A stretch of 64,000 nt of DNA, taken from assembly GCA_963965975.1 (NCBI GenBank), contig OZ014419.1, positions 3,313,677 to 3,377,676 of the forward strand. The letters are read 5' to 3'. How positions within the stretch are numbered: the first letter of the stretch is position 1; each line of letters starts with the position of its first letter. The notes under the pieces were generated by a model. The model was not told where the DNA came from, made no database searches, and worked only from the letters and a program-made list of their open reading frames with translations. Both the position numbers and the translations under genes were made by a program. Shown in pieces: positions 1-64,000 of the stretch. The stretch comes from Xestospongia bergquistia. Taxonomy: Eukaryota; Porifera; Demospongiae; Haplosclerida; Petrosiidae.

Positions 1-469
1 CCCTCTTCGACTTCCTTAAGCGACGGCCCTCGACCAACAGTCGACTCTCTCCCCTGCTGGCAGCTACGTCGAGAGTCGAATGGCTACAGACAATTTTAAC
101 GGCCCTCAGCCGAACGTGCCTCGCCGGAGAGCCGGCAAGGCGCAATGTGCGTTCGACAATTCGATGATTCACTGAATTCTGCAATTCACAACACACTGTC
201 GCGCTTTGCTACGGTCTTCATCGACGCGCGAGCCAAGGGATCCACCGTTGGAAGTTGTACTTCCATACCTTTAAATAAAGACTCGGGACAGACATCAGAA
301 AATGGACGAAAAAATCAGCTCGACAAAAGCCCGGGGGCACTTTTCACGTTCGTGAAAAAAGTGCCCAAACGAGCGGGCGAGCCATCGTGCACACTCGATC
401 GGTTATAAACAACGCCCGACCGAACCGACAGAGAACGAAACGCCAAAACGCGTCCCGAACGCACACCGG
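1..469 (-). other. ITS1 (internal transcribed spacer 1) of rDNA, partial
   Basis: This is the sequence immediately 3' of the 18S gene on the minus strand, so by rDNA organisation it is internal transcribed spacer 1, heading toward a 5.8S gene that lies off the left edge. It is GC-richer than the rest of the window and I recognise no conserved protein in it. Open frames here and inside the 18S are chance frames in structural RNA. No 5.8S core sequence is visible, so the spacer continues past base 1. Confidence 0.85.
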
Positions 470-529
<60 letters not shown>

Positions 530-614
530 CGACGCAATTAGAACGACTTCTCGGAAACTCCCGGGCGACCGTCGCCGGACGCCAAGGCTCCAATCCGAAG
601 TTCTCACTAAACCG

Positions 615-662
<48 letters not shown>

Positions 663-667
663 ATCAG

Positions 668-706
<39 letters not shown>

Positions 707-1172
707 CAAGATCGACAATTGCAACCATCTATCCCCAGCACGACGGAGACTCGCAAGATTGCCCGCACCTCCCGGCGAAGGACACGCTCGCTGCCTCCGT
801 CAGTGTAGCGCGCGTGCGGCCCAGAACATCTAAGGGCATCACAGACCTGTTATTGCCTCACTCCTCCCCCGGCTGAAACGCCGAGTGTCCCTCTAAGAAG
901 CCGCCTGGCTGCGAGCCGGGACGCCGGCTGCCGACGAGGCACCCGCCAGGCGGCTGCCCCGACGCGGACGCGACGCCCGCCGTTCGGAAACGGCACGACT
1001 AGTTAGCAGGTTAAGGTCTCGTTCGTTAACGGAATCAACCAGACAAATCACTCCACCAACTAAGAACGGCCATGCACCACCACCCATAGAATCAAGAAAG
1101 AGCTCTCGATCTGTCAATCCTTCCCATGTCCGGACCTGGTGAGATTCCCCGTGTTGAGTCAAATTAAGCCGC

Positions 1173-1251
<79 letters not shown>

Positions 1252-1358
1252 GGCTTTGATTTCTCCAAAGGTGCCGACGGAGTCGCACCCGACGTCCGCC
1301 GATCCCTAGCCGGCATCGTTTATGGTTGGGACTACGACGGTATCTGATCGTCTTCGAA

Positions 1359-1411
<53 letters not shown>

Positions 1412-2460
1412 CTCGACCGTCTTCCGTAAATCCGAGAATTTCACCTCTGACAACTGAATACGAATGCCCCCAACTGTCCCTATCGACCATGACTGCCGTC
1501 CCGAAAACCAACAAAATAGGACAAAAAGCAGCCCTATTCCATTATTCCATGCTAACGTATTCAAAGCGACTGGCCTGCTTGGAACACTCTAATTTGTTCA
1601 AAGTAAACGTCCCGAACTCCCCGACCGCTGCAATCAAGAGCAGACGGAGCCTCCGAGAGCACAGGGAGCCGCCGGGCAGTGCTCGCCTCTCGGCGGACCG
1701 CTCCGGCCTAGCACGCCGCACACCAACGACGGCGACGACAAGTCCAGCGAACTGGACGAGACCGACCCCAGACGCCAGGGCGCGAGCGTGGGCCCCGAAA
1801 TCCAACTACGAGCTTTTTAACTGCAACAACTTTAATATACGCTATTGGAGCTGGAATTACCGCGGCTGCTGGCACCAGACTTGCCCTCCAATTGTTCCTC
1901 GTTAAGGGGTTTGGATTGGACTCATTCCAATTGCCGGACCACTTTAGGGACCGGCATTGTTATTTATTGTCACTACCTCCCCGAGTCGGGATTGGGTAAT
2001 TTGCGCGCCTGCTGCCCTCCTTAGATGTGGTAGCCGTTTCTCAGGCTCCCTCTCCGGAATCGAACCCTAATTCTCCGTCACCCGTTGCAACCATGGTAGG
2101 CCAATACCCTACCATCGAAAGTTGATAGGGCAGAAACTTGAATGAACCATCGCCGGCGCGGAGGCCGAGCGATTCGAGCAGTTACCATGAATCACCAAGC
2201 AGGAAGCTGGGAAGCAAAGCCGCCCAGGTTGGTTTTGGATCTAATAAATACGCCTCTTCCCCGCCGAGACGGAGTCGAGGCCTTCGGCATGTATTAGCTC
2301 TACGTTACCACGGTTATCCACGTAGTGGGGAACACCATCAAATAAACTATAACTGATTTAATGAGCCATTCGCAGTCTCACGGTTCAAGCGTTTATACTT
2401 GCACATGCATGGCTTAGTCTTTGAGACAAGCATATGACTACTGGCAGGATCAACCAGGTA
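470..2460 (-). rRNA. 18S small-subunit ribosomal RNA
   Basis: This is a full-length small-subunit rRNA gene. Its 5' end is marked by the reverse complement of the universal start TACCTGGTTGATCCTGCCAG at 2,441-2,460. Its 3' end is the reverse complement of GGAAGGATCATTA, ending at base 470. The interior carries other universal blocks, for example the GTACACACCGCCCG region around 635 and the ATTCCTTTAAGTTTCAG region near 1,203. The span of 1,991 nt is longer than the roughly 1.8-1.87 kb usual in animals. The extra length appears to lie in GC-rich blocks near 890-985 and 1,620-1,800, where variable regions V7 and V4 would fall. The universal cores look intact, so it is probably functional. Confidence 0.96.
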
Positions 2461-3228
2461 ACTCGATGATCGGCACTAGGAGCGGCCGAAACAAAGCTTC
2501 GTCCCTTCCAGCACAGGCACAGGCACACGCCCGTTATCACAAGCTGTCGTGGAACCCTCCACCGACGAAACTCACAAAATTTCTTCCCTACTGCTCAGAG
2601 CGACACAAACCGCTGCCACGTCAGGTAAGAGTCACCGAACTGGGCAACCTCCCTTGGAGGCCAGCGGCATGCATTGCAGCGACTGCGACAAACAGTCGTC
2701 GTCGTCAACTGCAGGGACTCGACAACGAACAGCACGATATCTTGTCAACGAACACCCAACGCCACTAGGAGAAAGCACAACAGCTCACACACCAGAGCTT
2801 CGTGCACACTCCCTTCGCGACGACGAATTGAACGAAACCTCCTTGTTGAAGGCCCCACTCAACCACAGCGTCACGAAAGCAACCTCGTTGCAACGCCTGA
2901 CTAGTCTACGATGCTGCCCTCCGTCTCGGTTAAAGGGAGAACAGATCGCTTCATAACACCCAAAAGGACACTCCGAACAAGACGAACACGACCATTCGGC
3001 GCATCCACCTTGCCACGTACAGTGCCCGCCACACGCCTGACAGAGAGGAGTCCGAGCACACGACAGAATATGCAGCTCCCAAACAGAAAGCAAATTCAGA
3101 CATCGACTCCCTCCCCTCTCATCTAAAGCACCAACCGAGAATGCTTCTCCAGGGAAACCGCTCGACGCCTTCCCCGTTGTCGGCCCGACTTCTCGGACGG
3201 ATACTTCCCCTGAAGGATGAATCCGTCT
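2461..3228 (-). other. rDNA 5' external transcribed spacer / upstream spacer
   Basis: These 770 bases lie directly upstream of the 18S 5' end on the minus strand. They are GC-rich, with no protein I recognise and no clear repeats until 3,229. Position alone identifies them as external transcribed spacer; I cannot place the RNA polymerase I start site. Confidence 0.7.
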
Positions 3229-3700
3229 GCCGGACGCTTCAGGCCGGATTCGTGTCGGCCTGCCTACCCTCACATTTCCCACCGATGGAAAGTCGGCCTC
3301 GCTCTTCAGACGGAGAGTCGCCTGAAAGATCAGTCATCCTGCCGGACGCTTCGGGCCGGATTCGTGTCGGCCTGCCTACCCTCACATTTCCCACCGATGG
3401 AAAGTCGGCCTCGCTCTTCAGACGTAGAGTCGCCTGAAAGATCAGTCATCCTGCCGGACACTTCGGATCGGATTCGTGTCGGCCTATCTACCCTCACACT
3501 TCCAACAGATGGAAAGTCGGCCTCGCTCCTCAGACGGATAGTCGCCTGAAAGATCAGTCATCCTGCCGGACGCTTCGGGCCGGATTCGTGTCGGCCTGCC
3601 TACCCTCACATTTCCCACCGATGGAAAGTCGGCCTCGCTCCTCAGACGAATAGTCGCCTGAAAGATCAGTCATCCTGCCGGACGCTTGGGGCCGAAATCT
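3229..3700. repeat. 112-bp tandem repeat of the rDNA intergenic spacer
   Basis: Four full units begin at 3,229, 3,341, 3,453 and 3,565, exactly 112 bp apart, and a partial fifth begins at 3,677 and fades by about 3,700. Each unit starts GCCGGACGCTT and contains GTCGGCCTGCCTACCCTCAC. The copies differ at only a few bases. Tandem repeats of this size upstream of the pre-rRNA are typical of intergenic-spacer promoter or enhancer repeats in animals. That role is inferred from position. Confidence 0.93.
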
Positions 3701-3944
3701 TGTCAGGTCGTGTACTCGGGAACAAAGTCTCGACGGTGCCTTTAACCAAGGAGAGCGATGATTACATAATAAAAGAGTCCACTGTCATCACAATTATCAC
3801 ATAGAGGGTAAAAGAACAAGAATAACATTGTTATAAATAATTCTCTCTTACTTAAACATACTTCATCTGAAGTTTGCCATCTTGTCCTAGCCGTTGTCCC
3901 TAGAAGACAGCAACAGTATGTTCTTCATCAATGAGACACAGAGC
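3701..3944. other. Transition from rDNA to AT-rich DNA
   Basis: Composition changes abruptly here from GC-rich rDNA spacer to AT-rich sequence, with the switch at about 3,720-3,770. I see no gene. The segment lies between the last spacer repeat and the first recognisable PHR-gene fragment. Confidence 0.6.
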
Positions 3945-6760
3945 AGTTAAACATAGCTACGAGGTATGGTGAAACTTTATCCATCTAAGTACCATTGGGC
4001 AACTTAACTGACAGCATTATTGGACATGTAAATATAAAAGTGGTGGTTTTTAACACATGGGTGGACACATTAACAGTCTAGGAGGCCAAGTTGATTGATA
4101 GTAGCACCTGAATTAACTGCCTCAGTTATAGCACTGTAACCCAGAAGTGGTCAGTCACTGTAACAAAGTCTCTTGGTTTAATATATGGAAGAATACGTCG
4201 TAATAGAGAATATACCTAATACAATAATTACATGTTATAATATACACGCATATGTATGTGATAATTGGATTTTTAATGGAAGTTATGGTACAGGAGATAA
4301 ACTGCAAAATAAATAAACAGCTAAATACAGTGGTAAATGAATGAATAAATTGATGGATAGATGAAGGAACAAGAGGGACTACTCATGCAACATTGCAGTA
4401 TATCTGCTTTCTTACTTGAAGTTTAATTCCAGCAGAAGCACTGTGTAGAAGAGAGATGAGATCTTGTATTAACAGAATCTCTGTTCTTCTCTTTCTTTGG
4501 ATTGAGTGATAGACAATAGGAGACCACCAAATATCTGAATGTATAGATGGATAGATAGGTAAGTGAATAAAATTATATGAATGAATAGATGGTTGCCATT
4601 GGATGGATGAATGAATGATGCAACAGTACATCAATTTTCCTTACCCATGAAGTCAATAATCTAATTAATCTAAGTATCTCAATTTTACACTCTTTTTGCA
4701 TAGCAACAGTAGTAGTTGAACAGGCATAGTAGCAGGTTCATCAGCTATTTCAACTTGTCTACCTCGTATCTCAAAAGTGTACAACTTTGTGCTGTTCATC
4801 AACTTCAGGTACTATGACAGTCTTCCAACCATTATGAATAGTAACCAACTTACACCATAATTAGCAATTAAAAAGCATTTACAGTAGATGGAAATATTCA
4901 GGCTGTCTTTGTCAGGTCTAATAGAGGGAGATAACAATTTTACATGTTTTTATATGATAGTAGATAAAAAAAACTAAATACTTATCTACATCTCTCTCTT
5001 TGTCTACTTATCTACAAATCCATTCCTCTGTTTAAAGTCTAAATCAATCTATCTATCAATCTACCAATCCATCCATCAATTTACCCACCCATCCATACAT
5101 CTATTTATCCATTCTTACTCCAGAGTCCTTTGGTTAGCAATATGAATGGAGGCTGCAAATAGCTTGACTACTTTATGTCATAGTAATAGAATAAGGTTTA
5201 TCATTATCACACATTCTTAATGAGATTTTCAGAAGGCTGTATCATCATGGTACATGTACATGCAGACAGAAGAACCATCTGTTGAGCTACAGAACTAAGA
5301 AGTAACTAGAGAGAGAAAGAGAGAGACAGAGAGGAGAGAAAGAAAGAGACAGACAGACAGACAGACAGAGTATTGTAAAGAATTAGGTGATATCATTACC
5401 TCTTGAACAGCAGCTAGAACAATTCCCATATCAGCTTTTTCAGTATCATTACGATAATAACTAACAGGTAATTAATTCTTCTATTGAAAAAGGAGAGGTC
5501 AATCAAAGTACATTAGTCAATGGTAGCACATGGTACATGCAGACAATAGTCTGGCTCTCTTTATTTCACTGACCAGGATATGGAAGGTTAAAATCTTCAG
5601 TGAGGATTATACCACTGCACACAGCACCCAAAGTAACTAACTCTTTCTCCAACAGAGACAAACACTTAAGAGAACAAACAATAGTGACATTTGTATTATG
5701 ATCATATGATTCTCATATGACATCTGATCATGATCACATGACTCTCATATGACTATCACCTGTTTGTCTATCTCTTGATCATTCTTAACCAATAAGCTGA
5801 CATTTGATGATATAATGATTGGATTTCTCTAAATTAAATAATATTATATAGATTAATGGGATAAATGGATGAATGGCTAGATGGATGGCTGAATGAACAG
5901 ATAGATGGACAAATGGATGGATGGTTATATGAATGGATGGAGAGTGTTTGAATGAATGGGATAAACTGAGAGGTGAGGAAACAGATCCTTTTAGTGCTAC
6001 ATGTAGTTCAGGAATCAGGATATACCTGGTATAAGAACCAGTCTAGCAGGAATGTCTAGTCCAAATTGAAATCAGAATATAGACTGTCCCAATTAATATC
6101 AATCATACAACAGTCTCTGTAGTGGGTGGATCTTCACTATCACCGGCTTTCTTATGTAGAATTAACAAACTGGCCAGTTGTCTTCTTGCACAAAACTACA
6201 TTTAGGTTCAAATTCCAGACTTATCTACTGAACCTGGTCTGGAAATTGGACTCTGAAATGTGAGGCTGAGGTTTGTTTGCAATGATAGTAAGATTCAACT
6301 AAAACATAATGAGTTAGTTTAGCATCTAAATAGCCATTTGTTTCCCCAAGAAGATTTTTAAGTTCTTATACACTTGAAGATACAACAGAAAGTGTACATT
6401 GTACCATATCCAATATTGATAATGATGACTAAATAAAGTAAGGACAAAGTACATTAGTAATTGATGGATGGATGGACAGATGAATAAATGAATGAATGAA
6501 CAGGTCACAGACTTATGAATGGATGGATTAAATGATGAATGGATGAGAGGTATGTTACAGATGAACAGATGGGCAAACAGATACAATTTCAACAGTCTCT
6601 ACTGTTGGTCCACTACTGAGTACACACTCAAAAAACCAAACTATAAAATCTAATAACATTGACATCATGTTGACACTGAACTGGACAATGTTTTAAGAAC
6701 TACTTGAAGGACTATAATATCACATGTAATTATATAATATACATGTACATGTACATATTA
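3945..6760 (-). pseudogene. Broken PHR-family ubiquitin ligase fragment, copy A
   Basis: This segment is an inverted copy of sequence on the plus strand further right. On the minus strand, 6,760 down to 5,390 matches 16,090-17,110 (block X), and 5,390 down to 3,945 matches about 11,640-13,330 (block Y). Conserved pieces are visible in translation, for example EKADMGIVLAAVQEV near 5,400-5,450. I assign it to the MYCBP2/Highwire/RPM-1 gene because the matching plus-strand blocks lead directly into that family's unmistakable C-terminus. The frames are short and stop-laden, with spacer rich in GATG/CATC tetranucleotide repeats, so it looks like decayed exons and introns and not a working gene. 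The C-terminal exons are absent from this copy. Confidence 0.65.
5040..5110. repeat. Imperfect CATC/ATCT simple repeat
   Basis: This is a degenerate tetranucleotide tract (CTATCTAT, CATCCATC and related). Similar GATG/CATC tracts recur throughout the PHR debris, for example near 4,540-4,620, 5,860-5,940, 6,460-6,550, 11,460-11,560, 12,410-12,470 and 15,240-15,310. They probably belong to the introns copied along with the gene pieces. Confidence 0.7.
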
Positions 6761-7506
6761 TGTGATTGTCATCTGGCCTTGAATAAAGAAAATTTGTAAC
6801 TGGTCCTGTTTTGTGGATACCACTCACGATTACCTGTTGAATACAGTGTAAAAATCCTCCCCCCTGGGTCCTGAAATACTCATTTCTCCCTCAGAGCCAA
6901 GGGTAAAAGGACCAAAAATAATTTGAGTTATATAGATCACTTCTGTTCCAGTTTCAAGGGTTCTGGGAACATTAAATTGACAAAGTTGCTGTTTATATAA
7001 TAATTAATCAAATTATCCTTTGTGCAATCCTATAGTTGTGTCATCCTATAGAAGTTAACCATAGCAATGATTAATGAAAAGTATCCATAGTAATTATCAT
7101 GATCATTAATTTTGTATCAGTTGTAATCACTTTGCAAGAATGAATTAATTGTTGTCATGGTAACTACACTGAATGTGTATAAGAACTATCCCCTGAGCCA
7201 CTGAACACACCAAATCTGATCAACAGGACAGACTTCTTTACTGAAACACAACATCAGTCACAGATCATTACATTACCTGGTACCCTGAAAGTATTCTAAA
7301 TCATTTCTGTATGCATGACTGAGAATTACATGGATGTTATCTGAAATATTCTAATAATATTGATATAAGAATATCATCTACTTTTATACACACCAATATA
7401 TATAAAACATTATCTGAAATGATATATTGGAAAATCCTCAACAATGCTTCTCAATGTGAACTTGTAAACAATATAAACCAGTGGCTAATAATAAGGTGGA
7501 ACAGTC
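6761..7506. other. AT-rich stretch without recognisable gene
   Basis: I find no coding signal or structured repeat here beyond short AT-rich low-complexity runs. It lies between copy A of the PHR debris and the 24-bp minisatellite. Confidence 0.4.
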
Positions 7507-8205
7507 GTGATGGTGGCCTATCGTCTCTGGGAGAAAGGGGTCTATCGTGCCTTGGAGAAGGTGGCCTACTGTCGCTGGGAGAAAGGGTCATATTGTGACT
7601 TGGAGGTGGCCTATCGTCGTTGGGAGAAGGGGGGCTTATTGTTCATGGGAGAATGTGGCCTATCGTCGCTGGGAAAAAGGGGCCTAGTGTTGCTGGGAGA
7701 AGGGGCCTATCGTCTCTGGGAGAAGGTGGCCTATCGTGGCTGGGAGAAATGAAGCGTATTGTTGCTGGCAGAAGGGGGCCTATTGTGCCTTGGAGAAGGT
7801 GGCCTATCGTCGCCAAGAGAATGGATGCCTATTGTGCCTGGGAAAAGGTGGCCCATCGTCGCTGGGAGAAGGTGGCCTATCTTCGCTGGGAGTAGGGGGG
7901 CCTATTGTGCCAGGGAGAAGGTGGCCTATTGTGCCTGGGAGAAGGTGGCCTATCGTCGCTGGGAGAAGGGGGCACATTGTGACCTGGATAAGGTGGCCTA
8001 TCGTCACTGGGAGGCTCATTGTGCATGGGTGAAGGCGGGCTATCGTCGCTGGGAGAAGGGAGCCTATCGTCGCTGGGATAAGGGGGCGTATTGTGCCTGT
8101 GAGAAGGTGGCTTATCGTCGCTAAGAGGAGGGAGGCCTCGGAGAAGGAGGCCCATCGTCGTTAGCAGAAAGGGGCCTATTGTGCTTGGAAGAAGGTGGCC
8201 TATCG
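7507..8205. repeat. 24-bp minisatellite (GGCCTATCGTCGCTGGGAGAAGGT-like unit)
   Basis: About 29 diverged copies of a 24-bp unit run through this block; a consensus unit begins GGCCTATCGTCGCTGGGA. Because 24 is a multiple of three, several frames on both strands stay open and translate as 8-residue repeats (VAYRRWEK on the plus strand, PPSPSDDR-like on the minus). This is a by-product of the period, not evidence of a protein: no start context or splice signals frame it, and indels break the frames. It abuts the telomere-like tract and is probably subtelomere-type satellite DNA. Confidence 0.9.
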
Positions 8206-8333
8206 TGGCTGGGTTTAGGGTTTGGGGTTTTGGGTTTGGGGCTTGGGGTTGAGGGTTTAGGGTTAGGGTTAAGGGTTAAGGGTTTTAGGGTTCAGGGTTA
8301 GGGTTTAGGGTCAGGGTTTAGGGTTTAGGGTTT
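8206..8333 (+). repeat. Degenerate telomere-like TTTAGGG/TTAGGG tract
   Basis: This is a run of about 128 bases of TTAGGG, TTTAGGG, TTTGGGG and related hexa/heptamers, for example GGGTTTAGGGTTAGGGTTAA. The G-rich strand is the plus strand, so a chromosome end would lie to the right, yet unique sequence continues. The array is degenerate, with a mixture of TTAGGG and TTTAGGG, fitting an old interstitial telomere or a degenerate subtelomeric repeat. On the right it joins directly to a truncated PHR-gene fragment. Confidence 0.88.
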
Positions 8334-8335
8334 CT

Positions 8336-10170
8336 GTGTGAACAGAGTCCATGATATGTTGACAGACTGCCTTTATTAGACCAGAGATGACCCTTGTTGA
8401 AGAGAACATTTGTCATTGAAGATGGTTATTCTTCTGTTTGCTCTAAGTTAAAATCTGTCTCTTCTTTTTCTCCTTCTTTGGGTTGAGTGGTAGATAACAG
8501 GAAACCACCAAATACCTGAATTGATAGATGGATGAATTAATGATGTAACAGTAAATCAATTTTCCTTACCCATGAAGTCAATAATCTAAATAATCTAAGT
8601 ACCTCAATTTTACACTCTTTTGCACAGCCATAGTAGTAGTTGAACAGGCATAATAGCAGGTTCATAAAGTTGACCCACTATTTCGACTTGTCTAGCTCAT
8701 GTGTTATTTTAGACTCCATTTAAATGCACAATTTTACACTGTTCATCAACTTCAAGTACTATGAGAGTCTTTTAACCATCATGACTAGTAGATAGAAATA
8801 CTAACTACTTATCTACATATCTCTTTGTCCAATCACCTATAAATCCATTCCTTTTTTTTTTTAATCTAAGTCCATACATCCATCAATCTACCCATCCGTC
8901 CATCTATTCATCCATTCTTACTCCAGAGTCCTCTGGTTATCAATATGAATGAAGGCTACAAATATTTTGATTGCTTTATCGTAGACCACAGTAATAAAAT
9001 AAGGCATCATGAGATTCTGAGAAGGTTTCAGTAGATCCATCAGTCAGGCCATTGCTCATAGCATCATTAGAGGAGACTTTGAGTTTACCAACAGATAATA
9101 CGTTAATAATTAACTCCACTAATGTGTCCTGTAAATATAAAAATGCAGTGTCCATTTACTTCGGTGTTAAGTATTCTGTCCATTAGTAACACGCATGTCT
9201 GAATGTACCTATCCATCAATCTGATAGTCATTTATGTATTGTACATCTAGAGAGGAGATCACATGATTATCACATGACATTGTGAGATATCATGATGTAA
9301 CTATCAAGTTGTTAACATAACAACATCTTGTTATTTGACTATCACATGACTTACTTCTCTGAGTATGACAGACCATTCCAGGTTTGATCAGTGCAATAGA
9401 AGGAGCTGCAAAAGATACATATTCTCAGACCAGCTGCTTTCAATCCTGTGAACGTTATCTTTTAACACCTTCTACAATGAGTCTCCTCTTTTTTTATCAT
9501 TTATGGTTGTTGTGAACTTTCTCACTCTCTTTTGGTCTCCTAAAGTGATGTCTCCAGAGGAAGGACATTATAAGTTTGGCCATCTCCTGTTAAAATAGAA
9601 GACATGTAAATCATATAACAAAAGTGGGAGGGGATAGTTGGTGCATAACATGTACATGTAAATCAATGTATATATACATATATTGGGAGGAGCCATCAAT
9701 CTTAGCACACTGTTAGGGATAGTTTGGAAAATGGAAATTATATTTAATTATTTGCTTTAACTGCTACTGATCCATTAATACATACTTGTATATCATAAGA
9801 ACCAGCTAACATTGGTACCCATGTCACAGTTATATGTACCATTCTTATGTGAGGTAACAGGCATATTATCTACACTCCTGTAGTAAGAGATAATACGTTA
9901 GATGTAACACATATACATGTATGCTACTTACCCTAATACTTTAGGAACATAGAACCACAATTCCTCAAAGGAGTAGTCAGAATAAAGCTATAAGTAGATT
10001 ATTCTTTCATATGACTGCTATCAATCTGTCCATCTGTCCATCCATCAATTCACTTACCATCATCATAGAAATTGACTGATAGACATGGTTTGTTCCTAAT
10101 ATACATACAATAAACTCAATCTGTTTATTGACAACTGGAGTATATGTTGTCTTTAGTTCAAGATCTGATG
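8336..10170 (-). pseudogene. Broken PHR-family ubiquitin ligase fragment, copy B (cut by telomeric tract)
   Basis: On the minus strand, 9,040 down to 8,340 matches block Y of the other copies (12,360-13,030 inverted, and 4,440-5,250 direct). The match ends abruptly at the telomere-like tract, so the exons that should follow are missing. Upstream on the minus strand are other coding-looking stretches: TYTPVVNKQIEFIVCIL near 10,100-10,160, YSDYSFEELWFYVPK near 9,950-9,990, PVTSHKNGTYNCDMGTN near 9,800-9,870, MAKLIMSFLWRHH near 9,540-9,590 and TLVELIINVLSVGKLKVSS near 9,060-9,130. YSDYSFEEL and the TYTP stretch resemble filamin-repeat and neighbouring segments of PHR ligases, but that is a moderate call. 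There is no continuous gene model. Confidence 0.55.
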
Positions 10171-10336
10171 TATTAGAATAAACAGAACAATCTGATTAAA
10201 ACACATAATGGATGAATGATTAGGTGAATAGATAGCTAGATGTATGAATGGATCAATACCAATAGCTGTATTCTTTTCATACATTTAACAGTGTATAGAT
10301 TAGAAATTCATGTTCATTATTCTTTTTTATAATGGA

Positions 10337-10735
10337 CTTTCTCCATTACAACTTCACCTCTATATTTTCTGTTAGTCAAAGTAAAAGTTTACAAAAGGTA
10401 CATGTAGACATAGTGTTGTATCTACAAACCACTTACTGATGCATGATTATAGGTGGTGGAAAAACATGAGTAATAATTACACTGTCAGTGACTGTTGGTG
10501 GAGAGTAACATATCTAGTTATGCTCTGAATCTCTTCCTGATCTTTTGTCTAAATAAGGAAGTACATAGTTTGTAATGACCTATTAGTTAACGACCTTAAG
10601 AAATAAATTGAAGTGAAGAAATAGATCCTTGAGTATATTCTAGTAATGAAAATCATTACTGGAATATACTTTTGGATAAATACTTAGGATATTGTCTAAT
10701 AATTAGGAACATTAAAACTGGTAATACCACTTACC
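10337..10735. repeat. Left member of a locally inverted duplicated segment pair
   Basis: Segment a (about 10,337-10,602) recurs inverted at about 11,078-11,340. Segment b (about 10,622-10,735) recurs inverted at about 11,338-11,450. Because a precedes b on both sides, each segment was inverted separately; this is not one simple hairpin palindrome. Identity looks above 90% by eye, so the event is fairly recent. I see no coding function in it. Confidence 0.85.
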
Positions 10736-11077
10736 ATAACTTGTTTTGCAAGTTGAGCTCGCAGAGTTCAAGAAACGAGGCCTAGGGCTAACAACTTTGA
10801 GATAACAGCTGGAAAATTTAATAGTTCCTCTTCACTAGAAATTCCTTCTAAATATAAGATTATTGAATGTTGCCTAGTCAAGATTACCGAGTAGATTACT
10901 GAGTAGATTACTGATCACTGTTTTCTAGTGTATGTATTTATTCAAAATTGGAACTTGAGAAGATCACAGTTATTGAGATTATACAAGTGAGTGTTAGCAT
11001 GCTTAACAGTGGTGGTAGTCATATAACATACTTGTTATAATGGTGAGGCAAAAACAAACCGACAAATTTATTTCTCA
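10736..11077. other. Spacer between inverted segments
   Basis: Unique AT-rich sequence separates the two members of the inverted segment pair. I see no gene, tandem repeat or recognisable mobile-element protein here. Confidence 0.4.
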
Positions 11078-11450
11078 AGGTCGTTAACTAATAGGTTATT
11101 ACAAACTATCTACTTCCTTATTTAGACAAAAGATCAGGAAGAGACTCAGAACATAACTAGATATGTTACTCTCCACCAACAGTCACTGACAGTGTAATTA
11201 TTACTCATGTTTTTCCACCACCAACAATTATGCATCAGTAAGTGGTTTGTAGATACAACACTATGTCTACATGTACCTTTTGTAAACTTATACTTTGACT
11301 AACAGAAAATGTAGAGGTGAAGTTGTAATGGAGAAAGTATTACCAGTTTTAATGTTCCTAATTATTAGACAATATCCTAAGTATTTATCCAAAAGTATAT
11401 TCCAGTAATGATTTTCATTACTAGAATATACTCAAGGATCCATTTCTTCA
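11078..11450. repeat. Right member of the locally inverted segment pair
   Basis: This is the inverted counterpart of 10,337-10,735. It starts with the reverse complement of the GTTAACGACC end of segment a and ends with the inverted copy of segment b (ATTACTAGAATATACTCAAG). A CATC-type simple repeat follows immediately, then block Y of copy C. Confidence 0.85.
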
Positions 11451-11639
11451 CTTCTCTGTTTGTCCATTTATTCAACCACCATCCATACCTTCATATAACC
11501 ACCCATCCATTTGTCCATCTATCTGTTCATTCATCCATCCATCCATCCATTCATTTGTTAAGCCAGCCACCTATCCATTTATCCAAAAATCTATATAATT
11601 TATTTATTTATTTAATTTAGGTAATGAAGTACATATTAT

Positions 11640-14600
11640 AGTTAATACTAAATAATGATACCAGTTATTATTGTCTGCATGTACACGTACCATGTGCTGT
11701 TGCCCAAGAGGTAATGATATCACTTAATTCTTTAGAGTATATCTCTCTCACTATCTCTTTGTCTCTCTTTCTATCCCCCTCCTCTCTCTCTCCCTCTCTC
11801 TAGATAGTCCTTGTACATACAGCATTGTTCGATGTGGTCACAATATTTGTTCCAAACTTAATGTGAAGGGATCCCCCACTGTCTAAAGGGAATAAAATTG
11901 AAGGTATTGAAATGGTACATCTGTAAAGATACATGATTTTTAGTGAATGAAATGACTCTCCCTCTCACTCTTTGAGGTTAAAAATGATGATACCTGGTTA
12001 AAACTCTCCCCTGATAGTCTAAAAAAGCACATCCATTCAGACTCCAAAGGATGGACTCTTGTCATTAATCCCAGTCTTCATATTTTCTTAATACAAGAAG
12101 CTATGACAGCTACTAAGCATTTGAGTTCTCAAATACTTCTTCTGTCTATTTAAAGATTCATCCTGAATTATTGAAAGAGAAAGCAGGTCCTTCAACATAG
12201 AATAAGAAGAAAAAGTTGATGCAAGTCAAAACAGGAGAAATTTTTGGCCCTCTACTTTCCTCGCCACGTAATTATCTTGTGACATTTTGGGATCAGATCT
12301 CTCAGACGGTCATCAACAACTCATCGGTCATGTTTGCACTTCAGTATTCAAAAAGTGGAGGTGGTAGCAATAGCCTCCATTCATATTGATAACCAGAAGA
12401 ACTCTGAAGTAAGAATGGATGAATAGATGGACAGATGGGTAGATTGATGGATGGATGGATTAAGATTTTAAGCAGAAGAATGGATTTATACATGATTGGA
12501 TAAAGAGAGAGATATAGAAAAGTACTTAGTGTTTTTATCTACTATCATATAGCAATGTTATCTCCTTTTGTTAAACCTGACAAAAACAGCTTGAATATTT
12601 TCATCTACTGTAAATATTCTTTTAAATGCTGTTTATAGAGTAAGTTGGTTACTAGTCATGATGGTTGGAACACTCTCGTAGTATCTAAAGTCGATGAACA
12701 GTATAAAGTTGTACATTTTGAGTTACACGGAGTTCAAAATAACATATGAACTACTGGGTCAACCTGATCAACCCGCTACTATGCCTGTTCAACTGCTACT
12801 GTTGCTATGCAAAAAGATTGTAAAATTGAGGTACTTAGATTATTTAGATTATTGACTTCACTAGTAAAGTCAATTGATATACTGTTACATCATTCATTCA
12901 TCCACTCAATTCAAAGAAGGAGAGGAAGAAAAGACAGATTATAACTTAGAACAAGCAGAAGTTGAACCATCTCCAATGTCCAATATTTTCTACAACAAGA
13001 GTCATCATCTCTGTGGTCTACTAAAGGCAGTCTATCAACATATCATAGACTCATGTATTATTCTTCCATATATTAAAACAAGTTACTTTGCTACAATGAC
13101 TAATGTGACAATCTTACTACCTCTGGGTTATAGTGCTATAGCTGAGGCAGTTAATTCAGCTGCTACTACCAATCATCTAGACTGTTATTGGTAAAGTACT
13201 GTCTGTACAAGTTAACAAGTGAAGGGACAGGGCTCCAATATATGCAGGTGAATTTTACATGTACATGTCCAATAATGTCATCAATTAAGTTGCCCAATGG
13301 TACTTAGATGAATAAAGTTCCACCATACATAGTTACTAATACATTGTTTATACATGTACATAATATAAACATTACACATACTAGTGATAATATTATAACT
13401 ATGTGTTACTTGTATCATTATATTAGAAACTCACTGGTAATACTGCTGTGACTGCAATGACACTGGAAACTCTTAAAGATCTCAACCTGTTGTAGATAAG
13501 GCTCATGTTAGATGTCAACATTGGTATCTTCAAGGATCCATTAAACAAGAATTAGTGATAGATATAGTTAACCTAGTCAAAGATATGATGAAGTTATAAA
13601 CATTAGCATATGTACTAGTACATGTATAGGTACATGTACATTTTTGTACTTGTTACTAATGAAGGCCAAATAGCATGTGGTCCTTTAAAGACTATTTTTA
13701 GCCTGTATGGTATCTATTCTCTTATTTATAGTGATCTTTATCACTTTATTTGTTAGTGAATAGTGTATAATTATGAATATTTAATAAATATTGTCTTATG
13801 ATCTATGAATTATATTTTATTATATTATGTCCTTTCTCTTTGTACTTAAAGGTCAATTGAAGGATTATTCTAAGTCAGCTATTGGACAAGTTGTTATTAC
13901 ATTTGACAAAGATCAATTAAGAAAATTTGTAAGATTCTGGAATGTATTTCCATACTGTGAGATATAATACATACATGTGTAACATCTGACACACACACAG
14001 TTCTGGCTATGTTTAACTGCTGTATGTGTCATTGATGAAGAACATACTGATGCTATCTCCTCAGGACAATGGCTAAGACAAGATCACAAACTTCACATGA
14101 AGGTATGCTTGAGGAAGAGAGAACTATTTATAACATTGTTATTTTCGTCCTTTTAGCCTCTATGTAATAATTATGATGATGGTGAAAATAAGGCTCTTAT
14201 ATTATATAATCATTGTAGTAACTTGTGTGGAGAATGTGATTGTGTACTACATTATTACAAATGTACTGATAACAATGAATGACAAGTGAGAACTTAACTA
14301 ACGTGAATGACAATGACCTCCATCTTTCTCCAAATGTTTAAAGAAGCTATGAAAGTGGATCTTCATGAAGGGTGTGGTCATATCAAACTCTATTGGACTA
14401 TATCATTAGCTGACTCTTGTACTTTGAATGGAATGGTTGAATTATAATTTATAAGAGGTAAGGAAATACAATATAAATATTCACTGATAATCACCATAGC
14501 AACATATGTGTACATCCTAAATGCCCCATTTTGTTATAGAACTAATTGACATTAATTGATTGGTAATTATCATAGCAACAGTATCCATGACAACAGTGTC

Positions 14601-15570
14601 TATCTATATTACAGGTGGAGGTAAAGGTGCTTGTAGGTTTTGTGGTACTACCAGTAATACTGGTCTATTAGCTATTAGTAATGTTTGTAGTGATCCCAAA
14701 TATCAAGAAAGAGCTAAGTCTGTTTGTGATAAGTCAATGTTTGTAATCATCTCCATTGTGGAATAAAAGAAGAGAAGGAGTGTCTCCTATGTCTTCATGG
14801 GTGTGGCCCTCAAGATGACTCCACCCACCCTCCATTAAAAAGATACTGGTGATATGTATATGATATGTTATACAGAAGAGGGACTGTCGTGTGCTCCAGC
14901 TATCCAGTTAGAGTGTGGTCTTGTTTTTCATTATCAGTGTTGCTCTCAGTAAGAAGTGAAGGAATATCTTCAGGTTTATGTTATGCTCCATTTGTGAGGT
15001 AAGAGTGTAGCAGCTGTCCATTTTAACTGTATACATTTGATCCATTAATCTGTCGTCCATCCATTCTATTATCTCTGGTAGTCCATTTTGTAATCATCAA
15101 TCAATTTTTCACTATACAGGACAAAACTCATAGCTCATCTTCATCTCTCAGATGTGACCACAGCTCTGTTTGTAGTCTATAAATATCACTTTTCTTCCAT
15201 CTAGTTCTATCAGAAACCACTTTAATATTCCATATATCAACCATCATCTATTCATTCATTCATCCATCTGTTTGTCTCTATCTACCTGTTTTTATCCATC
15301 CATTCAACATATAATGGTGGTAAAGTACATTGTGCTAGTGCTATTTTGCTGAGTTTGTTCTAACATTGGAGGTCAGGTAATATATTGTTATGTACTTCAC
15401 GGGCTCATTCTCATTACTGTAAGAATGGAAATCAGTCTTTTTAATGTTGTGTAGATATGTCTAAAACATGGGACTGATTTCTTGGAGTGCAAATGTTGTT
15501 ACTGTTGTTCTGTGTCCGTGTACTTCTGTTTTGCTCCCATCCACTTTTTGTAACCCACTTCACAATGATT
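11640..15570 (+). pseudogene. MYCBP2-like: PHR-family (MYCBP2/Highwire/RPM-1) E3 ligase C-terminal region, decayed copy C
   Basis: PHR ligases are giant RING-type ubiquitin ligases that control axon and synapse development in bilaterians. The family's C-terminus is clear here in successive exons: FWLCLTAVCVIDEEH (about 14,000), PLCNNYDDGENKALIL with CSNLCGECDCVLH (14,156-14,280), VDLHEGCGHIKLYW (14,350-14,395), ACRFCGTTSNTG (14,630-14,665), then APAIQLECGLVFHYQCC (about 14,895-14,945) and CLKHGTDFLECKCCYCCSV (about 15,455-15,515). Several faults show decay. The exon with MVEL carries an in-frame TAA near 14,445. The RING stretch reads CGLVFH where the family has CSHVFH, losing a zinc ligand. 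A frameshift is needed near 15,540 to continue into CNPLHNDF. Upstream exons (block Y, 11,640-13,330) are joined in the correct order, but nothing N-terminal is attached. Best read as a non-functional partial copy; family identity is strong. Confidence 0.8.
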
Positions 15571-15599
15571 TCCTTACTTTCTGACTTACTGTCACTATG

Positions 15600-17099
15600 T
15601 CTAGTAATCCTACAAGATGTGCTACTAATCTACCAGTAGATAATCCTAGACTGTCTGACACACCTACAGTATAAGAACTGGTAAAATTACTTACGCCACT
15701 AGCAGAATGTTTGGTACTCAACTACCAAGTCTACCATTGATGAAATGTGATAGAAAAGTTTTGAAAGCAGTAGATTTCTATGAAGGTGAGTATAATGGAT
15801 AAGTTAAAGATGGTTATGAGTGTCTTCGTCTTTAATTATTTAGGTACAGACAATGAAGATGTAAAATTACAATTAGTTGATAGTGTAATGAAAAAAATGA
15901 CAATCAAGCCAGATCTACTGTAAAATAAAATAAGTATTTTCAAATAATAATCAACAACCACTTCGTTTTAATAGAGAAATGAATATTTCAGGTCAGGGGG
16001 TGTGGTTTTCACTCTGTAAGTGTTCCTGAGACTGATCCATAAACTGGACCAATTACAAGTTCCTTTATTCAAGGTCACGTGACAATCACATAACATGTAC
16101 ATATATACTATATAATTACATGTCATATTATAGTCCTTATGTCCAGCTCAATGTCAACATGATGTCCATATTGTTAGATGTTACAGTTTTGCCTTTGGAG
16201 TGTGTACTCAGTAGAGGACCAACAATAGAGACTGTTGAAATTTTCTCATCATCATTCTTAGTCTCTAATTTACTACTAACTACTATAGCTCATTTAGTAT
16301 CTATTGCTTCACTACAACTCAAGGTATTGTATCTATTTCCCCATCTGTGATCTGTCCTCTTATCCATTCATCCTTTAATCCATCCATTAATACCTTATGC
16401 TGGCTTTCTTTAGTCATTAGTAGCAGTAGACTTCCTGTTGTATCTTCAACTGTACAAGAACTTAAAAATCTCCTTCAAATCGCTATTTAGATGCTAAACT
16501 AACTCATTATGCTTCAGTTGAAATTGATCATCCTTACAAACAAGTCTTAGCCTTACATTTCACACTCCAGTTTCCAGACCAGGTTCAGTAGATAAGTCTG
16601 GAATTTGATCCTAAATGTTCATATTATAGTTAATACTGAAACAGAATTTGAGAAGACAGACAATCCAATCATTATATCATCAAATGTTAACTTATTGCTT
16701 AAGAATGATCAAGAGATAGCAAACAGGTGATAGTCATATGAGAATCATGTGATCAGAATACATACGTCACTATTGTCTTTCTCTCCTTGGTGTTTGTCTC
16801 TGTTGGAGAAAGAGTTAGTTACTTTGGGTGCTATGTGTACTTGTGCAATTCTCTCTGAATATTTCAACCTTCCATATCCTGGTCAGTGAAATAAAGAGAG
16901 CTGTACATGATGTCAGTCATTATTGACTGCATGTACCATGTGCTACCATTGAGGTATTAACTAATGTACTTTGATTGACCTCTCCTTTTTCAATAGAAGA
17001 ATTAATTACCTGTTAGTTATTATCTTAATGATATTGAAAAAGCTGATATGAGAATTGTTCTAGCTGCTGTTCAAGAGATAATGATATCACTTAATTCTT

Positions 17100-17110
<11 letters not shown>
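15600..17110 (+). pseudogene. PHR-family ligase upstream exons (block X), copy D part 1
   Basis: This block is the plus-strand equivalent of 6,760-5,390 in copy A, and in the gene it belongs upstream of block Y. Coding-looking stretches include VQLNVNMMSILLDVTVLPLE (16,140-16,200), SSNVNLLLKNDQEIANR (about 16,680-16,730), LEKELVTLGAMCTCAIL (about 16,800-16,855) and EKADMRIVLAAVQEIMIS (17,030-17,090). Here it lies downstream of the C-terminal exons of copy C, so it starts a second, separate partial copy. Exon identity to the PHR family is inferred from linkage in copy A and not from a signature motif. Confidence 0.55.
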
Positions 17111-17158
<48 letters not shown>

Positions 17159-17160
17159 CC
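17102..17160. repeat. (CT)n microsatellite at a rearrangement joint
   Basis: A near-pure CT run of about 55 bp lies here. The left side is block X, whose natural continuation is block Y (as in copy A, where a GA/CT tract sits at the same place, 5,310-5,385). Instead the sequence jumps to C-terminal exons starting after CATGCACACAG, so block Y has been deleted at this simple repeat. Confidence 0.85.
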
Positions 17161-17169
17161 TCCTTTCCT

Positions 17170-17960
17170 CATGCACACAGTTTTGGCTATGTTTTGCTGC
17201 TTTGTGTGTCATTGATGAAGAACATACTGTTGCTATCTCCTCAGGACAAGGGGTAGGACAATATGGCATACCTCAGATGAAGGTATGCTTGAAGAAGAGA
17301 GAATTATTTATAACAGCATTATTCTTGTGCTGTTAGCCTCTATGTAATAATTATGGATGATGGTGAAGATAAGGCTCTTATATTAAGTAATCATTGTGGT
17401 AACTTGTGTGGAGAATGTGATCATATACTACATTGTCACAAGCATACTTATAGCTAGTGATAATGACCTCCACTTCTATTCAGATATTCAAAGAAGAAAG
17501 TTGATCTTCATGAAGGGTATGGTTTTATTAAACTCAAATTAAATACACTGTAGGAAGTAAGAAAATACAATATAAATATTCATTGATAATCACCATACCA
17601 GCATATGTGTACATCCTAAAGACCCCATTATGTTATGGCAACTAATTGACATTAATTGATTGATAATTATCAAAGCGACAGTATCCATGAGAACATTGCC
17701 TACTTATATTATAAGTGTAGGTTAAGGTGCCTGTAGGTTCTTACCAATAATACTGGTCTGTTAGCTACTGGTATTAGTAATGTTTATGGTGATCTTGAGT
17801 GTCAAGAAAGAGCTTGTTTAAATGGAAGGTGGGTGTTGTCATCTTAAGTGCAATACCCATGAAGACATGGGAGATACTTCTTTTACTCCACAAGAGAGAT
17901 GACTACAAGTTATGATTTCATTGTCAGTGTTGTCACAATGCTCACAGTAAGAAGTGGTCT
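17170..17960 (+). pseudogene. Second, more decayed copy of PHR C-terminal exons (copy D part 2)
   Basis: This repeats the exons seen at 14,000-14,950: FWLCFAALCVIDEEH at about 17,180-17,225, a CNNYG-type zinc-binding exon at about 17,340-17,450, LHEGYGFIKL near 17,510, and fragments near 17,720-17,830. Deletions and stops are heavier than in copy C; the LHEGYG exon loses its second half and ends in a stop near 17,550. It joins directly to block X across the CT microsatellite, lacking block Y. Confidence 0.7.
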
Positions 17961-18129
17961 GAACTAAGAATTACCTTTATGTTAATGTAATGCTCCATTT
18001 GTGGCCATTTTAACTGTTTATATTGATCCATTAATCTGTCCTCCATCCATTCTATCATTTCTGTTAGTCCATTCTCAATCTATTTTTCACTATACAGGAC
18101 AAGCCCATAGCTCATTCTTATCTCTTGGA

Positions 18130-18800
18130 CGTGGTCACACCTGGTCTTTAATGATGTGAAGAGGAAGCAGCACCTTGATAATGATCACAATTATGTGTCC
18201 CAATATCATAATCATTAAGGGGATAAGAGAAGACAGATACTGTACCATCAATACAGTGAAGACTATCTGGTAATATGAAACCATTACTACCAAACTATGT
18301 AATATGAGTAGCATCACTTAAATAAAGTGTTATGTAAAAATAATTTTATTATTGTTAAAGTGAAAGTTTAATGAATACAGATTCATGTAGTACACAAGTA
18401 TTTGGCCTTCTTTAGACACATCATTTTGCCCAATGTCTGATATCTAATCTGATGCTTTTTTGTACAGTAACAAGTCAGACTACTGTGACATGTTATCTTA
18501 CATAGCCTTTAAAGGAAATAAATGAGTTGTTAATGCAATTAACTCTACAAGCAATGACCATAAAATTATGTAAATGATGGCGACCAAGGTGATGACAGAC
18601 ACAAAGTTCAGAAATGCTCTAAGTAATGGTAGTATGGTCCTCATGTAAAACCTAAATGATTTTAATCCATTTATGTTAAGTCTTCTAATTATGTTAATAT
18701 ATAGGTGAAAGAAGCAGAGAAACAAACAATGGGAAATATTATAGCAATAGGTCTAGTCAGCAGTTTACACATTAATGAAGCCATATCCATAAATGTACTG
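18130..18800 (-). other. Possible membrane-protein exon remnants, unidentified
   Basis: On the minus strand, 18,725 down to 18,498 encodes a hydrophobic stretch (FLNFVSVITLVAIIYIILWS) after a basic segment, and 18,320 down to 18,135 has a frame with FILPDSLHCIDGTVSVFSYP. The hydrophobic stretch could be one transmembrane helix. I considered a voltage-gated channel S4-S5 region, but there is no diagnostic arginine ladder. Function is unknown, and it may be the 3' part of the FN3 gene to its right. Confidence 0.25.
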
Positions 18801-19094
18801 ACATAATGTTACATTAATTAATTTTTAGTTTTAAATACAAATAAATGAATTTCAAATATTAGGATAAACTTAGTGATGTATTTATTGCATTTTCTGTTTA
18901 TACATTGTCATAATGTCCACAATGTCTATTATTCTAGTTCCATATCGAGATTGGCTGTAGATTAAATGCAGAACCTATCTAGCTTCATCACACTTTCATA
19001 TTACTCCATCAATCTCTTCAATTGTACTCTCAATAACCTATAATGACATACATGCAAGTAACAGACTATTATTGTTGTTAATGTATTACTTACT

Positions 19095-20040
19095 GGAGGT
19101 ATCTGGACAGCGCAACTAGCCAGGTTCTCCCAAATAGCAGCTGTTTCTTCAACACAAGCTTCTATAATTGTTCACTAGGTGAACAACTATCATTACACTG
19201 ATGAGTAGTGTACCCTATCTCATATGTGATAATAGGATAGGTTACAGGAATATAACTAGGTACACTCCATGAGATAACAGCCCATGTAGTAGATATCAAA
19301 CTGAATAGTGTACTAACTGGACCAGGAACTGAGTACAATGTATAATTGTTGTTCACTAGACAATGTATTTACCAGTTCCAATCTGTACTTCAATAGGATC
19401 ACTGAAGGGACCTCTTCTGATAGGGTTCACACCAGCTACACTCATGTAATATACATTACTAAATACTAGATCATTCACAATGACATATCTCTCACTACTG
19501 GTGAGGTTGTATATGATGCTATTGTTACTAATGATCACAATATACTCAATGATTCTACCATTACATAGATGACAATCAATCTCTTTCCATGTGATTCTAT
19601 TTGATATCTTATTTAATGGAAAAGCTGTAATTGATGTAGGTGATCCTCCTGGACTTGTGAATTATTGTCAACATTAATTAGCCATATTATTATGTAAATT
19701 AATTGATGTTGGTTCTGTTTCACCTAATATCATTACTGGACTAGACTCTCCTAGTATGTTACCAGCTGTCACTGTGACAGTATAGTTCATACCACTGAAC
19801 AATTCTCTATAATGTATAACTAAATGTTGTAGTGAACTGATGAAGAGTAACAGAGATTAATGTCACATTTACTGATGATAACTCAGGACAAGATGGACTA
19901 TAGGAAATGTTGTACTGTAGTATGTTACATAGCTACCATCTTCACTACTGGGACTACTCCATTTCACTGTAATAGTAGTGGTTGAGACATCACTCACTGA
20001 TAGATAAGTTACTGGTGTAGGAACTAGACAATCAAATAAA
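19095..20040 (-). CDS. Fibronectin type III repeat protein, partial
   Basis: On the minus strand several exons encode tandem fibronectin type III domains, the beta-sandwich modules of cell-surface receptors. From N to C terminus they are VPTPVTYLSVSDV with ITVKWSSPSSEDGSY (about 20,020-19,940), a damaged middle domain (about 19,860-19,670), an exon with ITWKEIDCHLCNGR followed by YVIVNDLVFSNVYYMSVAG and SDPIEVQIGTG (about 19,610-19,362), then PGPVSTLFSLISTTWAVISW (about 19,330-19,270). A further exon-like segment, ACVEETAAIWENLASC, follows near 19,150-19,100. I see no signal peptide, and no clear transmembrane segment attaches in frame. The second domain has stops and short frames, so this is a partial or decaying gene. 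Confidence 0.6.
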
Positions 20041-20281
20041 ATCACATTGTGTTTATACTATTATCAACTCACCATCAAACCTTAACAATCTTCGTGTACT
20101 ATTAATTGAAAAAAGATCTTTATATAAATACACACTGATGTCGTAAAGTTTAAAAGGACCAAGGGAGTATTATAATAATGTCCTCAGGGACATATTTGAA
20201 GAAGGAGGTGGATTACACTAAGACTACACTAGAGAATGAAGTGGCTTAATAGCAGTTGGTGATCTTTCATTTAAGACAAAA

Positions 20282-21250
20282 ATGAGTGTTCTTTCTCTTT
20301 TGCGGGTACTCCATTTCTTAATAAGTGTTGGGCCTCAGTCTCCTTTCACTCTTCCATTTGGTAGTGTTAGCTATCTAGCTGTTGGTGGAGATAGAACATT
20401 TGCTAGTACTGTTTACCAACTTTCATCTGATCTACAACAACAACAACAGATATCATTGTCCAATCAGATAATGAGGTTAGCTGCTACACAGGATGGTCAA
20501 TGGTTGGTAGTGTGTTATACTAATGACTCTTGTTCAGCTCTTAATGGATCGGATCTCAGTGTTACTAACAGAGCTGTCTCTAATGCACTCCCTGGTATTG
20601 AAGCTAGTGATAAAATTTCTGTATTCACTGCCCATTTTAATGGAGGAGAAAGTTTCTACACTGTGATAATGCTAATCGTATCTATTTTCGTCAATATGGG
20701 TTTGCTGGTAGCTCAATATCAAGATCATTAGAGGAAAGTGCTTATCAATCAGGTGGTAATCGAGAATTTTATGATGGTTTCTACCAGTTTGGATATGCTT
20801 ACTATATAGTACTAAATACAACTAGTGGTAATGATGAACTTCGTATTGTTGGAGTATGTAACAGTACTGCTGACAGTGGTAATATTGATATTTCAACAAT
20901 CAGTATGAAGTTATATTTGGTTGTGATGGAAATACGTTCTTTGCTCCCACTATCAAAGGTGTAAATGGAGAAACAGTAATGATAGCAATGATAGCAATAA
21001 CAGTAGTAACATAACTAATGAAAGTTCCAGTGTGTGTTACCTGGTTCTACATTGTCTGGAGGAGAGTGGATCTATCCTAATAGACAACCTGTCAAATGTA
21101 ACAACAATAATGACAGTGATCCTATTAGCATTACTAATAATCCTGCTAGCATCACTGTATATAGATCTAGTGATACACAACCATTTTATGAAATCAGTAT
21201 AAAAGGCTCACAGAGTATAGGTGGTGAGGAAGTTCAACAACACTGAAGTC
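20282..21250 (+). pseudogene. Sema-like domain fragment with signal peptide, frameshifted
   Basis: The start ATG at 20,282 is followed by a hydrophobic signal-like stretch (SVLSLLRVLHFLISV). A Sema-type beta-propeller segment comes next, with YLAVGGDRTFASTVYQLSS and MRLAATQDGQWLVVCYTNDS. The frame must shift near 20,660 to continue as ANRIYFRQYGFAGSS with FYDGFYQFGYAYYIVLN, and again near 20,905 to YEVIFGCDGNTFFAP. A last stretch, LPGSTLSGGEWIYPN (21,037-21,081), continues in a third frame. The Sema call rests on motif spacing recognised by eye and is moderate. Two shifts in about 600 bases point to a pseudogene. It lies on the strand opposite the PSI/IPT receptor next door, whose N-terminal partner a Sema domain normally is. 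Confidence 0.55.
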
Positions 21251-22207
21251 TATGATCTCTACATGTCCTATAGTAGATCAGTAACAAATGATAGTGTGTA
21301 CTAGTACAATGAGATATAACTTACTGAATATATTAGCAGTGATGATATTGGTAGTAGGATCAGAACAACTACAGGGTAGATTAGAAATACAACTATCCAG
21401 TGAAAATCACAATGTAGATGTGGTAATTAATAGTAACCATTTGTCTTCTCTATCTTTATTTCTATACTGAATTATTTGGACTTGAAGTACTAAAATTTAT
21501 AATTGGAAATGATTACTTTGGTAGGAACTTAATTGAAATTAGGGGACTAACAATGATAGTTTCATGTGACCATCTCTTCATTCTGCGGAGAATGGGGAGG
21601 GCCAGGGATTGGATACAGATTATACACACACCTAAAAAGTTTTAACAATTATTCAACAAAGAATATGCACTTTATACCCACTGTCATCATATAAGTTCAT
21701 TGTTAGTCTGGTGTTGCCACCCGAACATGCAACAATGACCGATTAATTATTACTATGTACTACTTGGCATAAGTTAGGGGGGGTTGAAGTTTAGCCCCCT
21801 TTTCCTATCCTTACATGCATATGACAATTTGTGTGCATATGTACTCATTACTATTTATATATTTCTTTATAATAAAACATCAAACTGAAGTCTGAAGCTG
21901 TAAAATTATATTTATATTTGATTTTCTTAGTTAATAATAACAATTGATGGTATGCATGTGCATGTATGAAATGTGTTGCTATTATTGTGTATATAGAAAA
22001 AAAACATCCCTCCTATCCTTTGTTCTTGTATGTTCTTGTATGGAACCCTTCCTAAAAAAAGTTATAATTGCATTGTGAAAACAATTATATTTAATATACA
22101 GCAAAATATATACAAAAAAACAAAACTGTTTGTAGTTATTAAAAATTAACTTTTAATATCTATCATTCAGTTCAGTTGCTCAACATCAAGATTTTTATAA
22201 AATTATA

Positions 22208-24525
22208 TTACCTGTTGGTAGGTGAGGAGTGATGTACAGTGTTAGCATCTAATTGATTTGAGTAAGGTAACTCCTCATATGTATGTACATCACTGGTTGT
22301 GATATAGACTGGGTTGGATTGAGTAGGGACAGCTCTAGTATTATCCTGATACACTATGTTAGGAGATATTGTGAATATTTCATTTCCTCTGATATCACTA
22401 TGATAAAAGAACTAACATGATAGTGAATTTTACATTATCTTATTTTGCTGTATTAGCCCTTGTTCTCATTAATTTATTTTGATACCATAATATCACTATA
22501 ACAATAAGAACTATTAATAAAACTATAACAATTATTATTACTGCTCCAATAATACCACCAACTACAGCACCACTAATTGAAGAACTATCTTCTGTCTACT
22601 ATAAATAAGAGTCCAATTGATAATATCAGTAGAATTAATGGGAAATGTAAATAACTACCAACTTGAACCTAAACATAAAGTGGAAATGAAGAATAAGAAA
22701 TATGAGAGATATATATACTTACAGTAACATTTATAACTGTATACTGATATTTAACTGGTGGTGTACATGCTATGATCTGAGTCATATATCACTTGATATC
22801 AATACATATTACATCATTCATTCATAATTTATTTGATAGAAACTCACTTCTACATTCCTCAGAGACAACTTTTACATTTATTTCTGAACTAATCACAGAT
22901 TGAATATTACTACCCTATAAACAAATATGATAAATTATATACCGTATAGGTGGTATATTTCGCGGGGATTTAATTTAGCGAATACGAATTTTGGGTAACC
23001 ACGAAATATACCACCTATACAGTAACTACATTAAGTGGAGACACTGACTCTTATCCGAACAGTCTGTGAACTATCTCCTAAATCAATATTACAATCATTA
23101 AAATCAATTCCATTGAAAGTAGGATTTGGTTTGAGAGTAAGTCTGAATTCACATTGACTACTGTCTGGTGAAGTAACTTCATCTAGTATCAATGTATAAG
23201 TCACTGTAGTATCAATGGCTCTAGTCATATTAACTCCACTAATAGGAGGAGCTATACATTGTAGTTTAGTACTACTAACATTAACACATTGCTATAAGAG
23301 AGAGAAGTAAAGTGATTATATTAAACTAGTATATTGGTCATACCTCAGTGGTAGTAGGATATCTAGTGTCAGTGATACGGATCATAGAAGACTGGATTAC
23401 ATCTATACTAGTACTAGTAAAGTTCAACTTGATATCCCCACTATATAATAAACACAATACATCACTAAGTATCTAAGTATCATAATATACTCTAGTTATG
23501 CTGATATAGTTATTTGACGAGTCAGTGAAGTAAATGGTTTATAAAGATATGTCACTGCTGAATTACTAAACTCTGCTTCATTTACTGACACTATTATAGT
23601 CCTGGTACAATTAATAGAAGAAACATTAGCTGAAGTACATTGGATTTGACTTGAGTTAATGTTCCTGAGAAGAGAACCAATCTTATATGATACCAGTGTG
23701 TACTGTAGTAACTCATTAACACTTACATAATATTGCACTCAATATCAGAACAGTGACTGCTCCTCTTTCTCCTCTTTCTCCTCTTATTTGACGAGGACTC
23801 TCTCATGATTATTTTGGTCTCTTCTTTGTTACCAATATCCAAGTTAGTTCCTTCTATTCTCACTAGAATACCTCCACTAATTGGACCAAATGTAGGACTC
23901 ACTGACTTAATAATAAGGGTCAGGAATTGGAAGTGGGTACTACTGACAGCTGTCTTAGGTTGAGGTACAGTAGTATTCATTATCACAGTTATAGTTACAT
24001 TGCTTGTTACAGTATTACTGTCATCAGGAGTAATATTACATACTATCCTCCTACCAGGTACATACAGATCTGGGTTAGAGGTACATGTCCAATTGCCAAG
24101 GGTAACAGAAAGGATACCTGAAGACTGGGTACCCAAATTAGTACCATATATGGTAACTTGTGTTCTGCCTTGTGGAGGACCACTTGTAGGAGTAAGTTAG
24201 TGATGACAGGATTAGGACAGCTTGTGACTATATTATTAGTACATACACTCCTCTCACTACACATATTTCTATCACACCAACTACAGTTAAATCCTGTGTT
24301 AATGTTCTGAGCTAGACATGAAGAACAACCATTAGCCAGTGTAGGACAATTGTATAGAACCACTATATATGAGACAGAATACTCAGCAGTTTACTTTATA
24401 TATTAGACTTACCATTGATAGTATCTCCAGTAGTAATCTCTATATCATAGGATTTGGTATTAAAGATCTGTCTGAGAACGAAATGATGGGTCTGAGTCTG
24501 ATTATGACCTCCACTAAATAACAAC
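22208..24525 (-). CDS. Plexin-like receptor: PSI, IPT/TIG repeats, transmembrane helix, tyrosine-rich tail (damaged)
   Basis: Reading the minus strand from 24,525 down: an exon ending FNTKSYDIEITTGDTING (end of a Sema-like domain); a PSI cysteine knot with CSSCLAQNINTGFNCSWC (about 24,330-24,275); IPT domain 1 with GPPQGRTQVTIYGTNLG (about 24,190-24,140); and IPT domain 2 with SVSPTFGPISGGILVRIEG (about 23,905-23,850). A basic furin-type site KRRKRRKR follows (about 23,780-23,755), then more IPT-like exons to 23,031. One strong transmembrane segment follows (VGGIIGAVIIIVIVLLIVLI, about 22,560-22,500), and a short cytoplasmic tail with several tyrosines (NIVYQDN, NPVYITTSD, HTYEELPY) ends at a TAA at 22,208-22,210. 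The architecture is that of plexin/MET-type receptors without the RasGAP or kinase domain. Between the PSI and IPT1 (about 24,197) the frame must shift, so it is damaged or misassembled there. The TAA could instead be read through a splice donor (AACAG/GTAATA). Confidence 0.6.
22944..23020. mobile_element. Short MITE-like inverted repeat in an intron
   Basis: Nineteen perfectly complementary bases, GTATAGGTGGTATATTTCG at 22,944-22,962 and their inverse at 23,002-23,020, flank about 39 bases, giving a 77-bp hairpin-capable unit. It lies in an intron of the plexin-like gene. Size and structure fit a miniature inverted-repeat transposable element or its solo remnant. I cannot identify a target-site duplication with confidence or the parent transposon. 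Confidence 0.65.
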
Positions 24526-24649
24526 TGTAATAATATAATGATGTATCTTGACTTGTTTAAGTGGAAGGTTACTAAATAATCTTACATGCAACACACACAC
24601 TGAACTAAACATCTATGCTAGATACACGAGTGCATATTCTATTCTGTAG

Positions 24650-25253
24650 TTGGATATTGCCAGTAAATGTGGAGCTGATATTGTCCTTAATCCCACTGAA
24701 TGCTTGAGGAGGTGAAGACACTCTCTGATGGATTTGGTTGTGATGTCTACATTGAAGCCACTGGTAGTCCAGTTTCTGTCCAACAGGGGTACATTGTAAT
24801 AAAAAATGTAATTTGATTGTTCTTATTTCACAGACTTCAAATGATCTGTCGTCAAGGAACTTTTGTGGAATATAGTGTGTTTGGAAAGGAAACATCTGCA
24901 GTTATATGCCGATTGAACATGTTGTTGTTATAGAATTAACAATTAAAGGTGGTCATTGCAGTCCTTATACATATCCTGTAGCCATTCAAATGATTGAAAG
25001 AGACCAAATACCTTTGGAAGTAGGTAGACAATACTACTAGACATTGAGTACAATATAGAGTATTTGTATTTATAATTTCAACTTGAAGCTTCTGTAGGAT
25101 TTAATTTTTATCTAACTTTTTATTAAACTATTTATCACCTCACTATAGGACATTATTACACATCAACTTCCTTTAGAAAATGTTATTGAAGGCATAAATA
25201 TTGTCAACAAAAGTAGTGAATCTATTGAAATTGTCCTCCTACCATGGAACTAA
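24650..25253 (+). pseudogene. Zinc-type (medium-chain) alcohol dehydrogenase, 5'-truncated and frameshifted
   Basis: Only the second half of a medium-chain dehydrogenase/reductase is present: the NAD-binding fold and the C-terminus. Exon one (24,650-24,788) reads DIASKCGADIVLNPTE and, after a frame change near 24,695, VKTLSDGFGCDVYIEATG. Exon two (24,834-25,019) reads RQGTFVEYSVFGKETSA, then needs another shift near 24,905 to read KGGHCSPYTYPVAIQM. Exon three (25,149-25,253) reads LPLENVIEGINIVNK and ends LLPWN-stop. The pattern resembles sorbitol/erythritol-type dehydrogenases. The catalytic zinc exons are missing; their place is taken by the oppositely oriented plexin-like gene. Truncation plus two shifts make this a pseudogene. 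It ends 94 bases before the PCCA start codon. Confidence 0.7.
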
Positions 25254-25347
25254 AATAATGGCTATTATAAAATAATTATTATAACCTATTGATTAATTTC
25301 ATTAGGTGAAGTTTGAGTGGGTGTGGTCAACATTGGTAAAGTTCAAC

Positions 25348-28300
25348 ATGTTGAGGTGTCTTCCAAATCTGCACAGGCCCGTAGTCGACTATCACAAAAT
25401 ATCTGCTCTTATCCGAAGAGGCTATACACATAGCCAATCAAAGGTTTGTCTTGCTTGGCTTAAGTAAATAAGATGCTGACCCTGTCTTAAAAGTGATATA
25501 ATTAATTAAATATCTTGTACTTCTTATAAAACCATTAAATAAAATTTGAGAATTGAATTAAATAATGTCAGTGCTTAGTAAATAGCCTCAAGCTGACTAT
25601 GTGACAATACTAAGGATTAAAAAGATTAGAAATGAGTCAGTGATGGGTGGGCCTATGTTTATACACAAATTTATAATTGTCATTATGCTTAGGTTAGTTG
25701 GAATGCTACTAATTCTATTGTGCTTGCCAATAACTTGCCTAAGTTACCTCCGATACTTCTTACATTTTGTGATAAGGTATATGCTGCAAGTTTTTACCAA
25801 TAGAAAATTAATGTTTTCATTGAGATTCTGCAATTCCATGATTGTTATAGTTGAGTGAGCAAACATGAACCCTTTGGGATCAACTCCAGTTCTTATAAGA
25901 AAATTGAGGAGTGTGTGTACTACAGCACAGTGAAAATCAGTTTACTTTAATTGTTTCTCTAACTTTCTTTGACTTTGTTATAGAATAAGATGACTAATCT
26001 GCCAATATAGTGTAGGTAGGAGGAATCAAAGGTACAGCCAAATTTTGTGTAGAAGCGAAAATGCATTTCTGAATTTGTTTAAAATCATTCTAACTGGAAT
26101 TCACTTTTATTTGCTAATGAAGGTTTAGTAGGAAATGATAACGCTGTCAAAGCACCACAACACAATCAATGCAAAATATTAAATAATGTGGAGATTAAAC
26201 AGCTATATTCCAAACTCTTATTGTAGCCATTTGTGTTGTATTTGTAATTTCTAAATAAGAGATAGCTGTCAGTGACCTCTAGTTATTGAATAAATATAGA
26301 ACAGTATGATAAAGGCAATTATTTAACTAAATATTTGTAAATTGACTAAATTCCTTTTCTTTTTCTTCCTTCATTCAGTATTGTTCTAATCAGAAATTTT
26401 TATTGATCAGATAGTGGAACATATGGTCCAAACTAGATTTATGCTCCCTATGCTTGTTTGCAATCCAACATTATACATTATACAATATACCCTATACATT
26501 ATACAATATACCTTATACATTATACAATATACCTTATACATTATACAATATAACCTATACATTATACAATATACATTATACATTATACAATATACCCTAT
26601 ACATTATACAATATACCTTATACATTATACAATATACCCTATACATTATACAATATACCTTATACATTATACAATATACCTTATACATTATACAATATAC
26701 CCTATACATTATACAATATACCTTATACATTATACAATATACCCTATACATTATACAATATACCCTATACATTATACAATTATACATTACACATTGTACA
26801 TTATACATTATATTTTTCTATTCTGTAGCCTTTTAAGAAAATCTTGATAGCTAATCGTGGAGAAATAGCTTGTAGAGTGAGTTTATTAGTTGACTAGTAA
26901 TCAAGAATACTTTTCTAGGTCATTAGAACATGCAAAGAAATGGGAATAAAATCTGTGGCTGTTTACAGTGATGCTGATTCACAAGCAGTAAGTGCTGTTG
27001 GTCTTACTTTTACCTGGCAGGCTTCATGTGCCAGGTAGTTCTAAAAGATTTTTTACGCCATTGGTAGGCATGTCTGTGTGTCTCTATTTAATTCCAACTT
27101 AGAAAAAATGAAGATAGTTTTTCTTTCTGGCACACTTTGTATCCCAGACAATCCTAAGATTAGTTTTGACCAAATGTTATCTATGTACACTGGTATGTTA
27201 GTTTTCATTGTTTTATTTTATTGTTGTATGCTATTATTAATTGCAACAACTAAAATTAACTTGCACAAATTGAAGGTCAACACACACGTCACAACCAATG
27301 AATTTATTTTAATTTAATTATTCCAGGCATTACATGGTGGATGTGACAATTTGAAGTTATAGCATTGTATTATTAAAAAAATGCTTCTTAGTTTTACTAC
27401 AGCATCTGCTTTCTCTGCAGTCTCAATATTACATAATTACAGTATCAAAATAATCTTAGGACATTTTTCCAGTTATAGTTTTGTTATGTTGTTGAGTATT
27501 ATTGTTCATTGTAATCTGATGTTATTTGTTCTATACAGCTTCATGTTCGTATGTCTGATGAGGCTGTTCGAGTGGGTCCTGCACTAGCTACTGAGAGCTA
27601 TCTTGTTATGGATGCTATTTTGAATGCTGTTTCAGTCACAGGCGCTCACGCAGTAAGACATTATAAGTATAATTCTAAGGATAGCTAATAGTATACTCCC
27701 TGGTATTGATATAATCCAATGCTTTAGAGTAGGAAAGGTTTAATTTGAACACTAACATCATTGTACACTATTTTATTGCCCATACAAGGTTCATCCAGGG
27801 TATGGGTTTCTGTCAGAAAATAAAGAGTTTGCTGAAGAACTTTCTAACCGCGGTGTTGCATTTATTGGTCCAAACACTCATGCTATTCATGTGATGGGAG
27901 ATAAACTAGAGAGCAAGAGAACTGCAGTGAATGCAAAAGTGAATACAATCCCTGGTTTTGATGGCATAGTCAAGGTACAGTGAATAACTCTATACATTTT
28001 ATTAGTTCTTCATAGACTCCAGATGTAGCTGTGCAGTTAGCTCAAGAAATTGGTAAGTCAGAACTCTAATGAACTGAATCATGTTCTTACTGTTTCATTT
28101 AAGAGAGATGTATATATTTAAACAATTACTGGTATTACTCAGTTTATATATGTGTATTACTATATGCTAGGTTATCCTGTGATGTTAAAAGCCACAGCTG
28201 GTGGCGGTGGGAAGGGAATGAGGATAGCTTGGAATGAAAAAGAAGTCATTGAAGGGTTTCGTTTTGCTACAGAAGAAGCGAAGACTGCTGTGAATGATGA

Positions 28301-31300
28301 CAGATTATTGATTGAAAAGTTTATTGATAAACCTCGACATATTGAAATACAGGTATATTGATATTTATAACTAGTTGTTACAGTTATGACAATGTCACTT
28401 TAATTTGTGCCATAGGTTTTAGGAGATCAACACGGCAATGTGGTGAGTAAAGATACTCTCTTAATGACAACTTCAGAATTTCAAGTGATATCTTTAATTT
28501 TGTAGGTCTATTTAAATGAGAGAGAGTGCTCCATTCAAAGGAGAAATCAGAAAGTAATTGAAGAAGCACCAAGGTAAGTTATTTATTTATTCTTAAATAA
28601 TGTAATGTCATTCTCTTAGCACTTTCCTTGATCCTACTACACGATGTGCTATGGGAGAACAGGCAGTAGCACTAGCTAAGTCAGTAAACTATGGTTCTGC
28701 AGGTAGGAATATATTATGGTAGTGTATACTTGTCCAAAACTAGGATTAGAAAAAACATAGTGATGTGTGCATTCTCACTTAAAGCTGAGTACACAGTAGA
28801 ATAGTGATTATGTCCACACACAAATCTCAACAAGGACACATGTTAAGTGTGTGTATGCAACCTTAAAGAGCAAATATCTTTTAGGTACTGTTGAGTTCTT
28901 GGTTGATTCACAAAAGAACTTTTACTTTTTGGAGATGAACACAAGATTACAAGTAGAACACCCTATCACAGAATGTATCACTGGGATAGATATAGTCAAG
29001 GAAATGATTAATTCTGCTGCAGGTAATCCACTAATAGATGTATTGATGACATTATACAATGTAGGTTTGTTATTAAACATTTTCCAAAGGAAGTTTTCCA
29101 TAGTTATCAGAAAAATCATTGATAATATTGTAATTCTAGACTACTGAAGCCAAAAAAAAGAGTAGACTTCAACATTTACAAGCATTTTTGAGTGTATACC
29201 AATAAAATCTACTTCATACAAGTTATTCTGATAACTATGATCATTTTCCAGTCAAGGAAGGTGGTTGGACAAATTAATTAATGGAATACAAGCATGTCTA
29301 TAATAACTGTGGTAACTTGCCCACTATGAATTGATCTGGAAATGAGAAACACTCTTTGCTGGCTTTATTTTCATTCTTACTTTCTTCTTTGTTGAAGAAT
29401 AAGTAAGAACATCTGGGTTAAAATTAAAAATTCTAGATATTGTATTTTGTTTTAATTAAATCTCACTGCTAATTGTATGTTCCTTTTTTGCTTTGTCCAT
29501 AAGTCACTCAATGATATATGAACATGATATATTTAGATCAATTATTAAGTTAATAATACAGGATTTGACTAACATAATGATCTATGCTATGATCTATTGT
29601 TCATTTTAGGATTTAAGTTACCATTCACACAAGATGACATTGGCATTAATGGATGGGCTTTTGAAGCCAGGATATATGCCGAAGATCCAGTTCGATTTCT
29701 TCCTTCAATTGGATATCTGTCAAAGTATATTGAACCTCTTGGAAGACCAGGATTAGAAAATGTATGTCATAGAATCTTTATATTATAGAAGGTGGTCATA
29801 TTCTAGAACATTCTAGAGCATCAATATGTTAAGTTGTGCTCCTGTATATAGCTTCGTTTGGGATTCTTAACTTAGATTGTCTTGGAAACATTTTTTTACA
29901 ATAATTATTACAATTGTTATAGGATAAATTCATTAGGATTGTTACAGGATAAATTTACAATAATTATTAGGTTCAAGTTTTGTGTCCTGCTTGACCATGT
30001 CTCAATTACCTCTAGGTTCGTGTTGATACGGGTATTGTTGAAGGAAGTACAATCAGTATGTTTTATGATCCCATGATATCAAAGGTAATTGACATTAACC
30101 ATCTATTGTATAACACTCTCTCCTCAAGTTAATTACATATGGTCCAGATAGAGAGTCTGCTCTAGCAACAATGGCTAAAGCTTTGGATAACTACTGCATA
30201 AAAGGTATGTAGTGTCCCTGGTTTAATGATATCAATTTTTACTGCTTGGCACACAAGTGTGCCAAGCCTTTTAGACACATAATGAAATTTCTGATACATA
30301 ACATGTCATCCCATGATTATTGGATTATTATTATTTTTAGTACACTATAAATTTGTGTACATAATACTTGCAGGTGTTACTCATAATATTCCCATACTGA
30401 GAGATATTATTACTCACCCACGATTTATATCAGGAGATATTAGCACTAACTTTATACAAGAAGTCTACCCTAATGGTTTCCCAGGTAAGAAACATTTAAT
30501 ATAATCTGGTATACTAGTATATTAAACAAACTATTGCATGTAAAGACATGTCATATTGTATACTAGGACGCCAACTTAATGAAGATGAGACAATGGAACT
30601 AATTGCAGCAACTTGTCTAATGTATTTGAGAAGACAACAGAATTCATCTCAGTTCCATAATCAAGACAGGTTATTACTACAAATGTTTACAATTTGTTAA
30701 TGTCCTTATCTACAACTCATATGACATGTTTTTTATTGTAGACAACACCATGTCTCCATCGAGAGTGGTTTATGTCAGTTAACAGTTACCCTTCAAAACT
30801 CAACCTATCCAGTCACAGTAGATACTAATCCTAGTGGTGGTTATGTTGTTAACATCAATGGCAAGGAGTTAACAATATCTTCGTTGTGGCAATCAGGAGA
30901 GCCTATTATGTATGCTGATATTGGAGAGAAACAAGTTACTATACATGTGAGTTAGAGATTGGCCTCTATAATGGTCACTAGGCCACAATAATTGGTTTGA
31001 ATTCAGGCATAATTGTTATAAGTTGCTATAAATGGTAATATCATCACCTTTGTTTAGTTTGAAGGTAGAAATGGTCAATTACTATATGTCCGGCTTTATG
31101 GAGATAAAGTGAGTGTATCTTAGATAGTGCAATGTGAACCACTGTCTGTTTATTGTCTGTTATTGTTATATTTAGTATTCATTATTAGTACATGATTCTA
31201 GACAAGCTGAATTGACAAAACATGTACCACAAAAGTCACAGGTAATATACTATCTTCCCTGTCATTTGATGTCCTCCACCCATTATTTATCTGTCACTTG

Positions 31301-31686
31301 TCTTTCAATTTATTCATTCACTGATTGTTCTATTTTACTTAGGAAAAACTAGCTCACATTCTACGGGCACCAATGCCTGGTATAGTTAAATCTGTTATAT
31401 GCCAAGAGGGAGATGATGTAATTAAATTATACTTAAATTAATTGACGACATTTATTCATTAGGTGGAAGAGGGAACAACTATTGTAACACTGGAAGCTAT
31501 GAAGATGCAAAATCCTTTATTTGCTCCAATAACTGGGAAAGTCAGTTATATTGTTAATCACTGTTTGTGCCATTTTTCCATTTTTGATTTATATTTACAC
31601 TCTCTATATCTTAGATAAAGTCTGTCTATGTCAAAGAAGGTGATAGTATAGCTGAAGATGATGTGATTCTAGAATTTCATCATTAA
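25348..31686 (+). CDS. PCCA: Propionyl-CoA carboxylase alpha chain, mitochondrial
   Basis: This is the biotin-carrying subunit that carboxylates propionyl-CoA to methylmalonyl-CoA in mitochondria. Twenty-two exons: 25348-25443, 26829-26876, 26919-26987, 27539-27652, 27789-27974, 28016-28052, 28171-28352, 28416-28442, 28506-28573, 28620-28702, 28885-29022, 29610-29761, 30016-30084, 30129-30204, 30374-30484, 30567-30669, 30742-30946, 31058-31108, 31176-31241, 31343-31417, 31463-31540, 31615-31686. They total 2,106 nt, or 701 aa (human about 728), with all phases closing. Exon 1 encodes an arginine-rich presequence. The biotin carboxylase domain starts at [15 protein letters not shown]; the ATP-grasp loop AGGGGKGM is near residues 193-200, and [11 protein letters not shown] is at about 320-330. 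The C-terminal biotinyl domain carries EAMKM with the biotin lysine near residue 666, 35 from the end. The specific match through [16 protein letters not shown] supports PCCA over methylcrotonyl-CoA or pyruvate carboxylase. It looks intact. Confidence 0.96.
26472..26783. repeat. 21-bp minisatellite in PCCA intron 1
   Basis: About 15 copies of a 21-bp unit, TATACATTATACAATATACC plus C or T, run through the 1.39-kb first intron. Because the period is a multiple of three and the unit lacks stops in several frames, long frames appear on both strands (repeating [21 protein letters not shown]). They lie inside an intron, share no start context and are not genes. The tract ends about 45 bases before the exon 2 acceptor. 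Confidence 0.95.
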
Positions 31687-32035
31687 CTATATGAGTGTTG
31701 GCTGACAAAACACGAGATTATATTCTGTGAGATTACATGTAATGGTTCATTATTTAAAACTACTTATCCAACAAGTTTGCAAGTCAATGAATTACAAATT
31801 TAATATATGTTATTCTTATAAGCAACTTGGTTAGTGGTGAATACTTTATTGTGTAATACAGACTGGCACATTATGTACTCACTGGTGACTGGCCACTAGT
31901 AATTATCCAGAATGAAGAAATTGTCTGGAGTTTCATTACATAAGAAATTTCAGTTCTTGTCATAACTCACATTATGAGGAAATTAACAATTGGAATGACT
32001 ACAATTTCCACCAAATTACAAAAAATCCTAATACT
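31687..32035. other. Convergent 3' intergenic region (PCCA / SARS1)
   Basis: These 349 bases separate the two stop codons and must hold both 3' ends. A minus-strand AATAAA (TTTATT at 31,845-31,850) is a good candidate polyadenylation signal for SARS1. I see no canonical AATAAA for PCCA right after its stop, so it may use a variant signal. No other gene is visible. Confidence 0.6.
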
Positions 32036-35000
32036 TCATTGATCTCTAGTTTCATTTTCGTCTTTCTTTGTCATTCCTGCCTGCTGCTTTTTCTGTTTCT
32101 TTGTGAGTGGTTCTTCAATTGGTGCAGGTTTGACAAATTTGATCATTTCCTTATAAGCTAACAACAAAGAAAGTATTTAAAATTGATTTCACAAATTTGA
32201 ATTATATACACTTAAAATGATGTGTACATTATATAATACATAAACATATATTTTATCCTCTATAACAGTTGGCACAAGATCACAGACAAGAGCAAGCCAT
32301 ATATAGCAAAGTGTAGAGATGTTATCACTTCAGAAGTTTATTGGTGAACCTTAAATAAATTCTTAGATTAAACAGTTAGAGTTATACTTGTGAAGCTTGA
32401 CAGTTTAGAGACAAAACTAGTTCATTTACCTGTTGTTAGCTAACAGTCTAAGTATTGTAATGCTTACAAAAAAATTTCCAAAGAACACCAGATTATTTCA
32501 TAATACCAACACAAGCTTAGTTGCAGCAAAGTAATGAATGACAGTGGAAAGTTGTATGAAGCTGAAGTTTGTCAAAGCATGTACATGTATATACTTAATA
32601 CACAAATTGAGCTTAGAATTACCTGGGGGCATATATTGCTTAAGGACGTCTGGCACAATGATACCTTCATCAGTCTGGTTGTTTTCTAATATTGCACATA
32701 CAGTACGAGTGGTAGCACACATGGTAGCATTCAACATATGGACATATTCAGCCTATAGACCCAGTCAAGACATCAAAAAGATCACAAGATGTACTTACCT
32801 GTTGATTCATTTTTTTAGTTTGTCCAAAACGAACTTGGAGCCTTCTTGCCTGATAATCTAGGCAGTTAGAACAGGAGACTAACTCACGAAATGCCCCTGA
32901 ACCAGGGAACCATCCCTCTAAGTCATACTTCATAGCAGCTGCCAGATTTAGTTCACCTAATGGATAGTCAAATAACATAACATGTATTTCCAATCTAGTT
33001 ATTAATATTCAATTACTTGCTGTACCACAAATTATATTTTGTATCTTACCAGAGACAATATTAACAATTTGATAAGGTATTCCCAACTGTTGATAAAACA
33101 TCTCTGCATTAGCTATCATTTCATTAAAGATTTTCCAAGACTCTTCATCATGAGGACTAGTCAAACAAAACTGCTCTACCTATGAGAGGAAGAAAGTGTA
33201 CATAGAGAGGAAGAGGAAAAGGGAGACCTATCATACCTTTTCAAATTGATGAACCCTAAAGATCCCTCTAGTGTCACGTCCATGAGAACCTACTTCTTGA
33301 CGGAAACAAGAGGAAATACCAGCATATCGTAATGGTAACTGTTGTGGGTCCAACCATTCCCCCCTGTAACAGAGGTACAATAGTGTGAACACAACGATAG
33401 CATTCCTGCTAAAATTCTTTTACAAACTTATTTTATGAGAAAACAAATTGTCAAGACAGCCTACTTGTGATATGCAGCAATAGGTTGTTCACTAGTTGCA
33501 ATTAGGTACTTTTCTTCTACACTAGTGTCTTCTTTAATCTCTGAGCTTTTACTAATTACCTAGTAATTGGATAATAATTAAAGGACACTACACCATTATA
33601 ACTGACTTTATATAACATTTCATCAAAATCACTCAATTGTGCTACTTCTTGCATCACCTCTTTTTTCATAAAGAAAGGTGTATAGAGTGGAACAAATGCT
33701 TTTTCAGCTAACAAAGACAATCCCAGTTGAATCAGTGCTTGCTCCAAAAACACAAGTGGACCTTTAAGATAATAGCAACGATTACCAGCTGTTGCAGTTC
33801 CTCTCTGCATGTCCACACCATCTACCATATAAACCAAATCCATGTGTGAGTATTTTTTACGTCCTGTAACATCACCAAAAGTGCGCTCAACACGATTATT
33901 GTCCTGTAAGTCAATGAGAAGGACACAGCAAATAGAATGATGCCATTATTACACCTCCAATACTGATATTAGCATTGGTATCAATGTGCAGGTTTTTGGT
34001 ATTGCTAAATATAGTCTCTGGTTAATAAAAGTTAAATTTAAAACAATATTAATTAGTAACTGCACCTCCCATTTGCTCCTCCCATTCCAAATTAATAATA
34101 GCAAGTAGATCAGAATCTGTGTGCAAGTCCAACTACTCAAGAGATATTAAGTGCCTTGATTTGGTTCATCTTAGCTGTCAATGCTAGCAACAAAATGAAA
34201 GCAATATGTCTTGCTTGCAAGGAGAAACTGTCATGCGAAGGGACTAACCCCTAAAACTTTTGATACCACCAACCTTAGTCAATAAAGTGTAATTCTGTCA
34301 TATTTATGGTTTGCTTTTGATGTCAATTATAGATTAAACCAAAATCACTATCAACCATATTAACTAATTTATCTATAGGTATACTAATAACCAGTATTGG
34401 TTTTTGACTAGTATTGGTTTAAAGGATATGGCATCAGTGCATCACTAATTATTACCTCATCATTTGAGATGGGAACAGAGGGATGGAGGAAATTTCCAAT
34501 TTGTGCCAAGTGAAAAGATCGCTGATCTTCAAGTTCCTTTCTTTCTGCTGAGTTAAGTTCATTTGCTTCTTCAATAAGTTGTTGTACCCGTTTGATTTGA
34601 GACACAGTTAAAGACTGAATAAAATAAATAATAAATATTAATTCTCTTATAGTTATTTTTACCTGGAGGTCATCTTGTGTAAGAGATGCAAGTTTATCTA
34701 TAACATCTTGAGGTACAGTGGGATCATCGCCAACTGACTCCTTGTTCTAGATTGTTATAGAAACTGAACTAGTGAGATTGTGTATCACATGATTAGTGAG
34801 TGATTACAGATCAATACAATATTATAATATACCTTCATTTTGGCTCCAATTGTTTTACTACAAGTGTTTTTGAGCTTATTCCAATTGTCTGCTTCAAAAC
34901 GTACTGTAAACAAAGAATACATTATGCAGTGTAAACTACATTAGCAACTTGTCTACTACTGTATATGTACATCTCCTATAAATAGCTAATAATTATCGCT

Positions 35001-35236
35001 CTCAGATCTACAGACTGAGAACGAGATAGTACGGGTACGAGGCTTTGACACAATTTGAATGTATTGATACTATATGTATAATAAAAAGTGACTGTCTAAC
35101 GTTTTCTCCATTTGGTGTCTGTTTCCACTACTTTGTCTACGTGAACAACATCTTTATATCTTTTCGCTTGTATGTCTCTCATTTGATCAGGGTTGCCACC
35201 TTGATCAGCACGAAATAGCAACAAATCCAACGACAT
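32036..35236 (-). CDS. SARS1: Cytosolic seryl-tRNA synthetase
   Basis: This class II synthetase charges serine and selenocysteine tRNAs with serine. Eleven exons on the minus strand: 35236-35101, 34903-34833, 34746-34663, 34614-34456, 33903-33607, 33559-33465, 33363-33237, 33179-33050, 32956-32799, 32752-32623, 32157-32036. They total 1,509 nt, or 502 aa (human 514), with every phase closing. The start gives [16 protein letters not shown], matching the family N-terminus; an in-frame ATG 15 codons upstream is less likely. The N-terminal coiled-coil arm for tRNA binding spans exons 3-4 ([16 protein letters not shown]). Motif 1 lies in exon 5 ([13 protein letters not shown]), motif 2 in exon 7 ([20 protein letters not shown]), and motif 3 in exon 10 ([14 protein letters not shown]). 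The lysine-rich tail ([11 protein letters not shown]) resembles the C-terminal extension of animal cytosolic enzymes. It appears intact. Confidence 0.96.
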
Positions 35237-35428
35237 CGTGGCCAATCCAGTCAGTGGTTTATTACAATTCATTAAGTTCATAACTTCATCATGACGTGCA
35301 CGTTCAAGGTGTGTTCACCACGTCCTGCATTCCTCAATGTTATTAAAGCAGCACCACTTTGACAGTTTGTAAATGTACTAGCTCCTGATGAAGGAAGACA
35401 ATTATCTCCAATAGTCTAGCAGAAGAGG
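35237..35428. promoter_or_regulatory. Shared divergent promoter interval, SARS1 / ITPR
   Basis: Only 192 bases separate the start codons of SARS1 (minus) and ITPR (plus), so this interval must hold both 5' leaders and the core promoters. It is somewhat GC-richer than the introns around it, and I see no clear TATA box on either strand. A bidirectional TATA-less promoter is the natural reading, by inference from spacing. Confidence 0.6.
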
Positions 35429-38400
35429 ATGGCGTTACGAGTTGAGCCTGACCATCAACCGTCGGCCTCGTTTCTCCACATTGGGGATACTATATCATTG
35501 TATGCTGAAAGTGATGTCTGTGGATTTATTAGTACTTTAGGGTAAGTTATCACAATTGAAATGAATCGTGACATCGTTCATTCAGAGTAATATAATAGCA
35601 ATGTGTGTGTAAAATGGCCTAGGGGAAGCAACAATACCTCTACCCAACTGAGTTGCAAGTGGATCCCAAATATTAAGTTTCTGCCAAAGTGATTTTGACT
35701 TTATTTTCTTTTGATGGAGATAATATTATAATAATTGTAATAATTATTGATATACCCTCACCATTCGATTGTGTGTATTAAGTTGTTGTCATAGTTGAAT
35801 TAACTTATCCATCAAGCCTAGGATATATATTATCCTGTTAAGATTTTATGGCCTTTTAGTATCCTGTTATTCTCAAATGACTATCAGTTTGGTGCCTACT
35901 ACAAATTAGATAATTGGAGTTGGCATTGAGATTATTGTATTATGACATCAGTGTGGTTTACATAAAGATGACCTCTCTTGTTTGTGGTGTATTAGGGGTT
36001 AATTTGATGTCTTAGTATAGTTCTGACTAGAATTATTCTTTGTAGTGACATACTTTCCAGTTTAAAGCAATAATTTAATAAAGAAACACACATCATTCAA
36101 TTTCTCCCCGTTACTTGTGCAGTGTATATGTTCTACCAGTAATGGGCTATTACATTTTCAGATAAACACAAGCATACTTCTCATATAAACATTCTTGACA
36201 TTGAACTGTTAATGTACAAGATCAGAGTAAACAACCTTATTATTGGATGATGTCACTATGACATAATGGGAATTAAAAGATGATTGAAACATGAGTGGTT
36301 AAGGAATCATAAACTAGTTGAGTGTACAGGTGTTCAATCATGTCTATATGACAAAACATCAATACAATGTAATATTAAATAATATCATGTAATCTGATAT
36401 CTCTAACTAGTTTGGTGGATGATCGTGTGGTTGTTAGACCAGGAGATGGCACCCCATCAGCTCCACCCACTAAATTCAGAGGTTAGTTAATAATCAATTT
36501 TTGCTCTCAAGTTAATCTTTCTTCAGATTGTCTTTTCAAGATCTTTCCTATGCAACGTTATGGAGCTCAGGAACAGTTTAAGAAAGCTACTCAAAGTACC
36601 AAGAGTATGCCTGACATTGTGATACTTCGTAAACTACAAACTGCTGCTGAACAAGAGAAAGGACAATCTCGTATTGAATCAGAGAAGCAGTGGGGACAGG
36701 CAGTGAAGTATGGTACTACAATGATACAGGTAATGTGTGTGAATTAACTTCCTCTTATCTCATTCCTCAATTACAATCACTAATATAGACTCTTACATTG
36801 TTTACATTAGTCTATTTTCTTCCTTAGTTACTTCATGTTAAAAGTAATAAATTTCTTACTGTAACTAAAAGATCATCTGCTCAAGTTGAAAAGAAAGCCA
36901 TGAAAGTTAGTTTGGATTCTCAAGGATCAGAAGTAAGTCAATACCATTATCATTGAGCAATGCTGTCATATTTTGTATTTAGAATGCCTGGTTCACAGTG
37001 ACTCCTCTGTATAAGTTGAGAGCATCAGGAGATAACGTGAGATGATCTTTAAAGAATAATTTGTATAGATGACATTATTTGATAGATGTATTGCTAAATG
37101 GCACAGATTAATGAGAACGTTCTTTATTTCCAGGTAATAATTGGTGACAAAGTTGTTCTGACTCCTGTTAATGCTAATCAACCACTACATGTCAGTAAAT
37201 TGAACTTACCAGATCATGACACCTGCAAAGAGGTAATAATAATAATTGTGACAACAGGATCATACTCTCCTTTATAGGTCAATGCAGACTCATCAGTGAA
37301 TGCAGATGGTTCTCATACTAGCTGGAAAATACAGCTATTTATGGATCACAAAGAAGACAGAGATGACATCCTTCGTGGGGTAAAGATTATGTACACGTTT
37401 AATTCAGATATCTTGAATCCTCATAGGGTGATGTAGTTCGTCTATTTCATGCTGAACAGGAAAAGTTTTTGACTTGTGATTCATTGAATAAAGAGCTTCA
37501 AGTATTTCTTCGACAATCTGGTCGAGCTACCAAAACAGATGCTACCAGTTCTAAAGCTCTTTGGGAGGTAGAAGTTGTCCATCATGATCCTTGTCGTGGT
37601 GGAGCTGGACATTGGAACTACCTCTATAGATTTAAACATTTGGCAACTGATACTTATTTGGCAGCTCGTGAAGACCCTGATCCAACTCCAGATCCCATAC
37701 GTTTAAAGCTGAGAGGTGCTGAGTCAGACCCTGTCTATTATTTGTGTTCCGATGAAGATGTACCTGATGAGCCTATTTATACTCTATTTGAACTGGACTC
37801 TACCACTATACAACCTCATGATGGACTGGTACCAAGGTGAGCTATATATGTGAGAATACAGTAATTCAATTGTGCTCTTGATTTATTTCTTAACACGTTA
37901 TGTTTACTTACACCCTTTGATTATAACCAGCATGTACAACAACAACCTATCTATTTTTTGTTGGTCATGGATCATTTGACTCTATTATAGGAGCTCTTAT
38001 GTACGTCTACGTCATGCCAGAACTTTGACATGGGTTCATGCAACTACTATTCTAATGGATAGAGAAGTGACTAAATCTCCTGTTATGTTTAAGGTATAGG
38101 TTTCAATTTTGAGGTGGTGGTACTTCATCTGCTATTCATATAGCTTGGATTAGCCAATATGAGAGAAGACAAGGAAGCGTTTGCTATAGTTCATGTCAGT
38201 CCTCAAGAAGTACGAGACCTTGATTTTGCCAATGACTCTGCAAAAGCCTTATCTCAAGCAGCTGATTTGATGGAAAGTGGTAAACACTTGCCGCCAACTG
38301 AGAAGAAGTAAGTGTAGAAACATTGTGTTACTTGTGCCATATTTTTTTTTGCTAGGTATATTACCAGACTATTGGAAGATTTGGTGTTTTTTGCAATTAA

Positions 38401-41400
38401 GAAAGAGAACACAGGAGAGAAGATGAACCCACTGATTGTGGAAGGCAAACCTGATCGGGACAGACAAAAACTGATTCGAGAACAATATGTTTTGAAAGCT
38501 GTATGGTGTTAATTTTTGATTTAATTGTTTATCCACTGTTCATTTCAGATATTTCGCATTCTTAGTGTTCCTCTCCCTATTGAGAAGAAAGGTGAATTGC
38601 TTTTTAAAATGGATGATCTTGGAGACCAGAAATATGACCATTTACGCTACATGTATCAGCTATGTTATCGAGTCATTGAACAAACACAGAAAGACTATAG
38701 GAAAAACCAGGTTAAATGACTTTAATATATTAAATACTGTAGTGACAAATTATATTATGTCTGTTGTTTATATATGCTAAGAGCACTGATGTATTATCCA
38801 TTAAATTAGCACCTTGTATAGATGTAAAGAACATTGTCTTACTTTGTAGGAGCACATAGCTGAGAAATTTTTCCAGATAATGCAAAGTCAAATTGGCTAT
38901 AACATTCGTGCTGAAGATACATTAGCAGCACTTGTAAATGACAATGTCAAATTGTTAGAAACACACATCAAGAAATCTGAGATTGAGACTTTTGTCAGTC
39001 TTTTGAAGAAGAGCCGGGATCCCAAGTAAAACATAGTATAAAATGGTCTAAAAATTTGGCACCTGTAGATTAATTTTAGTTTGAATTTTAGATATGACAG
39101 TCTGATATATCCTTAAGCTTGCATATACTGTAGGGAACTTGTTTGCTTATCAAAATTAGGAAATTTGCCAAAATTATAGTACTGTTATAAATAACTGATT
39201 GATTATAAAGGTAAATTTATAGAGGTATTTCATGGATATTTCTATAAAATAATAATTCACTTTTGAAATTAGAGTATCATAATTTTAGATTTTATGGACT
39301 TTTGCATCAATTAATGTAATTTTTCTATTGTATGTAGGTTCTTAACATACCTAGGTGATCTCTGTGTATCTAAAGGAGTTGCTATTCAGAAGGTACAAGG
39401 AATGGTTTGTGAAGTGGTCCTTGACGAACAGTATTCTGATATCTTAATGAAACTCAGGTAGTCTATTGTCATTATTAACGCAATATGCATGTATATATAA
39501 TAGATAAAAAAAGTGTATTTGCCTAGTAGATCAGCAGCATCATTAATTACCTAATCAATTGAGTAGTTTATCTTACACTGTAGTGTACAATAAAACATTT
39601 TATAATTAGAGTCTATTTAAGACAATAATCAGCAATATCCAATTGTAACAAATTCTTTTATAATTTATCTCCTTTAGCATGACTGATAAAGAGATAGTGT
39701 TAACATGGACTGATGACAGTGGCTCTGATGATATGTCATTACAGGATATCGCATCATATGCTGCTAGTGGAGATGACAAATATCGTAAAATATTAGAGTA
39801 TTTTCGAGCTCAACTGGATTTATTTTCAAAAATGTTTTTTTATCGCCAGTATCTTGGAATTAGTGAGATCAAGAAGCAGTTACCTATCCATCTAGTCTTA
39901 AAGTATTATCAGTTTATTGTGTTGTATTGTATGACACAGATTTTTTATTAGATGCATGGAAGATGTCAGTCTCACATTTAGTTTAAGGGCTGCATTCTGT
40001 CGTATCATGTACTGTGTATACTTAGATACCACCCCACAAGAAGTTGTCAATCCTGTTGAATATTCAAGGCTTTGGGACCATATACCAAAAGTTGTTGTGG
40101 AACAAGATTATTGGCCTTGGAAAGAAAAGTGAGTTCAAGGTTCTTGTAAGGCTTATGGGTGTAGTTTAGTGAATAAGAATATTAATTTGTATCATGTAAT
40201 AATTAAAATTATTGTATAATTTTTTGTACTTTTTTGTGTGTATGTTGCTAGTATATCATATTTAATGACCGCTTTTTTAGTGTTGGTAATGATACTTCAT
40301 TTGAAGATTCCTCACCACTGGAAGATCAGTAAGGTTGTAGATTGAGCTATTAATAACATTGGCTTTTTAATATTATAGTGATGTCTCACAACGTCGTTCC
40401 CTTTTTCAGCAACAGCACAATGAGGAGTCAATTTTGAGAGCAACAACAAAGTTTGTGGAACAATACCTCCATGACCAACATGTGTGGAATCTAGACGACA
40501 AAGAACAAAATGTTCTTACTTATGAAGTAAATATTTATAAAATAGATTTATTAGATACATTCATGGATACAACAGTCTTATAATTAACAAACCATTCTTG
40601 CTTAGGTTGTTTGCCTGGCTAGAATGATGGTGTATTTTGGTTTTTATGACTTCACTAAACTTCTCTCGCTCACTCATGTTTTATTGGATGGATTAGACAA
40701 CAGAGAAGCCACGCCCATTCATCATCAGTTAAATATTCCAGGTAAGCATCTGTTATTATATTGTCTACATTCTTGATTTAAATGTGTGATTTCATTTATT
40801 ATTGTAGTGGTGTCTCCTTCAGGTGGAGTTCTTAACACTTTAGTGGGTACATCTGCTGCTCATTTCTTTCCTCGATCAGAGTCTCACGATGAGGACGATT
40901 CTCATAAAGTGAATAAATTATTATAAACCTCATTTTGTAAAATAATTCTAATCTTATAAGTTATTGTCACATTGGTCTATTTGTTTCATAAAAAAATATT
41001 TAGTATAGCAATATGCTATTCCTACATTAATAACTAAATACTAAGTTTCAATGATAATATCTTTTGCTACACTGTAGGAAACTCATGAAAGATCTGATCC
41101 TTATGTGATGAAAACAAAGAGTAAAATACTTGAAATACTTGACTTCATTATGGATGTCAGACTTGATCTACGTATTACTAATCTTCTGGTAATCTTCAAG
41201 AAAGAGTTCTCCAGCTTGATTGATTCAAATGGTCAGCCCCCTGACCCTGCTGTAATCGATCTAAATGGAATTCTAAACCAGTTTGATGAGATTTTTCATG
41301 GCAGGTGTGTCTACTATAATTTACTGTAGATTAAACATAAACCTTTTTAAATAATATAATTAGGGAGGATTTTAAGATGGATTTAGATGATTACCAGGGC

Positions 41401-44400
41401 AAACAGTTGCTGCGAGTTCTTCTTCAAATCTCAATGGCTAAAGATGCGGCATTATCATCTCAAGCTCTCAAGTTACTGATTCGTCACTTCACTCAAAGAC
41501 AAGAGATGGTTAAAGGCTTTACTCAGGTACTCTCAATTGTCTTTCTTATTTATGACCTTGTACGTTATAGGTTCAACTCTTAGTTTCCAAGAAAGAAAAA
41601 GACAATTATCAACGTATTCGTAGCAACCTTGAGAAATTAAAAGGTCTGGTTGATGAAGCTGAGCTATGGGTACAAAAAGAAGATGGATTTGAACGAGTAA
41701 GTAGATCACCTTATTCATTTTTTGTCTTGTCACTTCTGTGTGATCTAACTTTGTATTACTAGTATTTAGTTTGTTTGCCTACATGTGTTACCAAAGAAAA
41801 CAGAAGTTCCTGCAGAGGGGATGAAAATGTTTCTAAGTTTATTAATGAACAGATGACACAACTAAATTAACATTTAAATGAGCTACTTAAGTAGGATAAC
41901 AAAAATGATGTGGAAACTTCTTTCAAAGTTCTTTTTACATATACATTAATTAGCTGTTCTTGTAGTATTGCTTGTACTAGAAAAATGGCAGATTGCATAA
42001 CATTCTATCTCGTTATTTAATGATAGACATTTTTGGTAGTTGAGAATGTAGTCAGCAGTTTCAATCCATGCCCTATTCATTTGGTATTGTAGGAAGAGTT
42101 TTCACTAATAATTTTTTTATTTGAATATGTCAGAAACATGCACGGAAATCAAGTCGAGCTGGGCCTCAAGCTGAAATGGAGGCGTCTATAGCTGCAGCAC
42201 AAAGCCATATAACAAAAGACACAAAAACTCTTAAAAAACAAGTAATATTATCTGAACAGATACAACTTGTTGATGTTGTTGTTTAGCGTTCTCAACGGTT
42301 GCCAAGTGAAGGAGTAGAAGAACAAGTGGCTAAGGATGGTCCCAATAAGTACGACCAAGTACAAAAGGTATGAAGATCACTTCATTTGATGTAGTTAATA
42401 CATATGTCACCAGATTCTAGTAAGTCTCACTGACTTGTGTAGTGAAGAGGACTGTAGCTTTGAACAACGCCTGTTGAGAAATATGGGTGCTCTTCAAGTT
42501 ATTCTAGATCTACTACAAGTGCCTTATGATAAAGTTAGTCCTTGAGTATATTGTTAAGCTATAAGCTACAGCAATTTTACTTTTGACTATAAATTAACTA
42601 GGAATCCTTAGATATGCAGAGTTTACCTATAAAGCTATTTATTGAAAAGTGCAGCTTTGATTTCTTAGTCTGTCAAGAATAAAAGCAAACTTAGCACTTA
42701 TAGCATAATTTTTGTGTGTAGTTTCTAGTATATGTCATTCACTTCACATTGCTTTAGACATCTTTTATGCAACCTTCTGTTCTTTTAAAGGGGTAACTCA
42801 GCAGATGTAAGTTGGAATATTCAACACATCTTCCTGCTATTCGCAGTATTCATAGACCTACATAGTTACAGCCACAAAATGTTTCTATGTAGTATTTAGC
42901 AATTATTGCATGTGGGCCATAACCACAAATTAGATAACATGTTTTGTGATCTACATTTGTTGTAGTAGCAATTAAGTATTGGTATGAAGCATGTACATTT
43001 TTCTCTACTTTAATATAATGAATGGCCTTGAAATTTCAGATAAAAGGAGTGTGAGTGTCAGCCCACAAATGTATCATGGGGTTTTCCGTGAAAGTTGTTC
43101 TGTATGTCAGTTTATCTTAGCAATGATGTACTAGAGCCAAAACATAATCTTAGTTAAAAAGTCTACTCAATAGTTTTTTTGAATACTAAAGAAATATATT
43201 CTCCGAATTATAGACATATGTTCCTTATGTAGTTTGGAAAATGTGCCTACAAACTTGAATGTCACCTTCATTATAACTTTTCTTTAATGATTTGTGTGGC
43301 TCTGAGAGTTATGATAGAAGAGGCTTTTAAAACTACTGATAGAAGGAATGCCTATTTTGTCTAGCTATAATACTTTTTACAAAAACAGTAGGTATTTAAT
43401 AGTCATTATTATTAACAAGCTGAGTTACCACCTTTATTACTCTAAATTTGTCTGCTCTTTGCTGCATTGCTAAACCTTGGACATGGCTCTTGCATACCTG
43501 TGGTTACACAGTATGGTAAAGCAATTATCACATTCCTAAGCATGACAAAACCACACACACTCACACACATATATACATGTACATATATAGAATGCTACAC
43601 TGTTTTGGAATAGTTAAACAAAAATATAAAATGTTGATATTCTATTTTTTAAAATAATTATTTTAAGCAAATACCCATGAAATACCATCATAAATTCACT
43701 TTTATTAATTATTTTATGACAGTACTATAATTTTGGCAAATTCCCTAATTTTTAAAAGCAAGCAAGTCCCCTACAGCAAATGCATGCTTCAAGATATCAG
43801 ACTTTCATATCAGGAATTTTTCTTTCAAGTCTACATAGGCCTGATTTGGATGTGAAAGCTTGCAGTTGTATTTGTTGATATGGAGTTCCAACCAACATCA
43901 CTACCAAGCTTTCAACTTTTTGAAGTGATGATTTTATTAAAGCTAACTATTCAAGATTCTAATTTACCTCTAAAATATTTTCTTAAGACTACTCTGTGGA
44001 AATGTCATATGTGAAATTTTTGAGTTTTAATGTTTAAAAAATTATTTTTTGTTATTCATCAGAAAGACTGCAACTTTACCTAAAAAGGTTAACTTTGTTG
44101 AATACACTGCTTCGTTTTACATCAAAAGGATATGGCATTATATATATATATGTATATATAAAGAATCCATACTTTGTTTAAATGATTTGATTGATTTCCA
44201 TGCAGCAAGTAATTTTGATTGGTCAAAATATCGGTAAATGGTTATAAAGTAGACTTTGGCAAAATTAAAATTTGATGACTGACAACTCAATGACAATTGT
44301 TATAACTTCAGATGGAAGATGTCTTTTCAAAGACTATCTACATTGGAAAGCTTGTCATTCTTTTAAAATGTTTGTAAAGTGTCGTCATTATAACTGAGAA

Positions 44401-47400
44401 TGCATTGTGGGAAAATAAGCTCACCACTTACTACTACCACACCCCAAATATACTATTGGAGGATAAAATCAATTTGCCAATGTTTTTTCTCCTTTCAAAT
44501 TTATGGCCAAGTTACCAATGATTTGTGTTTGATAAATATTGTCCATACCTATCATATTTGTTTACATTGCATTATCATTGTTGTTAAGTCCTTATTAGTG
44601 AAAATTTTTGTGTGATAGTTATTGTTTTTTTTAATAGAGTGACTCTAAAATGTCAGAAATAATGCACCAAGCTCATAAGTTCTTACAAAACTTTTGTCGT
44701 GGCAATGATCAAAATCAAATATTGCTCCACCGAAATTTGAAGGTCCTACTACACAGTGGTAATCCAGTAAGCCTTTTGCTTATAATGTTTCAGCTACATC
44801 ATTCCTCCCTCTCTCCCATCCAGACTGTGGAGGTTGTTACATTGACAGAAGTGTTTCGTGATAATGGTGCTTTGTGTAACAAAGTACAAGAGTCTGAAAT
44901 TCAGTACTTCATACATTGTATTGAAAAGAAGGGACGTGATATCCGCTACCTCAAATTTTTACAAACGATAATGAAAGTTAATGGACAACCCATCAAGAGA
45001 TCACAGGACCTTGTCATGGCTGAGGTACAGAGTCTGATGTGTTTTCTACTTGTATAATACAATATTAACTGATTACAATTCAGTGCAGTGTGTGTATGCT
45101 ATATGTTATACATCTTATGTATAAATGTGTAACTTGTTATGACTTCTCTTGTTAGATTGCTAATGCTGGAGAAGATGTACTCTTGTTTTACAATGAGCAG
45201 CACTTTAGTAAACTTCTTGAACTAATGGAGATGGAAAAAGATACAACAGAGCCAACTTCTAGTCTTCTCTATCACCTTAATCTCTTACGTCTACTAACAA
45301 TTTGTACTGAGGGTAAAAATGTCAACACAGAAATGAGGTGTCACTCTCTCTTGCCATTGGATGAGATAGTTAAAATTATCACCCATAAAGATTGTATTCC
45401 ACAAGTAAGTCATATACTTGTCATATATGCATTTAGTATTAACTGTATGGTATAATCTTCCTTAAATGTTACAACTTTTTTGTTGCTATACTACAAGTGC
45501 ACACATGTAACAACTGTGACACTAACTATCCAAAACCAAAAAATGGCTAAGACTACATCATTTAATTATAATATTTTAAGACATCAGCTTATTGAGCTAT
45601 ATCATAATTTCTATATCCTTTGAGAGCTATGATCTAGTTTTTCAAACTTATTATATCTTATTCTTCATTTGCTTATTGTGTTACAGCAAGAAATTATTCC
45701 TATTAGATATGCGCACCCTTGCTTTACAAAAATGAAATTCCAATGAACAGGTCTATAATTTTAAAATATCATCTTATAATTGTTTTTATGATAATAATTT
45801 CACAAATATTGACTATTAAGAATTGAAGAGGTAGTAGAGAGAGTACAAACACTAGAAGACAGAAAAGCAAGCAGCTATGAAAGAAGTTTGAAATTCAACA
45901 ATCCACATAAGGCTAATGGAAGTCTCAGTTTCCCATGTGCGTTGGCAGTTAATATATGCGCGGTTAAATTTTAATTATTGCATACAACAATAAATAAACA
46001 AAGTGGGCTGACATATACGTATTTTCATATAAATATATATAGATACATACATACCTCATGGTTAAAGACAAGTAAAGGCTGCCTGGCACACACAGCATTC
46101 CAGGCATTAAAAAGAGTACAGGGATACTTATAATACAAACATTAAATTTTGTTAGAATAAATTTGGCAAATAGGTTTTAAATGGTGGGCAGGTTATAAAG
46201 TTTGATGAAAGTGTTAAAAAATAAATGCAACAACTATGATTACTTCTTTGTTATATGTTATTGTCTAAGGAGATGTAATCTCAGATTCACACATTACTAA
46301 TAATTAAGAGATCGATATCAATGATGTAACTTCCCATATATGTAGGTCAAAAGAGAGTATTTAGACTTTCTGTTACATTGTTATATTGATGCTGAAGTAG
46401 ATAATAAAGAGACATTTACTAAGAAGTTTATGTGGGACTTATTCTGTGATATGACTGTTGATATTAACAATGTCTACAAAGAGAATTGCACTGGAAACAA
46501 AGACCTCATTGAATATGTCACCCAACACATTCCTCCTACACTTATCAGCTACTTCAGTTCATCATTAGCTGCACAAACTATAAAGGTATATTGCTATCTG
46601 TCACATGATCAGTCATGTGATATTGATAAAGCACATACGTAGAAAATATGTCTCTAGTGGACTTACAACTCTGTGTATCTGTATATCTGTGTCTGTGACT
46701 CTGTGTAGGCTTGTATTATTTTTATTATAAAATGGTTTCCTTTAGAATAACCAGACATTTTATATTGATCTACTGAAAAGTCTTGTCAAACTAATACAAT
46801 GTCCTTTTATACAAGAACCACAAAATGATGAAATTCGACTGTCCTTAGAAAAATGTTGCAAAAAAATGCTTGCTGTTGGTAGGTATATACTTAATATGAG
46901 ATAGTTTCATTTGTTGCTGTAGCTAGAGAAGAGGGATTAGTTGTTCCTACTACTATTGAGGAAGAAATTCAAGTAAAACATTAGAATTGTTTTGTCAATT
47001 TATTTTCATCCATGCTTTGATCTATGTACAAAATTCTATTTGCAATTGTAGGCTTCAGCAGCAAGTCAACAAGCTCGAAGAAAAGCCCTCCATTGGCTTC
47101 AGAAGCACAAAAAGAAAACTGTGTTGCAGCTACCAGATATGACTAAAATTCAACAAAGAAGCCAACAAGCTGATGAAAGAAACAAAAACATTATTGGTGG
47201 TGTGCAGGTAATGAATGTTTAAAGGTTTTAATAGATTATTTGCACTGTAGAATGTTGTGGAAGAGCTAAAAGAATCTTGGCAAAGTCTTATAGAAGCTGA
47301 ACGTTCTGTGCTCATTAACATCCTTTACTGTCCTGAGGCTCTGTTCCCTCGTGGAACTAATGCATTTAAAACAGCTTCAACAAATTTTATTAAAAAGTAT

Positions 47401-50400
47401 AGACCTTAACTGTAATCACATATGTATTGAGTGATGATATCATGACCAGCATTATGTAACACAGCATTTAAATATGTAATAATGTTCAGTAGTTGAAAAG
47501 GTACTAAATCATTATCATACTATTAGAAAAATAATTTTAATCAATAACAAGAGGCTCTATAATTTCACAAAGAAACCAGATTTTGAGTTATAATATGGTA
47601 TTGTTACATTTTAGAATTGTGTGTCATATGGAGAGTAGTGTATTTCGACGTGATGAAGAGCTCATGGTCAGTATGATGTCTTTCTTTCGTATGATGATGA
47701 CTCAAAATGCTCTTGAACTTAATGATGCTGTAAGTACCTTCAGTTTTTAATGCAAAATTAGAGTACAGTGTTGTGTTCATAGTTGGTTGATGTCTATTAT
47801 AACAGATTACAGTGCAAATGATTTACTTCTCTTTTGTTAGGGTAAGGCACTTCGTAAGGGTCTTCTTAAAATACACTTTGAGTCATACTTGTCAGATGAA
47901 TATCAGTTAGCTAGACAGCAACAGAAAATTCAAGGAAGTGGTTCATGGCGTGACCGAAGAAGAAGTATTGTCCAAGCTCCTCTAAATTTGATAATAGCAC
48001 ATGATAATTTTTTCGAGGAGGATTCTTTGTTAGTGAGTCTGGGTAATTCTAGCATTACACTGGAAGTGGTGCAAAATCAAATGAACACATCTAATGTTAC
48101 TAAACTGGTTGTCAGCATTATCAAAAGTGGTCCATCTCATCCAGTAATGATGGAAGCTGTAAAATTGGCAGTGGCCATTCTTAATGGTGGCAACAGAGAA
48201 GTACAGGTATAGTAGTTGCATACAACTATGTCCATCTACATTAATAAAACAGTTAGGAACATTTTTATTGTCTTCAGTTTTTGTCATCCATACTTTTATT
48301 GCCTCACATGTTTGGTGCATACATTGTGAAATGACTGTATGGTAAACACATGACATTGATAACACTTTTGCTTATTTCTTTATGTAGCAATCTATGTGGC
48401 GCATTATATGTCAGTCTGACTCAGAGAATTTCTTTCATGAAGTTCACAATCGTTTCCAAGATGCTCAAAATCAGATCAGAAACTCACCCACTGGTCTGGT
48501 CATCATGGAAAGTGAAGGCACAACTAACCTAGTTGTGATACAAGATCGTAAAACAGCAACAGGGACAATTTCATCTATGGATATTCAAGTTTGTGCAGTA
48601 ATGATGCTAATGTTAATGCATAACACAGCACAGTACTAGGAATATTAAATAGCAATTATACATGTCAATGTGTGACTATAATATCATACTGTATCTCTTC
48701 AGCAATCTATCAATGCTGCATAGTGCTAATGTTTTGAGTGTCAATATTTTCATAAATTGCCTTCCATGCAGAAGTTCATGAAATAAATATTACAATTGAT
48801 TAGAAAATCACATGTTACATTTATATTCATTCACTGATACCATAATATATTGCACAATCTATGAGCAGAAAGTCAGCAATTTTAGAGTGTGGCTACCACC
48901 ATGATATTGTTTTCAATAAACAATAACCACCACAACATTGTTTTCAATAAACAGTAATTGTACTTCTTGATTTGAGTATCTGGCAGAAATCTTAATACAC
49001 CATCATACAAAGCTGACTATAGTATATATAGCTGAAAAAAAATATTATTATTTGATTGATGTCCTTTAGTTGTGCTTTCCTCCTACATTTAGTAAAGAGA
49101 ACAATGTAGAAACATCTTTCAAATATGTCAGAGTCTTTTTTGTTTGTGGCTTTACTAGTCATGTGTTCAGAGTTGACAGATTCTCAGTAAATCTACTAAA
49201 AAAAACTTGCATAAAAAATTGTGAAATGTACATTTCACAGTTGCAAAACTGTGTGCCTTGAAAATTTTTTCTTAGTCAATATAAAACACATGAATGATAT
49301 CCTTTATTAATAGGAACAATTACATCTTGTAGCTGCTAACACTGATGGTATAAGCAGTCGTAATTCTAAGAGGGAATCTAAATCTGATGGTGGTACAGGA
49401 GGGGTCAATGTGGTTGCAGGTCAGAACATAATGAGTACTCCTGAACTACAATTGATGGAGCCATTGCTACGACTACTACAATTATTCTGTGAGAACCACA
49501 ACATTGATATGCAGGTTAGTTTGGATTTATTGCATGCCCTTAATTGTATGATGATCATTTAGTAAGACACTAAGTTAATTAGCTGGATTCTTCTCTTACT
49601 CTAGAACTACTTACGTCAACAAAGCAACAGTAAAGTTAGTTATAACTTAATCCTTGAGACACTTCAGTTCTTGGACTGTATTTGTGGTATTACTACTGGA
49701 GGATTGGTTTTGCTTAGTCTGTACATTCACTCAGAGAATGTAGACCTTATTGATCAGTGTTTGACAACACTTACTGAATATTGTCAGGGACCTTGTCATG
49801 ACAATCAAGTGAGTAACAGTGTAATTGATCCAGTTGATTGAAAGAAGTGTAAAAGTGTTAATTATACTAAAGCTGAAATGACTGGTATTCTCGTTAATAG
49901 TGGGATATCCAATTTAGTATCTGATGTTTGAAAAACCACTTCATAATTATGTATGGTTTAACTTTTCATGCTTTCTTTCTAATTGTGATTGTATCCATAA
50001 TACATTTTTTCTATCTGGTTTGGTAACACCCAAACCATGAGTATATGGTACTGTGTATTTAAATATGTTTCTTTTGGATCATTTTATTATGTATGTGACA
50101 AATGTAATTAATCCTTGCCCACTAACTACTGACACACATTGCAACTAACAAACTTAATTACACATACCACAAGCACTCGTTACTATATTGGGCATTACTG
50201 ATTGAAGCTTTAAAGTTTTTTGCAGTATTGTATTTTCTGTCAACTCTAGTAGTTTATTATACAGAAATTACCTTAACGACAATCTTTGGATGATTTTTGA
50301 TAATTATTATCATCTTGTTAATTTAGTTTGACACTGAAAATAATATAAATTTTGCTTCACACAATATGTGCTTTAGTAAAAGTTTGTAGACTCTTTATTG

Positions 50401-51919
50401 GGAATCTGTTTGTTTTACAAATGTTATCATTTTTACAAAATATTTTATTACAGAAATGCATAGCTTCCAACGAATCAAGTGGTATTGATATTGTTGTCTC
50501 CTTAATACAAACAGAACTCACTGCTTTAGAAGACTATCAGGAAAAGGCAATGCAACTTAAAGTAATCATATAAAAATGTGACTCAATGATACCATAATTC
50601 ACCATAGAATACAGCCAGTCAAACTTTGCTAGCAGTAATGGAGAGTCACCAAGATGTGGATATCATTGAGCGTGTTATCTTAAAGATTGGATCAACTGAC
50701 ACATTGGTAAGTTAAGGAGAAAGTGTAATTATTGACTTTGAGTGGTGGTTTAGGTGGGTATATGTCGAACTCTGTATGAGAGTAGCAGTTGTGATGATAC
50801 TGGTCAAAACTCTCCTTGTGAAGTAGGGCACAACATTTATATATTAGCTCATCAGGTTAGTAATATTACGATGTTAGCTTCATTATTACATTTTTGTAGC
50901 TGGCAGCACATAATAAAGCACTTCAAAATGAGTTAGATAAGGCTGGAAAGAATCCTAATGATCCTATCTGTAAATACGCTGAGAAAACTGCTCAAATTGA
51001 GGTAAGCTATTTAGACAAACATCACAGCTAAGAACAAACCCATTATTACAGGATTGATTTATTTTTGATTTTCTAGATTGTACGAGCTGACCGGTGTCTA
51101 GAACAAATTGTCTTCCCTAAACATGATATATGTAAATATCTCACTGAAGAGTCAAAACAACGTGTCTACCAAACAACAAAGTGCGACACACAGGGTAGCA
51201 AGGTACAATATTATATACTGAACTATATGCTAATCTAATAATTGATCTGTGTTTAGGTGGAAGACTTTTTTAGACACATGGATTCCCTGTATGAGGAGAT
51301 GCTATGTCAACAGGCTTTGTTAGGTAAAGATAGTGTTCAGAGTTCAGTTGTATCTTGATTGTTTAGGTCATTCATTACAATGGATGTCCCGTAACATTGT
51401 CAACTGGTCCTTTCTATCTTTCTATCTTGCTGTCATCATCAATCTAATTGTTCTTCTCTTCTATCCTTTTGATAAAGGAAATGAGTTTATTGGTATGTTA
51501 ATAATTATGATTGTCCATTGAAATGTATTAGCTACTCATTATTACTATGTACAAAAGATGGCAGCTGTATATGAAAATAAGAGCTGTAACTACCTAATAC
51601 CTGTGTTAGGAATGATGCCATTACTGTTGCTATCATATTGCTTATATAAAGTTATATGACATTAATATTTATATGTACTCTTACACAGATACAGCATCAC
51701 CAACATTTAAATTATCAACGTGCTGTGTTGTGTCTCTACTGTCTGTACTGCTCTGGTATCTAGGACACAATACTCGTTATAGAAAGAGAGTTCTGTTCAC
51801 TATTGTAACATTAGTTATTATGTGCTCCTTACTAGTTTTGAAAATAAAAGTCTCTCTCTTTCTATTAGGACTGTTACAGGTTTGTCTCTGTCTCCTGTGT
51901 CTGTGTGTCTGTGCATGCA

Positions 51920-51971
<52 letters not shown>

Positions 51972-54089
51972 ATCAAATAGTTTTTTTCTCAATTTTATAG
52001 GTTATTGTCAAGTGTGTCTTCCTAGCTAGTGCCTTGGGTAACAGAGGAGTATTCACAAATCAACTCACTAGTTACAATCATATTTTGTCTGATGGATTAA
52101 TCCGCTATCATTCCTTTAATCTTATATTTTGTCTACTGGGTTGGATTGTACATGAGTTCTTCTATTCTATACTGGTATTTCATACAAAATGATACAGCAA
52201 TACTAAATTAAAATAATATAAAGATGTTCTTCAATACATACACGTACAGTCATTTGTAATAAAATACTTTTTCTCTTTCCTTCTATTATGTAAGCTGTTT
52301 GAGATAGTTCATCGAGAGGAAATGCTACAAAGTGTTATTCGCAGTGTTACAAGAAATATTTTGTCTATCTTATTGACAACTACTTTAGCTGTTATTGTCA
52401 TGTACCTTTATTCCATTATTGGCTACATTTTCTTCTCCACTGATTTCATGATAGAGACACAACCTACGACGATCATTAAACAAGGTATGTGTCAGTTAGA
52501 ACAAGATGTAATTATAAAGTTGGTGTTAAATATGTGATGAGAAAGTCACAAATTGTTAGTTCTGTCCAGTAATAATGTCATTTCATATATTTAGTTGACA
52601 GTGGTGCACATAACTCTGACTTACGTTGTCAGAGCAGAGAAAGTTGGGAGACGTACATGGAACCAAGTTGCCAGACACTGTTTATGTGTTTGGTGACTGT
52701 GTTAAGAGATGGAGTTAAGTCTGGGGGAGGTATTGGTGATGTCATCAGACGTCCAGCTAGCTATGTAAGTGTATTTTGTTGAAAGAGTTAAGAGCTAAAT
52801 CTCTTTGAAGAGTACTAGTGCAAACTACTCCAAAAGGGCAATATTTGCTATAGTAACTACATGTTTATACATCTCCAAGAAATTCACTATTTATTCATCC
52901 TTTATTTGTAATCACTTTAGGAACCATTATTCTTCCTTCGGGCAGTCTACGATTTGTCTTTCTTTCTTCTTGTTATTTTGATTATTTTCCAAAACTTGAT
53001 CTTTGGTGTGATTATTGATACCTTTGCTACCTTACGAGCTGAAAAGACCCAGACCAATGACATGTTGCAGAACACTTGCTTCATCTGTGGTATGACCATT
53101 GTACTTACTGGCATTTCTTATGAAGGGTATTTGATCTGTAGTGAAGCTTTACTATGAATTGTTATTATTAATGTTTTCTGTCAGTTGAATTGCCTGCATT
53201 ATCATAATCATAGCAAATCTTTCTTTTGTGATTGCAATTATTAATTAAGGAAGAGTACTATATATTTAATTTTTTTTTGTCTAGGGTTACAGCGAACACG
53301 ATTTGAAAATCAAGCAGTAACTTTCAAAGAACACTGTGAAAAAGAACACAACATGTGGAACTATTTGTATTTTGTAGTACATCTAAGAATGAAAGAAAAA
53401 ACAGAGTTAACAGGACCAGAGAGTTATGTTTATGATTTAATTAAAGATCATATTGAAAATAAGGTGAGAGCTATGCCACTATTAACCACCAGACCATGTA
53501 TTAATTATATATCAACCAAAAAATATGTGTGTGTGGGTGTGAGTGTGTTATGTATATATCATGTCTATAATTATGTGTTATAAATGTCTGTCAACAAAGG
53601 AATTTGTAAAAGATACTGCCCAAGGGCCATGGCAATATCTTATATCAGACATATCATGGTTACTGGACTATATGCATTGTATAAACCTGCCAACTTAAGA
53701 TTTTATAAAAGTATTGTGAAATTCATAATTAGCTGTCACTATCACTCCTTAAAATAGCATGTGGCCACTGAGCAATATTCACAAATTGACAGGTTTTTAT
53801 ATATAAAGTTTATGGACCCATCAGCAATGACAGAACTGGTAATGCTTGTCATTAAATCTATATTAACCACATTATGCCATTTTTGAAGAAGAAACTTGCT
53901 TTTCAGGTTCAATTTTCAACCATAACCTACTAGGAGGTGTTATTAGAATCAATGCTCCCATTCAAAATGTATAGGCTATAAATCTCATTATAAGATACTT
54001 TAAGCCTACTATTATTGCATATACTAATCCTGCTTTTGATAGACAGTAGGCATATATACACATATATAAATATATGTATATTATAATAA

Positions 54090-54120
<31 letters not shown>

Positions 54121-54470
54121 CCTTCCTTCTAGAGTAAATCTGCTAATTTAGAGTGGTTTCCTCGGCTGAAATGTATGTCATTGGATATAGAAGAACCTGA
54201 ACAAGAGCAAAATGAAATGAAAGAGTTACAGAAACAATTAGTTGAAACTACCAGTCTTGTTAAAACTCTTTCACATCAACTTGGAGAACTTCGAGATAAA
54301 GTAAGCAACAAGCACTTTATACACGTGTACTGTAGTGAATGGACAAAATTATTTAAAATTAATTGTTTTGTGATTTCTAGATGAATGAACAACGTAAACT
54401 AATTCAACGCAAACAGCTCCACACAACATTGCCATCATCACTGCACAGATTTGCTTCCATTGCTCATTAG
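35429..54470 (+). CDS. ITPR: Inositol 1,4,5-trisphosphate receptor (ER calcium-release channel)
   Basis: This ligand-gated channel releases calcium from the endoplasmic reticulum on binding IP3. I read 54 exons, from 35429-35541 to 54381-54470, totalling 8,139 nt, or 2,712 aa plus stop, the usual length for the family. Key positions: exon 1 [23 protein letters not shown]-domain exons 3-8; the IP3-binding core starting in exon 8 (37427-37836), with FLRQSGR near residues 276-282 in place of the vertebrate LRTTGR; and the binding triplet YRK in QKDYRKNQ near 573-575 (exon 12, 38549-38710). Long alpha-helical regulatory exons follow (22-45). The six-helix channel domain lies in exons 46-51 (51367-53089), with selectivity filter GGGIGD near 2,498-2,503 in exon 50 (52595-52764). 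The cysteine/histidine linker is in exons 51-52 (TCFICG ... EHCEKEHN) and the C-terminal coiled coil in exons 53-54. The polyadenylation signal AATAAA is at 54,555-54,560. The largest intron is 42,534-44,637. No frameshift or stop was found; it appears intact. Confidence 0.96.
39093..39240 (+). repeat. Dispersed repeat, copy 1, in ITPR intron 13
   Basis: This roughly 150-bp segment, containing GGAAATTTGCCAAAATTATA, recurs in inverted orientation at about 43,665-43,815 in another intron of the same gene. Identity is imperfect. It probably is an old non-autonomous mobile element. I cannot name its family. Confidence 0.65.
43665..43815 (-). repeat. Dispersed repeat, copy 2, in ITPR intron 26
   Basis: This is the inverted counterpart of 39,093-39,240; its reverse complement contains GTCTGATAT, TGTAGGGGACTTG and AATTTGCCAAAATTATAGTA in the same order. 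It lies in the 2.1-kb intron 26, the largest of the gene, which otherwise holds AT-rich unique sequence. Confidence 0.65.
51925..51970. repeat. (CT)n microsatellite in ITPR intron 47
   Basis: A CT dinucleotide run of about 45 bases lies shortly upstream of the exon 48 acceptor. It extends the pyrimidine-rich region before the splice site; no other role is apparent. Confidence 0.9.
54090..54115. repeat. (TA)n microsatellite in ITPR intron 52
   Basis: A short TA run ends about 18 bases before exon 53. The surrounding intron is AT-rich. No coding content. Confidence 0.85.
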
Positions 54471-55091
54471 AAAGTTCATTATAACTGACCCAATCAACTG
54501 AAACATTACTATATTGTTTTCTTTAGATTGTTTTATGTTTTTAGCTAGGGCTCAAATAAATGTGTTAAGATAATGCTATAAAATTTAACAGTTATGGTTT
54601 ACACACATTATTTGATGATGTAGGTAGGGAGAAACAACATCAGATATTTACAGAGAATAGTGCGATCATGCAAGCTAGATTATTCAGCACTTTATACAAG
54701 TGGTATTAGATGGATGAAACTACAACCTCTAGACCAGAATCATACCCTTGATTTCATCTCTTCTTTATTTACTTGTGGTTTCTGTGGGTTATATTGCCAA
54801 TTACTACATGTGGTTAACTAATGGGATCATTTCTGGTGTATTAAGGTCATAGCATACCAGAATAGAGAAACAACTACAGGTAATTGAAGCAATATAATCA
54901 CAAAACATTTTATATGCATATCTTTAATGATGATACAACTTTTGTCTTTGTTGGATTGAAACAAAGGTAGAGAGAAACGTTAATTTTCAGAAGTTTCATA
55001 GATATCTATTTTCCTGTTCTGTTAGTCTGATGAACTATGTATTCAAGCTGGAGCATCTCAAGTACAGGACACGAACTTTGATCACCACAGC
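54471..55091. other. ITPR 3' untranslated region and intergenic DNA
   Basis: After the ITPR stop codon, the only clear signal is the AATAAA at 54,555-54,560. The remaining roughly 530 bases show no gene or repeat that I can support. Confidence 0.5.
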
Positions 55092-55285
55092 TATCAATTA
55101 TATACAATATTTTCTTGTAATCCAATCCGGAAATGCCACACCCAGTCATCTACAGTATTGTTAGTAACAAAAGAGCAATTAAGAATCTTATCAATTATAT
55201 ACAATATTTTCTTGTAATCCAATCCGGAAATGCCACACCCAGTCATCTACAGTATTGTTAGTAACAAAAGAGCAATTAAGAATCT
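55092..55285. repeat. Perfect 97-bp tandem duplication
   Basis: The unit at 55,092-55,188, starting TATCAATTATATACAATATT, is repeated without visible differences at 55,189-55,285. Near-perfect identity implies a recent duplication or an assembly duplicate. The unit holds no coding frame of note. Confidence 0.95.
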
Positions 55286-55559
55286 TTTTGCGTTAAATAA
55301 TATTCGTCCTGTTCATATGCGCACACGTGTTGTATGTTAGCTATATAAATTTACTAACACAGTTTACGTAATTACAAAATAATTGTGTAAAATCAAATCT
55401 GGACAAAAGAGGATATGTTAGTGCAATACATGAGGGACCTGGCCCTCATGTATAATGACGGTGTGTAAGGATTATGTGCATCTCTCATAGAGGAACAGCA
55501 TTCTCTTAGGCATAAAATTGCTGATTGAAGAAGGGAGTAGTACAGACGGTATCTCAGTC

Positions 55560-58060
55560 AACTCATGACCGTGTAGTAGGGCTGATTACACTTACAGGAT
55601 AAGAGATGAGCGTAACCAAATGTTTGTAAGTATAAGTAGCAGCTCTTCCCATTTCTCCCATCACATTGAAAACAGATTGTGTGAAAGATTCATTCTCAAT
55701 CTCTCAGACCATTACTTAATATACGTTACTTCTCTCGTTCATGCCTTTGATAGCAATTGGTCAAAGGGTATTTCTGTAAAATAAAGTATTTGTGTTGAAC
55801 ATTCTGACATCAAAATAGGCTGTTTGCTCCTGTAGTCCCCCAAAACCCCTTGCCTTAATGTCTAGACGAGTGGAGTTATCTCTATTAACTGTATTATATG
55901 ATAATGGTTCTCCAGACAAAGGTTATAAAGGTGGCAGACTTCAGAGAGAAGATCAGCTATAATGTTTCTGATCTCATTGTGGCAAACATTACAAGGGAAC
56001 AATTCAGTAGCAACAGTGAATGCCTAACCACAAGGACAAGTCTACAGTAATTGCATAGGTTGCTATCCAAATGTCAGGCACAGTGCATCTTGAAAGACAC
56101 TCTTGTGAAGTGAGAAACCATGTCTTTTGACAGGAAGGGCCCAAGCCAGCTGGAGGAGCCTTTTTCTTTGGCTGCTCCATTGGTCTTCTCTTGTGAGGTG
56201 AGAGATGAGTTACCAGGTTTTCAACTGAAGACAGTTGTGCTTCTTTCTTAGATTTCTTCATTTCTGCTTTTAGAGTCTGTTTTCACAAAGTATCTTATAC
56301 AAAGACTCTGTCCTTCCACGGACTATTTAACCTACTAAAGGCTCTGTCATCTTACAAGAGGCACTATACTATGAAGTGACTATTGTGCATGGATTGGATA
56401 TGCCCAAATCATCCAAATGGGTGGGAAGAACAAACAAACTTCTTTCTAAATTGCTGAAGGCTGACTTGCCACTGATCACAGGTAGTAAATTATATCTGAT
56501 AGCTTCCTCTAATGGCTGTAAATAACTGGATATATTGGGAATAGTTCGAATGAGAAAAGTCCATTTATTGGAAAAACCATGAGAAAGGGCTGCAAAAGCA
56601 ACCTGGGGATATGAAATACTAATGGTGGCTAAGTTTTGATCTCCAGGATCAGAGAGGGGGGTCTGTCTCCTTGATACTTCTACCTTCAGTAGAATTTGAA
56701 CGTTTTTGCTTTCAAAGACATTAAATAATTGTGCGAGTGTTCTTCTTTTATAAAAAGCCATGTTTTACTTTGATTGGTAAAGTAACCAAAGGCAAGATCT
56801 AGAGAGATAAGAGAATGCCATCGCTTACAGAGATTTTCCAGCTTCCCAATGATGGATGCATCTTCTCCATAGCAAATCTGTATAGATAAGAAGTCAAGTT
56901 TAGGTATTAAAGGTAGTACTCCTAAAGTATTCATTGGCATCACCAATGGGTCTCCCTGTGTGGTTCCCTCTTCTGAACATATCATCTCAGTATCAATGAA
57001 TAACTGAAACTTTCTTGGTAAGTGTTTATTAGGACAGTTGAAACTGAGGACATATGAACTGAATATTCCTAAGTGCTGCCTGTCTGTTCAGACAATTGAA
57101 AGCATTTGAAGCATCGACGAGCAATGATCCTTCATTTGCTTCCTCCTGAAACAAGCTTCACACCCTCCCTTCTTGATTAGCACATAGTTGTGCAACCCAG
57201 CAGCTTCTGAATATCAAGACCAAAATCACATGTATGATAAGTTGATAACTTTGCTATAGTCTCCAACCCCTATTGGATGAATCTTCTTGTTGACAGCTAT
57301 TAGTCGGTTGGCAAGTGGAGCCATATCTTGAGGTTGACAAATGTTGTGCATAATCGTCTTGTTATCTGTGCAATACTGTTACCAAGGTTGGAAGGTGTAT
57401 TAGAAGGAGTGCACATTCCTCTCCACCAATGAGAATCAATACTCAGTGGACTTGCATTCCCTTCCATTAAGAGATAAACTGAATGAATCAATCTCCATCA
57501 AACAATCAAACAGAACAGAATATAGAAGTGTTTGAAGTATTGGTTAGAGATTCCATATGAGCAGGCTGGACAGGAGGGTGTTTTTCTTTTAATATGTCGT
57601 GCACTAAGAGAGAGGAAGAACTTAAGTCAGCAAAGTGAATAGGAGTGTTAATGTCTAATTCTTTATCTTCATCAATGATTCTAAGGGTAGCCTTAATGTT
57701 GCCTTGAGAAACTAGGCTAGCAAATTTCTTAGAGTTTAGGTTACTGTCATTCCCCACTGGTCCTTCCAAATTCAAGTGAAACGGGTATTGAATAATGCAT
57801 TCTTCACAGAGTAGATTGTCTATATCACCAGATTTTCAGGAAGACAAATGTCTTTGTAGACAACTTGTGTGTTCATATATCTTTGAGGAACAATCAGGTG
57901 TCAGTAGTAGCAGCATAGACATAACCATAGCAGCATATGGGCCAATTGACTCCATAGCAGAGCCTTCACTAAAAGAGTTGAACAATTCTGCCAGGGCTGA
58001 GACAAAGGAAGATCCCATTTTTCCAAAGGGTACTAGCAACAGATTCCTTTCCCAGTAACT
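55560..58060 (-). mobile_element. Degenerate reverse-transcriptase retroelement
   Basis: On the minus strand the element reads: an N-terminal helical region (FVSALAELFNSFSEGSAMES, 58,000-57,940), continuing past an in-frame TGA at 57,836-57,838 to FASLVSQGNIKATLRIIDE and KEKHPPVQPAH (57,725-57,560). The reverse transcriptase follows: [20 protein letters not shown] (about 57,125-57,065), then EEGTTQGDPLVMPMNTLGVL (56,973-56,914), then the polymerase site. That site reads CYGEDAS where an active enzyme has Y-x-D-D, so the first aspartate is glutamate (56,863-56,865). Downstream are GFSNKWTFLIRTIP and a tail with matches such as IENESFTQSVFNVMGEMGR near 55,700-55,650. Several frameshifts and stops make it non-autonomous. 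I recognise this protein layout from many invertebrate genomes but cannot place its clade (LINE-like or other); no long terminal repeats or poly-A tail were identified. Confidence 0.75.
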
Positions 58061-58822
58061 TACTTCAGTATTAGTGGCATTAAATAAATAATAGAACCTT
58101 ATACCATCTAGGTTTATGCTCCAAAGGAAGTTTAGGGATCGATGTCAGAGAACCTGGGAAAAATTAATTTCAATATTTTTGGAAAATAAAATTGGAGAGA
58201 ATGGTGAAGGAATGAGTAGAGGGCTTGAAGGAACCTCTAGAGACTTAGAATTACTGAGGGTATTCCAACATCAAGGCAAAGGTAAGAATCACGTGGTCTG
58301 GAAGAGTTCACACAACACAACTAAGGCAACATCTTTTCAGTTAATGACAACAAACTAACATTCCTTCTCTTTTCAGATCAGATTTAATGCACTGGAGAAG
58401 ACTTTAGAGGTGGGAAACAGAATAACTATTCACTTTCTTAAGCCAGGGTACAGGGTCAAGTGGCAGACATCTTGTATAGCAAGTTCCAATATATACCTTG
58501 ATTAGAAGTACTAGCTCGTTGTACACATAGTTAGTTTAGCATGTTTTTTTATTCTCTTAAATGAAAAATCATAAATGCTATTAATTGTAAAACTAGTATT
58601 AACACTGTTTGTGTTACTGTACACAAAGAATAACTGAAGTAATATCTTAAGATTACGTAACATTACATAAGAGGTCCAGTGAATATCAAAACTAACCAAA
58701 CTAGCTAAAACTTTGAGATTCCAGACCACAATTATGTTACTTTAGTGTAGTCTTGATCATGTCATCCTATCCAGAAGACAAATACAAATAAAACATTATG
58801 GTCATGACAATGTAAAACTTAC
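58061..58822. other. Intergenic / unresolved stretch
   Basis: No supported gene. It may contain the start of the retroelement's leader on the minus strand, or missing 3' exons of the vWA/Ig gene, whose last exon I can read ends at 58,823 with a splice donor. I could not find a convincing terminal exon here. Confidence 0.35.
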
Positions 58823-61601
58823 CAAAGACTTCCACTCGCCCCACATCAGTTCCTAGTCCACTCTTATCCATACTTCGAGCAATACATGTATAGAATCCTC
58901 CATGAATAATTTGTACCATAGATAGAGTCAGTGTTGAAGTGGTTGCTGTAGTAACAACTGTAGCTATAGTAGGCAAGTTTCCCCCATTGAATGTCCACTT
59001 GATATCTCCCTGACCACTCAGGATGGTACATGACAAAGTAACATTACTTGTACCAATAGAACGAATCAAACGTTTTGGTAATACAGCCACTTTGATAGAT
59101 TCTGCAGGCTTCTCTTCCATTGGTAGACGAGATAATAAAGCTATAATGAAGAAAAAAATATTAAACATAAAGATTGCTGTGTAGATATAAGCATGAAAGT
59201 TTGCATAGAAACAAAAACACAGTGTGTACTTAGTAGCATCTTAACTGACCATGAGTAAAATTGCATTCACGAGTATCTCCAGTCAAACTCAGTGAAACAC
59301 AATCAAGGTTACCTTCACAAGTACAGTTTAAACAGCTTGTCATTTGACGAAATATTTCAATAGCTTTAACTTGCACAAAAGCATTTGTAAATGCTTTTGC
59401 AACATTCCCTCCTTGCCTAAGTAGACTTAAATCCCAAGCAGCACCCCCTTGATTAAGAGCAAGTTGAGTATAGTCAAAATATGTAGTTTTGTGGGCAGTG
59501 TCTTTCACAGGACCTCCCTCAGTGCCAACATAAAACAAAGTGGCAGAGAGAGGATCATATATATATGTTTTATTCTTGTTGTCAAGTCCTAATGCGCGTA
59601 GACCACTCCCACTTTGGAAGGACTGAGAAATGGCTACATTCAATACAATGTTATTGTTTTCTAAGAGTCTTAAAACAGCATCTCTGTCAATGGTTGACTG
59701 TTGAACATCTCTTTCTTCATCTGAGATCAAGACAAACTGCTTGGCACCTTTTCTAAACTGGTATTGACTAACACTAAATTGTATGGCAGCATAACCGTCT
59801 TCATATCTTCCAGATACCAACAATTGATCAGTCAAATGAGTAATATCAGTGGAAGTGACAAACATGTTTCCGTTATCAAACAAAATGCGACTCAAACTAT
59901 CTCCTTCGTAACTTGATCCAAATCCAACAATTCCATACAAATTTGGAGAACTGATTCCAATTCTAATATCCTTTAATGTCATGTCCAGTGCCTTTGTCAT
60001 GTTAACAATCCACTGATGTTCCATATCCATTGAGCCTGATTCATCAACAATTAGTAATATGTCTGCTCCAGATGAAGGAGTATGAAGAAAGATTTGTGAC
60101 TGCCCTGGCAATAAGGTGTTATTGTTGGGAAGAACACACGATGAAATAACTATTAAAAAAGATATGAATTTGTCCTGATTTGTTCTTGTAATTTTTATAT
60201 AATATATTCTTGTCATGGAGAACATTCCATAGTAATCGAGACACTACTTACCACCAATGAAAAGGATGGGATTATATGTTCATAAGGTGTGGCATTAAGC
60301 TTAACAAGCTATTAAGGAAAGTCAGTGCATCAAAGGCATGCAGAGAGAAGGAAAGGATTAAATTTATATTAAGGATGCATGCACAGTTCATTAAACAGAT
60401 TGTTAAGTTACAGTGAGTTACCCTCTTACTTTAAACCAATGCTCAAATGAAAATATGACATGATGTATGTTGGGTAAGGTGTAATATAATTAGGTTACAT
60501 TGTCCCTCTTAGTTTAGATGTATTCACAAAGAAAACGCATTTCCCCAATAAAATGTAAGTAAGTAAACAAAAATTGGCTAAAAGATCTAGAGTATATCCA
60601 TTATCAGTGTACATATCAACATAGTACCATTACCAAGAATCTTTATGTACTATACTAAGTGGCTGTTATAAATGCCAATTACTTTATAAGGAATAATTGG
60701 GCTACTACAAAGCCCTTTATCTATAACCACAACTCACCAGTACAATTAGTACCCATATATCCAGTACCACTACAATCACAAGTATAGTTATCAGGAGCAG
60801 TCAGCAAGGTACATAATCCTCCATTTTTACAAGGCTTATCTCGTTTACAGATGTCAATTAAATCACATCCATCACATGTAGAGTTTCTCACTTCACCAGG
60901 ACCACAAGTATAGTTACAGACTGTGATGGTTTCAAGAATAAACTAATAATAATATGACAAAGTATAACAGTATACTTACTGCAAGTATAGTTAGTATTAT
61001 TATTAGCGATGTAGTTATTAGGACATGATGTTGTACAGGCACCATCAGGATTGAAAAATGGACAACAATCTGATGACGATGCTACACAACTGCCTTGCCC
61101 CATGCTCCTACAATTTGCAGTACATTCTAAATTATTATTGAAAATCAAATAATGCAACCAAAAACAAAAAGACTAACCAAAACAGTGATTGGAATCACCA
61201 AGAAAATTTTCAGGTACACAGGTAAAACAATCTCTTCTTTTCCTGGGGTTTGATGGAGGAGTTTCAAAGCCATGATTTGTTATTGCACTCCATGTACCAC
61301 TTATACACTCTAACTGAAAGTGCTCCGTTCGTTGGGATTGTCCATGGTTAGGAGTGAATGTGGCTATGATAGAAACTCTTCGATAAGTGTCTTTAGTAGA
61401 TCCTTGAGCAAGACAAGTGTACTGGTGTGACTGGAGTGTAGGATCATATGATCCTGAAGCATCTGCATTAATAAGTAAATCTACCAATTCCCTTTCTATA
61501 TCATCTTTATTAGGAAGAGAACACAGCTGTGACTGAGCAGTAGATAATGGCAGAACAACCAATAGTAATACAAAAGAAATCTTCATCTTCAGTGACTTCA
61601 A
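58823..61601 (-). CDS. Secreted or cell-surface protein with EGF, von Willebrand A and Ig domains, 3' end not found
   Basis: Five exons on the minus strand: 61601-61178, 61126-60980, 60920-60738, 60149-59250, 59140-58823. Exon 1 starts MKSLKMKISFVLLLVVLPLS, a clear signal peptide, followed by a cysteine-containing domain I do not recognise and a basic RKRRD stretch. Exons 2-3 are cysteine-rich, the latter ending in an EGF-like domain (CKNGGLCTLLTAP ... CDCSGTGYMG). Exon 4 is a von Willebrand factor A domain with the metal-binding MIDAS start LIVDESGSMD, followed by FVLISDEERDV and LNVAIS. Exon 5 is an Ig domain (SNVTLSCTILSGQGDIKWTF ... GGFYTCIARS). These modules mediate extracellular adhesion or matrix assembly. 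Exon 5 ends at a donor (TTTG/GTAAGT), so more exons are expected, but the retroelement and unidentified sequence follow. The exact function is unknown. Confidence 0.8.
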
Positions 61602-61844
61602 TCGACACTCCCCTCATTAAAGGATGATCATCAAGTTCTAATAATTATTAATAAAGTTGACTTTGTTTCTTATTGATTGTAGATTTGCACTATATTATAG
61701 GATATTTGAGTAACTTTGTATTATAAATCTGATTGTGATAATTAGAAATCAAGCAAGAAAGGTAAAATTATGGTAGAAAATCATTAATATGCTTTAGAAT
61801 GACATTGTTAAACATAAACAGATTTCTTGCCACTCAATATCAGC
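61602..61844. other. Intergenic, between same-strand genes
   Basis: These 243 AT-rich bases lie between the MOGS-like stop codon and the start of the vWA gene, both on the minus strand. They must include the first gene's 3' end and the second gene's promoter. No distinctive motif is evident. Confidence 0.5.
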
Positions 61845-64000
61845 TCAGTATTTTTCTGCCATTATAAGGATAACCAAAGTGGATTGCCAGATTTTATTAG
61901 GTGTACCCTAGGAAATCATAAACAAGATACTATAATTGTTCTTACTCACCAAACCATCTCCAGTTACATCATCATAGTAGGACCAAAACTGCCTTGTTTT
62001 ATCAAATGAACTTTTCACAGTAGCAATGATGCGAGGTCTAAAACAGAATACATTTATTATTTATTGTATCGTGGCAGAACTTACCTTAACTCAGAATACA
62101 ACTTGCTAGCAATTGAAGAATAAGGACCACCAACATTGCTATAGTGCTTTAAACTTCTCAATGCTAAATAGTTCATCGATACATGTACTGGACCAGTCCA
62201 CATACTGCACATGTTAAAATGACTTTCCTGCATTTAAAGTAAAGTTGTTTTGAATTCTGGTGTATAAGGTTTACCAATACATCACTTCAACAGTATAATA
62301 AACACAGTAAACGTACATTTAACATTTTGTAACGGGGATTCTTCTTTGAAAATGAACGTAAACCAAATTCACTCCAAAGGACCTGGAAATATACATGAGG
62401 ATAAATATGACATTATAACGCTTACTGATTTACTACTAATGTATCTCAGCAGGAATCCAAGTTTTGGAGATGTAGGAGGTAGAATTTTAAAGAACAATGG
62501 GAACAAATTGATGTATCCAAAACTATTAATGAACCTATACAATGTATAGTATTGTTGCTAGGAAAAGTAGTGGAATGCATTCTTTTTAACGTCTAATGAA
62601 GAAATAGCTTTACCTTAAGCTTGGATGACCAACAACTGGTTCACTCTCAGATTTACTAATTTTGATAGTTGAGTCAAGTCCATAATCTGCATAGATCTAT
62701 AAAATAATTAATAGATGAAATGCAAGTTAGTGTAATCATTTCTGCTGTTTTGGATGGAGAAATCACTACAATCACTACATTGTATCAAGTCAAACAAACA
62801 GACACTATATTCACAAGTTATGCATTCTTTTTTCAACATTAGTGACTATAAATAATGTTTGTAATTACCCCAAGATAAAGTAGCTGCTAACATTAATAAA
62901 CGAAAATTACAAATCAATCTTCATTATAACCTTTTGTTTGTCATCCCAATGAAGACTATTTAGAAGTTTCACATCTGTTAAAGTCTGGAATGTTGTTAGA
63001 TAAAGATCATCCTTTACTATTTAGAAGAGACCACATGCAGCATGTACAAAAAAGGGAACACACTGTTCATAATCTTGGCCATTTTGACTAAAACGTTTGC
63101 ACCTTCTGCCATCCAGCATCTTAAATCAAGATGACACTCATATTGTGAAGGATAATTAGTACGTGGTAGATCCTCAAGGCCATTGCACGAATACTGAAAA
63201 TATTGTAACCTCAAATACACAAGTATGATCTCTTACTTCGTGTAAGTAATCGTCATGTCTCTCCCACATGTAAGTACTTGGTCTTACACCTCTCTAAAGA
63301 TTCGATATAAATGCATACCTGTCTAATATCTAATATCAAAATTGTAAAACTAATTTAGCCTTTTGCCACTATTTGATAGAAAGGAAATGTTGTCAAGTAG
63401 CTATCATTTACTTTGTCAAAGGGACAAAAATTTTAGAAAATTTAGATATAATGTGATTGTTATTTTCTGTCTCCTCTATTCTTACTTGAGTATAGTCCAA
63501 CCAGTCAAACCATGCTTGTAATCGAAGATAAATATGATTTAAAAATGGTAAATCCTATAGAAAAGATGTCTTCACACATTGTCTTGTGTGTGTACAGTCT
63601 TACTATAGTATTGGTCAGAACCATTCTTTCAAGAAGATATTCCAATGAAAGAAAAGTTGTTGGTGAATGTACAATAATGCTCTTCAGATTGAACAATTCA
63701 GTATTGTTGTCAACATTGAGTGACCAGAAGCCAGGTATCCATCCCTCAAAGTTCATCATGTCAAACCAGTGGCCAAGAACATCCTGAAATATAAAAAATT
63801 ATTACATTGTCAAATACAATTACATAATAAATAAACTACTTTTAATATCAACGGAATTAATTAACTGCAATGATCTTTCATGAAATCACACCTTTGCAAT
63901 ATCAATGTCCCAGTAAACCAGTAAAAGCAGATTATAGCTGTTGTCACTTAAGGAAACAGGACATTTTGAACAGGTAGTAGTAGTACCATAAAATGAGGAG
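61845..64000 (-). CDS. MOGS-like: GH63 mannosyl-oligosaccharide glucosidase-like protein (MOGS family), C-terminal part, active-site motifs eroded
   Basis: GH63 glucosidase I trims the outer glucose from N-glycans in the ER. This gene enters from the right edge. Exons on the minus strand: about 64000-63893, 63783-63604, 63193-63064, about 62984-62931, 62696-62614, 62534-62426, 62382-62324, 62204-62095, 62037-61950, 61907-61845. Clear family blocks are LEDLPRTNYPSQYECHLDLR (63,175-63,116), FGYINLFPLFFKILPPTSPK, FGLRSFSKKNP, MNYLALRSLKHYSNVGGPYS and the end LVILIMAEKY-stop at 61,845. Yet canonical catalytic-region blocks are altered: FLWDEGFH reads SLSDNSYN, REQILG after GWIP reads GFWSLN, WRGPIWIN reads WTGPVHVS, and the final GxHPFTGW reads GTPNKIWQ. 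Splice sites and frame are intact, so it looks like a maintained but divergent paralogue, possibly without glucosidase activity. The N-terminal half is outside the window. Confidence 0.8.

Follow-up and report, generated by a model that had tools for sequence, protein, structure and literature searches.

The window analysed here, a stretch of 64,000 nucleotides, lies on a contig (C9; 7,485,090 bases) of an assembly of 146.46 Mb in 21 contigs. It raises the question of how pieces of a PHR (MYCBP2/Highwire) ubiquitin-ligase gene came to lie in disorder beside rRNA genes, and whether an intact gene is present elsewhere in the genome. The preliminary description of this DNA had proposed at least four scrambled partial copies in both orientations, and spoke of a single-copy giant gene broken into inverted partial duplicates.

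Between positions 3758 and 18167, 11,659 of the 14,410 bases aligned to one PHR locus on contig C3 (BLASTN, E <= 1e-10), and in a search with the whole window at the same threshold no base outside this interval aligned to that locus. The alignments to C3 resolve into no fewer than four partial copies, two on each strand. Self-comparison by BLASTN, a check that the preliminary description had proposed, recovered its blocks and revealed 24 self-matches longer than 80 bp within the interval, versus none in each of 20 dinucleotide-preserving shuffles. Among them are four inverted matches (5319-5825 with 17158-16662, 82% identity; 4598-5154 with 12910-12372, 78%; 8345-8790 with 13052-12650, 73%; and 6198-6888 with 16618-15974, 71%) and a direct one (13994-14715 with 17174-17814, 74%). 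The self-comparison, the shuffles and the mapping to C3 together bear out the existence of at least four scrambled copies in both orientations.

Copies A and B, both on the minus strand, were delimited by BLASTN to C3 and carry lesions. Copy A (3758-7264) corresponds to C3:9428486-9440111 with internal jumps, one of which, from position 5326 to 5337, skips C3:9432109-9437947; it contains exons and introns and, reaching approximately 7264 and taking in part of the second PHR domain, is longer than first proposed. Copy B comprises a main part (8332-10259; C3:9430739-9437758, with jumps) and a second part (10655-10854; C3:9440423-9440616). On the plus strand, copy C (approximately 11338-15912; C3:9440493-9425493, with jumps) closes with a plus-strand piece at 15593-15912 that matches the start of the gene following the PHR gene on C3, and not an upstream PHR exon, as which it had initially been read; copy C therefore ends there, and copy D is counted from 15974. 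Copy D (15974-18167, plus strand) has C3:9439711-9437947 and C3:9428770-9427481 meeting at a (TC)n run (BLASTN, TRF) and includes a small inverted piece at 17813-17909. Apart from that exon and the extent of copy A, the places assigned to the blocks in the preliminary description agree with both the self-comparison and the C3 mapping. The gene following the PHR gene on C3 has a weak Death-domain match of 21.4 bits, below the Pfam cut-off of 22.6 bits.

The copies extend through introns and into this neighbouring gene. Since introns and part of the next gene have been kept, the copies are DNA-level duplicates, that is, duplicated, unprocessed pseudogenes; an origin as retrocopies is ruled out by the same two features.

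As to an intact gene elsewhere, the C3 sequence points to one: an intact-looking source gene on the minus strand at approximately 9.425-9.446 Mb, where open frames succeed one another in the expected order. Four PF08005 (PHR domain) matches over the cut-off fall in two regions of C3:9439662-9443267, and a profile search of the genome's contigs revealed none over the cut-off away from C3. The RING exon matches human MYCBP2 (5o6c_A) with an E-value of 2.7e-24 over 59 residues; general RING Pfam models scored under their cut-offs. The tandem PHR domains and the C-terminal RING-type E3 region of MYCBP2 are both present; RCC1-like repeats were identified by visual inspection only. The 14 blocks used for testing were chosen from open frames, so that their openness is by construction, and it is the order of frames and of domains that speaks for an intact gene. 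Further tandem C-terminal copies lie on C3 at 9.39-9.42 Mb; the two that were compared are 91-99% identical to the source across blocks s-y, and one of them has a frameshift in block v. A copy on contig C4 is young (96-99.5% in the blocks tested; 98% in a further piece) and has a single frameshift, in block w; contig C5 carries two diverged pieces with 72-86% identity to C3. With a source and tandem copies on C3, pieces on C4 and C5 and a whole family on C9, this is not a case of a single-copy gene fragmented where it stood.

The decay that had been noticed in the window is extensive. Of the 12 window stretches that cover 60% or more of a tested exon block, 11 carry a frameshift or stop, and on C9 as a whole lesions occur in 103 of 110 distinct block copies. 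The remaining seven are all copies of short blocks (one of nine in block a, two of six in d and four of 11 in t) and are taken as chance. Functional copies on C9 were considered and found no support. When the window was compared with 11 partly overlapping C9 loci, the summed differences at codon positions 1, 2 and 3 were 225, 153 and 148; there is no third-position excess between C9 copies, and hence no coding constraint. In the same loci, substitutions amounted to 1.7-6.7% in exon-derived parts and, in non-exon parts, to 2.0-4.1% in ten loci and 7.4% in one. The lesion counts, the similar divergence of exon and non-exon parts and the codon-position sums together form a pattern of neutral decay. 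The window copies are thus duplicated pseudogenes: they keep introns, carry disabling changes and show no coding constraint. That one continuous functional gene should be spliced through the copies is scarcely credible; we found no point in its favour, and opposite orientations, repeated exons, frameshifts and stops all speak against it.

The copies lie in what would be the upstream spacer of an rRNA unit (100..2460) whose 5.8S (100-256) and 18S (470-2460) genes, both on the minus strand, were identified with Rfam at the gathering threshold. TRF found 4.2 copies of a 112-bp tandem repeat in the 18S-upstream spacer (3227-3694) and, between copies A and B, a 24/48-bp minisatellite (7512-8213) and a degenerate TTTAGGG-like tract (8211-8333). 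In a genome search, the stretch across the latter two recurred together with PHR pieces at five other places on C9. At 44-54 kb the window looks single-copy.

Two further 18S units, at 3.256 and 3.282 Mb, share one orientation, and that of the window (3.314 Mb) has the opposite one. The interval between the first two contains PHR-derived repeats, as does the one that separates the second from the window. One array consists of 6.2 copies of a 1,791-bp unit, 99% alike and arranged head-to-tail as in a satellite; each unit is composed of five to six separate gene pieces joined together. An N-free stretch of 1.8 kb passes from an array unit (92%) into a mosaic equal to window positions 4843-3707 (96.6%) and on into 18S-upstream spacer, and the same mosaic is present at the 3.256-Mb unit (98.4%). 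One PHR-derived segment is therefore found just upstream of 18S in all three units of the window cluster at 96.6-98.4%, the pattern of homogenisation within this cluster. Beyond it, 1-kb samples taken midway between the members of three other convergent 18S pairs were all PHR-derived, two of them being approximately 295-bp repeats of the piece at window positions 9714-10006. We read the PHR-derived DNA between 18S units as intergenic spacer, a term based on the positions of the 18S and 5.8S genes; some stretches by the rRNA genes read N.

Assembly error has to be weighed at this point. Collapsed rRNA-gene contigs, haplotype duplicates or misjoins along C9 might have produced unreal palindromes and inflated some copy numbers. 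The five adjacent 18S pairs across C9 are all convergent, two of them with equal scores on both sides, some stretches near rRNA genes read N, and telomere repeats are missing from the 500 bases at either end of C9. Against this, the copies vary in order, in content and in percent identity, which excludes the erroneous repetition of a single locus, and both the window and the N-free 1.8-kb stretch pass continuously from PHR-derived DNA into 18S-upstream spacer. We regard an artefact as unlikely, and as the strongest of the alternatives considered.

Two genome searches with the window copies, their matches merged within 20 kb, placed 20 clusters on C9 among the matches listed, together at least 140.9 kb and extending from 2.34 Mb into the last 0.4 kb of the contig; the window is one of these clusters, and its copies are a small part of the family. 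The count takes in most matches of both searches, overlapping and some short ones being omitted, and three intervals added by hand (the two minus-strand copies of the window and one array stretch counted whole). Copy counts are lower bounds because the genome search omitted the window's own match for some queries. A query of 701 bases gave 74 matches, distributed as 65 on C9, three on C3, two on C4 and four on C5. A confinement of all copies to C9 was discarded, since the shorter query also matched C4 and C5. Eleven of the 20 clusters lie within 5 kb of rDNA, where 5000 random placements gave 0.9 on average and never more than 6, and 11 of 15 rDNA matches have a PHR cluster within 5 kb. The other nine clusters have no detected rDNA within 5 kb, and three of these are more than 1 Mb away.

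Dispersal in both orientations over 5 Mb could also be expected if a transposon, for example a Helitron or another gene-capturing element, had captured and spread PHR pieces, and such an element might account for a partly PHR-derived inverted repeat at 10336-11454 (arms 10336-10609 and 11338-11065, 96%; second arm pair 10610-10727 and 11454-11337, 99%; self-BLASTN) that is common to several loci. We consider this improbable: the four window copies end differently on C3, the clusters concentrate at rDNA, and, in passing, no transposase gene was noticed between 3.7 and 18.4 kb. A hairpin held by gene conversion was also tried for the inverted repeat and rejected, the window arms being 96.4% alike versus 93.8-98.9% between loci.

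The same inverted repeat and the two orientations bear on a regulatory role, in which the rRNA-gene clusters would separately have made different PHR pieces into spacer repeats that either serve the spacer or, by way of antisense or small RNAs from inverted pieces, tune the source gene. The amplification of unlike PHR pieces in unlike spacers (the 1.79-kb mosaic and the approximately 295-bp unit) would suit this proposal. Against it stand the arms, which resemble each other no more closely inside one locus than across loci, and the similar divergence of exon- and intron-derived parts. Stellate-like silencing loci are gene-derived and are recognised by small RNAs arising from the copies. We hold a regulatory role to be about as improbable as capture by a transposon; if true, it would link rDNA chromatin and an E3 ligase via gene-derived spacers.

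The copies are not of one age. Pieces of the window are approximately 70-94% identical to C3 (BLASTN), the copies within it are 71-82% alike in the self-matches quoted, and the window block as a whole recurs on C9 at 3.51, 4.19 and 4.71 Mb with 93-96% identity. The duplication had been called moderately recent, which mixes two ages, that of the copies inside the window and that of the block's recurrence elsewhere on C9. In three small midpoint-rooted trees, built on 17, 17 and 24 distinct sequences, copies from the window pair with others on C9; C3, and C4, stand apart in two of the trees and fall inside the C9 copies in the third under this rooting.

The reading we prefer, with a probability of roughly 70%, is that the window copies are non-functional, intron-containing PHR fragments from the C3 source which were taken up into rDNA spacers and underwent amplification and scrambling along with these. 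The 3' half of the PHR gene and the start of the next gene would have reached the rRNA-gene region of C9 as genomic DNA and been turned into intergenic spacer, being cut, inverted and joined into mosaics. These mosaics would then have been amplified locally into tandem units, and the PHR-derived spacer would have been carried along with the rRNA genes to some 20 sites across C9, with unequal exchange and gene conversion as the presumed means. What we infer here is the sequence of these events, the role of recombination in driving them and the lack of function. Copies A and D are both joined at C3:9437947, beside (AG)n/(TC)n runs, a hint that simple repeats played a part. From the pieces on C4 and C5 it follows that spread was not only with rDNA. 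Those pieces, the nine clusters off rDNA, the third tree and the seven lesion-free copies among 110 are points against the spacer explanation. The phenomenon is probably real, its parts ordinary and the whole unusual.

Known systems resemble it in part. The C3 source, with its PHR domains and a RING exon near that of human MYCBP2, is like the PHR family (MYCBP2/Highwire/RPM-1), whereas the C9 copies are fragments and not members with that function. Segmental duplications surround the human nucleolar organizers on the acrocentric short arms (see PMC6942050). There, duplicated DNA has likewise been exchanged and rearranged next to rDNA, but the C9 material comes in the main from a single identifiable gene, and most of what was found sits on one contig with many sites of rDNA. 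The gene-derived sequences of B chromosomes (PMC5732253) are similar in that pieces of ordinary genes are collected and decay on one chromosome; unlike these, C9 holds detected rRNA genes and single-copy-looking stretches and gives no sign of B nature. Closest is the cdc27 pseudogene in the primate rDNA intergenic spacer, as described in excerpts of two papers (PMC6281188, PMC11373518). Here too, on our reading, part of a protein-gene pseudogene lies in an rDNA spacer, and the difference is one of degree: instead of the one pseudogene per unit described there, most of the spacer-side DNA seen on C9 is made up of several fragments of a single gene, scrambled, retaining introns, lying in either orientation and partly arrayed in tandem. 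In the open-licence literature, covered mostly at listing level, no comparable report of gene-derived rDNA spacers was found, cdc27 alone coming near, and among papers judged by title none on MYCBP2 pseudogenes concerned sponge animals. A pseudogene in an rDNA spacer is already known; a spacer put together for the most part from the scrambled pieces of a single gene would be a new form of this.

For annotation, the many PHR pseudo-exons on C9 are a warning, as they might be annotated as genes by mistake. The survival of the source gene allows the origin of the spacer to be read step by step, and the differently aged copies on one chromosome, lying by facing rRNA units, provide a record of how rRNA-gene regions absorb, scramble and spread DNA.

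C9, the contig that contains the window, carries five adjacent pairs of 18S genes in convergent orientation between 2.33 and 5.97 Mb. By their coordinates, the flanking matches to the PHR (MYCBP2/Highwire) gene are mirror-symmetric in at least three of these five pairs. One PHR cluster lies 0.35 kb from the contig end. In the window, between two PHR copies, a minisatellite adjoins a degenerate TTTAGGG-like tract (7512–8333), and a stretch across both was found again at five other places on the contig.

A second multi-copy family occupies window positions 20146–24550, its pieces matching dozens of places on C9 between 1.95 and 4.2 Mb (80–98%). When this stretch, which includes an IPT/TIG-domain frame (23723–24196), was searched against the genome, 99 of the 99 matches listed were on C9, the window's own match being absent from the list.

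Further along, on the plus strand, are frames with MIR and RIH (IP3-receptor-type) domains (37427–45057), which probably represent a normal gene. A genome search with the 44–54 kb region revealed no long paralogue among the matches listed. The remaining features are a perfect 97-bp tandem duplication (55092–55286) and, on the minus strand, a 337-amino acid frame (59230–60243) with a von Willebrand A match under the Pfam cut-off.

On C3, the contig bearing the intact-looking PHR gene, recent tandem copies of its C-terminal half plus the start of the next gene were located at 9392557–9431639. The frames in these copies are mostly open and might specify truncated RING-bearing proteins.
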